64,000 nucleotides of DNA, taken from the NCBI GenBank assembly GCA_025362975.1, contig JANYES010000013.1:1-64000 (forward strand), read 5' to 3'. The notes beneath the pieces are model-generated. The model was not told where the DNA came from, did no database searches, and saw nothing but the letters and a program-made list of their open reading frames with translations. Source of the DNA: Alphaproteobacteria bacterium (GTDB lineage: Bacteria; Pseudomonadota; Alphaproteobacteria; Rickettsiales; SXRF01). Numbering within the stretch: the stretch's first letter is position 1; each line of letters begins with the position of its first letter. This document shows, piece by piece, positions 1 through 64,000 of this stretch. The position numbers and the translations under genes are program-made.

Positions 1-132
1 GTTAGACATCGGGGAAGCATTGGTTACCGAAGATGCAAAAGCGAGCTGCGGCAACGAAACAACAACCACGCTGAGCATGACCATCAAGCAGATCTGCCAG
101 GCGAGGCTAAGTTCTTTAGTTTGGGTTTTCAT
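1..132 (-). CDS. VirB2/TrbC-like pilin, copy 1 (partial, cut by left edge)
   Basis: Only the first 44 codons lie inside the window; the rest runs off the left edge. These 132 bases match 687-818, the start of the second pilin gene, at all but one position by my reading. The difference is AAA versus AAG in codon 2, which is silent. The visible part encodes the signal peptide and the start of the mature pilin. By homology with copy 2 it should be a major pilin subunit of a type IV secretion system. It has its own upstream region (133-400) separated from copy 2 by a terminator, so the copies are probably transcribed separately. Whether the remainder is intact cannot be seen. Confidence 0.8.
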   Translation of the reverse strand, partial: MKTQTKELSLAWQICLMVMLSVVVVSLPQLAFASSVTNASPMSN

Positions 133-202
133 AAAAATACCTTTTAACAAACTATGAGAAAATGCAGGGGATGCACAATGCATAACTCCCTGCGGTCCAA
201 AA

Positions 203-249
203 TATCTGAAGGTGAGTACCCTTGACCTTGCAAGGGTTGCCGACAGATA
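203..249. promoter_or_regulatory. Candidate operator upstream of pilin copy 1 (TATCTG...CAGATA)
   Basis: TATCTG at 203-208 and CAGATA at 244-249 form an inverted pair about 70 bases upstream of the copy 1 start. Between them ACCCTTG-N6-CAAGGGT (218-237) is a perfect 7-base inverted repeat. The outer pair, with flanking words CCAAAATATCTGA and ACAGATAAG, recurs upstream of pilin copy 2 with a different spacer. That recurrence argues for a shared control site. The binding protein is unknown. Confidence 0.4.
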
Positions 250-400
250 AGTTTATCATACCTTAAATTGAGTCCCAGACAAAGAGAGGTTTTATGACAA
301 TTTTGTGATTAATTTAGCTAAAATTGTATCTTTTTCAACGGATCCACGCGTCGCGCAGCCAACTTAAACCTTGAACTTTATACAAAAAGACTCGGAATAC

Positions 401-435
401 AAAAAAGGCCCGCCAATTGCTTGGCGAGCCCTTTT
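401..435 (-). terminator. Rho-independent terminator of pilin copy 2
   Basis: On the minus strand GGCTCGCCA and TGGCGGGCC form a nine-pair stem (one G-U pair) with a six-base loop, followed directly by six T residues. It lies about 20 bases past the stop codon of the pilin gene at 456-818. Confidence 0.85.
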
Positions 436-455
436 CGTCCAAATATCCGAAGATA

Positions 456-818
456 TTAGGTGCAGTTCGTGTTACCGGTGCCTGCGGAAGCCGACGAAGC
501 GGTACCGCCGAGCAGTGCAACGATAGCGGTCGAACCGAAGACGATGGCAACGCCAACACCCACGATCATCGCCATACCCCAGGAAACTTTACCGAGGAGG
601 GCGCCGATACCGATGATGGTAATACCTATGGTAGCGATACCGCGACCAGTGTTACCCGTGATCCAGGTAGCAGCGATACACAGAGCGTTAGACATCGGGG
701 AAGCATTGGTTACCGAAGATGCAAAAGCGAGCTGCGGCAACGAAACAACAACCACGCTGAGCATGACCATCAAGCAGATCTGCCAGGCGAGGCTAAGTTC
801 TTTAGTTTGGGTCTTCAT
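456..818 (-). CDS. VirB2/TrbC-like type IV secretion pilin, copy 2
   Basis: The 120-residue product has the layout of a VirB2/TrbC conjugative pilin. It has a long signal peptide (cleavage probably after LAFA, near residue 33), a short polar stretch, then two hydrophobic helices split by a Gly/Lys turn (GALLGKVSWG). The C-terminal tail is rich in Ser/Gly/Thr and ends in Cys-Thr. VirB2 subunits are inserted in the inner membrane and polymerise into the T4SS pilus. No other vir gene is in the window. The start ATG at 816-818 follows AAAGGG at a suitable distance. Its first 44 codons are almost identical to the truncated gene at 1-132, showing recent duplication or gene conversion. It carries its own terminator and upstream inverted pair. 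The family call rests on architecture and composition rather than on a unique motif. Confidence 0.8.
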   Translation of the reverse strand: MKTQTKELSLAWQICLMVMLSVVVVSLPQLAFASSVTNASPMSNALCIAATWITGNTGRGIATIGITIIGIGALLGKVSWGMAMIVGVGVAIVFGSTAIVALLGGTASSASAGTGNTNCT

Positions 819-883
819 AGGATTATACCCTTTACGAACTAATTGTTAAAAGCACATCTAGTGTCTAGTGTGCGAACCAAAAA

Positions 884-909
884 TATCTGATAGGCAAAGC
901 TAACAGATA
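884..909. promoter_or_regulatory. Candidate operator upstream of pilin copy 2
   Basis: TATCTG at 884-889 and CAGATA at 904-909 repeat the pair found upstream of copy 1, with a 14-base spacer here. A second motif, TTTGTGACAAA, lies near 950-960 with a related TTTTGTCATAA about 15 bases on. Similar TTATGACAATTTTGTGA text occurs near 292-310. The shared signals suggest common control of both pilin copies. Confidence 0.4.
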
Positions 910-1071
910 AGCCATAGTACCGCGTCTTGACCTAAGAAAATAGCGCCTTTTTGTGACAAATTGATTTATTTTTGTCATAAAAGTTCCTTAAAATTCAATA
1001 TACAGAACTATTTTTATGGCGTTGTTTCAGCGCTTTGCAAGATTGAAAAAAGTTAATTTTGACATTAATTT

Positions 1072-1974
1072 TTAGGAGTGTTTCGTTAATTTTTCCTGGA
1101 AGGCAATCCACCCCTCGCGCCCCGGCTGCACGTATGGCAGCATATTTTCCTCACCTATTGCACCTATTAGTTGTGGCAGCTCCCCGAGCGGCATAAACGC
1201 GACATCCTGCGCCTTCGCCTGCTGCAAAAGCTGTTCGAACATCGCAATCTGTCCGCAACCCTCCGCTTCCGCATGAATCGTGTACACATTAAGCTGCCCC
1301 GGCTTGCACAGCGACAGGATGTGATCGTTGTAATTATCGTGGTTCACGCCGTTAGCGCCTATAATTTCATCGTAGGTCGGCAGCGTCACCGGAATCTGCA
1401 CGGTCAGTGTTTTGCCATCCACCACGGGTTTAAAGATCTCGACTCCCCGGCAATCGCTGTTATAGCGAAACCCATACCTTTCTTTCACCAAAAGCGCGCG
1501 ATTATCGCAGCGCCACCCGGCAGCCGCCGAGCACACCGGCGCTTCGCCCAAGATTTCGTACAGCTTATCGTACCCAAGCTTCACTTGGCGTGCAAGCTTC
1601 GCATCCGACATCGTATCGATTTTCGCCTGCCACGTATAATGGTCCCACGCATGCAGCCCCATCTCATGCCCCGCTTCCCTAGGCATGCGTATAATCTCCG
1701 GCAGGCGGTCGCCGATCATCGGCCCCGGCCACGCCGTACCGCGCAGTAAAATATCGTAGCCATACAAGCTCGCCGCGTTCGAGCGCAGCATCTTGATCAG
1801 GAATTGCGGCTTCAGCAACCGCCAGAAATGCCGCCCCATATTATCCGGCCCCACGCTCATGAAAAACGTAGCTTTCACACCGTATTTCGCAAGCAATTCC
1901 ACCAGTGCGGGAACCCCCGCTCGCGTGCCGCGCAACGTATCGACATCAATGCGTAAACCAACGGGAATGGTCAT
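1072..1974 (-). CDS. arnD: 4-deoxy-4-formamido-L-arabinose-phosphoundecaprenol deformylase ArnD
   Basis: A polysaccharide-deacetylase (NodB-fold) enzyme that closely follows E. coli ArnD along its length. Shared blocks include RIDVDT near the N-terminus (metal-binding Asp), SVGPDNMGRHFWRLLKPQF, MLRSNAASLYGYDILL, GLHAWDHYTW (His-x3-His metal site), CSAAAGWRCD, RYNSDCRG, QIPVTLPTYDE and YTIHAEAEG. ArnD removes the formyl group from undecaprenyl-phosphate Ara4FN on the inner membrane, a step toward 4-aminoarabinose addition to lipid A. The ORF track start is nine codons upstream. I prefer the ATG at 1972-1974 because AAGGAGG lies eight bases before it and the family N-terminus begins there. It is divergent from arnC, with about 135 bases between them. 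arnA, arnB and arnT are not in the window. Confidence 0.93.
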   Translation of the reverse strand: MTIPVGLRIDVDTLRGTRAGVPALVELLAKYGVKATFFMSVGPDNMGRHFWRLLKPQFLIKMLRSNAASLYGYDILLRGTAWPGPMIGDRLPEIIRMPREAGHEMGLHAWDHYTWQAKIDTMSDAKLARQVKLGYDKLYEILGEAPVCSAAAGWRCDNRALLVKERYGFRYNSDCRGVEIFKPVVDGKTLTVQIPVTLPTYDEIIGANGVNHDNYNDHILSLCKPGQLNVYTIHAEAEGCGQIAMFEQLLQQAKAQDVAFMPLGELPQLIGAIGEENMLPYVQPGREGWIAFQEKLTKHS

Positions 1975-2110
1975 GGTTTCATCCTCCTTTGCCACGAGCA
2001 ATAAACGATTCGCTCATCCTGAACCAGAAAAAACCCAAACTTTAAATAAACATTGCGCCAAGGCGCCATTGCACTAAATTCCATCCCGACCTCAAACGTT
2101 GGTATTTTCC

Positions 2111-3058
2111 ATGAGCATGCGCTACCCCATCGCCACCCTCGCCCTAAGCATCGTCATCCCCGTCTACAACGAGGAAAAAAGCCTGCCCCTGCTGGAAGAA
2201 CGCCTCTTCCCAGCGCTTGACAAACTGCAAAAAAGCTACGAGGTGATCTTCGTCAACGACGGCAGCAAAGACCGCTCGCAGGACGTGCTTGCCGAGCTGT
2301 TCGAACGCCACCGCAAACACGTACGCGTTGTCAACCTCCGTCGCAACGCCGGCCAGCACCCCGCCATCATCGCCGCTTTCCAGCAGACGCGCGGCGAGAT
2401 CATCGTCACCTTGGATTGCGATTTGCAGAACCCGCCCGAAGACATCGGCAAACTCGTCGATTTAGTCGAAAAAGGCCACGATATCGCCGGTGGCATCCGC
2501 GCCATCCGTCAGGACAAAAGCTGGCGCAAAACCGTCTCTATGCTCGCCAATAAAATCCGAGAGCGCATCACCAATATTCGCATGATCGACCAGGGCTCCA
2601 TGCTGCGCGCCTACCGCCGCTACATCGTGGAACAAATCGTAGCCACCGCCGGTTCCAGCCCGTACATCCCCGCCATCGCCCACTATCTGGCCTCCAACCC
2701 CATCGAAATCCCCGTAGGCCACGAAGAGCGCGCCGCCGGCGTTTCGCAGTACACCGTTTACAAGCTGTTACGCCTGAATTTCGACCTGATCACCAGCTTC
2801 TCCATCGTGCCGTTGCAAATCTTCACGATGGTCGGCATGGCCCTGTCGGGTTTAAGCACGTTGCTGGTCATTTACATGGGACTGCGCCGCCTGATTGTAG
2901 GGCCCGAAGTCGAAGGCGTGTTTACGCTGTTTGCGATTTTGTTCTTGCTGATCAGCGTCACCATGACCGGCTTAGGCCTCATTGGCGAATATATCGGCCG
3001 CATCTACATGGAAGTGCGCCAGCGTCCGCCGGTCGTCATCAAGGAATTGCTGGAGTAG
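2111..3058 (+). CDS. arnC: Undecaprenyl-phosphate Ara4FN transferase-like glycosyltransferase (ArnC)
   Basis: A family 2 glycosyltransferase with an N-terminal GT-A domain (VIPVYNEE, VNDGSKDRS, TLDCDLQNPPED) and two C-terminal membrane helices. It ends in the family signature GLIGEYIGRIYMEVRQRP. Blocks such as GQHPAIIAAF, MLRAYRRYIV and EIPVGHEER align with E. coli ArnC, which transfers formamido-arabinose to undecaprenyl phosphate at the cytoplasmic face. The neighbouring divergent arnD supports this over a generic dolichol-phosphate mannosyltransferase-like role. The start is uncertain: the track uses TTG at 2099, but ATG at 2111 or 2117 fits the family better. No strong ribosome binding site is visible for any of them. 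Length is normal. Confidence 0.85.
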   Translation: MSMRYPIATLALSIVIPVYNEEKSLPLLEERLFPALDKLQKSYEVIFVNDGSKDRSQDVLAELFERHRKHVRVVNLRRNAGQHPAIIAAFQQTRGEIIVTLDCDLQNPPEDIGKLVDLVEKGHDIAGGIRAIRQDKSWRKTVSMLANKIRERITNIRMIDQGSMLRAYRRYIVEQIVATAGSSPYIPAIAHYLASNPIEIPVGHEERAAGVSQYTVYKLLRLNFDLITSFSIVPLQIFTMVGMALSGLSTLLVIYMGLRRLIVGPEVEGVFTLFAILFLLISVTMTGLGLIGEYIGRIYMEVRQRPPVVIKELLE

Positions 3059-3238
3059 TCTTGCCGCTGGTCCGGCATAGAAATCCAAAACTTGCTTTTC
3101 TTATTAACATTCAACTGCAAACGCCGAAGCAGGGAATGTTTTTGAAGGCGCCCGCTGGAATTCCTTAGCTCATTGCATTTCCCGCCAAAAGAGGGTAGAT
3201 CATAACCCCTCATTCATTCGAAAACGACCGGAAACAAC

Positions 3239-5080
3239 ATGCATAGCTACCGCACCCATACCTGCGCCGCCCTCACCGCAAAAGACGTCGACCAAACCGT
3301 AAAACTCTCCGGCTGGGTCCACCGCAAGCGCGACCACGGCAATTTGCTGTTCATCGATGTGCGCGACCATTACGGCATCACCCAGCTCGTCTCCACCGAA
3401 GGCGGCAAGCACCACGCGGCGCTGACCGACGTGAAATCCGAAAGCGTCATCACCATCTCCGGCAAAGTCGTCGCCCGCAGCGGCGAAACGATCAACAAAG
3501 ACTTGGCCACCGGCGCCATCGAAGTTCAGGTCGAAGACTACCACCTCGAATCCGCCGCCGAGCCGCTCCCCCTGCAAGTCAACTCCGATCGCGAACAGCC
3601 GGAAGAAACCCGCCTTAAATACCGCTTTCTTGATTTGCGCCGCGAGAAGCTGCACAAAAACATTATGCTGCGCAGCCAGGTCATCGCGAGCTTGCGCAAA
3701 CGCATGATCGACCAGGGCTTCAACGAATTCCAGACACCCATCCTGACCGCTTCCTCCCCCGAAGGCGCACGCGATTATCTCGTCCCCAGCCGCATCCACC
3801 CCGGCAAGTTCTACGCCCTGCCGCAAGCCCCCCAGCAGTTCAAGCAGTTGCTCATGGTGTCCGGCTTCGATAAATACTTCCAGATCGCCCCCTGCTTCCG
3901 CGACGAAGATGGCCGCGCCGACCGTTCCCCCGGGGAATTCTACCAGCTCGACATCGAGATGAGCTTTGTCACACAAGATGACGTATTCGCCGCCATCGAG
4001 CCAGTCCTTCACGGCGTGTTCAAGGAATTCGGCAGCAAAAAGCTCGTGCCTGAAACCCTCGACAAAGGCTTCCCGAAAATCACCTACAAAGAAGCCATGC
4101 TCAAATACGGCTCGGACAAGCCCGACCTGCGCAACCCGATCCTGATCGCCGATGTCACCGAAATCTGGCGCGGCAGCGGCTTCGGCATCTTCAATAAGGT
4201 GATTGATACACACGGATTTATTCGCGCTATTCCGGCCCCCGGCTGTGCTGATAAGCCGCGTAGTTTCTTCGATAACATGATCGAATTTGCCAAATTGCAA
4301 GGCGCTCAAGGCTTAGCTTACATCACCTATAAAGGCGGCGCAGAGATTGTACCAGAAGCTTTCGGCGGTCCCTTGGTAAAATTCTTATCTGTTGAAAAAT
4401 TGGTCCAGCTTGTCGATATCTGTAAACTAAAACCGGGCGATGCTGTGTTTTTCTCCTCGGGCACTGAACTCGCTGCGGCGAAACTTGCCGGGCAGGTGCG
4501 CACGCATCTGGGGAATGAATTGGGGCTGTTAGAGCTAGGGGTGTTTAAATTCCTGTGGGTTATCGACTTCCCGTATTTCGAATACGACGAGGACGAAAAG
4601 AAAATCATCTTCTCGCATAACCCATTTTCGATGCCGCAAGGGGGGATGGAAGCGCTGGAAAGCAAAAACCCGCTGGATATCCTCGCCTACCAGTACGACA
4701 TCGTCTGCAACGGTGTGGAGCTATCCTCGGGGGCGATTCGTAACCATAAGCCCGATATGATGTACAAGGCTTTCGAAATCGCCGGTTACGGGCCGGAAGT
4801 GGTGGATTCGCGCTTCGGAGGGATGATTACGGCATTTAAATTCGGCGCGCCGCCGCATGGCGGCTTAGCCCCGGGGGTGGACCGCATGGTGATGTTGTTG
4901 GCCGACGAGCCGAATATCCGTGAGGTGATCGCGTTCCCAATGAACCAGAAAGCCGAGGATTTACTGATGCAGGCACCTTCGCCCGCCGACGACAAACAGC
5001 TGCGCGAACTGCATTTGCAGCTCTCGCCGAAGGCCAAGCAGATCTTAAGCGAAGAGCAGGAAAAGCCCAAGGTCGCTTAA
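3239..5080 (+). CDS. aspS: Aspartyl-tRNA synthetase
   Basis: A 613-residue bacterial-type class II AspRS. In order: N-terminal OB-fold anticodon domain ([19 protein letters not shown]), motif 2 region [15 protein letters not shown], the bacterial GAD insertion in the middle, and motif 3 near the C-terminus ([13 protein letters not shown]). It charges tRNA-Asp. In many alphaproteobacteria the enzyme also charges tRNA-Asn, with later amidation by GatCAB; that cannot be decided here. The segment around 4190-4450, within the GAD insertion, has more A/T-ending codons than the flanks. A strong terminator follows the stop codon. Confidence 0.97.
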
Positions 5081-5098
5081 TCGAAATGGAAGTGAAAG

Positions 5099-5135
5099 AG
5101 GCCCTTTCCCGCATGCGAGACGGGGCCTTTTTTTA
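5099..5135 (+). terminator. Rho-independent terminator of aspS
   Basis: AGGCCC (5099-5104) pairs with GGGCCT (5123-5128), enclosing TTTCCCGCATGCGAGACG, and a run of T residues follows immediately. It lies about 20 bases after the aspS stop. Confidence 0.8.
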
Positions 5136-5458
5136 TGGATGGTGAGCGGTTCGTTTAATGTCGTTTTTCCTCGTATTTCTTTGAATAAAAAAGATGGGCG
5201 CGCCCATGCAGCGTTGCTTGCCTTGATGAAAGCGTACGTGAGGTGCGTGCCGGATAAAGGCTCTCGCCCACGGGTTCCCTGGTACAGTTTCCCCGTGTTT
5301 TTGTATCCGACCCCGCTTGGCACTATCATCCAAACGTGTCGCCGAGACTTTCATGCCGCTCTTGGGGACTACGACCCGCAAACGGTCTGGGTGTCATGCA
5401 TGACAAGCACAGTGGAACACGCCTGAACATGGACCGGAAGGGCAAAAGTAGCCGCAAA
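5136..5458. other. Non-coding stretch between convergent terminators
   Basis: About 320 bases between the aspS terminator and the terminator of the next, convergent gene. Overlapping ORFs occur on both strands (95 and 79 residues on plus; 94 and 82 on minus). None has a convincing start signal or recognisable product. I found no tRNA, SRP RNA or RNase P RNA signature. A structured RNA is not excluded. Confidence 0.4.
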
Positions 5459-5490
5459 CAAAAAAACCACCCGGCGAGGGGTGGCTTGTT
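5459..5490 (-). terminator. Rho-independent terminator of the 133-residue membrane protein gene
   Basis: On the minus strand GCCACCC and GGGTGGT form a seven-pair stem with a six-base loop (CTCGCC), followed by a T run. It sits just past the stop codon at 5502. Confidence 0.8.
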
Positions 5491-5501
5491 TGGCCTGAGG
5501 T

Positions 5502-5903
5502 TTAGTTCCTCTTACGGACTTGCACGGACTCGACGATCTTGCCATCCTTCTGCCGGGGCAGGCGGAGGGTCTTGACTTCGAGGGGGAGCACTTCGAGCTC
5601 CCATTCCGCCAGCTTCGTGCCGACGTTGTCCTTCTCGACCCGGCTCACCAGCAGCACGATTCGGCCGCTGGTCAGGTTGGTCAACTGGGCCTGATTGGCT
5701 TTATCCAGATCACAGCCCTCAGCGGTTAACGTGATGACGTCTTCCTGGACGTCCTTGATCTCGCACTTAACCAACACGGTGTCGGCGAAGGCGTAAGCGT
5801 TTTTCGGGACGAAAAAGATCTTCCATCCCAGCCAGAGGATCAGCACCACGGGCAGTGCGAACAGCGCGACGCGGGTTAAGCGTCTCAACCATTTCTTTTT
5901 CAT
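5502..5903 (-). CDS. Small membrane-anchored protein of unknown function
   Basis: 133 residues. A basic N-terminus (MKKKWLRRLTR) is followed by one hydrophobic helix at about residues 12-31, then a hydrophilic domain of about 100 residues. That domain contains several beta-like segments (VLVKCEIKDVQEDVITL, GRIVLLVSRVEKDN) and two cysteines. The predicted topology is N-in with the domain outside the cytoplasm. AAGGA precedes the ATG by four bases and a good terminator follows, so the gene is probably real. No family is recognised. It stands alone, facing aspS on one side and glyQ divergently on the other. Confidence 0.75.
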   Translation of the reverse strand: MKKKWLRRLTRVALFALPVVLILWLGWKIFFVPKNAYAFADTVLVKCEIKDVQEDVITLTAEGCDLDKANQAQLTNLTSGRIVLLVSRVEKDNVGTKLAEWELEVLPLEVKTLRLPRQKDGKIVESVQVRKRN

Positions 5904-6163
5904 GGGGTTCCTTGTGAATCAGCCGCTCTCGCCAGCATGCTGATATAGACCTAGAATATCAAAGGCCAAACAAAATGGAGTATAGCTATATCGAAGTAAT
6001 TCACAAGATTTTATGGGTGAAGCAAGGTTACTTATTGGAATATATGTTGATTTTTGTGAGTTTGATCGATGTCCCAGCCCAGCCCCGTTTCCACCTTATT
6101 GCTTGAAAATAGCGGCAAAATCGTTAGTATTGCCGCCTATTTAACAAAGCTGGGGAACGCGCG

Positions 6164-7018
6164 TTGAGCCTTTCTTTCCAACAATTGATCCTGAACCTGC
6201 AGCAATTCTGGGCGAGCCACGGCTGTGTCGTGCTCCAGCCCTACGACATGGAAGTGGGCGCGGGGACGTTCCATCCCGCAACGGCGCTGCGCGCGCTCGG
6301 TCCGAAGCACTGGAACGCGGCTTACGTGCAGCCTTCGCGCCGCCCGAAGGACGGGCGCTACGGCGAAAACCCCAACCGCTTGCAGCATTATTACCAGTTT
6401 CAGGTGATTTTGAAACCATCGCCAGCGAACATCCAGGAACTCTACCTCGAAAGCCTGAAAATGCTGGGCATCGACCCGATGAAACACGATATCCGTTTCG
6501 TCGAAGACGACTGGGAATCGCCGACACTGGGCGCATGGGGCCTTGGCTGGGAAGTCTGGTGCGACGGCATGGAAGTCACGCAGTTTACCTATTTCCAGCA
6601 GGTCGGGGGCATTGAGTGCCGCCCGGTAGCTGGGGAAATCACCTACGGGCTGGAGCGCCTCGCCATGTACATTCAAGGCGTGGAAAACGTCTATGATTTG
6701 AAATTCAACGACGCCGGCACAACCTACGGCGAAGTGTTCCTGCAAAACGAAAAAGAATTCTCTGCCTACAACCTCGAATTCGCCGACACCGAACAGCTTT
6801 TACGCCAGTTCACCGACGCGGAAACCGAATGTCAGGCATTGCTGGCGAAAAAACTCGCCCTGCCCGCCTACGACCAGTGCATTAAGGCGTCGCACCGCTT
6901 CAACCTGCTCGACGCGCGCGGCGTCATTTCGGTGACAGAACGCGCCGCTTATATCGGCCGTGTGCGCGCTCTTGCCAAAGCCGTCTGTGAAACCTACATC
7001 GCGAGGGAGGCTGCATAA
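6164..7018 (+). CDS. glyQ: Glycyl-tRNA synthetase alpha subunit
   Basis: The 284-residue alpha subunit of the tetrameric (alpha2beta2) bacterial GlyRS. The class II catalytic core is clear: [66 protein letters not shown] and [21 protein letters not shown]. The start is a TTG at 6164 preceded by GGGGAA. No in-frame ATG gives the conserved N-terminus LSFQQLIL. Its stop overlaps the next ATG (TAATG). The beta subunit is 1.7 kb downstream, separated by three genes. Confidence 0.97.
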
Positions 7019-7515
7019 TGCATACGGTCACGATTGCCCCGTACCATGATGAGTTGAAGGATGAAGTCATCGCGCTGGTGACCTCCGTGCAGCAGGAATT
7101 TGGCGTGCCCGTGACAATTGCCGACCAGCCGGATTTGCAGGATATCCCGAACGTGTACCAGCAAGGCGCGGGCAACTTTTGGGTGGCGATGCATGAAGGC
7201 ATGGTGATCGGCTGCATCGCGCTGATCGACTGCGGCCAGCATACCGGCATCATCCGCAAAATGTTCCTGCATCCCAGCTATCGCGGCAAGGACAAAGGTA
7301 TCAGCCACGCGCTGCTGTTGACGCTGACCGCATGGGCCACCGATAACAATATCCGCGATTTGTTCCTCGGCACCGTCGATAAGCTGCCCGCCGCCTCGCG
7401 CTTTTACGAAAAAAACGGCTTCCATTTGATCGATGAATCGGCGCTGCCGCCGCATGTGTCCTCCGTGCGCATGAAAGTGGATAACAGGCATTACTACAAG
7501 GAGCTTGCCGCATGA
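7018..7515 (+). CDS. GNAT-family N-acetyltransferase
   Basis: 165 residues with the GNAT fold: a beta-strand pair leading to IIRKMFLHPSYRGKDKGISHALLL, which holds the acetyl-CoA pyrophosphate loop (R-G-K-D-K-G, a variant of Q/RxxGxG/A), and a late strand RFYEKNGFHLIDE. The substrate cannot be inferred. The ATG overlaps the glyQ stop and the 3' end overlaps phzF by four bases, so it is translated from the same transcript. Confidence 0.85.
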   Translation: MHTVTIAPYHDELKDEVIALVTSVQQEFGVPVTIADQPDLQDIPNVYQQGAGNFWVAMHEGMVIGCIALIDCGQHTGIIRKMFLHPSYRGKDKGISHALLLTLTAWATDNNIRDLFLGTVDKLPAASRFYEKNGFHLIDESALPPHVSSVRMKVDNRHYYKELAA

Positions 7516-8351
7516 TCGACCAGATTTCCGATATGTGGATTATCGATGCTTTTACCGAGCATGCCTTCCGCGGCAATGCTGCCGGGGTATGCCTGATTGC
7601 CAAATTCCTGTCAGATGCTGAAATGCAGAAAATCGCAGCTCTGATGAATCTATCGGAAACCGCTTTCGTCATTAAAACCGGCCAGCTTGCGTATAATTTG
7701 CGTTGGTTCACGCCGGAGACCGAAGTCAATCTCTGCGGCCACGCCACGCTTGCCGCTACCCATGTGCTGGTGCAGGCCGGGCAGGCCAAGCAAGACGACG
7801 TCGTGCGTTACAGCACATTATCGGGCGAGCTGAAAGCCACCGTGCTTGTCAAAGGCATCGAGCTGAATCTCCCGACGCTCGCGGGCGAAACCGCCAAACC
7901 GCCCGTGGCGCTTAAAGCGCTCGGCGTCGACATCGTGGCGTGCGAAACCAATCGTGATAACTACCTCGTCGAAGTGAAGGATTACCCGGCATTGCTGGCG
8001 TGCACGCCTAGTTTCAAGCGACTTGCCAAAATGGATAAGCAGGGTGTAATCGTCACCACTGCGTCGGGCGTGCCCGCCGGGTTCGACTTCGCCTCGCGTT
8101 ATTTCTGCCCCGGCCTCGGCATCAACGAAGATCCCGTTACCGGCTCCGCCCATTGTTTCCTTGCCCCGTACTGGGCGAAGAAACTCGGCAAAATCAAGTT
8201 CCACGCGTTCCAGGCCTCCAAAGGCAAGGGCATCCTCGACGTCACGCTGGCAGGCGAACGGACGCTGATCGCCGGAACGTGCGTCACCACCCTCAAAGGC
8301 ACCATGCCCGGCGCGAAACCGGCTGCCAAACCCAAGGAAATCGCATGCTGA
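7512..8351 (+). CDS. PhzF-family isomerase/epimerase-like protein
   Basis: 279 residues of the PhzF/DapF-like fold. Typical motifs are DAFTEHAFRGNAAGVC near the N-terminus, LSETAFV (containing the catalytic Glu), LRWFTPETEVNLCGHATLA, and FASRYFCPGLGINEDPVTGSAHC in the second half. Family members isomerise small carbocyclic or amino-acid-derived substrates. Most chromosomal homologues are of unknown substrate, and nothing nearby suggests phenazine synthesis. Start and stop overlap the adjacent genes (ATGA with GNAT; panD starts seven bases before its end). Confidence 0.9.
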   Translation: MIDQISDMWIIDAFTEHAFRGNAAGVCLIAKFLSDAEMQKIAALMNLSETAFVIKTGQLAYNLRWFTPETEVNLCGHATLAATHVLVQAGQAKQDDVVRYSTLSGELKATVLVKGIELNLPTLAGETAKPPVALKALGVDIVACETNRDNYLVEVKDYPALLACTPSFKRLAKMDKQGVIVTTASGVPAGFDFASRYFCPGLGINEDPVTGSAHCFLAPYWAKKLGKIKFHAFQASKGKGILDVTLAGERTLIAGTCVTTLKGTMPGAKPAAKPKEIAC

Positions 8352-8719
8352 TTACGATGTTACACTCTAAATTCCACCGCGCCCGCGTTACCCACACGGA
8401 GCTGCATTACAACGGCTCGATGGGCGCCGACCTCGACTATATCGACGAAGCGGGCATGCTTGTCGGCCAGCAGATCGACGTGCTCAACGTCGATAACGGC
8501 GAACGTTTTACCACCTATTTGATTCCAGAGCCGCGCGGCTCGAAACGCTTCGGCATTTACGGCGCGGCAGCGCATCTGGTCGATCCGGGCGACACCGTGA
8601 TCGTTATCGCCTACGCGCAGATGGAACAGGCCGAAGCCAAAAAATACCAGCCGAACGTGCTTATCTTCGACGAGAACAACGAGCTGGTCAAAGAGCTGCA
8701 TAAGGACATCGTGGAATAA
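8345..8719 (+). CDS. panD: Aspartate 1-decarboxylase (pyruvoyl enzyme)
   Basis: 124 residues aligning end to end with E. coli PanD, which makes beta-alanine for pantothenate and CoA. The self-cleavage site Gly24-Ser25 is present (HYNGS), as are Arg54 and Tyr58 (GERFTTY). The cofactor-proximal loop reads YGAAAHLVDPGD and the C-terminal strand QPNVLIFDENN. The ORF track opens 64 codons too early, inside phzF. ATG 8345 reproduces the family N-terminus (MLITMLHSKFHRARVTH). Translation is coupled to phzF by a seven-base overlap. Its place between the two GlyRS subunit genes is unusual. Confidence 0.95.
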   Translation: MLITMLHSKFHRARVTHTELHYNGSMGADLDYIDEAGMLVGQQIDVLNVDNGERFTTYLIPEPRGSKRFGIYGAAAHLVDPGDTVIVIAYAQMEQAEAKKYQPNVLIFDENNELVKELHKDIVE

Positions 8720-8721
8720 TC

Positions 8722-10902
8722 ATGGCTGACCTCCTGCTGGAACTGTTTTCCGAAGAAATCCCCGCCCGCATGCAGCTAGATGCGCAAGACCATCTTGCCG
8801 CGACACTGGAAGCAAAGCTCAAGGATATTTCGCCGAAGCTGAGCCTCGTCGCGTTTTCCACGCCGAGGCGCATCGCCGTCTGGGTCAAGGATTTACCCGT
8901 CGAGCAAGCTGCCAGCGAAACCGAAATCAAAGGCCCGAAGCTCGGCGCGCCGGACGCAGCCATACAGGGGTTCCTCAAGAAAAATAATCTCGTGCAAGCC
9001 GACCTTACCGAACGCGACGGCGTCTATTTCGCCGTGCTGAAAAAAGAAGGCCGCCAGACCGCCGATGCGCTGAAAACTATCATCGAAGACATGCTACACG
9101 CTTTCCCGTGGCCGAAATCCATGCGCTGGGGGTCGGGCGAACAGGCATGGGTGCGCCCGCTGCATTCCATTCTCTGCCTGTTCGATGGCAAGGTGATTCC
9201 GGTGAGCTTCGCGGGTATCAAAGCTGGCAATATCACGCGCGGCCACCGCTTCTTAGCCCCCGTCGCCCTTACCGTCAGCAACGCTGGCGACTACGAAGCC
9301 ACACTCGAAAAAACCCGCGTGTACCCCAACCGCGAGAAGCGCAAAGCCAACATCCTTGAGCAGCTGCAAAAGGCCGCCGATAGCGCCAAGCTCGTGCTGA
9401 AAAAAGACGATGGGCTGCTTTCCGAAGTCACCGGGCTAGTCGAATGGCCCGTCGTGCTCACCGGCTCGATTGATGCGAAATACATGGATTTGCCCAAGGA
9501 AGTGCTCGTCACCGAAATGCGCGCGCATCAGAAGTACTTCGCGCTCGAAAACGCCGACGGCACGCTATCGGACAAATTCCTTATCACCTCCAACATGGTA
9601 AGTACTGACCAGGGGCAGGCCATCATCGCCGGTAACGAACGCGTGCTTCGCGCGCGCCTCGCCGACGGCCGCTTCTTCTGGGACATGGACCGTAAAAAAC
9701 CGCTCACCGAATGGGCGCAAGGCCTGAAGGCCGTGACCTTCCACGCCAAGCTCGGCACGGTAGCCGATAAAGTAGATCGCATTGAAAAACGAGCACTCCA
9801 ACTCGCGCCTTACGCTAAGGCGGATACCAAACTCGTCGCCCAAGCCGCACGGCTTTGTAAGGCGGATTTAGTGACCGGCATGGTCGGCGAATTCCCAGAG
9901 CTTCAAGGTGTCATGGGGCGCTACTACGCAAAGGCACAAGGTGAAAATGAATCCGTTTATGATGCGATTCGCGATCATTATAAGCCGCAGGGGCCGACGG
10001 ATTCCGTGCCGACCAATGCAGTTTCAGCCTGCGTGGCCTTGGCCGATAAGCTCGATACGCTGGTATCGATGTTCGCCATCGGCGAAAAACCCACCGGCAG
10101 CAAAGACCCCTTCGCGCTGCGCCGCGCGGCGCTTGGCATCATCCGCATCATCCTTGATAACGAGCTGCGCCTGCCGCTTAAAACCCTGTTCGTCGTGCAG
10201 AACGCGCCCAGTATCGCGCTGCATAAGGCGCATGATAAGCTGGCCAAGCAAACGGAAGCCAGCCTTAAGGAAAAGCATCAGGTCGGTAAATATGTGGTGG
10301 TCAATGAATCAGCGAGTGAAGATATTTGCGATGTGGTACCAGAGAATCTGGCCGAAATTTTATATGATTTCTTCGTGGACCGTTTGAAAGTCCAGCTCAA
10401 GGAAAAGGGCATTCGCCACGATGTGATCAACGCAGTAATCGCCAATGGCGACGATGATTTTGTGCGCGTTGTGAAACGCGCGAAAGCCTTGCAAAACTTC
10501 CTTGGTAGCGAAGATGGAGCAAATCTTTTAACAGGCTATAAACGTGCTTCCAATATTCTAGTTATCGAAGAAAAAAAAGACAATCAGCGTTACCCAGGAG
10601 GCGTTGAACTTCTTCTCCTTCAAGAGATAGCAGAAAAAGCATTATTTGAAAAAATGTGTGATTTAGATATCCCTCTGGAAAAAGCACTGCAAAATGAAAT
10701 TTATGATCAAGCGGGCACATTACTTGCGACATTGCGACCTTATGTAGATCATTTTTTTGATTCGATTCTGGTAAATGCAGAAAACCGTGAAGTACGAAGC
10801 AATCGCCTTAATCTTTTAGCTCAAATCAAAAGACGATTAGATAGTATCGCCAATTTCGCCCTGATCGAAGGCGAAAGCAAAGAACATAAAAAAGCAGCCT
10901 GA
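8722..10902 (+). CDS. glyS: Glycyl-tRNA synthetase beta subunit
   Basis: 726 residues. The N-terminus MADLLLELFSEEIPARMQ is diagnostic, and further family blocks follow (FSTPRRIAVWVKDLP, IKGPKLGAPD, SMRWG near residue 134, TEMRAHQKYFAL, GRFFWDMDRKKPL). The C-terminal anticodon-binding-like part ends in NRLNLLAQIKRRLDSIANFALIEGE. The start is two bases after the panD stop. From about 10495 to 10860 base composition drops sharply to A/T-ending codons while the protein stays homologous, which suggests a recombined 3' segment. ppdK follows after 21 bases. Confidence 0.97.
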   Translation: MADLLLELFSEEIPARMQLDAQDHLAATLEAKLKDISPKLSLVAFSTPRRIAVWVKDLPVEQAASETEIKGPKLGAPDAAIQGFLKKNNLVQADLTERDGVYFAVLKKEGRQTADALKTIIEDMLHAFPWPKSMRWGSGEQAWVRPLHSILCLFDGKVIPVSFAGIKAGNITRGHRFLAPVALTVSNAGDYEATLEKTRVYPNREKRKANILEQLQKAADSAKLVLKKDDGLLSEVTGLVEWPVVLTGSIDAKYMDLPKEVLVTEMRAHQKYFALENADGTLSDKFLITSNMVSTDQGQAIIAGNERVLRARLADGRFFWDMDRKKPLTEWAQGLKAVTFHAKLGTVADKVDRIEKRALQLAPYAKADTKLVAQAARLCKADLVTGMVGEFPELQGVMGRYYAKAQGENESVYDAIRDHYKPQGPTDSVPTNAVSACVALADKLDTLVSMFAIGEKPTGSKDPFALRRAALGIIRIILDNELRLPLKTLFVVQNAPSIALHKAHDKLAKQTEASLKEKHQVGKYVVVNESASEDICDVVPENLAEILYDFFVDRLKVQLKEKGIRHDVINAVIANGDDDFVRVVKRAKALQNFLGSEDGANLLTGYKRASNILVIEEKKDNQRYPGGVELLLLQEIAEKALFEKMCDLDIPLEKALQNEIYDQAGTLLATLRPYVDHFFDSILVNAENREVRSNRLNLLAQIKRRLDSIANFALIEGESKEHKKAA

Positions 10903-10923
10903 AAAAACTTAAACGAGGACAAC

Positions 10924-13581
10924 ATGACCAAGACCAACGCGCAACCTAAAGCCAGTATCAGCGACAAGCTCGTCTACACGTTTGGCGACGGCGCGGCTGA
11001 AGGCAAGGCTGACATGAAAAACTTGCTCGGCGGCAAGGGCGCGAATCTTGCGGAGATGTGCTCGCTGGGCCTGCCGGTGCCTCCGGGATTTACGATTACG
11101 ACGGATGTCTGCGTGTCTTACTACGCGAATGGCAAGCAATTGCCGGAACTGCTCACTAACCAGATCGAAGACGCCATCGCCTATATCGAAAGCAAGACCG
11201 GTGCGAAATTCGGCGACGGCAGCAACCCGTTGCTGGTGTCGGTGCGCTCGGGCGCGCGGGCGTCTATGCCGGGGATGATGGATACGGTGTTGAATCTGGG
11301 CCTCAACGACACGACGGTGCAGGCGCTGGCGAAAAAGACCGGCAATGAACGTTTTGCATATGATTCCTACCGCCGCTTTATCCAGATGTATTCAGACGTG
11401 GTGCTTGAACTCGACCATTACCATTTCGAAGAAATGCTGGAAGAAAAAAAACGCGACCGCGATATCGAACTCGATACCGATTTGAACGCGGAAGATTTGA
11501 AAGACCTCATCACCCAGTACAAGGACAAGGTGAAGCAGGAACTCGGCAAACCCTTCCCGGAATCGGTGCATGAACAGCTTTGGGGCGCGGTGATGGCGGT
11601 GTTCAATAGCTGGATGAACGACCGCGCGATTTATTATCGCCGCCTGCATGATATCCCGGAATCCTGGGGTACGGCGGTGACGGTGCAGTCGATGGTGTTC
11701 GGCAACATGGGCGACGATTGCGCGACCGGCGTGGCGTTTACCCGCAACCCGTCGACCGGCGAACATAAATATTACGGCGAATTCCTGATCAACGCACAAG
11801 GCGAAGACGTGGTGGCGGGTATTCGTACCCCACTGCCGCTCGACGATATGCCCAAATCCATGCCGGTGGTGTACAAGCAACTGACGGCGGTGTTCGATAA
11901 ACTCGAAGCGCATTACAAGGACATACAGGATATTGAATTCACCATCCAGAACGAAAAACTCTGGATGCTGCAAACCCGCAATGGCAAGCGCACCGCGGCG
12001 GCCGCGATTAAAATCGCCGTCGACATGGTAGGCGAAAAACTGATCGATAAAAAAGCGGCGATCAAACGCATCGACCCGCTGTCGCTCGACCAGCTGCTGC
12101 ATCCGACGCTCGACCCGAAAGCGCCGAAAACGATTTTGACCACGGGCCTTCCGGCGTCGCCGGGTGCGGCTTCGGGCAAAGTCGTGTTCACGGCGGAAGA
12201 CGCGGAAACGATGGCGCTGACGCATAAGGAAAAAGTCATCCTCGTTCGTATCGAAACCTCGCCGGAAGATATTCACGGCATGCACGCGGCGCAAGGCATT
12301 CTGACCGCACGAGGCGGCATGACCAGCCACGCGGCGGTGGTGGCTCGCGGCATGGGCAAGCCATGCGTGTCGGGCGCGGGCGAACTGCGCATCGATTATG
12401 CGGCCAAGACGCTGAAAGTCGGCGGTCATACGGTCAAGGAAGGCGACATCATGACCATCAACGGCTCAACCGGCGAAGTGATGCTCGGCGAAATCCCGAC
12501 CGTCCAGCCGAAGCTTTCGGACGATTTCGAAACGCTGATGGGATGGGCCGACGAAGTGCGCAAACTCAACGTGCGCGCCAATGCCGAAACCCCGCTGGAT
12601 GCGGCCGTGGCGCGCAAATTCGGCGCCGAAGGTATCGGGCTGTGCCGCACCGAACATATGTTCTTCGACGCGGAACGCATCATCGCCATGCGCGAAATGA
12701 TCGTCGCGGAAAAGGTTGAGGGCCGCAAAGCGGCGCTGGCCAAGCTGCTGCCGATGCAGCGCAACGATTTCATCGAGCTGTTCCGCATCATGTCGGGCCT
12801 GCCGGTGACCATCCGCCTGCTCGACCCGCCGCTGCATGAATTCCTGCCGCATACGGAAGAAGACATCAAACAGGTGGCCAAGGCCGCCGGGGTGAGCGTC
12901 GACGCGGTGCGCCACCGTGCGCATGAGTTGAAGGAACAGAACCCGATGTTAGGCCATCGCGGCTGCCGTCTGGGCATCACCTATCCGGAAATCTACGAGA
13001 TGCAGGCTCAGGCGATCTTCGAAGCCGCCGCTGCTATCATCAAAGAAGGCAAAGAAAACGTGATTCCTGAAATCATGGTGCCGCTGGTGATGATGCCTAA
13101 GGAGCTGGATATTTTAAAAGCCCTGATCGACAAAACCGCCGCTGACGTCATGAAGAAATCCGGTGTGACCATCACCTATAAGGTAGGTACGATGATCGAA
13201 TTGCCGCGCGCGGCTCTTCGCGCCAGTGAAATTGCAGAGTCGGCAGAATTCTTCAGTTTCGGCACCAACGATTTGACACAGACCACGCTCGGCATCTCGC
13301 GCGACGACTCCGCCTCGTTCATCGAGGTGTACAAGCAGCGCGGCATCGTGGAGCAGGACCCGTTCGTATCGCTCGATGTCATCGGCGTCGGCGAGCTGAT
13401 CCACATCGCCACCAAGCGTGGCCGCGCTACCCGCGCCGACCTTAAAATCGGCATTTGCGGCGAGCATGGCGGCGACCCGGCATCGATCCGTTTCTGCCAT
13501 GAGGCAGGACTGGATTACGTGTCGTGCTCCCCGTACCGCGTGCCGGTGGCACGTTTAGCGGCAGCTCAGGCGGCGATTTAA
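10924..13581 (+). CDS. ppdK: Pyruvate, phosphate dikinase
   Basis: 885 residues, normal for bacterial PPDK. It interconverts pyruvate, ATP and Pi with PEP, AMP and PPi, so it links glycolysis and gluconeogenesis. The N-terminal ATP-grasp domain carries LLGGKGANLAEMCSLGLPVPPGFT. The swivelling domain has the phospho-acceptor histidine in GGMTSHAAVVARGMGKPC, and the C-terminal PEP/pyruvate barrel has GIGLCRTEHMFF, GTMIELPRAAL and FFSFGTNDLTQTTLG. The ATG follows GAGGAC. glyS-ppdK adjacency is common in alphaproteobacteria. Confidence 0.97.
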   Translation: MTKTNAQPKASISDKLVYTFGDGAAEGKADMKNLLGGKGANLAEMCSLGLPVPPGFTITTDVCVSYYANGKQLPELLTNQIEDAIAYIESKTGAKFGDGSNPLLVSVRSGARASMPGMMDTVLNLGLNDTTVQALAKKTGNERFAYDSYRRFIQMYSDVVLELDHYHFEEMLEEKKRDRDIELDTDLNAEDLKDLITQYKDKVKQELGKPFPESVHEQLWGAVMAVFNSWMNDRAIYYRRLHDIPESWGTAVTVQSMVFGNMGDDCATGVAFTRNPSTGEHKYYGEFLINAQGEDVVAGIRTPLPLDDMPKSMPVVYKQLTAVFDKLEAHYKDIQDIEFTIQNEKLWMLQTRNGKRTAAAAIKIAVDMVGEKLIDKKAAIKRIDPLSLDQLLHPTLDPKAPKTILTTGLPASPGAASGKVVFTAEDAETMALTHKEKVILVRIETSPEDIHGMHAAQGILTARGGMTSHAAVVARGMGKPCVSGAGELRIDYAAKTLKVGGHTVKEGDIMTINGSTGEVMLGEIPTVQPKLSDDFETLMGWADEVRKLNVRANAETPLDAAVARKFGAEGIGLCRTEHMFFDAERIIAMREMIVAEKVEGRKAALAKLLPMQRNDFIELFRIMSGLPVTIRLLDPPLHEFLPHTEEDIKQVAKAAGVSVDAVRHRAHELKEQNPMLGHRGCRLGITYPEIYEMQAQAIFEAAAAIIKEGKENVIPEIMVPLVMMPKELDILKALIDKTAADVMKKSGVTITYKVGTMIELPRAALRASEIAESAEFFSFGTNDLTQTTLGISRDDSASFIEVYKQRGIVEQDPFVSLDVIGVGELIHIATKRGRATRADLKIGICGEHGGDPASIRFCHEAGLDYVSCSPYRVPVARLAAAQAAI

Positions 13582-13714
13582 ACGATTATTTTTAAACCCC
13601 ACGGTTTCCGCCGATTGCGGCCTCTTGCCTGAAATCTTAATTTCGGTTATGATGGTGCTTGCGTATAAACGTTAATAGTTAATTTCTAACGCCAATAGGT
13701 AATTGGGAGATATT

Positions 13715-13906
13715 ATGCTTGATAAACAGTTTTTTAAAGGCGTTGTTGCACAGCTCGGCACCCTCAGCAAGGATGAGCGCGATAAACGAGTAGATAATTT
13801 AAAGAAACATCTGGATACGGAAATGAAGAAGCGCAACCTGAAGCCAAAAAAAAGCCATAACATACCCCTCACACCCATAAAGGATTTGCATTTGTTAACC
13901 ATTTGA
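13715..13906 (+). CDS. Small basic protein of unknown function
   Basis: 63 residues, rich in Lys and charged helices (LSKDERDKRVDNLKKHLDTEMKKRN). The track uses an upstream TTG, but ATG 13715 with GGGAGA about four bases upstream is better. The final codons overlap the GTTAACCATTT motif that may drive the next gene. No family is recognised. Codon use is consistent with a real gene, but the length leaves doubt. Confidence 0.5.
   Translation: MLDKQFFKGVVAQLGTLSKDERDKRVDNLKKHLDTEMKKRNLKPKKSHNIPLTPIKDLHLLTI
13894..13904 (+). promoter_or_regulatory. GTTAACCATTT motif (possible CtrA-type half site)
   Basis: GTTAACCATTT occurs here, 43 bases before the start of the 1151-residue gene. The same 11-mer is at 40716-40726, 39 bases before another unknown gene. 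TTAACCAT resembles the half-site bound by CtrA-family regulators in alphaproteobacteria. No CtrA gene is in the window, so the assignment is inference from motif and placement. Confidence 0.35.
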
Positions 13907-13946
13907 CTCACTCTGGGCGTCCTTTAAGCGATAGGACCGCGCGCCC

Positions 13947-16900
13947 ATGATGGATGACGAAAACCTCAGAGAACCACCAGCCACGAAGGCCCCTAAAGCC
14001 TGGCCCGAAGGCATGCCGGACGGCCCGTTGAAGGACATGCTGGTCAAAGGCATCGCCAAAACGCTCGCCGCAGGCAAGATCAAGGACCGCGCGGAGCTGG
14101 ACGAAGTCATCGCGCGCATGGGCGTATTGATCGCTCCGGAAAAAAAACGAGGCTTCCGCGAGAAACCCGCTCCCAAGCCTAAGCTTACGCTTGAAACATG
14201 GAACGAAGGCCGCCCCGGTATGTACCCGGTTGACGCGTATGCTGTCGGCATCCTGCTCGGCTATGGAAGCAATGAGCTGGCCGATTTCTTAAAGCTCGCC
14301 GTCAATGATTATTCCCGCCGCGCGACCACCACCTACAACAACCGCTACACGCCGCAGGAACTCCCCACCGAACGCGGCATGCGCGACACGGTGAACGGCG
14401 CGCTCGTCTTCGTCAAAATGGAAAACCGCCAGCACGGCGATGCCGCGTTTGAAGTGGAAGATGACGACGATCTGCGCCCAACGCGCTATACAAAAAAAAC
14501 TACACCGCCCGCGACGCAAGCCTCCGTCGAAGAGGTGATGAAACCGCGCCGCACCCCGCTGCCGTTCCAGGAACTACCATCCCCTGTTCAGGAGCAGCCC
14601 AAACCCGTTAAACCGAAAGCGCCGCCCGTACCGCGTGCGCCCAAAAGCGCGCCGCTGGCCAATATCCCGCCAGTCATCCGCGAAGTGCGGCCCCCGGCGG
14701 CGCCGGATTACGATACTACCAAACCGTGGGCCTATGAATCCGTCACCACGCGCCAGCGGGTGCTCGACGAACTGGAACAAGCCCGCGAGAGCCTGCAAGC
14801 CGCCCATGACGACCAGAAAAGCGCACGCTCCTTCGCCTTCAAAAATGATTACGCCCAGAGCCTGATCCGAGAGATGGAAGTCCGCTACCGCGCCGTGCCG
14901 CCGGTCGTAGAAGCATTGCAGCTGCTGCGCCACAGGCAAGGCGCTGGGTACAACATCCAGATTCGCCGTATCAAGGATGAATACGATTATATCGCCCCGC
15001 CGCCGGAATCCGTCAAACCCGCGACCCGCGCTGTCGAAATTGGCACCAGATGGAGCTATGACGACGTCATGCCGCGCGAGCTGGTCGTTTACCAGCTTGA
15101 ATACGCTTACGACAAAGTTCAGGCGGCCATCATCGCCGAAAACAATGCCTCCAGCGGCGATTACGCCATCCGTAAAGCCAACGAAGAAGCCATTGGTTTT
15201 ATCTTGCAGGTCGAAACCAACGCTCGCCCTATCCCGAAGGTAATGGAAGCGCTGCAATCGCTGCGTCAACGCCATTTCGGGCAATTTACCGCCCTCCTCG
15301 CCGAAATTCGCGGCGATAAGCAAACCGTGATTAGCCCGCCTGAACCGGAAGCGCCGGTGACATATCAAGCGGAAGCCGTGCTTGCTACAGCCGAAGCTGC
15401 TGGCATGCACGCACCTGCCGCTATTGTTGAAGCGCAAACACCGGCTGCAACTGCCGTGTATGAGTCGGAAGCTGCACTGCATGTCGTTGAAACGCCTGCG
15501 GTGGTGTCTACCTTGCGGGTGAGCGATGAAACGGGCATGGAAAAACCTGCGGCTGACATCGAAGCAGCACCGGTGCATGCGTCCGCCGATGAAGAAACGA
15601 TAGCAGCGGAAGCAACCGTGTTCAAAGTAGCGCCGAGGGTGCGCAAACCTAAAGCACAGACTGTTGAACCTGCACATGATGATACGCCTAACCTGACCAT
15701 CACCCCGCCGGTGGCGGTTGATCTGGTAGCGGCGACGTCGCAGATCAAGCCGGCACGTGTCAACAAGCGCAAAGCACACGGGATTGAACCGGCCGTGGTT
15801 TCGCCGCAGACGAAAGCGGCGCTCGACCATTGTTTCGCCGACGAAAATCCAAGCATCGACACGGGCGCGATGGAAGTGGAACGCGCTGTCGAAGTCGGCA
15901 AATTCTTCAAGGCGCTGCGTGTCGCGCGCGGGCAAGACAGCTATATCGAACTGGCCCGCACCCTTGCGCAGCATAATGCCGGCTATGCGTCCGAGGAATT
16001 CGACAATCTCATCAGCGCCATGAGCATCAGCGAACGCGAACTCGGCGAACCGCTGAGCGACGCCGCGCGCAACCGCACCTACCGCAAGCACACCAACCCC
16101 GAACTAGCCCAGGCCATCGCCGATTATGCCTACCCGCCCGAAGCCGAACAACGTTCCGGCGCCAACAAACGCTGCGTTGAATTCCTGAGCTCGAAAATTT
16201 ACGTGACACGCAAAGCGAAATACCGCTCTAACATGGTGCGTGAATCCGAAGGTGAGGAAATCGGCGTCAACGCCAGCGGTTTCAAGCCCGCTGCGATTGG
16301 CAAATTCCGTAAACCCGGTGGTGTGGCCGACCTACTCGCCGATGCGTACACCGCGCGCGACGCCATGAACGGTTTCGACCCGGCGCAGGCCGAGAAAATC
16401 AGCATCGACCTGTACAAAGCGCTGACCGTGCAACTGAGCAACGGCGACCTCGAACGCGCCTCCGTCGGCACGCTTAACGGCGAAGAAACCTCCCTGAATA
16501 GCGCCACTATTTCGCGCTGGCGCACAGGCCGTAAGGAAGGCGATGTCAAAATCCTCGTTGAAGTCGACCATGACAAGCTGCTGACGGTGTGCGACGCGCT
16601 GGCGCATTCCATCGCGCCCGATGCGGCGACGGCGGAAAAACTAGCCAACCTCATGGCGGGCGTGCCGTGGGAAGGCAAAAAAACCAACGCGCAGATCGTC
16701 GATTATGCAGTTGAACATAAACTGGATGGCGCGGCACTGCTCCAGCTCCAGCGCCGCCAGCTGCGCATGAAAAACTCCGAGCATAGCAAATATCTGGGCA
16801 TCGACGCCACGCGCTATTACGAAATCATCAATCCCGATTCTAAAAAAACCGCCAAAACCTTATCTATCGGTGATTTCGAACGGCTGGTCGAGCGGCAGGG

Positions 16901-17402
16901 CCTGAACGACGAAACCAATGCCGCGCTGCCGGATCTGAAGCGCCATGCGCAGTACCGCAAACTGATCCTGCATAAGCCGATAGACGATTTCGATGCCGGG
17001 CAGCAAGAACTTATAAGCTACTGCAAGCAGGCAGCCACGCTACCGCCAACGCAACTGCTCACCGGCCTGCTCAAAAAACTCCATGAACTGCACGGCACGC
17101 GCAACGCCGACGATCTCGCCGAAGCCATCGGCAGCTATGAAGAACAGCGCAATGGTGCGCGCGCCCCCCATCAGCAGCGCCAGCTTAAGCTCGATATTCG
17201 CAAGGCGATCGACGGTGAGCCGGTCATAATCCATGACGATTTGCTGGCGTGGGTCGCCGGTTTCGCCCTGCCCGGGCGCGAGCACGAAACGGCCCGCCAG
17301 CCATTGCTCAAAGCGCTCACCGGGCGGCACAGCGCGGTATCAAAAACCGGCGCGTACACCGACCTTGTAGCCAAAAAATCCGCCGCTTCCAGCCTAGCTT
17401 GA
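13947..17402 (+). CDS. Large multi-repeat protein with helix-turn-helix-like modules, unknown function
   Basis: 1151 residues with no signal peptide or membrane helix, so probably cytoplasmic. Four zones are visible. Residues 1-130 are a charged region containing VDAYAVGILLGYGSNELADFL. Residues 190-255 are Pro-rich. Two tandem repeats of about 100 residues start near 259 (KPWAYESVTTRQRVLDELE) and 366 (TRWSYDDVMPRELVVYQLE), each ending in a segment like VVEALQLLRHRQ or VMEALQSLRQRH. An Ala/Pro/Glu-rich linker spans about 470-640. The C-terminal half has helical units such as FFKALRVARGQDSYIELARTL, NSATISRWRTGRKEG and HSKYLGIDATRYYEII, reminiscent of XRE/lambda-repressor helix-turn-helix folds. 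I do not recognise the family. No clear ribosome binding site precedes the ATG pair at 13947. Confidence 0.8.
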   Translation: MMDDENLREPPATKAPKAWPEGMPDGPLKDMLVKGIAKTLAAGKIKDRAELDEVIARMGVLIAPEKKRGFREKPAPKPKLTLETWNEGRPGMYPVDAYAVGILLGYGSNELADFLKLAVNDYSRRATTTYNNRYTPQELPTERGMRDTVNGALVFVKMENRQHGDAAFEVEDDDDLRPTRYTKKTTPPATQASVEEVMKPRRTPLPFQELPSPVQEQPKPVKPKAPPVPRAPKSAPLANIPPVIREVRPPAAPDYDTTKPWAYESVTTRQRVLDELEQARESLQAAHDDQKSARSFAFKNDYAQSLIREMEVRYRAVPPVVEALQLLRHRQGAGYNIQIRRIKDEYDYIAPPPESVKPATRAVEIGTRWSYDDVMPRELVVYQLEYAYDKVQAAIIAENNASSGDYAIRKANEEAIGFILQVETNARPIPKVMEALQSLRQRHFGQFTALLAEIRGDKQTVISPPEPEAPVTYQAEAVLATAEAAGMHAPAAIVEAQTPAATAVYESEAALHVVETPAVVSTLRVSDETGMEKPAADIEAAPVHASADEETIAAEATVFKVAPRVRKPKAQTVEPAHDDTPNLTITPPVAVDLVAATSQIKPARVNKRKAHGIEPAVVSPQTKAALDHCFADENPSIDTGAMEVERAVEVGKFFKALRVARGQDSYIELARTLAQHNAGYASEEFDNLISAMSISERELGEPLSDAARNRTYRKHTNPELAQAIADYAYPPEAEQRSGANKRCVEFLSSKIYVTRKAKYRSNMVRESEGEEIGVNASGFKPAAIGKFRKPGGVADLLADAYTARDAMNGFDPAQAEKISIDLYKALTVQLSNGDLERASVGTLNGEETSLNSATISRWRTGRKEGDVKILVEVDHDKLLTVCDALAHSIAPDAATAEKLANLMAGVPWEGKKTNAQIVDYAVEHKLDGAALLQLQRRQLRMKNSEHSKYLGIDATRYYEIINPDSKKTAKTLSIGDFERLVERQGLNDETNAALPDLKRHAQYRKLILHKPIDDFDAGQQELISYCKQAATLPPTQLLTGLLKKLHELHGTRNADDLAEAIGSYEEQRNGARAPHQQRQLKLDIRKAIDGEPVIIHDDLLAWVAGFALPGREHETARQPLLKALTGRHSAVSKTGAYTDLVAKKSAASSLA

Positions 17403-17475
17403 TATTTTTTTCAACCTATACTTTTGCCCCCGGAACCGATATGCAGGAGTGACATATCATCAGGGCAGGGAGTTC

Positions 17476-19890
17476 ATGTTTACAACCGATATTCGCAAGA
17501 ATCTTGAAGGCTACATCACCGTGGCCTGCATCGCAGCGGCTACTATCGGGCTTGAGCTGGTTCAGACCCGCATCCTTTCCGCGCTATATTACAATCATAT
17601 CGTGTACCTCACCGTCACCATCGCGCTGATGGGGTTTGGCATCGCGGGCGTGGCCGTGAGCTTGTTATCGAACTGCATTACCGACTGGCAAAAGCCGCTG
17701 GCGATTTGCAGCGGGGCATTTGCGGGCTCGATTGTGCTTAGCATCTACATCGTCAGCCGCCTCCCGATGTGGTATCCGAACGCGCCGATTACCACCAAGC
17801 TGGTGTATTCCTACCTGTTGCTGATGCTGCCGTTTTTATGCAGTGGCACGGTTCTGGGGTTGATTTTCATGCGCAACGGTGCGGATATTTTCCGGTTTTA
17901 CTGTGCCGATTTGATGGCGTCCGCCCTGGCGTGCGGGGCGTTTGTGTTGCTGCTCAATCCGCTCGGGGCGAGCGGATTTGTGTGGGTGTGCGTGGCGCTT
18001 GCATGCGCGGCGTTTGTCCTGCTGGCACGCGCGGCGAAATTGCCGAGCCTTGATGTGTACGGCTTCCTGATCGCGGCTTTTGCGCTGTATATGCTGTGCG
18101 GCACGCATCTGGTCAACAACCAGCCCGAGCCGTATAAAACACTGGCCGCTAAAATGCGCATTCCCGGTGCGCATATCGAAGCGACGGAATGGACGCCGAT
18201 TACCCGCCTCGACGTAATCAATATGCCAGGCCGCGGCCTCGATTTGAGTCAGGATTCCGATGCGCATACGCCGTTTATCCACAGCGGGGTCGTCAACGGG
18301 ATCATCAACGGCGCGAGCCACGGACAAAACACGCGCGGTTCGGTGACGCTGGGGTATTTCATGCATGCACCGCATCCCGACCAGTCGCTGGTAATCGGTG
18401 TGGGTGGCGGTATCGATCTTGTGGCATCCCACGCGTACGGGGCGGTGCATACCACCGGTGTAGAAATCAACGGCGTCACGGCGCGCCTGACCAATGGCAG
18501 CTACGCCAATTACCTCGTCTGGCCACACTGGCCGGATGTGAAAGAAGTGGTGGAAGAGGGCCGCCACTACGTCCGTTCACACCCGCATGCCTATGATACC
18601 ATCACCATGAGCGGCATCGACACGTTTTCGGCGCTGAACTCCGGCGCCTACGTGCTGTCTGAAAACTACCTTTACACCACCGAAGCGTTTGAGGATTACC
18701 TGCGGGGCCTGCGCGCGAACGGCATCATGACCATCAACCGCTGGTTCGAGGCCATCCCGCCGCGTGAAAGCTTACGCCTGGCGAGCCTGCATGTCGAAGC
18801 CTCGAAACGACTGGGGATTGAACATCCCGAAAAGAACATCTTCGTCGTGGTCGATAACGACTGGGCGTCCACCTTCATCAAGGCCGAACCGTTCACACCG
18901 GAAGAAATCCATCGCGCTTTCGAGAAGATTGAAAAAACCCGCCTGCGCGTCGTCTACCTGCCGAAGATCTTCCCGCCGGAAGAACAGGCGGCGATTGAAA
19001 AGGGCCTCGCGGCGGGCCGCAACGCCGGGCTGAACGTGGCCAATGATGCTTATGAGCATGTCATCAATCCGCAATCACCGGAAGCGGAAGCGAAATTCCT
19101 CGACGACTACCCGCTTGACGTATCGCCTGTGTTCGACGACCGGCCATTCTTCTTCGAATACCACAAGGGCCTGTCGATCTTTAACTGGAGTCACGATGAC
19201 AACCGCATCCGCAAAAACGTGAAGAACAATCTGTACATCCTGCTGCTGGTGTGTCTCGTGGTTTCCGCCTGCGCCATTGTCGGGCCGCTGATGATCTTCA
19301 ACCGGCAGGGGCTGAAAACGCAAGGCGCGCCCTCGCTGCTACTGTATTTCGCGTGTCTGGGGCTTGGCTTCATGATGGTGGAAATCGGCATGATGCAGCG
19401 TCTGTCGCTGTATCTGGGCGACCCAATGCATTCGATGCTGGTGGTGCTGTCGGGCCTGCTGTTGTTTGCAGGCGCCGGCACGTATTTAAGCGGGCAGCTA
19501 AACGTGACGCGCCAACATCGCTTCCTGCTCGGCACCTGCGGTTCGGCAGTTGCGGTGCTGGGATGGATTATAGTAATGCCTACCGTCATCTGGCTGACGC
19601 AGGAATGGTATTTCGGCTTGCGTGTCATTATCACGCTGCTGAGCATGCTGCCGGTAGGCCTCGTGCTGGGTATACCGTTTGCCACAGGCCTTGAGTATCT
19701 GTCGGGCTATTGCCCGCGGTTTATTCCTTGGGCATGGGGCATCAACGGGCTGACCAGCGTGCTGGCGTCGATCCTTGCCATCATCATCGCCATGCAGGTC
19801 GGGTTTACCATCGTGCTGGTGATCGGTGCTGGAATTTATGCGCTGGGCCTGTTTGCCATCCGTGCACATGTCCGCAACGCGGCACATTGA
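17476..19890 (+). CDS. Integral membrane spermidine-synthase-like protein
   Basis: About 804 residues. The N-terminal third has several membrane helices, beginning YITVACIAAATIGLELVQTRILSAL, as in membrane-bound spermidine-synthase-like proteins. The central soluble domain has a Rossmann SAM-type loop (LVIGVGGGIDLVASHAYGA) followed by GVEIN and DTITMSGIDTFSA. The C-terminal third again has about six helices, ending in the family signature PWAWGINGLTSVLASILA. The track starts at a GTG. I choose ATG 17476 because GGGAG lies four bases upstream and the protein then opens MFTTDIRKN. Whether it makes a polyamine is unknown; many such fusions have no proven product. It is followed by about 280 bases without a gene. 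Confidence 0.8.
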   Translation: MFTTDIRKNLEGYITVACIAAATIGLELVQTRILSALYYNHIVYLTVTIALMGFGIAGVAVSLLSNCITDWQKPLAICSGAFAGSIVLSIYIVSRLPMWYPNAPITTKLVYSYLLLMLPFLCSGTVLGLIFMRNGADIFRFYCADLMASALACGAFVLLLNPLGASGFVWVCVALACAAFVLLARAAKLPSLDVYGFLIAAFALYMLCGTHLVNNQPEPYKTLAAKMRIPGAHIEATEWTPITRLDVINMPGRGLDLSQDSDAHTPFIHSGVVNGIINGASHGQNTRGSVTLGYFMHAPHPDQSLVIGVGGGIDLVASHAYGAVHTTGVEINGVTARLTNGSYANYLVWPHWPDVKEVVEEGRHYVRSHPHAYDTITMSGIDTFSALNSGAYVLSENYLYTTEAFEDYLRGLRANGIMTINRWFEAIPPRESLRLASLHVEASKRLGIEHPEKNIFVVVDNDWASTFIKAEPFTPEEIHRAFEKIEKTRLRVVYLPKIFPPEEQAAIEKGLAAGRNAGLNVANDAYEHVINPQSPEAEAKFLDDYPLDVSPVFDDRPFFFEYHKGLSIFNWSHDDNRIRKNVKNNLYILLLVCLVVSACAIVGPLMIFNRQGLKTQGAPSLLLYFACLGLGFMMVEIGMMQRLSLYLGDPMHSMLVVLSGLLLFAGAGTYLSGQLNVTRQHRFLLGTCGSAVAVLGWIIVMPTVIWLTQEWYFGLRVIITLLSMLPVGLVLGIPFATGLEYLSGYCPRFIPWAWGINGLTSVLASILAIIIAMQVGFTIVLVIGAGIYALGLFAIRAHVRNAAH

Positions 19891-20171
19891 TATCAGTCAG
19901 ATTTGATTACGCTAAAGATTTAGTAGCCCATAAGTGCTCCCGCAGCGCAGACCCTCTCGCAGCAATCTGAGATGCTAAGCGTGCAGGTTACATCCTTCCT
20001 AAGCAGCATCCGCGCCTAATCGCGGGCCGCGATGGGCATTTTTTTAAACTTTGTTCCTTAAAGTCAGCTTGATGCTGGTTAACAGTTTTTCTGTATTTAT
20101 TAAGAAATTAATATTTAACCCAGCCTCGTTTTTGTTTAAGCTGTAGGTCACTCAAACAAACGAGAGAACCC

Positions 20172-20348
20172 ATGTCCTTCGACCAAGCACCAATGCGTTC
20201 CGGAATCGATTTCGAACGCCTGAAAATGGCCCACCGCGTGATGAGGGATATGGCCGAACCCACCGAGCACATGTATCACATGCTCAAAAGCCTCGTGGAT
20301 GACCGCGAACGCTTAGGGCTTAAATTCCCCGAGCATTTTCTCGCTTGA
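20172..20348 (+). CDS. Small 58-residue protein, not in the ORF track
   Basis: An ORF below the track cutoff, with ATG at 20172 preceded by GAGAGAA and stop TGA at 20346-20348. The product begins MSFDQAPMRSGIDFERLKM and ends RLGLKFPEHFLA. It is predicted largely helical, rich in Met, His and acidic residues, with six Met among residues 19-37. Codon use matches the surrounding genes. It ends 19 bases before the tandem AAA ATPase gene, so the two are likely co-transcribed. No family is recognised. Confidence 0.6.
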   Translation: MSFDQAPMRSGIDFERLKMAHRVMRDMAEPTEHMYHMLKSLVDDRERLGLKFPEHFLA

Positions 20349-20367
20349 GCCTAAACCGCACCCGGGC

Positions 20368-22386
20368 ATGCCTGCGCCGAAAAAAGACGACAAGGTCCCC
20401 GCGTCCGAAAAAGAAGAAAACTTCGAAACTAAGCTGATCAAAAAAGATGCGGTCGCGCTGCAATACCTCGACAAATGCATCGGCGATATGTTCGGCATCG
20501 TCGGCCAGAAAATCATGGACGTGGAAGATGCTCTGCGCGCCAACCCCAACGCCATTCCCAAAACCGACCTCGAAACTAACGTCGACCGCTTAACCGAAGC
20601 GCTCAAATTCAAACCAGTCCAGAAAAAACTGGTGAGTTTCTTCACCTGCTCCGAACGCGGCAATTTCGATGTCATCTTGAAAGCCGCCTGCCGCGACGAC
20701 AAGGTGTCGTCGGCGTATTACGCCAAAAGCCTCGCCGTACTGCTCGATGAGAAAAAACCCGACGTGATCGAAAAAGCGCTGGACCGCAACCAGACGCTGG
20801 TGGGCATGAACTTCATCGGCATGGATAACGAAACCGGCATGTACCATGTCGAAGAATCGCTCGATGTGCTTTTGAGCAGTCGCTACAAGGACCGCGACGA
20901 ATTGTTGTCCAACCTCATCGGCCCGAAACCGACCACGGCGCTTACCCCGCGCGATTACGAATACATGGCCAAAGATTTCCAGGCCATGACCGAAACCATC
21001 CACGGGTATTTAGCTTCCCCAGCCAAGTCCGACGGGCAGGCGGACCCTAAAAACCTGCTGATTTACGGCCCCCCGGGCACCGGCAAAACCGAAATCACGG
21101 CGGCACTTTCGCAGAAACTGAACATGCCCGCCTTCCTCGTGGGCGTTGCTAAAAAAAGCGACGACGGCAATGCCGCCATGACCGAACCCAAACGCGAAGA
21201 TCGCCTGAAAGCACTCGAGCGCGCCGCCTTCATCCTTCGCACTTCGGGCATCAAGGGTTTCCTCGTCATTGACGAATCCGAAGACATCCTGCGCAGCGCC
21301 GGGCAGAACCCGACGGGCAGCAAGGAATACGTCAATCGCCTGCTCAACCACCTCGCCGTGCCGGTGGTGTATATCTCCAACCAGCACTCTTACGACCCTT
21401 CCAACATCCGCCGCATCAGCCCTTGCTTCAGCATGGACTACATGCCGATTTCCGCCAAGGCCAAGGTGATCGCCACGCAGGCGGAAAGCCTAGGTAAAGT
21501 AACGCTCACGCGGGAAGAATCTATCGATCTTGCCGCCAAGGCGGTCGATCTGTCGGTGGCCGATGTCGCTAAATCCATTCGCACCATCTCGCAGCAGTTT
21601 TCGTTCAGCAAAAATCCGCAGAAAGACCATTTCGTCCAGAATATGGAAATCGAAATCGAGCGGGCGCTGCGCATCAAGAACAACGGCGTACCGCCCTCGC
21701 CAAAGCCCACGCCGCTGAATGAAAAGAACTTCCATGCCGAACTGGTTTCCACCAACGCCACCTCGTTTACGGCGCTGCGAAAAAACCCGGCGAAACTGAC
21801 CGGCAAACCGACACTGGTGTTCGGCTGGCCCGGAACCGGCAAAACCTCGCTCGCGCAGGCCATCGTCGGCAAGGCGGGCAAAGACACGCAGATTCCCCCG
21901 CGCGTCATCAACTGGAGCACGATGAAGGACGACAGCGCCTTTGCCATGCAACTCGAATACGCCAAGCGCGATGGTGTGGCCGTGATTATCGACGATATCG
22001 ATCTCAAGACCTTCCAGAAGGAGGCGAACACGATGGAGCGCATTCATGAACACCCGTATCCAGTGATTTTCGTGGGCCGCCTGAACCGTAGCATGTCGCA
22101 AGAAGAAATCGCCGACGCCGTGGACGGGTTCATCCCGCTTTCCACCGATAATTTGACCAAAGAACAGACCGTCGCGGCAGCTAAAAAAATCCTGAATGTC
22201 GATGTGGCGGAGAGTGAGCTGAGTACGGTCGAAAACCTCAACATCCAGTCGATCGTCACCATCCGCGACCATATCGACGCCATCGGCGTACTGGGTGATA
22301 AAAAACTGACGATGGAGTTGATGAAAGAACAAGCCAAGCTGCGTAGCCCCGTATCCGACCCGAGCAAGCGCATAGGGCGGTCATAG
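20368..22386 (+). CDS. Tandem AAA+ ATPase, unknown role
   Basis: 672 residues with two ATPase modules. The first has Walker A YGPPGTGKTEI (about residue 233) and Walker B FLVIDESED. It is followed by a Sensor-1-like VVYISNQHS and an Arg-rich IRRISPC. The second has Walker A FGWPGTGKTSL near residue 490. Its Walker B reads VAVIIDDIDL, where Asp replaces the usual catalytic Glu, so this module may bind ATP without efficient hydrolysis. The N-terminal 200 residues are helical and unassigned. No membrane helix is seen. The architecture recalls tandem-AAA remodelling ATPases, but no substrate-binding domain is recognised. The start codon lacks a strong ribosome binding site, which fits translational coupling to the 58-residue ORF just upstream. 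Confidence 0.82.
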   Translation: MPAPKKDDKVPASEKEENFETKLIKKDAVALQYLDKCIGDMFGIVGQKIMDVEDALRANPNAIPKTDLETNVDRLTEALKFKPVQKKLVSFFTCSERGNFDVILKAACRDDKVSSAYYAKSLAVLLDEKKPDVIEKALDRNQTLVGMNFIGMDNETGMYHVEESLDVLLSSRYKDRDELLSNLIGPKPTTALTPRDYEYMAKDFQAMTETIHGYLASPAKSDGQADPKNLLIYGPPGTGKTEITAALSQKLNMPAFLVGVAKKSDDGNAAMTEPKREDRLKALERAAFILRTSGIKGFLVIDESEDILRSAGQNPTGSKEYVNRLLNHLAVPVVYISNQHSYDPSNIRRISPCFSMDYMPISAKAKVIATQAESLGKVTLTREESIDLAAKAVDLSVADVAKSIRTISQQFSFSKNPQKDHFVQNMEIEIERALRIKNNGVPPSPKPTPLNEKNFHAELVSTNATSFTALRKNPAKLTGKPTLVFGWPGTGKTSLAQAIVGKAGKDTQIPPRVINWSTMKDDSAFAMQLEYAKRDGVAVIIDDIDLKTFQKEANTMERIHEHPYPVIFVGRLNRSMSQEEIADAVDGFIPLSTDNLTKEQTVAAAKKILNVDVAESELSTVENLNIQSIVTIRDHIDAIGVLGDKKLTMELMKEQAKLRSPVSDPSKRIGRS

Positions 22387-22980
22387 GTTCAATATCAAAA
22401 GATATCGATAACTTTACGCCGGGAGCAAAGCCGCTGCCGGAAGCGGTAGTGTTGCCGTTCGTGCAGACCGATGCCCTTGTAAAACACACGGCCCGCCTTC
22501 ACGAGGAAGGCGAGCGCGAAGCGTCTTTAGGATATCCATTATGTTCATGAACAGGCGAAGCTGGCTGTGGGGCATTGGAAGAAGTGAGCTTTCAGGAATT
22601 TTGTCTATTCCCTATTTTCAATTACCTCATAAGTAGCTTTCATTCACCCGTGTTGCCGAATGGAAACGCTGGGTACAATATGCCGTTGGTGAAATATGAA
22701 TCCGACCTTTTACAGGATATGATTACGATTCATAATAAATGCACAGGTTTTGCTGACAACGAACCTGCCGAAGCCGCCTATGACCTAGGCGAAGGAATAA
22801 CCGATGACAGCCAATATTTCCTAAACTTGATACCGATTGGTAATGCATTATTATGAGAGGATTCTTCTGGTAAAACTGCACTCTTGTCATCTGTCGCCAA
22901 ATATCAATAATTCAACTATTTATAGCTGAAACATTAACCACTATAAAGAGCTTTCCTGTAATTTGCCTGTTTTTAACATA
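22387..22980. other. AT-rich gap without a supported gene
   Basis: Roughly 590 bases. The first 160 are coding-like in one frame (ending EEGEREASLGYPLCS) but have no acceptable start codon, so this may be a remnant. From about 22560 the composition becomes clearly A/T-richer. A 93-codon ORF (22575-22856) is open but lacks a convincing ribosome binding site or family. This is the left edge of the AT-richer region holding the synthase/LuxR pair. Confidence 0.4.
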
Positions 22981-23688
22981 CTATATTACATGACTAAAAT
23001 CAGTGAATATCATCTTTAATGACGTCGCTCCATTTAATTTCACCCTAACTTTTTCAGGCTGCTCAATGGCAAGATGCTCTGTGAATCGGTAGAGCAACGT
23101 TGAATAGCGACATGATTTACGCGTATCGAAGTATAATAACTCCGCTGGCAGCGCATCTTTTGCATCGTATTTGAATGGGGGATAATCACAGGAAATAAGG
23201 CCTAGACGCTTATATAGCTTACTATATGTGCCTATTTCCGCTGTCGTGTAGGCAATAGGAGCCATAGAAAACGCGTAATCAAATGCAGTACGCAGCAATG
23301 CCAGCAAGATAGTTTGCTTGCCTCGCCATTCATAGGCAAAGGCAAGACGGTTTAACTCACTTGCCAGCGCACAGGTAATCACGTCCGGCAAGAGGATGTA
23401 ATGCTCTAATTCTGAAAACGGTTGTAGGAGAACGCGGAAACACCCAATGACGCAGCCATGATGCACTGCACCGAACCATGCCGCTTTTTGGGCTAATGCA
23501 TCGTAGAGATAAGCGCCTTGCTTATCTTTCTTGATTCGCAATCCTGATTTATTGTCTGTCGGGGGAAGCCAGCCTTTCTCAATGACATACACTTCGTGTA
23601 GCAACCGGAGCGCTTCGATAATTTCATCGCCATGCAACTGTCGTATCTCAACGCCTTCAACCATTACGGCAGTGCAGATAGACTTCAT
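22981..23688 (-). CDS. Autoinducer-synthase-like (LuxI/FeeM-type) N-acyltransferase
   Basis: 235 residues. Features shared with acyl-homoserine lactone and N-acyl amino acid synthases, which use a GNAT-like fold and acyl-ACP, are an N-terminal helix with LLHEVYVIEKGW, the central strand GCVIGCFRVLL (Arg equivalent to LuxI Arg70), and ASELNRLAF (equivalent to the E-x-x-R-F strand). A conserved helix GKQTILLALLRTAFDYAFSM and TAEIGTYSKLYKRLGL follow. The classic LuxI DxxD pattern is not obvious, which favours an N-acyl amino acid (FeeM) or PEP-CTERM-associated type over canonical AHL synthase. GAGG lies five bases before the ATG. It sits downstream of a LuxR-type gene in the same direction. Codons are A/T-richer than in core genes, suggesting acquisition. 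The product is unknown. Confidence 0.65.
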   Translation of the reverse strand: MKSICTAVMVEGVEIRQLHGDEIIEALRLLHEVYVIEKGWLPPTDNKSGLRIKKDKQGAYLYDALAQKAAWFGAVHHGCVIGCFRVLLQPFSELEHYILLPDVITCALASELNRLAFAYEWRGKQTILLALLRTAFDYAFSMAPIAYTTAEIGTYSKLYKRLGLISCDYPPFKYDAKDALPAELLYFDTRKSCRYSTLLYRFTEHLAIEQPEKVRVKLNGATSLKMIFTDFSHVI

Positions 23689-23761
23689 AAAGACCTCAAA
23701 GCATTATATGTGAACCAAGAAATTCGTTGGGTCGTAGCTTACGAGGTGCAATGAAGTCGCG

Positions 23762-23781
23762 CATACCCCAAACGAGGTATG
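23762..23781. promoter_or_regulatory. Candidate lux-box-like palindrome
   Basis: CATACC-N8-GGTATG is a 20-base inverted repeat with perfect six-base outer arms. It lies about 75-95 bases before the synthase start and just past the luxR-like stop. Lux boxes are also about 20-base palindromes in this position. No T run follows, so it is unlikely to be a terminator. Binding by the adjacent LuxR-type protein is inference. Confidence 0.35.
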
Positions 23782-23793
23782 AATAGCGTTATA

Positions 23794-24931
23794 TCAGGAA
23801 TGGCATAAAAGCGGATTGTTGAGAATAGCGCGTATCAAATCGCTTTGGCGGCTGGTGCCAGTCTTTGAAAAAATGGTTTTAAGCTGAGTTTTAGCAGTAT
23901 GCAGGCTGATTTCGACACGCTCAGCATAGTCCTGCAAACGCTCACCCTCTACCAATGCAGCCGTTAAACGCGCCTCCGCAGGAGTAAGTCCATAATGCTG
24001 GTTTAGTAGTGAAGGATTGATAGCACGTTTTTGATTAGGGTTAGTGATGAAAATAACAGCTTTTGGGTGATGCCGTTCAGACTCTGCATGTTCAGGCCTT
24101 AAAGGGCTTATTAAAATGGTTGAGGGAGCACCATGACGGTTAGGTAATGTCATATGACCCCCAGCATGAATACAGCGGCCTACACCTGCAAGGGCTGCGT
24201 CTTTGATTAACTTTAATAGTACAGGATTACGCGTAACTTCTTCTGTATAAAGCCGCCCCGAACGTACACTCAGCCCCATTTTTGATGCCAGTGCCTGCTC
24301 ACCGATACCGTTGCAGAATAGAATCTTTGCAGCAGCATCAACGACAATTATGCCGATATTGGCGTTTACTAATCCTTCTAACGCCGCATTTTGTTGGAAA
24401 GAGAGAGCGTTCAGCCGATTTGAAAGACGAATGGCTTGCGTTAAATGCGGAATAACAAAATTGCAGGAGCGTTTTATCTTTTTCGCCAAACTCCTTTTCC
24501 CCTTCAGCCCGATGCACTCCGAACACGCCGCGAAGATTCTGGCTGAGAGGCAATATGGTTCCCATGACATCGGCGATGCCAATTTGTTTGACCCAATCAT
24601 TGTAGAACTCCGTGCCCGTCAACTCCCGCCGTGCTATCACATCGTCGCTGACGAAAATTTTCCCGAATCCATCCAAAGGAATACTCTGCGCCCATAAATC
24701 CGTTTTATAGTAATGCGCCTCATAGCTGACAACCATGTCTGGAGTATAATTAGTGGTAAAGCCGAGAGGTATAGCTTGCCCTGCATCAGTATCCAACAAT
24801 GCCAAAGCACAACTGTGAGAATCAAACGCTTTGGCAATTAAGCCAACCATACCATCCCACCCGCGCTGCTCGATTGGCGTTGCGTAAATGTCTTCAATCA
24901 GTCTGGAAAGTTTTGCGAAGTCTTTTGACAT
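23794..24931 (-). pseudogene. LuxR-type transcriptional regulator, frameshifted
   Basis: Two overlapping ORFs (24338-24931 and 23794-24600) make one regulator of about 378 residues if one base is removed. The first frame reads to KDKTLLQF and the second resumes at VIPHLTQAIRLSNRL. The switch lies at the A4 run 24457-24460 (TTTT on the coding strand), which would be TTT in the intact gene. The N-terminal part is a sensory-type domain (LIEDIYATPIEQRGWDGMV, AHYYKTDLWAQ), the middle is PAS-like, and the C-terminus is a LuxR helix-turn-helix (GLTPAEARLTAALVEG through AKTQLKTIFSKTGTSRQSDL). The start ATG at 24931 has AGGG upstream. A six-base inverted repeat TGCTTG-AAGG-CAAGCA lies about 30 bases upstream. 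Real inactivation and sequencing error are both possible. Confidence 0.75.
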
Positions 24932-25326
24932 GATAAACCCTATGCAACAGAACTTGGAGCCTGCTTGAAGGCAAGCAAATTCTTACCATTTGATTTTACA
25001 GGTGTAAACAGTATCTGCTCAATTTTGATTATTTGCCGCCAAGCATGGAGTCACTATAGAATAGACTGACTATATCACGCAGGGCTATTTTGTATGCTTC
25101 TAATGCCCGTAGCGTATACTTACGATTAAAACTCAAAGAAGCATGTTTCCTTTGTTCCTTAAAAGCGGAACAAAGTGAATAATTTTGGATGCTCTTGCTT
25201 ACGGGCTATTTACCTCGATCACCTGAAGTGGTCAAGCTATTGAAAAAAATGGCGTATCTGAGATGATTCGAACGTCCGATCTTTGCCTTCGGGAGGCAAG
25301 ATAAATTCTATGTTGGCATATCTCTG
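24932..25326. other. Gap with hairpin and decayed tRNA segment
   Basis: About 395 bases between the luxR-like start and the pbpC stop, with no supported gene. It contains a perfect nine-base inverted repeat CTTTGTTCC-N8-GGAACAAAG (25150-25175) and the degenerate 3' half of a tRNA-Arg (see the repeat entry). Confidence 0.6.
25195..25299 (-). repeat. Degenerate copy of tRNA-Arg 3' half and its flank (direct repeat 1)
   Basis: This segment matches 33889-33995 in the same orientation, with about 85 percent identity by eye over the last 80 bases. It covers the anticodon-stem to CCA part of tRNA-Arg plus about 50 bases of 3' flank (GGTCAAGCTATTGAAA). Most mismatches are C to T on the plus strand. 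The 5' half of the tRNA is absent, so it cannot be functional. Together with the intact tRNA it brackets pbpC and the macroglobulin genes. Confidence 0.8.
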
Positions 25327-27561
25327 TTAAATAGGGTTCAGATCAATATCTAGCACCATTACTTCACATTGAAATGCACGATATCGGAAGAAACGATCTT
25401 TTTTTTCATCGTCTATCTCGTTTGCCGTTAATGTGTGATGGCCGCGCTCCACCGGCCATAGGAAGCTCCCTCCTTCGGTGGTGGTAACGGGCTTCCCGTT
25501 AAGTACCCACACTACCTTGCGGCCAGCGGCGATACCACCTGCGACAAATTCAAATGCCTGGCGGTCGGAAGGAATACGAGGATCATAGGCAATCTGTAAT
25601 CCTTCGGTTGGCCGTATCAGTGTAAGACCGCGCGGTGGATCAGTGCGCTTTTCACCACTTGGTTCAGTGCCGGGGATAAAATATTCCGTGCGTGAGAAGC
25701 AATCTTTTTTCCCGGCACCTTCATCATAGTTGGTGCATATTTCTTTCTGTACCAGCTTCGGACTTAAGTAGAGCGCATGGGCTGTGCCAAGTTCGGCAAG
25801 GTCGGCAAATATTCCGCGCAATATAAGTGCTGGTCCTACAGAGCCTGTAATGCCGTCCATAGGTGTTTGGTCTAAATTGCCGAGCCACACACCCACCGTA
25901 TAGCGCGAATCAAAGCCAAGCACCCAGGCATCCCGGTAATCCGTAGAGGTGCCTGTCTTGACGGCGGTTTGTACTGGAAGATTGAGCACGCTTCCTGCTC
26001 CGAATTCGCGCCTGCGGGCGAATGGATCGGAGAGAATATTAGCAATTAACGAAGTTGCTTCCGGCGAATAGATACGGACGTTTTCACGGGTAAATGGTGG
26101 TTGAGGCAAGGGCGTCAGCGGGCGGAATACGCCACGATTTGCCAAGGCACTATATCCCTGAACCATTTCAAATAATGTCACCTCTCCATTACCCAGCGCG
26201 AGTCCTTCTTTATAAAATTCCACTGGCTGTGTAAGGCTCGAAAAGCCAAGCGCGTGCAACGTGTCAAGATAACGGGATGGCGTTATGAATGTAATTGTTT
26301 CCAACGCCGGGATATTGAGAGAATTGCCTAACGCTTCCCGAAGTGAAATTTTACCGTAAAATGTATGGCTGTAATTATGGAAATCATGCAACCCAGAGCC
26401 GATAGCCTCAGCCATAGGTGCATCATCCAATTCTGTTGCTGGCGACCAGCCAGAATCAAGCGCCATTGCGTATAAGAACGGTTTCATTGATGATCCGGGT
26501 TGACGCGGCGAGCGCACGGTATCGATGTCATGTCCCGGCGTTTCTGTCTTCAATTCTTCATTTCCGGCGCCGCCTACCGCCCAGGCAAGAATTTCGCCTG
26601 TGGTATGATCGACTACCAGCAGTGCGCCATTATGCACCTGCTTGCGTTTTAATGCCTTGATTCGCTCATCTAGCAAACTTTGTGCTGTATGCTGCAATTC
26701 GCCATCCAAAGTCGTAAGTAATGCGCCATTCTCGCTTAAACGATAGGGGATCGTTTCACGAATATAATTAATGAAATGTGTTGTGCTTAGTGGTGGTGAA
26801 GGCAGTTCAAGGGTGATGGTTTCAGCAAGTAATTGTTTATTTTCCTGCTCTGTTAATTCCTTGCGCTCGATCATACTCTGGGCAAGTCTTGCAACGGCGG
26901 ATTCTATCGCATCGGGATTTTTATACAAATCGAGTGCCGATGGTGCGCGGGGCAATATAGTTAGTGCCAGCATTTCCTTATGCGTCAGCGTATCCATATC
27001 ACGGTTGAAATAATAACGGGCCGCTTGCGCTACGCCACGGCGGTTGGCTGCATACGGCACCTGATTAAGGTAAAATTCGAGGATTTCACCTTTGCTTGCA
27101 TGCATTTCCAATAAGGTTGCCTCAAATCCTTCAACCCAACGCGACCATAAATTGCGCGGGCGTGGGTGAATAATCCGCACTACTTGCTCGGTAATCGTGC
27201 TGGCGCCACGCACCGATTTGCGTGCGTGAATATTCTGCCATAAGGCGCTGGCGCGGGCTTTCCAATCCACACCGTGATGCTCAAAAAAATGTCGATCTTC
27301 CGAAGTAACGAATGCCTGACGCAGTAATTCAGGCATTTCGTGCAATGGCACAATATCTACCGTATTGAAACGGTTCTGATAGGAAATACCGAGCGGTTTG
27401 CCCCGGCGGTCTAACACTTGGAAACGTTGGGCATCGTTTGTCGCGGCACGCAAAGAGAGCGTTGGTGTTTGCACGTCCCATGCGGTTTTGAAGGCAATAA
27501 CAGCAACAAGTGCTATTGTCCCGCGAAACGCTATTTTCCCATATCGTTTGTATTTTGACAT
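25327..27561 (-). CDS. pbpC: Penicillin-binding protein 1C
   Basis: 744 residues, a class A bifunctional PBP. In order: N-terminal membrane anchor (about residues 10-25), GT51 transglycosylase with EDRHFFEHHGVDWKA and GASTITEQVVR, and transpeptidase with SSMKPF (active-site Ser), GNSLNIP and KTGTSTDYRDAW. A C-terminal PBP1C-type beta domain (VVWVLNGKPVTTTEGGSFLWP) completes it. It builds and crosslinks peptidoglycan at the periplasmic face. The start is 11 bases after the macroglobulin stop, the usual macroglobulin-pbpC operon of proteobacteria, where the two are thought to cooperate in envelope defence and repair. Confidence 0.95.
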   Translation of the reverse strand: MSKYKRYGKIAFRGTIALVAVIAFKTAWDVQTPTLSLRAATNDAQRFQVLDRRGKPLGISYQNRFNTVDIVPLHEMPELLRQAFVTSEDRHFFEHHGVDWKARASALWQNIHARKSVRGASTITEQVVRIIHPRPRNLWSRWVEGFEATLLEMHASKGEILEFYLNQVPYAANRRGVAQAARYYFNRDMDTLTHKEMLALTILPRAPSALDLYKNPDAIESAVARLAQSMIERKELTEQENKQLLAETITLELPSPPLSTTHFINYIRETIPYRLSENGALLTTLDGELQHTAQSLLDERIKALKRKQVHNGALLVVDHTTGEILAWAVGGAGNEELKTETPGHDIDTVRSPRQPGSSMKPFLYAMALDSGWSPATELDDAPMAEAIGSGLHDFHNYSHTFYGKISLREALGNSLNIPALETITFITPSRYLDTLHALGFSSLTQPVEFYKEGLALGNGEVTLFEMVQGYSALANRGVFRPLTPLPQPPFTRENVRIYSPEATSLIANILSDPFARRREFGAGSVLNLPVQTAVKTGTSTDYRDAWVLGFDSRYTVGVWLGNLDQTPMDGITGSVGPALILRGIFADLAELGTAHALYLSPKLVQKEICTNYDEGAGKKDCFSRTEYFIPGTEPSGEKRTDPPRGLTLIRPTEGLQIAYDPRIPSDRQAFEFVAGGIAAGRKVVWVLNGKPVTTTEGGSFLWPVERGHHTLTANEIDDEKKDRFFRYRAFQCEVMVLDIDLNPI

Positions 27562-27571
27562 GGCTTAAGCC

Positions 27572-30500
27572 TCAAGGCTTTGCCGCCGGTGCCGTTTCCT
27601 GCTCACCAACTTTTAGATTTAACCCCTCAGTTTTGCCATATACGTCAGGATCGTACATTTCCTCAGCCATGCTAGGCAAGGCACTGAACGTGCCGGTGGC
27701 GATAGCTTGTGCAGCATAGGACAGGTGATAATTTCCTGCTGGCAAATAATCGGAATAGAAGCGCACCGAATCATGCCGAATTTCTTGATGGTAGAAGCTC
27801 CAGCGGCTCACTCCAAAATCAATCCAGTCGGAGAACTTAAACCAGAACGAACCACCCGCCGCGCTAAAATCACCTTTTCTGGCATCGACTTCGGATGCGG
27901 TTGCGAGATCACGATTGACTGGCTCCAACCCACCCGGCACCGAATCATCTACTACTACGAAATTGCGGGCGGCGGGAACGGATAGATATAAGTCAACGCG
28001 CACCAATTCGCCGCGCTTAATTTGTGCGGGCGATTGTAGCAATTCCCATTTTCCACCGCGTTCAACACTATATTCGCGGTGTATTTCTATACCGGCATTG
28101 GCAGGTTTGCTCATTTCAACTGGCAATGCGTAAGCCAGCCGTGTTGCGTAATAGAGCCGTCCCGTACCGCTACGCTCGATTTGGACAGTTGCTTTACGGC
28201 CAGCATCGCCATCTTTAATTGGACGTTCTAAGCTCGCTGCTGGATCGCGTACGTCTTTGAAGGCCGCTTTGCCAAAGGTTTCACCATCCATGCTCGCTTT
28301 AACGGCCATGTTCGGTTTATCTTTCTCATAAACACGCGCAAAATCTATCAGCGCATTCATGCAGAACATATTTTCCTGCGTATTTTCCCAATGGTCACGG
28401 TTTTTGCGATCCTGAGTGATGGCACGCACCAGTTTGAACAGCACATCACCAACCAGTTTCTTGCCATCTTCACGTTCACCATAAGCCGTGAATGCATCAA
28501 GCACCGCACAATTTTCACGCAGCGGTGAGGCAAGAATACGGGTATAGCTATCATCCCATGTTTCGCTGAATACAAACTTGCCGCCAGTTTCATTAGAGGT
28601 GGCCAATATCATCTTCGCTACATCGGGCGCATATTTCTCTCCGCCTTTAATCGCCAATGCCGCTTGCATGAAATAGCTTTTGCCGAACAGCGACATTTTC
28701 TTCACATGCGGTTGATAGCGCTCCAAATCAGCTATGTCGGTTTTACCGCGCTCAGCCAATGCAGCCAACGCCACCGCACGCACGGTAGAAGTCATGCCTT
28801 CGGAATAGAAATCCGGCACGGCATCGTTCTTAAGTAGATTGCTCAAATAGGTATGCAGTTTATTTTCTACTTGCTCAGGAACGGTATAACCGCTTTTACG
28901 CAGCCAGTTGAAGGCAATGGCCGTATAAGCGCTTAAGTACGGATCGACATACTGATCCTGCGCCAGGAAATAGGTCATACCGCCATTTGGCGCTTGGAAA
29001 CTTGCCGCCTGATCGAGCGTGGATTGTGGCAACGCATCACTGCCTTCCCATTTTAGGCCATCAGGTAAATAGGCTTTCAGGTTCTTATAGTGCGCCGCCA
29101 TGACGCCTTTGCTCAATTTCTGCTCCCAACACATATATGGATAATCACGCATATACTTAAATGCGCCCGAAACATTTCCGATAACGGTCGGTGAGGCAAT
29201 AACGCTAACGCTGCCAATATCCGGTAATATATCTTTCGGGAACTGGATAGGTTCTTCGATTTTATCTTGTGTGGTGGTGCCATAATTAGCAGCAACGTTA
29301 AGGCTGCGGCGCTTGTTTACCGGCACATTATGCACCATGCCATCACGATCAAGCTCATCACCCGCCATGACAGTAAAACGTAACTCTCCAGCTTCTACAT
29401 CGCGCGAAAGCGCTATCGCTGTGGTTTGAATCGGCATCAACACGGTTGTGCGTTTATAAGGAGCCAGTGTAACCGTTTTCGTCAAGTCGGCAGGGGTTTT
29501 AGCCGCATCGAGATTACCCTCGGTATGAACGGTAACATTAAGTGTGCGTTCCTTGTCAGTGCGATTCATCACACTGAATCCGGCATCGAATGTATCACCT
29601 TCCATAACCTGATTTGGCATCACGGGGCGCACTTCCGTAGGGCGATTAACTTTAAAATTAGCATCACCCAACCCGAAACGGTCAGTTGGCGTGGTGGCAA
29701 TGGCCAGAATACGCCAACCAGTCAGATTGTCCGGCGCATCAAAGGTTGCGGTTGCGTTACCGTCCTTATCGGTTTTAAGTTCAGCATTCCAATAACTCAC
29801 GAATTTGAACAAGGAACGCATGCTCAAATCTGCGCCGCCATCGCCGCCGGGATTCGCGCCTTTTTTCTCAAATCTTTGGCGACCGAGAAGCCGGGTAAGT
29901 AGGCTGTAGTTCCGTAAATCGAGGCTATCTAACTTATAAAAGCCAGCGTATGGATCAAAATAGCTTTTGCCACCAGCAATCAAGTCGAATACCGATTCGT
30001 CAAGTACGGCAACCGTGAGTTCGATAGGCTCCTTTTTATCCTTCATGCGCGGCTCGGCATGTAGCGTTACCGTTACTTTATCACGCGGCTTGTAAACCGG
30101 TTGGGCGGTTTTAGCAGTGATCACCATTTCCTTGTAAGGGTCTTTCACTGGCACCGTGACATAACCCATACGGTAGGTAGGCTTACCTAAATCCACTTGG
30201 CCTTCGCCTAACGGTTTTTCGACACGCGGTGAAACGATAACGACCGAAAGATAGAATCCCGGCAGGTAGTCAGGTTTGATTTTGAATTCGACTACAGGCG
30301 TAGAGCTATCGAACGTTTGCACGAAATGATCGATGACGCCGTAGCGCTCGATGGTGATCAATGCTTTAGCGCCCGGATAGGGATTTTTTACCAAATAGCG
30401 TGCGGTATCGCCTACTTTATAGTTAGTGCTTTCGGGAACAATGGTCAGGCTGCTATCGCTGCCATTATCCCACATAACAAAATCATGGCCGACCGCATAG

Positions 30501-32080
30501 GTGCTGAGGGTCGTGGAATGGTCATTGCCCTTAGTATCCTTGATTTTGGCTATTGCACGATAAACACCGGCTTTATCGGGTGTAAATGTGCAGGTAAGTG
30601 GTGCATCTTCCGATGCTCCTTTGCATCTGCCCACTGCCTCCCATTCACTATGATATTCCGTCAGGTAAGCATTGCCCGCGCCTTTAACGCGTGCCGCCTT
30701 GGTGGTTTGATGTTCCAGCGCAATATTTACCGGCGTGCCTTTAACTGGATTGCCGTGATCATCCACGACGATATATTGAATCGCAGCTGGTTTTCCTACG
30801 TTGTAGAGCCATTCGGTAGCATGAAGGCCGACCAAGCGATCAACGCCCACATAATCGGCATGCGATTGACCAGTAATATATTTACCCCGATCATCGGCAA
30901 CGGCGCTTTCTACCAGTAGCTTCCCATAAACCACTTTGGGAGTGCCGGTCGAAAAATTCAGCGCAAGTTCGCCTTTATCATTCACCTTATCGATTTTCTG
31001 GAAAATCTGCTGCGAAGGCGTTTCGTATTGGTAGCTATCGAACTGGAAATTTTTAGCCAACGGATGCTTGGACATGAATGGCGCACTATCAAGCATTGCA
31101 GTAATGCGCGTCGCGGCATCCGTATATGCACCGCCAGAGTGCAATTCGGCGTGGGTTGCTACATCCACTTGCTCGTCGGCATGAAATAGATCGCCGTTCA
31201 GCTGGTTGCCTACATGGGAAGAGGAAGGCGTAAAATCGCTGACCAGCACCCGCATGGGAATCCATGATTTCTTAGTGGCGCTATATCTGTCATTATCAGC
31301 GTCATTATTTCTACCATCGGCACCGCTGTCAGGCTGTTCTTCGGCGTTTTCATCCTCATTATCATCAGATTTAGCAGCAAAATCGGCAATCAATTTGAAT
31401 TGATACCAACCCACCGCGCCTTCTTTAGGCACGATAAATTCGCCGCTTGTTCCGCCGAAGGGTGATAGCTTGACGTCTTTAACATCTTCCACCACCTTAC
31501 CCATAGGATCGAGGATTTTTAACCGGTAGCCTTTGGCTGGCCCAGGTATGAAACCATTATTGTCCTGATTGCGGACGTAGATTTTATACTGGATTGTATC
31601 CCCGGCACGGTAAATCCCTTGTGCGGTAGTACCCCAAGTACGCATATGCCCATAGCGCTGCTTATTGGAAGGATAAACCGATTCGCTACCCGAAGCGCGG
31701 TAAGCATCTATGATAAACGATTGCGCTATCGGCAATAGCGCCATGTCATCACCTTTTTCCACGCGCAGGAAATAACGCGTATCTTCATCACGATATTTGT
31801 TTGTAATCGAAAGATCAGGGTCGAGCGTATCCGTTCCCGGCAGGAACGCTATACCGGAAACATCGGTTGTGGCTTGCGCCGTATTATCTTTAACCGTGTG
31901 CAGCGTTGTGAATGCATCTTGATATATACTAACTTTAGCGCCAGCGACCGGAGCGCCACTAACCATATCCGTTACCCAGGCGATCGTATTAAAATGACCA
32001 AGTTTAAGATGCACCTGATAAGGTGCTACCTGTGCAAATAGACGAGGGTAATATTTTCCGACAACTGGATCGGTTTGCAA
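27572..32080 (-). CDS. Bacterial alpha-2-macroglobulin, C-terminal 1500 residues (frameshifted from N-terminal part)
   Basis: The larger of two ORFs from one broken gene. It contains the repeated macroglobulin beta domains, the bait-region neighbourhood and the thioester motif as CWEQ (in YMCWEQKLSKG, near 29120-29131). The helical thioester domain (PNGGMTYFLAQDQYVDPYLSAYTAIA) and the C-terminal receptor-like domain follow. Such periplasmic proteins trap foreign proteases through the thioester and pair with PBP1C. The in-frame homology extends upstream of the ORF start: the other frame reads GAVFGSLQTDPVVGKYYPRLF, so the first Met here is not a true start. With the part at 32026-33660 the intact protein would be about 2030 residues. 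Confidence 0.85.
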   Translation of the reverse strand: MQTDPVVGKYYPRLFAQVAPYQVHLKLGHFNTIAWVTDMVSGAPVAGAKVSIYQDAFTTLHTVKDNTAQATTDVSGIAFLPGTDTLDPDLSITNKYRDEDTRYFLRVEKGDDMALLPIAQSFIIDAYRASGSESVYPSNKQRYGHMRTWGTTAQGIYRAGDTIQYKIYVRNQDNNGFIPGPAKGYRLKILDPMGKVVEDVKDVKLSPFGGTSGEFIVPKEGAVGWYQFKLIADFAAKSDDNEDENAEEQPDSGADGRNNDADNDRYSATKKSWIPMRVLVSDFTPSSSHVGNQLNGDLFHADEQVDVATHAELHSGGAYTDAATRITAMLDSAPFMSKHPLAKNFQFDSYQYETPSQQIFQKIDKVNDKGELALNFSTGTPKVVYGKLLVESAVADDRGKYITGQSHADYVGVDRLVGLHATEWLYNVGKPAAIQYIVVDDHGNPVKGTPVNIALEHQTTKAARVKGAGNAYLTEYHSEWEAVGRCKGASEDAPLTCTFTPDKAGVYRAIAKIKDTKGNDHSTTLSTYAVGHDFVMWDNGSDSSLTIVPESTNYKVGDTARYLVKNPYPGAKALITIERYGVIDHFVQTFDSSTPVVEFKIKPDYLPGFYLSVVIVSPRVEKPLGEGQVDLGKPTYRMGYVTVPVKDPYKEMVITAKTAQPVYKPRDKVTVTLHAEPRMKDKKEPIELTVAVLDESVFDLIAGGKSYFDPYAGFYKLDSLDLRNYSLLTRLLGRQRFEKKGANPGGDGGADLSMRSLFKFVSYWNAELKTDKDGNATATFDAPDNLTGWRILAIATTPTDRFGLGDANFKVNRPTEVRPVMPNQVMEGDTFDAGFSVMNRTDKERTLNVTVHTEGNLDAAKTPADLTKTVTLAPYKRTTVLMPIQTTAIALSRDVEAGELRFTVMAGDELDRDGMVHNVPVNKRRSLNVAANYGTTTQDKIEEPIQFPKDILPDIGSVSVIASPTVIGNVSGAFKYMRDYPYMCWEQKLSKGVMAAHYKNLKAYLPDGLKWEGSDALPQSTLDQAASFQAPNGGMTYFLAQDQYVDPYLSAYTAIAFNWLRKSGYTVPEQVENKLHTYLSNLLKNDAVPDFYSEGMTSTVRAVALAALAERGKTDIADLERYQPHVKKMSLFGKSYFMQAALAIKGGEKYAPDVAKMILATSNETGGKFVFSETWDDSYTRILASPLRENCAVLDAFTAYGEREDGKKLVGDVLFKLVRAITQDRKNRDHWENTQENMFCMNALIDFARVYEKDKPNMAVKASMDGETFGKAAFKDVRDPAASLERPIKDGDAGRKATVQIERSGTGRLYYATRLAYALPVEMSKPANAGIEIHREYSVERGGKWELLQSPAQIKRGELVRVDLYLSVPAARNFVVVDDSVPGGLEPVNRDLATASEVDARKGDFSAAGGSFWFKFSDWIDFGVSRWSFYHQEIRHDSVRFYSDYLPAGNYHLSYAAQAIATGTFSALPSMAEEMYDPDVYGKTEGLNLKVGEQETAPAAKP

Positions 32081-33660
32081 AGAACCAAATACCGCGCCTG
32101 TTTTTCATCCAACATATCGCGCACGCCGAAGGGAACGGCAAATTGCACATCCTTCACACCCGGAACGTCTTTATGGAATGTCTGCCCGTCATCGCTGCTT
32201 TTGGCAGTCAAGCGGCGATAGTTGAATGTGTAATTATTCAGGTTATTAACAAAGAACGGCACTTCACTATCAACTCCCTTCTCCAATACTGCATCGCTGT
32301 AATCCAACACAAAGTTAGGATTGCGATGGTCGGTCGCAAAGGTAGAGGAAATAGAATGCCGCATCTCCCGACCGAACATATCCTGCACTTCGATAGGGTC
32401 TTGATGTTTGAACCATGACTTGATCCAATGCCATAGCCACTCGAAAATATTCATCGTCTGTGAGCGCGATTGCACCGTATATTCTTGTGCGGCTTTCAGG
32501 CCACCAGGGAGCCATACTTCATACGTTTTCCCTTTGCTATGTGGCTGGCGGAATTGATAGCCAACCTCAGCGCCACCTTCGGCATTATCCGTTGTTTCCG
32601 CTTCTTGTGTCTCCTCATCTGATTCCTTCCAGCCGCCGACCGGAGGGGTGAATTTTACCATCTTACCCATTTTGTCGCGCTCTACCGGCGTAGTGAACGA
32701 GAGCTGTACGCCCTGCATCGGATTGCACTTCCCAGTGGGCGACGTGTCAGCCGGAACCAGCAATTCTTTGCCATCATTCATGGTGCATTTAACGCCAACG
32801 AAGGTGAATTCCGGGTAGGTATCGAATTGCACGATTTCGTTGGAAGTAATACTAGCCTCAGGGCCAAGCGCAGAGATCAGCCCTGGCTCAGTTTTCAACA
32901 CTATATGCGTATCCAGCGGCAATTCCCTCACCGGCTCGATCAACCATATCCTGCGTGCTTCTTTTCCTGATTTTTTACGAAGATCATCATCGCTTTTTTG
33001 CGATGGTGCTTTTTTAAAGAGCAGCGCGTACCTCTCTCCCGGAACGGGGATGAATTGTGGTTGCTCATGATCCGTTGGGTCAGGCTTAACCTTAAGTGCG
33101 ACACGTTTATTATCATCGCCTACATTCAGGAACACATGCTGCGCCACCGATTCCTTATCCACCGGCTGATTGAACACCAATCGCATAATTGGATATCCCG
33201 GCGATTTCCACAGGCGGAATTCCTTATAGCGAATATCGGAACGCTGGGTAATGAAGCTGTGGTGATAGGTATCGGGAATGGTTACGTCATCTTCCGCTTT
33301 AATTCCTGGCTTGATTTCCAGGGTGTAATGCGTCGCTTCCCTGAGCGGCTCCTTGTCCGGCAGATTACACGCAAGTGCCGATGTATTTATCCACCGCCAT
33401 TCGCAAGGAATAGCCGGAGTAATGATTACAGGAATTTCGGAAGACGGACGCTCCATTTTCCCGATAGGCACCACGGGACGATTAAATTGGATGACAATCT
33501 GCTTACCGGTAGGTACATCCTCACCGTCCGGCGTAACTCTTATAATTTCTAGAGTTTTAAGTTTGGCTGCTTCAGCGGAATCAAAAGCAGCATAGGTAGT
33601 AAAAGGCGATAATAATACTATCGCGGCAGTAACAAGAAATAAGAAACGATTTGGAAGCAT
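32026..33660 (-). CDS. Bacterial alpha-2-macroglobulin, N-terminal part (frameshifted)
   Basis: Encodes the true N-terminus: signal peptide MLPNRFLFLVTAAIVLL ending near TYA-AFDS, without a lipobox, then the first macroglobulin domains (VQLSFTTPVERDK, TFVGVKCTMNDGKELLVP). Homology stops after DMLDEK. Adding one A to the A5 run (coding strand; TTTTT at 32101-32105 on plus) gives DEKTGAVFGSLQTDP and joins the downstream ORF. The last 20 or so residues of this ORF are therefore out of frame. Either the gene is inactivated, the run is misread, or a minus-one slip at GAA-AAA-C occurs; I favour the first two. Confidence 0.85.
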   Translation of the reverse strand: MLPNRFLFLVTAAIVLLSPFTTYAAFDSAEAAKLKTLEIIRVTPDGEDVPTGKQIVIQFNRPVVPIGKMERPSSEIPVIITPAIPCEWRWINTSALACNLPDKEPLREATHYTLEIKPGIKAEDDVTIPDTYHHSFITQRSDIRYKEFRLWKSPGYPIMRLVFNQPVDKESVAQHVFLNVGDDNKRVALKVKPDPTDHEQPQFIPVPGERYALLFKKAPSQKSDDDLRKKSGKEARRIWLIEPVRELPLDTHIVLKTEPGLISALGPEASITSNEIVQFDTYPEFTFVGVKCTMNDGKELLVPADTSPTGKCNPMQGVQLSFTTPVERDKMGKMVKFTPPVGGWKESDEETQEAETTDNAEGGAEVGYQFRQPHSKGKTYEVWLPGGLKAAQEYTVQSRSQTMNIFEWLWHWIKSWFKHQDPIEVQDMFGREMRHSISSTFATDHRNPNFVLDYSDAVLEKGVDSEVPFFVNNLNNYTFNYRRLTAKSSDDGQTFHKDVPGVKDVQFAVPFGVRDMLDEKQARYLVLCKPIQLSENITLVYLHR

Positions 33661-33888
33661 TTAATACCGCGCGCGATGGGACGAGCGGATCATAAATTAT
33701 TTATATTCAAATGCTACTGATTTAGTGAAACGTTAGAAATTGTGCGCATGCGCAATGGCGAATTGGCGGCCTCGATACGAATCTAACGTGCGGCCTGGTC
33801 TTTCGGAGGGGCGCTTTATCTAGTTGAACCGTACAAAATAATACCCTATTGCTTGCTTTCATTCATTCCATTTATGCAAGTTCTTATC

Positions 33889-33995
33889 TTGCTTACGAGC
33901 TATATTCTGTACGGTCACTTGATGTGGTCAAGCTATTGAAAGTATTGGCGCACCCGAGACGATTCGAACGTCCGACCTTTGCCTTCGGAGGGCAA
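33889..33995 (-). repeat. Direct repeat 2: tRNA-Arg 3' half plus flank
   Basis: The intact partner of the degenerate repeat at 25195-25299. It covers the anticodon stem to 3' end of tRNA-Arg and about 55 bases downstream. The spacing between the two repeats is about 8.6 kb and contains only pbpC and the macroglobulin. Confidence 0.8.
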
Positions 33996-34022
33996 CGCTC
34001 TATCCAGCTGAGCTACGGGTGC
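33946..34022 (-). tRNA. tRNA-Arg (anticodon CCG)
   Basis: On the minus strand the sequence folds as a full cloverleaf. The acceptor is GCACCCG with CGGGTGC, the D arm is AGCTCAGCTGGATAGAGC, and the anticodon stem TTGCC/GGCAA has loop CTCCGAA (anticodon CCG, reading CGG). The T arm has GTTCGAATC, and the discriminator G is followed by an encoded CCA at 33946-33948. The 3' end faces the pbpC/macroglobulin region. Confidence 0.95.
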
Positions 34023-34151
34023 GTATGTGCTACCCGGGATTAGTGATGGGGGATTGGGGATTAGTAAAGCGAAAAATCATGCCGCACCCGGCGTAATAAG
34101 TTGTTAATGGTCGTGCTGTAGTATTAACACATCTTAACAGCAGGGGGATCT

Positions 34152-35168
34152 ATGGCTCGCATCACATTAAATCCTGAATTCGAAGATGGCCTGCGGGCAA
34201 AACTAGCTGAATACCAGGAACGCTTACAGGATCAGAAGGAAGCTAACTCACATGCCGCCCCGGAACTGGTAGGGCTTAGCACCCGCGCCAAAATCGAAGC
34301 GACGAAAGCGCTGCTGGAAAGCCCCGACGGCATCGACACCGCCGAGCTGGCCTTAAAACTCAACGCCAAATACGGTTCGGAAGCCGGAAATAAAGCCCTT
34401 GATGTGGTCACCGGATATAATCGAAACGGCGGGAAATCGCTATTCGCTGGAACCGGGCTTAAAAAACCGGAGAAAAAGAAACCTGTCGCCGCGCTTGTCA
34501 AAACCGGCAGCTTCACCGAAGCGCTCGCCGCGCAAGGCAAACCCGAAGCCATGTCGCAGGAAGAGTTCCAGCAACGCTATAATATCGACAACTATGCCCA
34601 CGGCGAAGATAAATTTGCCACGTTCGACTATCAGGGCATGGTGCACACGCGCGACGGCGACGTTATCTTCAAAGACGTGATGGCCACCAACGGCCTGCTG
34701 AAATCCGACGGCAACGACGGCATTCATGTCGGCACCGATGGCATCGTCGGTTATAGCGCACTCTCCGAAAACCATCGGATGAAAGGCCCGCAGGACGTCG
34801 GCGAATACGATATGTACATCAAAATCCCGGCCGCTATCCAGCAAGCGACCAATTCCTACACCCAGTACGACCAGTGCTTCGCCGCCAGCGAATTCGACGG
34901 CACGCCGCAGGAATTGCGCGAAATGCGCGAAAACGAAAATTACGTCGTCATCCGTACCAATCTCAACCCGCATGAAGACTCACTGGCGCGTCAGAAAATG
35001 CGCATTATCCATGAGGGCGTCATCACCCATATCGACAACGGCGGCAAGCTGGAGCAGATATCCGAACTCGTGTCCGCTATGGAAAGCCGTCTCGACCAGA
35101 TCGCCAGTCAAAGCCCGGCCGCGCTTAACCGCGTGAATGTCAGCTCCGGCAAGCTGATGCTAGATTAA
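34152..35168 (+). CDS. Unknown protein, 338 residues
   Basis: A soluble, acidic protein without signal peptide or membrane helix. The N-terminal third is helical (FEDGLRAKLAEYQERLQDQKEA, AKIEATKALLESPDG). A Lys/Pro linker (GLKKPEKKKP) leads to a mixed domain with MVHTRDGDVIFKDVMATNG and EYDMYIKIPAAIQQA. The C-terminus is helical (LEQISELVSAMESRLDQIA). AGGGGG lies four bases before the ATG. It sits immediately outside the tRNA-Arg in the opposite direction. No family is recognised; codon use is like the core genome. Confidence 0.75.
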   Translation: MARITLNPEFEDGLRAKLAEYQERLQDQKEANSHAAPELVGLSTRAKIEATKALLESPDGIDTAELALKLNAKYGSEAGNKALDVVTGYNRNGGKSLFAGTGLKKPEKKKPVAALVKTGSFTEALAAQGKPEAMSQEEFQQRYNIDNYAHGEDKFATFDYQGMVHTRDGDVIFKDVMATNGLLKSDGNDGIHVGTDGIVGYSALSENHRMKGPQDVGEYDMYIKIPAAIQQATNSYTQYDQCFAASEFDGTPQELREMRENENYVVIRTNLNPHEDSLARQKMRIIHEGVITHIDNGGKLEQISELVSAMESRLDQIASQSPAALNRVNVSSGKLMLD

Positions 35169-35374
35169 TAGGGTTCGATTTCGGACACGGAATCGCTAAG
35201 GCTTATCCTCATTACACCATAAAGCATTGTCACCCCGTCACATAGCGGGGTACGTCTATCAACGCTATCACAGACCCTCCTATGCAGCAGGATGACAGGC
35301 GGATGGACAACAGGGAATACGGGGGAGAGCCGGGATAAGGAGACAGCCCGCGATGATAGGGGAATAGTAGCCGC

Positions 35375-36304
35375 TCAGGCCCGCGGGTGGGCGTTCTTGT
35401 AGGCCTGCATCAGTCGGGTCTTATCGACATGAGTGTAGCGCTGGGTGGTGGAAAGGCTGACATGCCCCAATAGCTCCTGAATGGAGCGTAAATCCCCGCC
35501 CGCCGAGAGCAAATGGGTGGCAAAGCTGTGGCGGAACGCATGCGGCGTCGTTGATTCAGGCAAGTTGAGGGCGGCGCGCAGCTTGCGCAGTTGCAGCTGG
35601 AAAATGCCGGGGTCGAGCGCCATGCCGCGCTTACCCAGAAACAAAGGCGCCTTGGCGCTGAACGGGTACGGACAGGCGCTCACATAATCGGCAATCGCGG
35701 ATTTGACCACCCGCAGCACCGGCACGTGGCGCTGCTTGTTGCCCTTGCCAATGATGCTGAGCGTGTCGCCCGAGGGGATGTCCTTGTAGCATAACGATAG
35801 CGCTTCGCTGATACGCAGGCCACAGCCATAGATCAGAATGAGCAACGCAAGATCGCGCTTGTTGATCCAATCCTCGTCATGCTGAGTGCCGATGACTTCC
35901 AACGCGGCTTGCGCCTGCTCGACGCCCAGCGCCTTCGGTAGCGCCTTTTTCAGCTTGGGCCCGCGAATGTGGAAAATCGCCGAATGGCTGATCGTGCCGT
36001 GCTTTTCTAAATAACGGTAAAAATTTTTGACCGTGGAAAGCGCGCGTGCCGTGGACGACGGCTTGAACTCTCGCAACCGGCTGGCAAGCCATGCGCGGAT
36101 ATCGCGGGTTTCCAATGCTTCGATCTGCTTTAGTGTTACCTGGCCGCCTAGATGCTGGCCAAGGAAGAGGCAAAACTGCGACAGATCGGTGGTATACGAC
36201 ACCACTGTATGCTGCGAACTGCGCCGCACATGGCGCAGCCATTCCTGCCATTGGGTGATGGTTTCGGCGAATTCAGGGGAAACGGGAAGATGGTCGCAGG
36301 TCAT
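35375..36304 (-). CDS. xerC: Tyrosine recombinase XerC
   Basis: 309 residues with an N-terminal SAM-like core-binding domain and a C-terminal catalytic domain. The full set of active-site residues is visible: Arg in YGCGLRISEAL, Lys in IGKGNKQRHVPV, His-x-x-Arg in HAFRHSFATHLL, His in LLGHVSLSTT, and the nucleophile in TQRYTHVD. With XerD it resolves chromosome dimers at dif near the terminus. The location with DUF484 and priA is the usual chromosomal setting, so it is not an island integrase. Confidence 0.92.
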   Translation of the reverse strand: MTCDHLPVSPEFAETITQWQEWLRHVRRSSQHTVVSYTTDLSQFCLFLGQHLGGQVTLKQIEALETRDIRAWLASRLREFKPSSTARALSTVKNFYRYLEKHGTISHSAIFHIRGPKLKKALPKALGVEQAQAALEVIGTQHDEDWINKRDLALLILIYGCGLRISEALSLCYKDIPSGDTLSIIGKGNKQRHVPVLRVVKSAIADYVSACPYPFSAKAPLFLGKRGMALDPGIFQLQLRKLRAALNLPESTTPHAFRHSFATHLLSAGGDLRSIQELLGHVSLSTTQRYTHVDKTRLMQAYKNAHPRA

Positions 36305-36338
36305 GGCGCATCATACCATGAAACCCCGAAAAATAAAC

Positions 36339-36713
36339 TTACAAGCTGACGCCCGTGTCTTTGGAATTGTCTTTGAGCATCGGCAGCACCGGAGCAATCA
36401 GGGCGCCAAGCGAGCCGGCGAGTTCATTTTGCAATAACTTGCCGCTGGCGGCACTTTCCATCGAGGCAGCCGCTGAGACTTGCGCTTCCGCGTCGGCTGC
36501 GGTGCGTACACTGCCACCAACGGTCGGGGACAGGCCCGCCGTGTCAATGCCTTTGGCTTGAAGCTGGGCGATGACGGAGCGCACCTGCGCGTTGATATTG
36601 TCGCGATCCCCGGCTAGCTTGGCAGAGAGTTCTGCGTCGTTATTTTCTTCCTCACGCTTGCGGACGATATTCTTGCCAGAAACCAGTTTCTTGACCTTGT
36701 CCATTAATGCCAT
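36339..36713 (-). CDS. Small unknown protein, 124 residues
   Basis: Begins MALMDKVKKLVSGKNIVRKREE. A charged helical N-terminus is followed by an Ala/Ser-rich helical region (DAEAQVSAAASMESAASGKL) and a short hydrophobic segment SLGALIAPVLPML near the end. AAGGTGA precedes the ATG. GGTTAACGCGTTAAC lies about 50 bases upstream and may be part of its promoter. It is placed 34 bases before xerC on the same strand. No family is recognised. Confidence 0.65.
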   Translation of the reverse strand: MALMDKVKKLVSGKNIVRKREEENNDAELSAKLAGDRDNINAQVRSVIAQLQAKGIDTAGLSPTVGGSVRTAADAEAQVSAAASMESAASGKLLQNELAGSLGALIAPVLPMLKDNSKDTGVSL

Positions 36714-36810
36714 AACGTCACCTTTGTTGCTTTAGATCAGTATAATCGTTAACGCGTTAACCTTCAAATGACGTTTGCGTGACAACGTGAAAACAACTGT
36801 AAGCAATTGT

Positions 36811-37188
36811 TTATAAAGACTTACCCGGAGAGGGGAAGAGGGCGTCGAGGGCGTTTCTGATCTGCTGGTTGAGGTCGCCTTGCCATAATCCGGTCTTGTC
36901 GAGGTCGAGCAGGTCGAAGGTTTTTTCCGAGGTAAGGAGCTTGTCGCGGACATCCATCTGGCCGTCTTTGACAAGCAGGTACAGCATGGTGCGGTCGCTT
37001 AAAATCGACATCAGCTGGAGGCGTTTGTGCTCATCGGGAATGCGGTCGGTGATTTCTTCGTTAAAGACTGGCATATGGTTGCGGTCGAACCCGCGCAGGA
37101 TGCCGGCTTCGGCGAGCACGTCGTAAGGCGTGGGTTTTTTCTCGGGCCGGCTGAACAAACGCTTGGTGTAGTCGCCGGTGGTGGTCAT
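36811..37188 (-). CDS. Small unknown protein, 125 residues
   Basis: A soluble protein beginning MTTTGDYTKRLFSRPEKKP with a compact helical body (LQLMSILSDRTMLYLLVKDGQMDVRDKLL). It directly follows the DUF484 gene, whose TAG stop ends two bases upstream of this ATG, so the genes form an operon. No family is recognised. It has no signal peptide. Confidence 0.7.
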   Translation of the reverse strand: MTTTGDYTKRLFSRPEKKPTPYDVLAEAGILRGFDRNHMPVFNEEITDRIPDEHKRLQLMSILSDRTMLYLLVKDGQMDVRDKLLTSEKTFDLLDLDKTGLWQGDLNQQIRNALDALFPSPGKSL

Positions 37189-37190
37189 GG

Positions 37191-37937
37191 CTAAATCGTC
37201 AAATCGTGCAGGTACGTATCCATCTGGTGCGCGACAATCTGGGCGAGGAAATGCAGCAACTCAATCCCCTGACCCGAATGGAACCGGTCCTTGTAGCGTA
37301 CGCCGAAGGCCAGCAGGATATTTTTGCCCACTGTATCCAACTCAAGCCGAAGCAGCGCACAGGAGGCGATCATATCGTTGCAATCGGCGAAAATCTGGTC
37401 GAAACCGGCGGGCATGTTGGCGGCGCAGTCTTCCACCAGCAGCACGTTTTTAGTGGCGCCCAGCGCGTCGTCGACGGTGCCCGGCTCGATGAAGATGATG
37501 CCGGAATAGTTTTCTTCGCCGTAGGAGGTGTCGAGCTTGGTGTCAGATTCCATCGCCATGCGCACCACGTCCACGTCGAACAGGCTGACGAGGTCGATGG
37601 TGATGACTTCGAGCAGTTGCTCAAGGCTTTTGGTGCGGATGAGCTTGAGTGCCGCCGCGTGAACGAGGCTTTGCACCGACATGTTGTCGCGGCAGAAATC
37701 CACCAGCATCTGGTAGCGGCTTTTAAGCAGCTTGGTATCTTTTTGCAGGTTTTTGACCATATAATGCTGGAAGTCGATCACCGCGTCGCCCAGCTCACGC
37801 TCCGGCGGCTGCGATTCGCCGACGACGTCGAGATTCTTCATCAGGAAGTCGGGATTGAGCTTTAAAAACTCGCGCACCTGCTCGGCGGTAGGGGCGGCGG
37901 TTTCGCTCACTGGGGGCTCAGGGCGTTTGGCACCCAT
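37191..37937 (-). CDS. DUF484 family protein
   Basis: 248 residues. The family pattern is clear: an N-terminal QVREFLKLNPDFLMKNLDV, coiled-coil helix NLQKDTKLLKSRYQMLVDFCRDN, then a GAF-like domain ending FHSGQGIELLHFLAQIVAHQMD. DUF484 genes commonly sit next to xerC in proteobacteria, as here; their biochemical role is not established. It begins right after the tal stop on the same strand. Confidence 0.88.
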   Translation of the reverse strand: MGAKRPEPPVSETAAPTAEQVREFLKLNPDFLMKNLDVVGESQPPERELGDAVIDFQHYMVKNLQKDTKLLKSRYQMLVDFCRDNMSVQSLVHAAALKLIRTKSLEQLLEVITIDLVSLFDVDVVRMAMESDTKLDTSYGEENYSGIIFIEPGTVDDALGATKNVLLVEDCAANMPAGFDQIFADCNDMIASCALLRLELDTVGKNILLAFGVRYKDRFHSGQGIELLHFLAQIVAHQMDTYLHDLTI

Positions 37938-38594
37938 CTAAGCAATTTTCTGGCCGGTTTTCTTCCAGTCGGACAGGAAGACTTCGAGACCCTTGTCGGT
38001 CAGCGGATGCTGCACGAGCTGGCGCAGGACCGATGGCGGAATGGTCGCCACATGCGCGCCCATCATCGCCGCGTCCGTGATGTGCACCGGGTTGCGGATG
38101 GAGGCGACGAGCACTTCGGTTTTGAAATAATCGTACTGGCGGTACATGGTCACGATGTCGCTGATGAGTTGCATGCCGTCCTGTCCGATATCGTCGAGGC
38201 GGCCCACGAACGGCGAGATGAAAGTGGCGCCCGCTTTAGCGGCAAGCAACGCCTGCGCCGCCGAGAAGCACAGCGTGACGTTGACCATCGTGCCGTTGGA
38301 GGTGAAGTGTTTGCAGGCTTTGAGGCCTTCCCACGTGAGCGGCACTTTGATGGTAATGTTTTTGGCGATTTTGACCAGTTTTTCGCCCTCGGCGATCATG
38401 CCCGGCGCGTCGGTCGCGGTCACTTCCGCCGAAATGGGACCGGGAACGACAGCGCAGATTTCTTTCAGCACATCGAAAAAGTCGCGCCCGGATTTGGCAA
38501 TCAATGTCGGGTTGGTGGTGACGCCGTCGAGCATGCCGGTGGCGGCGAGGTCACGGATTTCCTTGATATCGGCGGTATCGACAAAAAATTTCAT
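37938..38594 (-). CDS. tal: Transaldolase / fructose-6-phosphate aldolase-like
   Basis: 218 residues of the short (TalC/FSA) transaldolase subfamily. Motifs are [34 protein letters not shown] at the N-terminus, [13 protein letters not shown] with the Schiff-base Lys, and [14 protein letters not shown]. The track extends 39 codons further into the priA intergenic region. ATG 38594 gives the family start with AGGA nine bases upstream. The enzyme acts in the non-oxidative pentose phosphate pathway. It is divergent from priA. Confidence 0.93.
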
Positions 38595-38664
38595 GGCAGA
38601 GTTCCTGTTTGATGTATGATGGCCGGACGATAACGCACCGCCGCCCAGATTGGAAAGACATTTT

Positions 38665-40695
38665 TTGACCGCGTTGAAGCAAATTGAGGTCCTCGTCCCC
38701 ACCGCGATCAATCAGGGATTCGACTATCTGGCACCCGCCGGAAGCACCATGTCGGCAGGCGACATCATCACCGTGCCGTTCGGTAAAAAGGAATTGCTTG
38801 GGGTTGTCTGGGGTCAGGGCAACGCGCAGATCGACGCGGGAAAGATGAAAGAAGCTCGCGAACATTTGTCACAATTTCCCCCGCTTTCCGAGCAGTTACG
38901 CAAATTCGTCGACTGGACGTCATGGTACGCCTGCGCCCCCAAAGGGGCTATTTTAAAAATGGTCCTGCCAATGCCCGACATCGCCAAGGAAGGGCGCAAA
39001 TCGACCAGCGCTTTTATCGAAACCGATATCGATTTGAGTAAAATCCACCTCGCCAACCTGTCCGGCATCCAGAAGGAAGCCGCCGACCGGCTGACCGATA
39101 GCATCGGCGGGGGGTTCAGTGTGAGCCTGCTCGACGGGGTCACCGGCTCGGGTAAAACCGAGGTGTATTTTGAAGCCATCGCCAAGGTACTCACCCAGCG
39201 CCAGTCCGACCCGACTCTGCAATGCCTCATCCTGCTACCCGAAATCGCGCTGTCCATCCAGTGGCTGGAACGGTTTGAAAAACGCTTCAGTTTCAAACCC
39301 GTGGTCTGGAACTCGGAAATCACCCCCGCCCGCAAACGCGCCAGCTGGCAGGCGATTGCCAAAGGCGATGCGCCCGTGGTTGTCGGTGCACGCTCGGCGT
39401 TGTTCCTGCCGTACAAAAATCTCGCTTTGCTCATCGCCGATGAAGAGCATGACGGGTCGTATAAGCAAGAAGAAGGTGTGATCTACCATGCCCGCGACTT
39501 TGCCGTCGCCCGCGCCCGGTTTGAAAACATCCCCGCCGTGCTGGTGTCGGCCACGCCTTCGCTGGAAACCTACGCAAATGCCAAGGATGGCAAATACCGC
39601 GAAATTACCCTGTCCGCCCGCCATAACGACGCCGTGATGCCGGATATCACCCTGCTCGACATGCGCAAGGTGGAGCTGGAACGCGGCGCGTTTATCTCGC
39701 GTCCGCTTCGAGATGAGCTGGCCGCATCAATTGCCGACGGGCATCAATGCATGTTGTTCCTGAACCGCCGGGGCTATGCGCCGCTGTTGCTGTGCCGCGC
39801 CTGTGGCCACCGGTTCCAATGCCCGGATTGCTCGGCATGGATGGTGGTGCATAAACGCGCCCCCCGCGCCAGCAAGCATGAGGCGGTCAGCTGCCTTGAG
39901 TGCCACCACTGCAATTACCGGATTCCGGAGCCGAAACAATGCCCGGCCTGCCAAGCCGAAGACAAGCTCGCGGCCTGCGGGCCCGGCGTCGAGCGTTTGA
40001 AGGAGGAAGTGGCTGAATTCTTACCCCAGGCGCGCGTCGCCGTCATGGCCAGCGACAGCATGGCTCCCGGCGAAGTTGCCGAAACCATCACCGCCATGAC
40101 CGATAAAAAAATTGATTTACTTATCGGCACGCAAATGATCGCCAAGGGCCACCATTTCGCCAATCTCGCCGTGGTTGGCGTCGTCGATGCCGATCTGGGA
40201 CTGGCCGGGGGCGACCTTCGCGCCGCCGAGCGCACCTACCAGATGCTCCACCAGCTTTCAGGACGCGCCGGGCGCGAGCAGATTCGCGGGCGGGTGTATA
40301 TGCAAAGCTTCCTGCCCGAACATCCCGTCATCAAAGCGCTGGTGTCCGGCGAGCGAAATGCGTTTATGGCCGCCGAACTGAAAGCCCGAAAAAACGCCCA
40401 TATGCCACCGTTCACAAGACTTGCAGCCATCATCGTCGAAGGCGAAAAGGAAGATCAGGTGATGAACACCGCCCGTAAGCTCGCCAGCTCCTTCCCCGCG
40501 AGCAAAAGCACCCATCTCTATGGCCCCGCCCCCGCTCCGCTCTTCCTGCTGCGCGGCAAATTCCGCTTCCGCCTGCTGGTCAAAGCCGAGCGCGACGTGA
40601 ACCTTCCCAACATCGTGCGCCACTGGGTGGAAACGCAGGAGGCGCCGTCGACGGTACGTATTAAAATCGACATTGACCCGCAGAGTTTTCTATAG
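38665..40695 (+). CDS. priA: Primosomal replication protein N' (PriA helicase)
   Basis: A superfamily 2 helicase that restarts stalled replication forks. Walker A is [15 protein letters not shown] and the DEAH-type box is [15 protein letters not shown]. The zinc-binding region has paired cysteines ([24 protein letters not shown]), and the C-terminal helicase motifs include [11 protein letters not shown] and [10 protein letters not shown]. The N-terminal 3'-end-binding domain opens [18 protein letters not shown]. No ATG is available: TTG 38650 is the track start, but TTG 38665 with GGAAAG seven bases upstream looks better. Confidence 0.93.
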
Positions 40696-40715
40696 AAAAT
40701 CAACAATATAACACC

Positions 40716-40726
40716 GTTAACCATTT
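40716..40726 (+). promoter_or_regulatory. GTTAACCATTT motif, second occurrence
   Basis: Same 11-mer as at 13894-13904. Here it is followed by TTGGGTTAAACT, giving a partial inverted TTAACC/GGTTAA pair and a possible -10 (TAAACT), 39 bases before the 187-residue gene. Confidence 0.35.
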
Positions 40727-40764
40727 TGGGTTAAACTGGTAGCTTCACAACTGACAGCACGCAC

Positions 40765-41328
40765 ATGTCCCATATCGACGAAATCCGCACCGAATTCGAC
40801 AACCTCATCAAAGCCACCGTTCTCGGACTTCAGCGCCCGGAGTATCGCAGCGACTACCACCTCAGGGAGTTCAAAAAACCCGAGCATGTGGGCGTGAGCG
40901 CTATGGAAGGCGGACAGGCTGAACTTAAAATCGATTTCCGCAGCGTCGAAGACACCTCCCTACCCCCGAAAGTCACCGCCGCCATCGCAGAAATGCTTGA
41001 CCAGATATGCGACATCGACCCCAAGCGCATCAGCCAGCATGGCAGCGGCCCGGATATGGATTACGGCATGGCATTTTACACCGGCACGCTTAAAGCCCTC
41101 GTACCCGACACGGCAGAAACTGTGGAAAAACTCAAAGAAGCACAGGCCTATATTGAAACAGGCGGCCTGGGCAAAATGCTCGTCATGAAAGAGTTACGCA
41201 AAACAATGGCCGCCACGATGGAAAAACACGCTCACGACCATCCGCATTTGCCGGTGGACGACAAGGAGCTGGCAGAAATCCTCTCCGAATTGGGCAAAAA
41301 CGGTCTGGACCACGGCCGCAGCCGATAA
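40765..41328 (+). CDS. Unknown protein, 187 residues
   Basis: A soluble, acidic and largely helical protein (MSHIDEIRTEFDNLIKATVLG, VTAAIAEMLDQICDIDPKRI, LVMKELRKTMAATMEKHAHDHPHLP) with a His-rich patch near the C-terminus. It has no signal peptide or membrane segment. It is separated from priA by about 70 bases carrying the GTTAACCATTT motif, so it probably has its own promoter. It converges with the Sel1-repeat gene, the stops being adjacent. No family is recognised. Confidence 0.7.
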   Translation: MSHIDEIRTEFDNLIKATVLGLQRPEYRSDYHLREFKKPEHVGVSAMEGGQAELKIDFRSVEDTSLPPKVTAAIAEMLDQICDIDPKRISQHGSGPDMDYGMAFYTGTLKALVPDTAETVEKLKEAQAYIETGGLGKMLVMKELRKTMAATMEKHAHDHPHLPVDDKELAEILSELGKNGLDHGRSR

Positions 41329-42561
41329 CTATTGGCGATGCGCTTTGCGCCACTGGCTGGCGCGCTGTCTGGCTTCGTCGATCTGCTCATGCGTCATCAA
41401 CGGCTCGATCTCTTTGAGCTGATCCATCGCCTCGGCGTTCATCTTACCCGGCGTCCCGGAGCTTCCCGCCAGAAGCAGCCATTGATATGCCTTCACCCGG
41501 TCGCGCTCCACGGGTCCGCCTTTTAAATAGGTCATGCCGAGCAAATACTGCGCGAGGTCATACCCCGCATCCGCCGATTTTTCCAACTCGTTGAATCCAC
41601 GGCCAGCGGGCTTGCGCGCATCGGTGATCGACGCGGCGCCCGTTTGCTGTTTAGCCAGCCGCATCCACTGCTCAGCCACCACCGGATTTTTTTCCACGCC
41701 CAGCCCATACTGGTAAAACAGCCCAACGGAATACTGCGCCGTCGAATCGCCAAGATCGGCGGCCTTGCGATACCATTTAAGCGCTTCGGCGTAATCCTTG
41801 CCGCTGTAATAATACTTAGCCAGCTGCAACTGCGCCGGTACGAAATCGTTATTGCCCGCGCGCTCCCACCAGTCGATGGCCCGCGCCACATCGGCGTTCA
41901 TCCCGTGCCCTTGAATATAAAGCGCGCCCACCGCAAACTGTGCCCCCGGCAAGCCGACATCGGCGGCAAGCCTGTACCATTTCATCGCCGCAATGTAATC
42001 CTCGGGCACGCCAAAACCGTTATCGTACATCACCCCGATATTGTAAGCGGCGAGGGGCTCAGTCTTAGCGGCCAGCCTGTACCATTTGAGCGCTTCCTTA
42101 TAATCCTGCTTCACGCCCCAGCCGTTCTGGTACATGGCGCCCAGATTATTCTGCGCCATTGTAAACCCGTGATCGGCGGCTTTGTGATACCATTCGAAGG
42201 CCTGTGGATAATCCGCTCCTGCCTCGTAGACGCGCCCTAAACTATTTTCCGCCTCGACATAGCCCTGCGACGCCGCTTTTTGCATCCAGTACAGCGCTTT
42301 GCCAAGATTTCTTTCCACCCCTTTGCCATCTTGATAGGCATGGCCGAGATTATACTGCGACTTGGCATAGCCCAGATTGCCCGCAATCGTCCAGTAACGG
42401 ATCGCGGTTTCGGGAATTTGCGGTTTACCATCGCCGTTGTAATAAGAAAAACCGATATCGTTAAGCTTGTTAAGCGCACATCCGCCCGCGTCGGCCAGCC
42501 CTATAATCATCCCGATGACCAGAAGAGACTTAACCAATGTACGCCATTTTGCAGCCTGCAT
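41329..42561 (-). CDS. Sel1-repeat (TPR-like) exported protein
   Basis: 410 residues. The N-terminus has a hydrophobic signal segment (LVKSLLVIGMIIGLADAGGC). The Cys could be lipidated, but the lipobox is poor (A-G-G-C). The rest is a solenoid of about eight Sel1 repeats with the usual pattern A-x-x-x-L-G-x-x-Y-x-x-G-x-G-V, for example AKSQYNLGHAYQDGKGVERN, AQNNLGAMYQNGWGVKQD and AQYSVGLFYQYGLGVEKN. Such proteins mediate protein-protein contacts in the envelope or signalling; no partner is evident. It is divergent from the ATP synthase operon. Confidence 0.88.
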   Translation of the reverse strand: MQAAKWRTLVKSLLVIGMIIGLADAGGCALNKLNDIGFSYYNGDGKPQIPETAIRYWTIAGNLGYAKSQYNLGHAYQDGKGVERNLGKALYWMQKAASQGYVEAENSLGRVYEAGADYPQAFEWYHKAADHGFTMAQNNLGAMYQNGWGVKQDYKEALKWYRLAAKTEPLAAYNIGVMYDNGFGVPEDYIAAMKWYRLAADVGLPGAQFAVGALYIQGHGMNADVARAIDWWERAGNNDFVPAQLQLAKYYYSGKDYAEALKWYRKAADLGDSTAQYSVGLFYQYGLGVEKNPVVAEQWMRLAKQQTGAASITDARKPAGRGFNELEKSADAGYDLAQYLLGMTYLKGGPVERDRVKAYQWLLLAGSSGTPGKMNAEAMDQLKEIEPLMTHEQIDEARQRASQWRKAHRQ

Positions 42562-42728
42562 AGATGTCTTTCGGGGAATAAAATAATTAAGTGATACCAG
42601 AATTTTACCTGTTTAGCGGGTCGCGGCTTTGGAGGCAAGTCACCAGAAGCGAATTTTTCGGTTGCCTTTACCACCAATCTTGCTAATTTCCGCGCTCTCA
42701 TAACCCTGTGATAAGATAAAAGCACCCC

Positions 42729-43280
42729 GTGAAAATATCCGGCTCCAAACGCATCGCTGAACGCTACGTCAAAGCATTGTTCGACGTCGCCACCTCTGAA
42801 AACTCACTCGACGCGGTCGAAAAAGACCTGCTGTCACTGGGCAATGCCTACAAGGAAAGCACGGAATTCCGCCATTTCCTCATCAATCCGCTGTTGAGCA
42901 ACGAAACGCGCGCGCAAGCCATGCTTGCCATCCTCGCCAAGCTCAACGTCAACCAACTCACCCGCCAGTTCTTCGGCATGCTGATTCGCCAGAAGCGCCT
43001 CGCCATCCTGCCGGACGTGGTGGAATTATTTGAAAACGCAGCGTCCACCGCGCGCGGCGAACTCAAAGGCGAGCTGATCTCGGCAGCGCCGTTGAAAGAT
43101 AAAGAAGTTCAAATGATTAGCGACCGTCTTAGCAAGGCTTACGGCCGCAAGATGGTGCTTGAACTGAAGCAACAACCCGACCTGCTCGGCGGTGTCGTGG
43201 TCAAGATTGGTAGTCAGCAGCTCGATAGCTCGCTGTCTGGTAAAATTCGCCGCCTGAAGAACGCTCTTCAGGCAGCTTAA
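42729..43280 (+). CDS. atpH: ATP synthase F1 delta subunit
   Basis: 183 residues. It opens ISGSKRIAERYVKALFDVA and ends with the family block KPDLLGGVVVKIGSQQLDSSLSGKIRRLKNAL (here QQPDLLGG). It connects F1 to the peripheral stalk. It starts at GTG 42729 and is the first gene of atpHA-x-G-x-DC. The F0 genes are elsewhere, as usual in alphaproteobacteria. Confidence 0.95.
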   Translation: MKISGSKRIAERYVKALFDVATSENSLDAVEKDLLSLGNAYKESTEFRHFLINPLLSNETRAQAMLAILAKLNVNQLTRQFFGMLIRQKRLAILPDVVELFENAASTARGELKGELISAAPLKDKEVQMISDRLSKAYGRKMVLELKQQPDLLGGVVVKIGSQQLDSSLSGKIRRLKNALQAA

Positions 43281-43300
43281 CATCTAGGAGATAGTTACAA

Positions 43301-44833
43301 ATGGATATTCGTCCTTCTGAAATTTCGGACATCTTAAAAAAACAGATCACGCAGTTCAATGCGGATGCAGAATTATCCGAAACCGGACAGGTTGTTTCCG
43401 TCGGCGACGGTATCGCAACCGTGTACGGCCTGGAAAACGTTCAGGCCGGTGAAATGGTCGAGTTTGCCAACGGTATGAAGGGCATGGCCCTCAACCTCGC
43501 ATCCGACAACGTCGGCATCGTTATTTTCGGCGATGACCGCACCGTTAAAGAAGGCGACACCGTAAAACGCACCAACACCATTATGGACACGCCGATCGGC
43601 AAAGGCCTCTTGGGGCGCGTCGTAGACGGCCTCGGCAATCCGATTGACGGCAAAGGCCCGCTCAAAGACGTGACCCGCTCGCGCGTTGAAGTCAAAGCCC
43701 CGGGCATTATCGCCCGTAAATCGGTTCACGAACCGATGGCAACCGGCATTAAAGCCATCGACGCCCTGATCCCGATTGGCCGTGGCCAGCGCGAACTGAT
43801 CATCGGTGACCGCCAGACCGGCAAAACCGCTATCGCCATCGACGCCATCCTCAACCAGAAAGCCGCCAACCAAGGCACCGACGAAAGCAAAAAGCTCTAT
43901 TGCATCTACGTTTGTATCGGCCAGAAACGCTCGACCGTGGCGCAAGTTGTGAAGAAACTCGAAGAAGCCGGCGCGCTGCAATACACCATCGTCGTAGCCG
44001 CAACTGCTTCCGAAGCCGCTCCGCTCCAGTATCTCGCGCCATACACCGGTGCCGCGATGGGCGAATTCTTCCGTAATAACGGCATGCACGCCCTGATCAT
44101 CTATGATGATCTGTCCAAACAGGCCGTGGCTTACCGCCAGATGTCGCTGCTGTTGCGTCGTCCGCCGGGCCGCGAAGCCTATCCGGGTGACGTATTCTAC
44201 ATTCACTCTCGCCTGCTCGAACGCGCTGCTAAAATGTCCGACGCCGAAGGCGCTGGCTCCATGACCGCGCTGCCGATCATCGAAACGCAGGCTGGCGACG
44301 TATCCGCTTACATCCCGACCAACGTTATTTCGATCACCGACGGCCAGATATTCCTTGAAACCGAACTCTTCTACAAAGGCGTACGCCCCGCAGTTAACGT
44401 GGGTCTGTCCGTATCGCGCGTAGGTTCGGCCGCACAGATCAAAGCGATGAAACAGGTCGCCGGTTCGATCAAGCTTGAGCTTGCCCAGTACCGCGAAATG
44501 GAATCCTTCGCGCAGTTCGGCTCCGACCTTGACCCATCTACCCAGAAGCTGCTCGCTCGCGGCCAGCGCCTGACCGAGTTGCTGAAACAAGCCCAGTACT
44601 CGCCGCTGCTCACCTCCGAGCAGGTCTGCGTGATCTACGCAGGTGTGAGAGGCTATCTCGACAAGATCAACACCAAGGACGTCGGTAAATTTGAAGCCTC
44701 CCTGCTGCAGGATCTGCGCACCGGCTCAAAAGACATTCTCGATTCGATCAACACTAAATCGCAGCTCGACGCCGACACCGAAACCAAGCTCAAAACGGTT
44801 CTTGATTCGGTCGTCAAAAGGTTTGCTGCGTGA
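43301..44833 (+). CDS. atpA: ATP synthase F1 alpha subunit
   Basis: 510 residues, full length. N-terminal beta barrel, nucleotide-binding domain with P-loop [13 protein letters not shown], and the signature [17 protein letters not shown]. It forms the alpha3beta3 hexamer. AGGAGA precedes the ATG. The stop overlaps the next start (TGATG). Confidence 0.98.
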
Positions 44834-45333
44834 TGCATCGTTTTGTTAAACGTCTCTGTACCGTCGTTTTCGTTGCGCTTTCGGGCGTAGCGCTTTCGGC
44901 CTGCGCTACCAGCGGCCCGCTGTACAAGGATGCTAAATCCGGCTACACGGTGCTTAACAAGGACACGGCACGACTCTACGTTTACCGCAACGTCAACGTC
45001 TTCGGCGATGCCATCCAGCCGTCCGTCCTGCTAGACGGCCAGAAAATCGGCGATGCCCGCCCGGGCGGTTTCATGACTAAGGATATCGCCCCCGGCAAGC
45101 ACATGCTCAACGTATCGGTGGAAACTACCAAGACGTATGAATTCACTGCCAAGCCACAGGAAGAAATTTACGTTCGCCTGTCGCCAGGTATGGGCTGGGT
45201 TGCCGCACGCGTCCATATCGAACCGGTATCGGCGCAGGAAGCGGCTCCCGAAATCGCTGAGTTGCACCAGCAAACCAGCTTCGCGCCCTACGATTCCGAC
45301 ACCAAGCCCTCAACCGATAAAAACGGACACTGA
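44833..45333 (+). CDS. DUF2846-like lipoprotein inside the atp operon
   Basis: 166 residues. The signal peptide ends with lipobox LSAC (VALSACATSGPLY), predicting lipid attachment. The mature part matches the DUF2846-type beta-sandwich pattern: ARLYVYRNVNVFGDA, VLLDGQKIGDARPGGFMTKDIAPGKHML, EIYVRLSPGMGW. The ATG at 44833 overlaps the atpA stop (TGATG) and the stop lies six bases before atpG, so it is co-translated with the F1 genes. Its role is unknown; no link to ATP synthase function is established. Confidence 0.85.
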   Translation: MHRFVKRLCTVVFVALSGVALSACATSGPLYKDAKSGYTVLNKDTARLYVYRNVNVFGDAIQPSVLLDGQKIGDARPGGFMTKDIAPGKHMLNVSVETTKTYEFTAKPQEEIYVRLSPGMGWVAARVHIEPVSAQEAAPEIAELHQQTSFAPYDSDTKPSTDKNGH

Positions 45334-45339
45334 CACACC

Positions 45340-46212
45340 ATGCCGTCATTAAAAGACCTTAAAAACCGCATCAAAAGCGTTAAATCGACGCAGAAGATCA
45401 CCAAAGCCATGAAGATGGTGGCTGCCGCCAAACTGCGCCGCGCCCGTGAAGCCGCCGAAGCCTCCCGCCCCTACACGGAAGCGATGGAACGCATGCTGAC
45501 CTCACTCGCCGGTGCCGTCCCTGAAGGCTCCGCCGGGCCAAAACTACTATCGGGCACTGGCAAAGATCAGACGCACCTGATCATCGTCGCCACCTCCGAC
45601 CGTGGCTTGTGCGGTGCGTTCAACTCATCCATAGTGCGCGCCACCCGCCGCAAAATCCGTGAATTGCAAACCGCCGGCAAAACCGTAAAACTGTTCTTCG
45701 TCGGCCGCAAAGGCTATGAACAACTCAACACCGAATTCGGCAAGCTCAGCATCGGCAAAATCGAAATCAAATCGCGCCGTCTGAACTACCACGACGCCGA
45801 AGGCGTTGCTGCCGCCGTCACCAAAGCTTTCAACGAAGGCGAATTCGACGTGGCCCACATCGTCTTCAACCAGTTCAAATCCGCCATCAGCCAGACAGTC
45901 ACCTTCCAGCAGCTCATCCCGCTGGCCATTCCGGTGAAAGCCACCACGGAAGCCACCGTGCCCTACGAATATGAGCCGGAAGAAGCCGACATCCTGGCCG
46001 AACTCCTGCCGCGCAACTTAAGCGTCCAGACCTTCCGCGCACTCCTTGAAAATGCCGCCTCCGAACAAGGCGCGCGCATGACTGCGATGGACAACGCCAC
46101 CCGCAACGCTGGCGACATGATCAAGAAGCTGAACCTGAAATACAACCGCACCCGCCAGGCGGCGATCACCAAAGAATTGATCGAAATTATCTCCGGCGCA
46201 GAGGCGGTCTAA
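45340..46212 (+). CDS. atpG: ATP synthase F1 gamma subunit
   Basis: 290 residues forming the rotating central stalk. The N-terminal helix [29 protein letters not shown] and C-terminal helix [39 protein letters not shown] are hallmark blocks. [12 protein letters not shown] is present. The start lies six bases after the lipoprotein gene and the stop abuts the next ATG. Confidence 0.97.
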
Positions 46213-46782
46213 ATGGGCAAAGCGCGCACACGCAAGGAATGCGTGCTCACGAACGATTTTCTCGATCGTTTTGGCCGTGCGGTTGCCGCTTGCATCGCTG
46301 AAGGTAATGCGAAGGAAGTAAGTAAAGATGACGGCAAACCGATCTACAAAATCGAAGCCGCCGCTTTAGAGCTGGCAATGGATGACAGATTTGCCGGTTA
46401 CAAGCTCGGCGATAAAGTCGCTGACGCTTATGCGAGCAACGACGCCGACAGATTCGATTCCGGCGTCGCATTAACCTACCTGCGCATGCAGGTGCGCGGC
46501 GAGTGCGGCAAGCCGCTGGTGACGGTTAAAGGCGAAGAGCAGGAAGGCACCTTCATGGGCAAGGACTTTTCGAAACTCGGCGCAATCGGCGATACGCTCG
46601 CGCTGGAGCCGAAGGAAGAATTGCGTAAGCCCGACGTGATGGGTGCTTACGTCGAAGAGATCGACACACTGCCAGACGTGCCGCGCACGTACAAGCATGA
46701 AGTCGATTTCGCCATAGTGAATACTGCGGTGCTTGCTGCCATCAAGGCAAAAGCAGCGGAACCGCCGATACAAAGACAGTAA
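46213..46782 (+). CDS. Unknown protein between atpG and atpD
   Basis: 189 residues, soluble, with no signal peptide. It begins MGKARTRKECVLTNDFLDRFGRAVAAC and has moderately acidic mixed alpha/beta character (DVMGAYVEEIDTLPDVPRTYKHEVDFAIV). The ATG directly follows the atpG stop (TAAATG) and atpD starts 24 bases on, so it is part of the operon. Codon use matches its neighbours. I recognise no family. An accessory or assembly role in ATP synthase is speculation from position only. Confidence 0.75.
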   Translation: MGKARTRKECVLTNDFLDRFGRAVAACIAEGNAKEVSKDDGKPIYKIEAAALELAMDDRFAGYKLGDKVADAYASNDADRFDSGVALTYLRMQVRGECGKPLVTVKGEEQEGTFMGKDFSKLGAIGDTLALEPKEELRKPDVMGAYVEEIDTLPDVPRTYKHEVDFAIVNTAVLAAIKAKAAEPPIQRQ

Positions 46783-46797
46783 TTAAAGATTTTTTAG

Positions 46798-48237
<1,440 letters not shown>

Positions 48238-48252
48238 GCACTTAACAAGGAA

Positions 48253-48663
48253 ATGGACATGCAGCTTAATATCATCACCCCGGAAAAAATCCTCTTTTCT
48301 GCTGCCATCCAGATGGTGGTCATTCCCGGTACCGAAGGCGATTTCGGGGTGATGCCCGGCCACATGCCGTTCATTTCGACAATCCGTCCCGGCGTTATCA
48401 CTGTGACGGAAGAAAACGGCGCGGAACGCCAGCTTGCGATTCTCGCGGGCATCGCGGAAGTCGTTCCAAAATCGTGCACCATCCTCGCCGAACTGGCGCT
48501 GGAAGCCGAAGGCATCACCGCCGACCACGTTAAATCGCGCTTCGAAATTGCCCAAAACAAGCTGGAACAATCCGAAGACGAAAAAGCACAGATAGAAGCC
48601 GAAAAGCACATGGCGTTCGCCGAGGCGCTCAAATTTCTGTTGGGCGAGCCGCTCTTCGAATAA
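48253..48663 (+). CDS. atpC: ATP synthase F1 epsilon subunit
   Basis: 136 residues with the N-terminal beta sandwich (LNIITPEKILFSAAIQMVVIPGTEGDFGVMPGHMPFIS) and the C-terminal two-helix domain (AQNKLEQSEDEKAQIEAEKHMAFAEAL). It couples the central stalk and can inhibit ATP hydrolysis. It is the last gene of the operon and is followed by a terminator. Confidence 0.95.
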   Translation: MDMQLNIITPEKILFSAAIQMVVIPGTEGDFGVMPGHMPFISTIRPGVITVTEENGAERQLAILAGIAEVVPKSCTILAELALEAEGITADHVKSRFEIAQNKLEQSEDEKAQIEAEKHMAFAEALKFLLGEPLFE

Positions 48664-48708
48664 CGAAGACTCGTTCGCGCCACGGCCAGAATAAAAAATT
48701 CCCATATA

Positions 48709-48738
48709 AATAGCCCCGGATTTCCGGGGCTATTTTAT
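48709..48738 (+). terminator. Rho-independent terminator of the atp operon
   Basis: AAATAGCCCCGG-ATTT-CCGGGGCTATTTT is a near-perfect hairpin about 45 bases after the atpC stop, with a T-rich tail. The symmetric A/T ends mean it could also work in the other direction. Confidence 0.9.
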
Positions 48739-48836
48739 TTACAGGCCCGATGGCACACGCTATCAGGACCAACGATGATTAACGTGGCACAGCAATTGCT
48801 CTTATCTTCGGAAGCATTCACCAACGGATATCGCAC

Positions 48837-49322
48837 ATGGCCATTATTACCCCGAATTCCCCGTTAAAAATCACCGTCCATCCTCAGGATTCACAGTCCA
48901 GCGCGCAGGCCATCGCCGCGGCCGACGCCAACCCCACCGACAGCAAAAGCTTCTGGAGCAGCGACGGCCCCTCCTTCAAGGACGTGCTCGACACCATCAA
49001 CCCGCTCCAGCATATCCCGATTATTTCAAACATCTATCAGGCCCTGACCGGCGACACCCAGTCGACCGGTTCGAAACTCGCCGGCAGCGCCCTGTTTGGC
49101 GGCCCGATTGGTTTTTTTGCATCCGTATTTGATTCCGTCATCCAAAGTGGCACCGGGGCGAGCATCGGCAGCAACGTCATCGCCGCCGTCAAAGGCGACA
49201 CCGTACCGGCCATGCATACCAACGTTCCCAATAATTTTGCCGACGGCACTCCCACCTTCCAAAGCCCTAACCAGCGGGCTTCTTATAACGCGTATGTCCG
49301 CACCAGCCAGCTGACGGCTTAA
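48837..49322 (+). CDS. Conserved protein of unknown function, 161 residues
   Basis: A hydrophilic N-terminus is followed by a recognisable core FKDVLDTINPLQHIPIISNIYQALTGD and a Gly-rich hydrophobic stretch KLAGSALFGGPIGFFASVFDSVI. From memory this core resembles small uncharacterised alphaproteobacterial proteins. It has no signal peptide. It overlaps the end of the convergent yggS gene by four bases. The function is unknown. Confidence 0.7.
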   Translation: MAIITPNSPLKITVHPQDSQSSAQAIAAADANPTDSKSFWSSDGPSFKDVLDTINPLQHIPIISNIYQALTGDTQSTGSKLAGSALFGGPIGFFASVFDSVIQSGTGASIGSNVIAAVKGDTVPAMHTNVPNNFADGTPTFQSPNQRASYNAYVRTSQLTA

Positions 49323-49990
49323 GCTTTCCGGGAATCTTCCCCGAACAGCACCCGGCCAAGCCGCACACAGCTCGACCCCATCCGCACGCCGGTCAGATAA
49401 TCGTCGCTCATCCCCATGCTGAGTTCGCTTAAGCCATTACGAAGGGCGATCTCCCTAAGTAACGCAAAATACGGCCCCGGCGGATGTTCAACCGGCGGCA
49501 CGCACATCAGCCCCGTTACGTTAAGTCCGAGCTTTTGGGTCATTGCGATCAACTCGTCGGCCTCCTCGGGCATCACCCCGGATTTTTGCGGCTCCTTGCC
49601 GATATTTACCTGAATCATGAAACGCCTCTCCTTCGGGGGCAGCTTCGCAATTTCCGATGCGAGTGCCTCAGCCAGCTTCGCCCGGTCGATGGTCTCGATT
49701 ACGTCGAACAGCTCCAGCGCCTGCTTGGCTTTATTCGTTTGCAATGGCCCGATCAGGTGTAACTCCACCTTTGGATACACTTTTAATATCTGCGGCCACT
49801 TCTCTTCCGCTTCCTGTACGCGGTTTTCGCCGAACACAGTTACGCCGCACGCAATTGCCGCACGGATCGCCTCTTCGCCCTGGCCTTTGCTGGCGGCCAG
49901 CAGCGTGACCGCCGGGCTTGCTAACTGGCTGTTATTTCGTATGTTTTCAATTTCCTTTTGAATTTTACAAACAGTCTCGTTCTCGATCAT
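49319..49990 (-). CDS. yggS: YggS-family pyridoxal phosphate homeostasis protein
   Basis: About 223 residues, a single-domain fold-type III PLP-binding barrel. The PLP Lys lies in LLAASKGQG, followed by GENRVQEAEEKWP and LHLIGPLQTNKAKQAL. The C-terminal phosphate-binding block is ELSMGMSDDYLTGVRMGSSCVRLGRVLFG. Family members buffer PLP and have no known catalytic reaction. ATG 49990 is chosen over the track start at TTG 50014. Confidence 0.92.
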   Translation of the reverse strand: MIENETVCKIQKEIENIRNNSQLASPAVTLLAASKGQGEEAIRAAIACGVTVFGENRVQEAEEKWPQILKVYPKVELHLIGPLQTNKAKQALELFDVIETIDRAKLAEALASEIAKLPPKERRFMIQVNIGKEPQKSGVMPEEADELIAMTQKLGLNVTGLMCVPPVEHPPGPYFALLREIALRNGLSELSMGMSDDYLTGVRMGSSCVRLGRVLFGEDSRKA

Positions 49991-50246
49991 GGCAAAGCCT
50001 GCTTTCGTAAACAAATCATTAATTTAGCGGCTCCCAAACACCCCAAATGTTGCCATATTGCAACAGACAGGGTGAAAAGCTCCAGTTTTACCGGCTTATC
50101 TGCCGTTACGGCTTGCAAGGCCAATTCGTTTGCTCAATAACTATCCCAGGTAAATGCCCAAGGTAATACATGAGTACTTTACTTTGTGTAACCTAGTGTA
50201 TGTTTCTAGTCACAGATATTTTAAAACTCTAAAGGGAAGAAATAGT

Positions 50247-51554
50247 ATGAAAAAAATTCTCCTCGGTACAACCACCCTCATCGGTGCTGCTACCCTGTTT
50301 GCAGGCGCAGCATTCGCTGAGACGCCGAAAGTTACGGTTGGCGGTTACGCTAACTTTGAAGCTGGTTACATGGATGATGATATCCGCGGCGCCAGCTCTG
50401 CTGGTCACACCCCCACACTCGGCACTGCAGCGCGTCAGCGTCCGCAGGCTTTCCGTTCCGACACTCAGGTAGACGTCAAGATCGACGGCAAAAATGACGC
50501 TGGTCTTGGCTACGGTGGCGAAATCGACCTCCTCGCTGACACCTCGGCTGACGTTCAGAACCGCGGCGTAAACTCCTCCAAAACCTTCATCTACACTGAT
50601 GGCGGTTGGGGTCGTTTCGAACTCGGCTCCAATGTTGGCGCTGACGGCACCATGAAAGTTGACGCTGGCACGATCGCTCGCGCAACCGGTGGCATCAACG
50701 GCGACTGGACCTATTTCGGCAACGCTTCGAGCCAGTTCCTCGCTATGTCCTCGCTTCCGCTCGCTTACGGCTACATCGGTGGCGAAGCTGCCAACGTAAC
50801 TGGCGCAGCTTCGGCAAATAACCTGACCGGCGACCATTCGGAAGAAAACATCAGCAAAGTAACCTACTACACCCCACGCTTCTATGGCGTTCAGGTTGGC
50901 GTAAGCTACCTTCCAGATGAAACCAACCGTGGCCAGGGCCGTGGCTCGTTCGTAGGCGTCGTCCCGAACCCATCTGGTCCGGACCGCACCAACCGGCATG
51001 CTGGCCTCGCCCAGAACATCTGGACCGGTGGTGTTAACTATGACAACAAGTTCGGTGACTTCGGCTTTACCGCTGCAGCTACTGGTGAATGGGGCAATGC
51101 TGAAGTTCAGACCCCAGGCGTCAAGTACGAAAACCTCGCTGCTTGGAACGCAGGCGCGAAGTTGACCTACATGGGCTGGAGCTTTGCTGGTTCGTACGGC
51201 GATTGGGGTAACTCCAACTCCGTTTCGACCGCACAGTCGAAAGACACCTGGTACTGGGACGTGGGCGTAGCTTACGAATACGGTCCATTCGGTGCTTCGG
51301 TTACCTACCTCAACTCACAGTTTGATTGCGGTAAACTTGCTTCTGTGCTCGGCTCAACCGGCAACTGCGGTACTGCAGGCGCGGGCTCGACCGGCAAGAA
51401 CAAGTTCTACAGCGTTTCCGGTGGTGTTGACTACAAACTCGCTCCGGGCCTGACCCCGTATGCTGAGTTCACCTACTACGATCAGAACGCCGCTGTTAGC
51501 GTCAATGACAACAAAGGTTATGTTGGCATCGTCGGTACCCAGCTGAACTTCTAA
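50247..51554 (+). CDS. Outer-membrane porin (Gram-negative Porin_4 type)
   Basis: 435 residues. Signal peptide MKKILLGTTTLIGAATLFAGAAFA, then a repeated amphipathic beta pattern with many aromatic-ended strands (VTVGGYANFEAGYMDDD, DGGWGRFELGSNVGAD, SWSFAG-like strands such as MGWSFAGSYGDWG). The C-terminal Phe (GIVGTQLNF) is the outer-membrane insertion signal. It probably forms a trimeric 16-strand diffusion channel. The track start is 31 codons early; AAGGGA before ATG 50247 fixes the start. Strong C-ending codon bias and a strong terminator suggest high expression. Confidence 0.9.
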   Translation: MKKILLGTTTLIGAATLFAGAAFAETPKVTVGGYANFEAGYMDDDIRGASSAGHTPTLGTAARQRPQAFRSDTQVDVKIDGKNDAGLGYGGEIDLLADTSADVQNRGVNSSKTFIYTDGGWGRFELGSNVGADGTMKVDAGTIARATGGINGDWTYFGNASSQFLAMSSLPLAYGYIGGEAANVTGAASANNLTGDHSEENISKVTYYTPRFYGVQVGVSYLPDETNRGQGRGSFVGVVPNPSGPDRTNRHAGLAQNIWTGGVNYDNKFGDFGFTAAATGEWGNAEVQTPGVKYENLAAWNAGAKLTYMGWSFAGSYGDWGNSNSVSTAQSKDTWYWDVGVAYEYGPFGASVTYLNSQFDCGKLASVLGSTGNCGTAGAGSTGKNKFYSVSGGVDYKLAPGLTPYAEFTYYDQNAAVSVNDNKGYVGIVGTQLNF

Positions 51555-51578
51555 TCTTACTAAGTTCGCTAAAAGAAA

Positions 51579-51607
51579 GGGCGGTGCTTCGGCATCGCCC
51601 TTTTTTA
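51579..51607 (+). terminator. Rho-independent terminator of the porin gene
   Basis: GGGCGGTGC-TTCG-GCATCGCCC (with a G-U pair) followed by TTTTTT, about 25 bases after the porin stop. TTCG is a stable tetraloop. Confidence 0.92.
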
Positions 51608-51673
51608 TTGTCTACGCTATGGGAATTATATATAGATTGTCCTCCTCAAAACTTTTAAAGGAACGATTGTCCC

Positions 51674-52198
51674 ATGCGTAAGTTACTCCTGCTCTGCTCC
51701 GCCGCACTGCTCCTGGTTTCCGGCTGCTCCTCCGATGAAAAAGACGTGCAGCAGGTGGACAATGAAAACGCTCCTAAATCGCAAATCGAAACGCGCAAGG
51801 TCCGCAACGGTAAAATCACCGGCGAAGATGGCATCACCATCGTCGGTCATGGCAAAAAAGACGAAGGTGGCGGCGCGCTGGGCGTCAATTCCTACCTGTG
51901 GCGCGCCACGCTCGACACGTTGTCCTTCATGCCGCTCGTCTCCGCCGATCCGTTCGGCGGCGTCATCATCACCGACTGGTACGAAGACCCGAAAACCCCG
52001 GGCGAACGTTTCAAAGTCAACGCCCTCATCCTCGACAAATCCTTACGCGCCGACGGCGTAAAACTCACCGTCTTCAAACAGACGATGGAACACGGCATGT
52101 GGCGCGACCAGAAAGCCTCGACCAGAATTGAGCAGCAGCTGGAAGACACCATCCTGACCCGCGCCCGCCAGTTGCGTGTCGCACAGGGAACCAAATAA
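51674..52198 (+). CDS. DUF3576 family lipoprotein
   Basis: 174 residues. Lipoprotein signal with lipobox LVSGC near residue 18. The mature part carries the DUF3576 pattern GGGALGVNSYLWRATLDTLSFMPLVSADPFGGVIITDWY and later RARQLRV. It is found just upstream of leuS in many alphaproteobacteria, as here (nine bases before leuS). The role is unknown and probably concerns the envelope. Confidence 0.88.
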   Translation: MRKLLLLCSAALLLVSGCSSDEKDVQQVDNENAPKSQIETRKVRNGKITGEDGITIVGHGKKDEGGGALGVNSYLWRATLDTLSFMPLVSADPFGGVIITDWYEDPKTPGERFKVNALILDKSLRADGVKLTVFKQTMEHGMWRDQKASTRIEQQLEDTILTRARQLRVAQGTK

Positions 52199-52207
52199 GT
52201 ACAAACC

Positions 52208-54769
52208 ATGACCACCGAAGCACAGCTGCCGCGCTATAACGTCCGCGAAACGGAAGCGCGCCTCCAGGCCGATTGGGATAAAAATAAAACCTTCGCCGCT
52301 ACTGAAGAGCCCGGCAAGCCCAAATACTACGTGCTGGAAATGTTCCCGTACCCGTCGGGCAACATCCACATGGGCCATGTGCGCAATTACACGCTCGGGG
52401 ACGTCATAGCCCGCACGCGACGCATGCAAGGCTTTAACGTGCTCCATCCGATGGGTTGGGACGCCTTCGGACTCCCGGCCGAAAACGCCGCCATCCAGAA
52501 CAATTCCCATCCCGGCGACTGGACGCTCGCCAACATCGAAACGATGCGCGAGCAATTAAAGCTCATCGGCTTGTCCTACGACTGGAGCCGCGAAATCGCC
52601 ACGTGCTTACCCGAATACTACAAGCACGAACAATATTTCTTCCTGCAATTCTTAAAGCACGGCCTCGCCTACCGCAAAGAAGCCGAAGTCAACTGGGACC
52701 CGGTCGATAACACGGTTCTTGCCAACGAACAGGTGATCGAAGGTCGCGGCTGGCGCTCGGGCGCGCTCGTCGAACGCCGCAAGCTCTCCCAGTGGTTCTT
52801 AAAAATTTCCGATTTCGCCGAAGACCTCCTCGCTGGCCTAGACGAACTCAAAGCATGGCCCGACAAAGTCCGCCTCATGCAGGAAAAATGGATCGGCAAA
52901 TCTTACGGTGCCACGCTCAACCTCACCATCAAAGGCCGCGCCGAAAAACTCGATATCTACACGACGCGCCCCGACACGATTTTCGGCATGAGTTTTTGTG
53001 CGTTATCCCCCGGCCATCCGCTGACGGCTGAACTCTCCCAAACCAATCCCAAACTTGTCGAGTTCATCGCCGATTGCCAACGCACCGGCACCTCCGAAGA
53101 AGCCATCGAAAAAGCCGAAAAGAAAGGCTTCGACACCGGCCTCAAAATCATCCACCCGTTCACCAACCATGAAGTCGCCCTTTACGTCGCCAATTTCGTC
53201 TTGATGGATTACGGCACCGGCGCCATCTTCGGCTGCCCCGCCCACGACCAGCGCGATTTCGATTTCGCTAAAAAATACAGTTTGCCTATCCTCCCCGTCG
53301 TCGCCCCTAAAGGCGAAACCACGGTCGATATCTCCAAAGAGCCATTCACCGACGATGGGGTGCTCATCAATTCCGAGTTCTTAAACACCCTGACCGTCCC
53401 CGAAGCCAAGCAGCAAATTGTCGTCGAGATGGAAAAAAAAGGCGTCGCCACCCCCAAGATCAATTACCGCCTCCGCGACTGGGGCGTGTCCCGCCAGCGC
53501 TACTGGGGTTGCCCCATCCCGATCATCTATTGCGACGCTTGCGGCGCCGTCCCGGTCCCTGAGCAAGACCTCCCCGTCGCATTACCGAAGGATATCAGCT
53601 TCGATAAGCCCGGAAACCCCCTCGACCACCACCCAACGTGGAAACACGTCTCCTGCCCCCATTGCAAAGCCAAAGCGCGCCGGGAAACCGATACATTCGA
53701 CACTTTCTTCGAATCCAGCTGGTATTTCGCCCGCTATACCTCCCCCCACGCAAGCATCCCCTTCGACCCCAAAGCCCTCCAATACTGGATGCCCAAAGGC
53801 CAGACCGTCGATTGCTATATCGGCGGCATCGAACACGCCGTGCTTCACCTGCTCTACTCCCGCTTCTTCTCCCGGGCCCTCAACAAATGCGGCCTCGTCG
53901 ATTTCACCGAACCGTTCGTCCGTCTGGAAACGCAGGGCATGATCTGCCACGAAACTTACAAGGATGCAGACGGTAAATGGCTCTCCCCCGATGACATCGC
54001 CGCCAGCGAAGACGGCACGTTCACCGAAATCAAAACTGGCGAGCCGGTCACCGTCGGCCGCTCCGAAAAAATGAGCAAGTCAAAAAAGAACACCGTTGAC
54101 CCGCGCGCCATGATCGAAACCTACGGCGCCGACGCAGCGCGCCTGTTCATGCTTTCCGACTCCCCGCCCGAGCGCGACCTCGAATGGACCGACGCAGGCA
54201 TCGAAGGCGCGTGGCGTTATTTGAACCGCTTGTGGAAACTCGTGCTCACCAACCACGGTAAGGAAAAAACCCTCGCTGACGACGACGCCAAAGCCCTCGT
54301 GCTCAAAAAAATTACCCACAAAACCATCGCCGCCGTCACCGACGACATCGAGCGTTTCCATTTCAACAAAGCCATCGCCCGCATCCGCGAACTCACCAAT
54401 CTGATGGAATCCACCAGCGAGTATTCCACCGCATTCGTCGAAGCCATCGACGCGGCTTTGCAACTGATCAACCCGTTCCTGCCCCATATCAGCGAAGAAC
54501 TCTGGGCCCGCACGGGACACACCGACACACTCGCCAACCACCCGTGGCCGAAGGCCGACGCCTCGCTGCTCGTCGACGACAGCGTCAAGATCGCCGTGCA
54601 GGTCAACGGCAAGCTGCGCGCCACCATCGAGCTGCCCAAAGATATCGACCGCAAGCTCGCCGAAGAAAAAGTATTAGAGTTGCAGACGGTACGCGAAGCG
54701 CTTAAAGATAAAACCATCGACAAGGTCATCGTCGTGCCCAACAGGATCGTGAATGTCGTTGCAAAATAA
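52208..54769 (+). CDS. leuS: Leucyl-tRNA synthetase
   Basis: 853 residues, class I. HIGH motif as PYPSGNIHMGHVRNYTLGD, CP1 editing domain in the middle (YTTRPDTIFGMSFC, GAIFGCPAHDQRD), and KMSKS as EKMSKSKKNTVDP. The C-terminal anticodon and tail domains end DKVIVVPNRIVNVVAK. Its 3' end overlaps lptE by 17 bases. Confidence 0.98.
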   Translation: MTTEAQLPRYNVRETEARLQADWDKNKTFAATEEPGKPKYYVLEMFPYPSGNIHMGHVRNYTLGDVIARTRRMQGFNVLHPMGWDAFGLPAENAAIQNNSHPGDWTLANIETMREQLKLIGLSYDWSREIATCLPEYYKHEQYFFLQFLKHGLAYRKEAEVNWDPVDNTVLANEQVIEGRGWRSGALVERRKLSQWFLKISDFAEDLLAGLDELKAWPDKVRLMQEKWIGKSYGATLNLTIKGRAEKLDIYTTRPDTIFGMSFCALSPGHPLTAELSQTNPKLVEFIADCQRTGTSEEAIEKAEKKGFDTGLKIIHPFTNHEVALYVANFVLMDYGTGAIFGCPAHDQRDFDFAKKYSLPILPVVAPKGETTVDISKEPFTDDGVLINSEFLNTLTVPEAKQQIVVEMEKKGVATPKINYRLRDWGVSRQRYWGCPIPIIYCDACGAVPVPEQDLPVALPKDISFDKPGNPLDHHPTWKHVSCPHCKAKARRETDTFDTFFESSWYFARYTSPHASIPFDPKALQYWMPKGQTVDCYIGGIEHAVLHLLYSRFFSRALNKCGLVDFTEPFVRLETQGMICHETYKDADGKWLSPDDIAASEDGTFTEIKTGEPVTVGRSEKMSKSKKNTVDPRAMIETYGADAARLFMLSDSPPERDLEWTDAGIEGAWRYLNRLWKLVLTNHGKEKTLADDDAKALVLKKITHKTIAAVTDDIERFHFNKAIARIRELTNLMESTSEYSTAFVEAIDAALQLINPFLPHISEELWARTGHTDTLANHPWPKADASLLVDDSVKIAVQVNGKLRATIELPKDIDRKLAEEKVLELQTVREALKDKTIDKVIVVPNRIVNVVAK

Positions 54770-55379
54770 GAAATCGTTCCGCATCCTACTGGCAGCCCTT
54801 GCCCCCCTGCTCCTTGCTGGCTGCGGATTCCAGCCGCTTTATGCGCAGAAGCCCGCAGGCGATGTGTCGAAGATTTTCGCCGGTGTTAAAATCGATTCCA
54901 TCCCGGGCCGCGATGGCCAGCAGATGAAAGCCGCCCTGGAAGACAAGCTAAATCCCGGCGGCGCAATACCGACCAATCCGGCCTACCGTTTAAGCGTCAC
55001 GCTTAAAACCTCGGTCGTGCCCATCGGCGTCGCCCGCGACGGCACCATTTCGCGTTACAACGCCTACCTCACATCGCATTACACGCTCTACCGCAACGCC
55101 GACAGCAAAGCCATCACCGCAGGCGATTTGTCCTACGTCAACAGCTACAACAACCTCACCAACGAATACTATTCCACCTACGTCTCAGAGCAGGACGCAT
55201 ACAAGCGCAACATCGTCGAAATGGCTGAGCTGTACCGCGACCGCCTGACCGCCTATCTCGACGCCGGCGCCCCCGACGAAAACCCGAAAGTCACCACCGA
55301 TACGCACGGCCCCGTCCCCTACACCCCGACGCTCTTCAACGAACTTCCCGGCATCACCACCACCAACCATCCGCGCTGA
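54753..55379 (+). CDS. lptE: LPS-assembly lipoprotein LptE
   Basis: 208 residues. Signal peptide with lipobox LLAGC, then GFQPLYAQ, the typical opening of alphaproteobacterial LptE. LptE plugs the LptD barrel and helps insert LPS in the outer leaflet. The remainder is a beta/alpha sandwich with TSHYTLYRNADSKAI. It overlaps leuS and is one base from holA, an arrangement widely conserved in the class. The primary sequence is divergent, so context carries part of the call. Confidence 0.88.
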   Translation: MSLQNKKSFRILLAALAPLLLAGCGFQPLYAQKPAGDVSKIFAGVKIDSIPGRDGQQMKAALEDKLNPGGAIPTNPAYRLSVTLKTSVVPIGVARDGTISRYNAYLTSHYTLYRNADSKAITAGDLSYVNSYNNLTNEYYSTYVSEQDAYKRNIVEMAELYRDRLTAYLDAGAPDENPKVTTDTHGPVPYTPTLFNELPGITTTNHPR

Positions 55380-55380
55380 T

Positions 55381-56394
55381 ATGAAAATCGCGGCCAAAAT
55401 AGTTGAAGCCTACATTAAAAAACCCGACGCGGACCATCGCGCCGTGCTTCTGTATGGCCCGGATTCCGGGCTTGTGCGCGAACGCTCGAAAAAAATTGCA
55501 GCGGCCTTTTTAGATAATAATAAAGACCCGTTCGCCCTGTCGGAAATCACCGAATCGCGCATCCTCGAAGACAACGCCTTACTGGCCGACGAACTCTCCG
55601 CCATTTCCATGATGGCGCCTAAGCGCGTGGTAATGATTCGCGTCAGCGGAGACAAGCTTTCGCGCGTTATCGAAGAGGCAAGTTCATGCTTCAATAAAGA
55701 CGTGCTCCTCATCATCAGCGCCGACGAGCTTTCCACCCGCTCCGCCATCCGCGTCTGGTTTGAAAAAATCACTAATGGCGCCGCCATCGCCTGCTACCGT
55801 GACGACATCCGCGACGTACAGGACGTGATCCGCAAAACCCTCGACGCCGCCGGTGTGCGCGCCGACCGCGACAGCATCGAATATCTCTCACAGCAACTCG
55901 GCAACGACCGCTACGTGACCTATCACGAACTCGAAAAGCTCATCACCTACGCCGGAGAACGCAAAAGCATCGAGCTGAAAGATGTGCAAGCACTGGTCGA
56001 TTACAACCGCGAAATCAGCTTTGACGACCTTGTAAACGCCGTTGCCGACCGCAACCTTCCCCAGCTCGAAAAAACCCTCACCATCATGCTGCGCGAAGGC
56101 ACCGCCCCGGTGGCGTATCTGCGCGCCCTACAGCGTTATTTCAACCGCCTCTATTCCATCCGCGCGCAGATGGCCAACGGCGCCAGCGCCGATCAGGTGA
56201 TTTCCAATTTGCGCCCCCCGGTGTTTTTTAAACAGGTGCCCATCCTCACCCGCCACGTACAAAGCTGGACTGCACCGAACATCACAAAAGCCCTGAAAAT
56301 GCTGGTCAACGCCGAGCTGGCGTGTAAAATCTCCGACCTTCCGATCGTCCCCGGCAGCAGCCGTTTTTTATTACAGATTACGCAGATTCGCTGA
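55381..56394 (+). CDS. holA: DNA polymerase III delta subunit
   Basis: 337 residues, the clamp-loader subunit that opens the sliding clamp. The N-terminal ATPase-like fold has VLLYGPDSGLVRERSKKIAAAF; as in the family, the P-loop is degenerate. Further blocks are ALLADELSAISMMAPKRVVMIRV, LSQQLGNDRYVTYHELEKLITYAG and, near the C-terminus, AYLRALQRYFNRLYSIRAQM. It is the last gene of the leuS-lptE-holA unit. Confidence 0.92.
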   Translation: MKIAAKIVEAYIKKPDADHRAVLLYGPDSGLVRERSKKIAAAFLDNNKDPFALSEITESRILEDNALLADELSAISMMAPKRVVMIRVSGDKLSRVIEEASSCFNKDVLLIISADELSTRSAIRVWFEKITNGAAIACYRDDIRDVQDVIRKTLDAAGVRADRDSIEYLSQQLGNDRYVTYHELEKLITYAGERKSIELKDVQALVDYNREISFDDLVNAVADRNLPQLEKTLTIMLREGTAPVAYLRALQRYFNRLYSIRAQMANGASADQVISNLRPPVFFKQVPILTRHVQSWTAPNITKALKMLVNAELACKISDLPIVPGSSRFLLQITQIR

Positions 56395-56607
56395 TCAGCG
56401 CGACGCGGCTTTAGAATAAAACAAAGTTCGCTTCAGCTCTTTCCGGTGTCAAGTAATACGCACCCAGACGATCCAACTACTTTCGCGTAGTATTGCTCAA
56501 CGGTGTAACATTCTTATAATGTCTCTAGCTCGGCAAGTGTAGGCTTCATGAGAAATGTAGTGGGCTTCACCGCAGGCGAACTACCGATCATCAGGCAGCG
56601 ACCGATA

Positions 56608-56939
56608 CTATAACACGCGCGTCGGATGCGCCTGTTTCTGGCTTATATCAACTTGATAACCTGCCGAGCCGTAGCCACATAGGGACACAAGGTTTTTGTA
56701 TTCCGAAGGAAGCAACAGAGTCAGCGAAGATAAATACACCTTTTGGAGTGCTGCCATATTCAGCGCGATTCCATCATCGCGATAGCCATTGAACATCTGC
56801 CACAAAAATTTAGGAAAAACGGGGCCGTATCGTTTTCCTACATGTGGATTGCCAACCTGCTTTTATCTCGCAAACCGTCCAGTTCCGCTTCGACCGTTTT
56901 GCTTCTGGAAAGTATTTTTTTGAGTTTTTTACCTTCCAT
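56608..56939 (-). pseudogene. Broken small gene downstream of parB
   Basis: An ATG at 56937-56939 with AGGTGA four bases upstream opens MEGKKLKKILSRSKTVEAEL but reaches a TAG after 33 codons. Adding one A to the A4 run (TTTT at 56861-56864 on plus) restores a frame reading DKKQVGNPHVGKRYGPVFPKFLWQMFNGYRDDG. That frame runs on to the stop at 56608, about 110 residues in all. The track shows only the distal 65 codons. It starts 18 bases after parB and was probably co-transcribed with it. The product is not recognised. Confidence 0.5.
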
Positions 56940-56957
56940 CAGCTCACCTGTTTTAGC

Positions 56958-57896
56958 TTATAACGTATCTCCCAACCGGCGCAGGATTTCATCGAGCTGC
57001 GACAATGAATCATAAGCAATTACGATATCGCCATTCTGCCCGCGGTCATTGATGCTCACGCGAAGGCCAAGGTTTTCCGAGAGCGTTTCTTCCAGTGCAA
57101 TGATATCAGGGTCCTTGTTAACAGGTGTTTTATAACCCCCGTTTGACTGTTTGGCCGGGCCGCGCGGCCTCTCGCGTTTTTCCACGCCTTGCGCATCGCG
57201 GCTCACCTGTTCAACCTGACGAACATTTAAGCCTTTACGGACGATATCGCGGGCCAGTTCAACGGCATTCGGTACACCGATCAACGCGCGGGCATGGCCC
57301 ATCGAAAGTTCGTTTTTCTCCAGCATATCGCGGATTTCATCCGGCAGGGACAGCAGACGCAGCAGGTTCGAAATATGGCTGCGGCTCTTGCCGATCGTTC
57401 CGGCCAGCTCTTCCTGAGTGTAATCGAATTCTTCGATCAGGCGCTGGTAGCCATTGGCTTCTTCAATTGGCGAAAGGTCCTGACGCTGGATGTTTTCGAC
57501 GATGGCAAGTTCGAGCGCTTGCTTGTCCGGAATTTCACGGATAATTACCGGCACTTCGTTGACGTATGCTAACTGCGCTGCCCTCCAACGGCGTTCGCCG
57601 GCAACGATTTCATACTTGCCTTTATGCTTCGGCGACGAACGCACGATGATTGGCTGCATGATACCGTTCTTGCGGATCGATTCCGATAATTCGCGAAGCC
57701 CTTCTTCGCTGAACTGCGTGCGAGGCTGGTATTTGCCGGAATGCATTTGTTCCACCAGAAGCGTCTGGTAGCCGGTCGCCGGAGCCGCGTCAGCGGATGC
57801 TGCTTTGGACTTCATCGCCGAAATCGGCGCTGGGGCGTTTTCCGAAATTAAAGCAGAAAGGCCTTTGCCGAGGCCGCGTTGGGTAATGGTAGCCAT
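56958..57896 (-). CDS. parB: Chromosome partitioning protein ParB
   Basis: 312 residues. N-terminal RGLGKGLSALISENA, CTPase/ParB box with GKYQPRTQFSEEGLRELSESIRKNGIMQPI and GERRWRAAQLA, and central helix-turn-helix ELAGTIGKSRSHISNLLRLLSLP that reads parS. The C-terminal dimerisation segment is IVIAYDSLSQLDEILRRL. It loads at the three parS sites just upstream in the gene block and spreads as a clamp. parA is 12 bases upstream. Confidence 0.96.
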   Translation of the reverse strand: MATITQRGLGKGLSALISENAPAPISAMKSKAASADAAPATGYQTLLVEQMHSGKYQPRTQFSEEGLRELSESIRKNGIMQPIIVRSSPKHKGKYEIVAGERRWRAAQLAYVNEVPVIIREIPDKQALELAIVENIQRQDLSPIEEANGYQRLIEEFDYTQEELAGTIGKSRSHISNLLRLLSLPDEIRDMLEKNELSMGHARALIGVPNAVELARDIVRKGLNVRQVEQVSRDAQGVEKRERPRGPAKQSNGGYKTPVNKDPDIIALEETLSENLGLRVSINDRGQNGDIVIAYDSLSQLDEILRRLGDTL

Positions 57897-57908
57897 AATC
57901 GTCTCCTG

Positions 57909-58757
57909 TTATGCGGCGGTAAGTTCTTTGTCTTTTTTGAGCTGGCGTTCACGTTTGAGCAATTCGCTGGCCATCTGGATATAGGCTTTCGACCCGGCAC
58001 AATGCATGTCGTAGATCAGGGCGGGCTTGCCATGTGACGGTGCTTCCGACATACGCACGTTCCTCGGAATGACCGATTGATACACGCGTTCCCCGAAATA
58101 CTGGCGGACATCGTTTTCGATCTGTTCAGTGAATTTATTCCGCTTATCATACATGGTAAGTACAATGCCCTGAATGGAAAGTTCAGGATTGAGGTTGGCG
58201 CGAACGAGCTCGACGGTACGCATCAAATGGCTCAACCCTTCGAGGGCATAGAACTCGCATTGTAGGGGAATCAACACCGCGTCAGATGCGACCAGCGCGT
58301 TGAGGGTCAATAAGCCCAGCGACGGTGGGCAATCGATAAGGATATAATCATAGTCGCCGACAGCACCTTCTAAAGCGTCCTTCAAGCGATACTCACGTTT
58401 CATCAAACTGACCATCTCAATTTCGGCCCCCGACAGGTCGATGGTAGCCGGAACGATATACAAGCCCGGGACAGCCGCTGCCTGAGTTGCATCAGCCAGC
58501 GAAACATCATTCAGGATAAGGTCATAGGAGGTAACTTCCCTCTGTGTATTCTCGACACCGACGCCGGTGCTGGCATTGCCTTGCGGATCAAAATCGATGA
58601 TCAATACTTTCTTATTAACGGCAGCCAGGGCAGTCGCTAGATTCACGGTGGTAGTAGTTTTACCCACGCCACCCTTCTGGTTGACGATGGATAAAATTCT
58701 TGGGGTTTTTTCGTTGGATGTGAGGGTTGGAGTTTTTGACTTTTTGGTGGTCGTCAT
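57909..58757 (-). CDS. parA: Chromosome partitioning ATPase ParA
   Basis: 282 residues. Deviant Walker A NQKGGVGKTTTTVNLA, Walker A-prime DYILIDCPPSLGLL, and the DFDPQGNAS block. It binds the nucleoid as an ATP dimer and moves ParB-parS. The N-terminal 20 residues are a Lys/Thr-rich extension. The spacing to parB and rsmG is short. Confidence 0.96.
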   Translation of the reverse strand: MTTTKKSKTPTLTSNEKTPRILSIVNQKGGVGKTTTTVNLATALAAVNKKVLIIDFDPQGNASTGVGVENTQREVTSYDLILNDVSLADATQAAAVPGLYIVPATIDLSGAEIEMVSLMKREYRLKDALEGAVGDYDYILIDCPPSLGLLTLNALVASDAVLIPLQCEFYALEGLSHLMRTVELVRANLNPELSIQGIVLTMYDKRNKFTEQIENDVRQYFGERVYQSVIPRNVRMSEAPSHGKPALIYDMHCAGSKAYIQMASELLKRERQLKKDKELTAA

Positions 58758-58769
58758 ACCGTCTCCTAT

Positions 58770-59378
58770 TCACTTTGGGCTGAGATGCTCCACTTTCACG
58801 AGTGTACCCTGAGCATCGGTAACGCTTGGGTATGAAGTATAGTCAAACAACCAATCACCATTGGCGTCAAGAATTTCTTTCGAATAATTTTTGCCCTTAT
58901 GGAAGTAACAAATGGTTTCACGTGAAACATATGTCGACGCGTAAGAAAATAATTCACTGAGTGAACTACACGCCCGTGAATAAATTATCGACACATTTTG
59001 GATAGAAGCTCGTTCAATACGTTGATGATGAATCGTCACTTTGGTATTAGTAATGCGGGCGACTTCTCTAAGGAACATCACTTTCTTCATATCACTTTCA
59101 ATTAAATGCATGTCCCCTGCCCCCGCAATTGCCAGAACCATCCCCGGGAATCCTGCCCCAGTGCCAAAATCAACGGCACGGGCGTTGAGGTCATTTATAT
59201 AAGGGAGTAATTGCAGCGAATCAATGAAATGCCTGTGCCAAGAATCCGATACCGTGTCCGGTCCGATCAGATTGATTTTAGTTTGCCACTTGAGGAGTAG
59301 ATCTTGATATGCTTTCAATCGTTCGTACGTTTCACGTGAAACACCGGCAACAGTTTGGAGGTCTTTAAACTCGTCCAC
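58770..59378 (-). CDS. rsmG: 16S rRNA (guanine527-N7) methyltransferase RsmG
   Basis: 202 residues. SAM-binding VDFGTGAGFPGMVLAIAG and the substrate region WQTKINLIGPDTVSDSWHRHFIDSLQL are diagnostic. It methylates G527 of 16S rRNA. Two parS sites lie within it and are translated as VSRET (residues about 13-17 and 151-155). The start is two bases after the mnmG stop. Confidence 0.95.
   Translation of the reverse strand: MDEFKDLQTVAGVSRETYERLKAYQDLLLKWQTKINLIGPDTVSDSWHRHFIDSLQLLPYINDLNARAVDFGTGAGFPGMVLAIAGAGDMHLIESDMKKVMFLREVARITNTKVTIHHQRIERASIQNVSIIYSRACSSLSELFSYASTYVSRETICYFHKGKNYSKEILDANGDWLFDYTSYPSVTDAQGTLVKVEHLSPK
58914..58929. other. parS site 1 (inside rsmG)
   Basis: GGTTTCACGTGAAACA holds a perfect 14-base palindrome GTTTCACGTGAAAC, the conserved chromosomal ParB-binding site. 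Its position inside rsmG is 1.0 kb upstream of parB. Confidence 0.93.
59328..59343. other. parS site 2 (5' end of rsmG)
   Basis: CGTTTCACGTGAAACA, with the perfect 14-base parS core at 59329-59342, lies near the start of rsmG. Confidence 0.93.
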
Positions 59379-59380
59379 GA

Positions 59381-61243
59381 CTACGCCGATTTCTTATAAT
59401 CGGAACGTTTAATATGGGCCATCAGTGTAATAATCGACGCGGGTGTCACACCCTGAATACGGCTCGCCGCACCGATGGTTGCGGGTTGGATGCGTTTCAA
59501 TTTCGTTTTGATTTCAGTTGATAGCGATGGCAAACGGTCGTAGTCAAGGCCTTCCGGAATAAGCATTTCCTCTTCCTTTTTGAAACTGGCGATGTCCATT
59601 TCCTGCCGTTCTAAATAGCTTGAATAAAGCACCTCTGTCTTAAGATCTTCGACAACTGAAGCTGGGATTGACGCCATCTCGGGCCAGATCTGACAGAGTG
59701 CTTCGAAACGGATACCGCTGTAATTAAGTAGCTCATATGCGGTTCGGCGAATGCCGTCCATGTTGATGGCCAGATTATAGTGTTTGGCTTCGTTCGGGGT
59801 CAGCGATTTTCGTTTGAGTGTTTCACGTGAAACATCGACCAGATGTTTTTTGTCCACAAATACCTTATGGCGTTCAGAGGAAATACATCCGACCGATCTT
59901 CCCTTTTCGGTAAGGCGCATGTCGGCATTGTCGGCTCGCAGACTCAGCCGATATTCTGAACGTGAGGTGAACATACGGTACGGTTCGTTGGCACCGAGGG
60001 TAATTAGATCGTCGATCATCACGCCGATATATCCGTCCGAACGGTCTACAATAAAAGGCTTAGAACCGGCCGCAGAAAGCGCTGCGTTGATGCCCGCGAT
60101 ACATCCCTGCCCACCGGCCTCTTCGTAGCCTGTTGTGCCGTTTATCTGGCCTGCGAAGTAAAGTCCCCTCACCTTCTTTGTCTCCAGTGTCGGCTTAAGT
60201 TCGCGGGGGTCGACATAGTCGTATTCGATGGCATAGCCGGGGCGAATTATGCGGGCATTTTCCAAACCTGGGATGGTAGCTACCAGCGCTAATTGAACGT
60301 CTTCAGGTAGCGAGGTAGAGATGCCATTGGGGTAGACGGTGTCGTCGTCCAGACCCTCGGGTTCAAGGAAAATCTGGTGTTGCAAACGCTGGGCAAAGCG
60401 CACGACCTTGTCTTCGATGGATGGGCAATAACGCGGACCGGTGCTTTCGATCTGACCGGAATACATCGGCGCGCGATGGATATTTTCGCGGATGATATCG
60501 TGGGTTTTCTGGTTGGTGTGGGTGATGTAACAGGAAATCTGTGGCACACTTACCTTGTCGGTCATATAGGAAAACGGGGTAGGCGGATTGTCGCCGGGCT
60601 GGGCTTCGAGTATAGACCAGTCGATGGTTTTACCGTCCATACGCGGAGGGGTTCCGGTCTTCAAACGGCCTACGTTGAAGGCAAGGCGTTTGAGGGTTTT
60701 GGACAGGCCGATGGAAGGTTGTTCGCCCGCCCTGCCCGCCTTGATTTTGATCTCGCCGATATGGATCAGCCCATCGAGGAATGTGCCTGTGGTTAGCACG
60801 ACTTTACCGGCGCGAATGGTCTTGCCGGACTGAGTGGTGACGCCGCGGACTTCGCCGTCTTCGACGATCAAATCCTCGACTGAATCTTCGACGATGCTGA
60901 GATTGGGGTAGTTAAACAGCACATCCTGCATGGCTTCGCGGTAGAGCTTGCGGTCGGCCTGCGCGCGCGGTCCGCGCACCGCGGGGCCTTTGCTGGCGTT
61001 GAGGATACGGTAGTGAATACCGGCGCGGTCGATAATGCGGCCCATAACGCCGTCCAGCGCGTCGATCTCACGCACCAGCGTACCTTTGGCGATGCCGCCG
61101 ATCGCCGGGTTGCACGACAACTCGCCGATGGTGGATGTCTTCTGCGTCACCAGCGCTGTTTTAGCGCCTATGCGCGCAGAACCAGCGGCGGCTTCGCAGC
61201 CTGCGTGCCCACCACCAATCACAATGACGTCGTAATCGAACAT
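59381..61243 (-). CDS. mnmG: tRNA uridine-34 modification enzyme MnmG
   Basis: 620 residues. FAD-binding [21 protein letters not shown], then [36 protein letters not shown], and the C-terminal [43 protein letters not shown]. With MnmE it installs the carboxymethylaminomethyl group on wobble U34. A parS site lies inside and is read as VSRETL. Confidence 0.97.
59819..59834. other. parS site 3 (inside mnmG)
   Basis: TGTTTCACGTGAAACA is a perfect 16-base parS palindrome inside the mnmG coding sequence. Confidence 0.95.
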
Positions 61244-61286
61244 AATGCGTAAAACCTGATATTTTGCTTGGGCCTCGCGGGCCTTC

Positions 61287-62594
61287 TTATTTGCCGATAC
61301 AAAAGCGGCTGAAGATGACGTCTAATACATCATCAACCGCGATTTTGCCAGTGATTTTGCCAATGGCGAGGCTGGCCTGGCGGAGTTCTTCGCAGCGCAG
61401 CTCCAACTCAGGTTTAGTATTTGAATTATCAATTGATTTAATGGATTGATGCAATAGCGCACGGTGGCGCTCACGAGTGATAAAGGCCGATTCATGGCCT
61501 GAATAATAAGCAATAATGCGGGTTTCGATGGTTTTCAGCAGTGCGTCCACCCCCTCGCCCGTGAGTGTTGATATGGGCATATTGCCGTCAATGGGCAGTT
61601 TACCGAGATCGGCTTTGTTGGCGACTGCGATGGCCCCCTCGCCCAGCTGCGCAAGGCTTGCGGCATCGGGCGGCACGCTGCTATCGAACACCACGAGTTT
61701 CAGGTAGGCGGACTCGGCCCGCTGCATAGCGCGGCGGATGCCTTCAGCCTCGATCTCGTCGTCGCTGGCGCGCAAACCTGCGGTGTCGATGAATACGACC
61801 GGGTATCCGGCGATGTCGAGATGGATTTCGATCAGGTCGCGCGTGGTCCCTGCGGTGGTTGAGACGATGGCCACGTCGCGGCGCGCGATAAGGTTCAGCA
61901 GGCTCGATTTGCCCGCGTTGGGCGCGCCAAGGATGACAACATTCAACCCATCGCGCAATCGTTCCCCTCGCCCTTCATCGTCGAGCATGCCAAGGATATT
62001 GCCCCGTAAACGCAGTAGATCGGCCTGTAGAGCATTAAGAACGCTCTCGGGTATGTCCTCGTCCGGGAAATCAATATAGGCCTCCAGAAGGCCTAAGCAT
62101 TCTATGATGCCCACACGCAAGGATTCATACCCGGCACTGGCCTGCCCTTGCATCTGGCGCAGGGCTTGTTGCTTTTGCTGGGACGTTTCTGCATTGATAA
62201 GATCGGCCAGACCCTCGGTTTCGAGCAAATCCATCTTGCCGTTCATGAAGGCGCGCCGCGCGAATTCTCCCGCCTCTGCCGGACGCAAACCCTCCATTGC
62301 CGATAGCGTGGCCAGCATCTGGCGCATGACAGCGATGCTGCCGTGCAATTGACATTCGACAACGTCCTCGCCGGTGAAGCTGTGCGGCGCAGGAAAATAC
62401 AGCGCAATACCACGGTCGATAATCTCGCCTTCGGGCGTTGAAAACGCCGCGTAATGCGCATGGCGCGGTATCACCTGCTGCAACCCACTTAAGGCAAATA
62501 ATGCCTGAAGCGCGTGCTGCCCCGACAGGCGCAGCACCGCCACGCCGGACTTTCCCGGCGGTGTAGCCAACGCGTAAATGGTTGTACTGGACAT
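61287..62594 (-). CDS. mnmE: tRNA modification GTPase MnmE
   Basis: About 435 residues. N-terminal folate-binding domain ([21 protein letters not shown]), HDFTGED-like motif as [16 protein letters not shown], and a G domain with [28 protein letters not shown] and NKADLGK. The C-terminal Cys motif CIGK ends the protein. It partners MnmG. ATG 62594 is preferred over the track start 13 codons upstream because [13 protein letters not shown] is the family N-terminus. Confidence 0.95.
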
Positions 62595-62656
62595 CTGAGT
62601 TGCTCGCGCTAATGTTACCGGTCTTATAGTCAAAACCTTCGCAAAGGCAATGCAAT

Positions 62657-63634
62657 ATGGGCCAGATCGTACGAATCCACGCCACCGGCGGACCTGAAGT
62701 ACTGAAAGTCGAGGATGCGCCGATTATCCAGCCGGGTGTCAGTGAAGTGCTGATCCACCAACGCGCCATCGGCGTCAATTACATCGATATTTACCACCGC
62801 ACCGGGCTGTATAAGCTGATGTCCTATCCCATCGGCCTCGGCATGGAAGCCTCCGGCGTCGTGGAAAAGGCAGGCAAATCGGTCACCAACGTGAAGGAAG
62901 GCGACCGCGTGGCCTATTGCGGCGGCCCCGTGGGTGCGTATGCCGAATACCGCACGATTCCCGCACGCCATGTCATCAAGCTGCCCGACACCATCTCGCA
63001 CGAACAGGCAGCCGCCGTGATGCTCAAGGGCCTGACCGCGCATTACCTGACCTACCTGACATTCCGCATCCATCCGGGCGACACCGTGCTGATTCACGCG
63101 GCAGCGGGCGGGGTAGGGCTCATCGCCTGCCAGATGGCCAAACATTTAGGCGCTACAGTGCTTGGCACTGTCAGCACGGAGGAAAAAGCGATACTCGCCC
63201 GCGAAAATGGCTGCGATTATCCGATTCTGTATACGCAGGAAGATCTGGTCGAAAAGGTGCGCGACATTACAGGCGGGAAGGGGGTAGACGTTGTCTATGA
63301 CTCCGTCGGGAAAACCACCTTCAACGCCTCGCTGGATTGTTTGAAACGCTTTGGCATGATCGTCAGTTTCGGGCAGTCTTCCGGGCTGATTCCGGCCTTT
63401 GACCCGCAGATCCTGTCGCAGAAAGGTTCGCTATACCTGACGCGCCCGACGCTGATGCACCATATTGAAAACTACGACGAATATACCGCCAACGCCGAGA
63501 CTTTGTTCGAGCTGATCGCGAAGAAAATTGTCAATGTACGCATCGGCGGGCTATATCATCTGGAAGAAGTCAAACAGGCGCATATCGACCTGGAATCGCG
63601 CAAAACCACGGGTGCCTTGATTCTTCAGGCGTAG
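62657..63634 (+). CDS. qor: NADPH:quinone reductase-like oxidoreductase (zeta-crystallin type)
   Basis: 325 residues of the medium-chain reductase superfamily without the catalytic zinc ligands. N-terminal GroES-like domain with VNYIDIYHRTGLY and GMEASGVVEKAG. NADPH-binding Rossmann loop AAAGGVGLIACQMAKHLGA and the late block VVYDSVGKTTFNASLDCLKRFG match Qor. It likely reduces quinones or enones. It is divergent from mnmE, with about 60 bases between, and overlaps the convergent gene at its 3' end by ten bases. Confidence 0.92.
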   Translation: MGQIVRIHATGGPEVLKVEDAPIIQPGVSEVLIHQRAIGVNYIDIYHRTGLYKLMSYPIGLGMEASGVVEKAGKSVTNVKEGDRVAYCGGPVGAYAEYRTIPARHVIKLPDTISHEQAAAVMLKGLTAHYLTYLTFRIHPGDTVLIHAAAGGVGLIACQMAKHLGATVLGTVSTEEKAILARENGCDYPILYTQEDLVEKVRDITGGKGVDVVYDSVGKTTFNASLDCLKRFGMIVSFGQSSGLIPAFDPQILSQKGSLYLTRPTLMHHIENYDEYTANAETLFELIAKKIVNVRIGGLYHLEEVKQAHIDLESRKTTGALILQA

Positions 63635-64000
63635 CGCACACCGATCTGGCTGGTTTTATCCACCAGCTCAGCGGTGGCGTCGCTGATCTGGGCGAAATGG
63701 TATTCTTCAAACTTTTCAATCGCCTCATTGACAAGTGCCGCACCGATCACCAGCCCTTCGACATAGCCGAACGTATCATGGATCCAGTGCTTGGTTTTTC
63801 CGGCGGCGTTATCCTTCCTACGCCCGAAGGCCTGCATCGTGATGTCGGCGGCGCTCGCTGCACCCGTCATGAAACAGATCACGCCCGGCAGGCCCCAGCC
63901 CAACGTATGCAGGAAGTTCTGCGAATCCAGCAGGTTCGGACGGCACATGTAGCTTTTGAAAATCTTCTTTTCGTCGCCGGTAAAGCAATGCGGTAAATCT
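63625..64000 (-). CDS. Unknown protein, C-terminal part (cut by right edge)
   Basis: The frame of the track ORF (63625-63948) stays open to the window edge, reading DLPHCFTGDEKKIFKSYMCRP before its first Met, so the true start is outside. The visible 125 residues include a hydrophobic Gly/Ala-rich segment LHTLGWGLPGVICFMTGAASAADITM. A possible second one is GYVEGLVIGAALVNEA. The family is not recognised; a membrane-associated protein is plausible. Confidence 0.65.
   Translation of the reverse strand, partial: DLPHCFTGDEKKIFKSYMCRPNLLDSQNFLHTLGWGLPGVICFMTGAASAADITMQAFGRRKDNAAGKTKHWIHDTFGYVEGLVIGAALVNEAIEKFEEYHFAQISDATAELVDKTSQIGVRYA

Follow-up and report, generated by a model that had tools for sequence, protein, structure and literature searches.

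At about an even chance, we read the two adjacent genes at 22981-24931 of the window (the whole 64,000-nucleotide stretch of DNA analysed here) as an accessory locus in which a likely acyl-thioester N-acyltransferase with a non-AHL product lies beside a frameshifted regulator that is not a signal receptor, the locus being partly decayed. In the mechanism we propose, accessory DNA would occupy a variable region adjoining tRNA-Arg(CCG), and the 235-aa protein encoded there (P0001) would most likely belong to the LuxI/FeeM superfamily and act as an N-acyltransferase that depends on acyl thioesters. The predicted reaction of this synthase is the acylation of an amine, for example an amino acid, with a fatty-acyl chain whose donor is probably acyl-ACP; a homoserine lactone would be an unlikely product. 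The adjacent gene appears to have encoded a transcription factor of the LuxR family, with sensor regions that resemble GAF and PAS, and would not have specified an autoinducer receptor. A one-base frameshift now interrupts it, so that the regulator has probably lost any control of the synthase, and the locus gives the impression of partial decay. The ORFs, the frameshift, the domain content, the missing motif, the AT-rich block, the tRNA with its partial copy and the lack of close homologs in the searched genomes are observed directly, whereas we infer the enzyme activity, substrate, mobility and decay. The features of the pair are as follows.

22981..23688, minus strand: divergent LuxI/FeeM-superfamily acyltransferase-like ORF (P0001), putative; intact frame of 235 aa, Pfam FeeM and LuxI HMM matches
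23762..23781, no strand assigned: 20-bp imperfect palindrome CATACC-N8-GGTATG between the regulator and the synthase
23794..24600, minus strand: C-terminal part of the regulator, with a PAS-like region and the HTH, out of frame with the N-terminal part; ORF with GerE and MctR HTH matches
24338..24931, minus strand: N-terminal part of the regulator (GAF-like); ORF, frame comparison, and homologs that span both halves in one frame

A putative, very divergent LuxI/FeeM-superfamily acyltransferase

P0001 had one notable match in Pfam, to FeeM (PF21926; 20.7 bits, E 3.9e-4, residues 26-164), the sole named family with E<0.1, which falls short of the curated cut-off of 27 bits for that family. Autoind_synth (PF00765, searched up to E 1) and PF13444 were unmatched in Pfam, no generic GNAT Pfam family appeared at E 1, and NCBIfam returned zero matches. 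True LuxI and OlsB proteins included as positive controls matched their own Pfam models strongly, and because they matched FeeM as well, the FeeM model is non-specific; a survey of the FeeM family across the class also returned many LuxI cross-matches. A LuxI HMM built here gave P0001 13.2 bits, compared with a maximum of 8.2 bits among 5000 shuffles, and the two best phmmer matches among the retrieved phylum loci were LuxI proteins. When the PDB was searched by sequence up to E 10, 4-coumaroyl-HSL synthase (a LuxI) was the sole match, and its E of 1.6 was not significant. Degenerate patterns, which limit the reach of the search, were scanned against 85,000 species genomes and picked up three Methylobacterium LuxI proteins that match P0001 at 32-34% over ~100 aa. 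A match among the phylum loci (L046, from genome G412, labelled as the same class) is a LuxI nearly identical to these three, which suggests an alphaproteobacterial origin for the window.

At E<=0.001, searches of 131 relatives, 384 further genomes of the class and 398 further genomes of the phylum (some overlap; ~900 Pseudomonadota genomes) gave no homolog of P0001, and neither did searches of plasmids, phages and viral contigs. All similarities of P0001 to LuxI and FeeM are weak and lie under curated cut-offs, and as judged from the sequence they weakly but consistently support its placement as a very divergent member of the superfamily. The LuxI/FeeM features reported in the initial annotation hold up, if weakly: the FeeM E value, the score above all shuffles and the predominance of LuxI among the best weak matches favour them, and FeeM is indeed the top HMM match, but the scores stay below cut-offs, and Autoind_synth is unmatched. 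The extreme divergence of P0001 could itself reflect decay of the synthase.

Individual residues bear on the likely product. In LasI, the residues Arg23, Phe27 and Trp33 belong to the SAM pocket (PMC1282579); in P0001 the aligned Arg is replaced by Leu30 and the Phe by Tyr34, and the Trp is kept as Trp40. The acids of the LuxI E-x-D-x-x-D / DxxD pattern are absent from P0001 in two alignments, confirming an absence already remarked on when the sequence was first read. Arg85 is kept at a conserved LuxI position, and one of these two alignments also pairs Glu112/Arg115 with the E-x-x-R of LuxI. Since the SAM-pocket Arg and the DxxD acids are missing, an AHL product is unlikely, and from these lost residues it is plausible, as was originally suggested, that P0001, if active, makes something other than an ordinary homoserine lactone.

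Set beside LuxI (PF00765), P0001 has weak local similarity in its N-terminal half, with Trp40 and Arg85 aligned to conserved positions, but it differs in leaving the family model unmatched, in lacking the SAM-pocket Arg and DxxD, and in its longer C-terminal tail. FeeM (2g0b) resembles P0001 in that both are without the SAM-specific residues, and on inspection the KLYKRLGL-type C-terminal segment of P0001 resembles FeeM-like loci (L002, L007), whereas its sub-cut-off score, on a model also matched by LuxI and OlsB, sets it apart. AlphaFold models of P0001 were of low confidence, with pLDDT of 35 from the single sequence and 43 from an alignment with four LuxI proteins. A fold search with the latter gave FeeM 2g0b as top match (E 0.16), and the model resembled many GNATs too; given the low confidence of the models, the 2g0b match is not evidence on its own.

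A frameshifted regulator and a marginal palindrome

The regulator consists of two overlapping ORFs in different frames, the frame being lost at ~24450-24460 by a one-base frameshift. A LuxR-type HTH gene followed on the same strand by an acyltransferase had been described at the outset; an HTH coding sequence does lie upstream of the synthase, with both on the minus strand, but the gene is split between two frames. Its HTH matched GerE below cut-off (11.7 bits, residues 205-257) and the MctR HTH at E 1.3e-4. Pfam gave weak traces of GAF_2 and PAS, and the autoinducer-binding domain PF03472 was unmatched. Read through the frameshift solely to serve as a query, the regulator found homologs in 47 other genomes among 289 searched in the class, mostly single proteins of ~375 aa, the best of them 36% identical over residues 6-375. 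GAF/PAS-HTH LuxR-family regulators of Alphaproteobacteria (e.g. G333:C1:3237311-3238417) are like it in length and architecture, at 36% identity, but with rare exceptions they are intact single ORFs, and they have no LuxI/FeeM-like neighbour within ~1.5 kb.

None of 29 homologous regulator loci had a protein similar to P0001 within ~1.5-kb flanks, and no conserved link of this regulator family with such synthases emerged from them. Because of the GAF_2 and PAS traces and the lack of an autoinducer-binding domain, the regulator is, as far as its sequence indicates, a protein with GAF-like, PAS and HTH regions from a family common among Alphaproteobacteria and not a LuxR quorum-sensing receptor. 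The frameshift involves just one base of a draft genome and could stem from misassembly.

The palindrome CATACC-N8-GGTATG starts 12 bp past the stop codon of the regulator and 73 bp ahead of the ATG of the synthase, and this is its sole exact match in the window. In the 105-bp gap, the exact 6-8-6 geometry is expected by chance with p = 0.016, and a pair of 6-bp arms around any loop of 3-12 with p = 0.13, which places the palindrome just beyond chance and makes it marginal. An intrinsic terminator was looked for at this site and was not found.

A different contig of the same genome carries a canonical luxR-luxI pair (C20:277975-279257; luxI PF00765 E 2e-21, luxR PF03472 E 2.2e-30), which provides lux boxes for comparison. 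Two identical 20-bp lux-box palindromes, ACCTATACGTTCGTATAGGT, flank luxR, one before it and one between luxR and luxI (L107:5795-5814 and 6674-6693, which are G000 C20:277794-277813 and 278673-278692). Even when up to 3 mismatches were allowed, this lux box had no match in the window. The sequence and position of the intergenic palindrome are as first described, but its lux-box-like character fares less well, its significance being marginal and its sequence unlike the lux boxes of the genome. The canonical pair resembles the pair in the window in its regulator-then-synthase order and in the superfamily of its synthase, and differs in that its proteins are true members of PF03472 and PF00765 and its two lux boxes are identical. 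The C20 luxR frame holds two in-frame stop codons, and luxI is intact. Together with the frameshift in the window, these stops mean that both synthase-neighbouring LuxR-type genes are broken as assembled.

An AT-rich block in a variable region at tRNA-Arg

The genes beyond the regulator, and the tRNA with its partial copy, are listed here.

25193..25299, minus strand: degenerate partial copy of the 3' half and flank of tRNA-Arg(CCG), a possible att remnant; repeat
25327..27561, minus strand: pbpC (penicillin-binding protein 1C); TIGR02073 E 2e-140, GC3 0.46
27572..33660, minus strand: alpha-2-macroglobulin-like gene, frameshifted, in two frames (27572-32080, 32026-33660); ORFs and frames, homolog in the same-genus genome G001
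33946..34022, minus strand: tRNA-Arg(CCG), probable integration site; ARAGORN, Rfam tRNA 65.5 bits

The GC3 of the synthase, the regulator, pbpC and the alpha-2-macroglobulin-like gene is 0.37-0.52, compared with 0.58-0.74 in core genes. These values confirm the earlier impression that the patch is AT-richer than the core, but the patch is not limited to the pair; it extends from ~22.4 to 33.9 kb and takes in pbpC and the alpha-2-macroglobulin-like gene. The partial tRNA copy at 25193-25299 aligns with 33887-33995 at 82% identity over 109 columns (E 5e-25) and lies 8.7 kb from the tRNA. G001 also has the pbpC and macroglobulin genes, at 52-72% identity of the encoded proteins, and its pbpC has a GC3 of 0.77 and a different neighbour. 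The alpha-2-macroglobulin homolog of G001 is also split, but elsewhere along the gene.

In a second genome of the genus (G002), the corresponding tRNA-Arg is flanked by the same conserved genes, with xerC and priA on one side and ppdK and glyS on the other, and a phage-type integrase lies there, together with a partial copy of the tRNA and unrelated genes. Because the G002 site differs in gene content, 13.9-35.2 kb of the window constitutes a variable locus at the tRNA, and this comparison suggests that the tRNA-Arg site is a hotspot of integration within the genus. The features of a tRNA-associated genomic island are present, namely a tRNA, a duplicated 3' end, atypical composition and variable content between relatives. 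No integrase for this AT-rich block was identified, and a plasmid DNA search with the region found nothing. Since pbpC and the macroglobulin gene, and not the pair, lie between the tRNA and its degenerate copy, the exact island boundaries are unproven. Horizontal acquisition of the pair, as initially proposed, is plausible from its place in a tRNA-Arg-associated variable region, subject to those boundaries.

Further genes in the region include one for a protein with two AAA ATPase domains (window 20368-22386), for which a defence-system reading was rejected, the matches to anti-phage ATPase models being weak and far below cut-off. Three variable-region proteins are without any Pfam match (13947-17402, 1151 aa; 17449-19890, 813 aa; 34152-35168, 338 aa).

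Alternative explanations

A functional acquired pair would have the synthase make a non-AHL acyl signal, sensed by the LuxR-type protein (the frameshift being an assembly error), with the synthase activated via the palindrome. Codirectional adjacency, regulator then synthase, is what such a pair would display, as are the superfamily membership of the synthase and a palindrome 73 bp upstream of its ATG; against this, the regulator is frameshifted and has no autoinducer-binding domain, the synthase accompanies none of the 29 homologous regulators, the palindrome is marginal and unlike the lux boxes of the genome, and no relative of the pair was found in the genomes searched. We regard a functional pair of this kind as improbable, and on the same grounds the signalling pair of the initial annotation is not sustained: the regulator is frameshifted and does not belong to the signal-binding type, which makes a working pair unlikely. 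We give very little credence to the bolder proposal of a new LuxI/FeeM branch, in which a non-AHL acyl-signal synthase under a GAF/PAS LuxR-family regulator spread via tRNA-Arg and the frameshift reflects either misassembly or recent loss. Both genes might instead be decaying remnants without current function, as the frameshifts in the regulator and in the alpha-2-macroglobulin-like gene of the same AT-rich block, the lack of close homologs and a weak codon signal would suggest. The synthase nevertheless has an uninterrupted frame of 235 aa that outscores its other frames, and P0001 keeps several superfamily residues, so we consider full decay unlikely.

Alternatively, P0001 might be a generic acetyl-CoA-using GNAT acetyltransferase that resembles LuxI/FeeM in its N-terminal half by chance. 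That similarity is short and weak, and the low-confidence AlphaFold model resembles many GNATs too, but no generic GNAT Pfam family is matched at E 1, the top sequence matches are specifically FeeM and LuxI, and the LuxI HMM score beats all 5000 shuffles, which leaves this explanation rather unlikely. The PEP-CTERM/exosortase-associated acyltransferase (TIGR03694) belongs to the same broad acyltransferase superfamily as P0001, and P0001 could represent such an enzyme displaced from its cluster, since a VPLPA-CTERM exosortase XrtD and a PrsT-like TPR protein are encoded on contig C21 of the same genome. We judge this highly improbable: P0001 did not match TIGR03694 up to E 5 or 10, it is not adjacent to exosortase genes as these lie on C21 with none seen in the window, and the best whole-genome matches to TIGR03694 were an OlsB-like protein and the canonical LuxI. 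Exosortase genes elsewhere had been anticipated as a possible explanation for the acyltransferase, and a cluster with XrtD does exist, but with TIGR03694 unmatched it does not explain the gene. The cluster (L105:8938-13888; G000 C21 ~168.9-173.9 kb) comprises XrtD, the PrsT-like TPR protein and a small protein whose C-terminus resembles VPLPA-CTERM below the cut-off. On contig C26, an OlsB-like acyltransferase that explains the sub-cut-off TIGR03694 match lies beside an acyltransferase-like gene (G000 C26:198133-198486; L110:1441-2253), and these probably serve ornithine-lipid synthesis.

Implications

A regulator that adjoins an acyltransferase can mimic a quorum-sensing pair, and here the domain content, the reading frame, the neighbours of homologs and the lux-box control from the same genome argue against a true pair. 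If active, P0001 would represent a very divergent synthase of acyl-amino acids, present in an alphaproteobacterium alongside an ordinary AHL synthase, and it could bring a new product type to the LuxI/FeeM superfamily. The genome may show two acyl synthases persisting while both of the adjacent LuxR-type regulators are broken.
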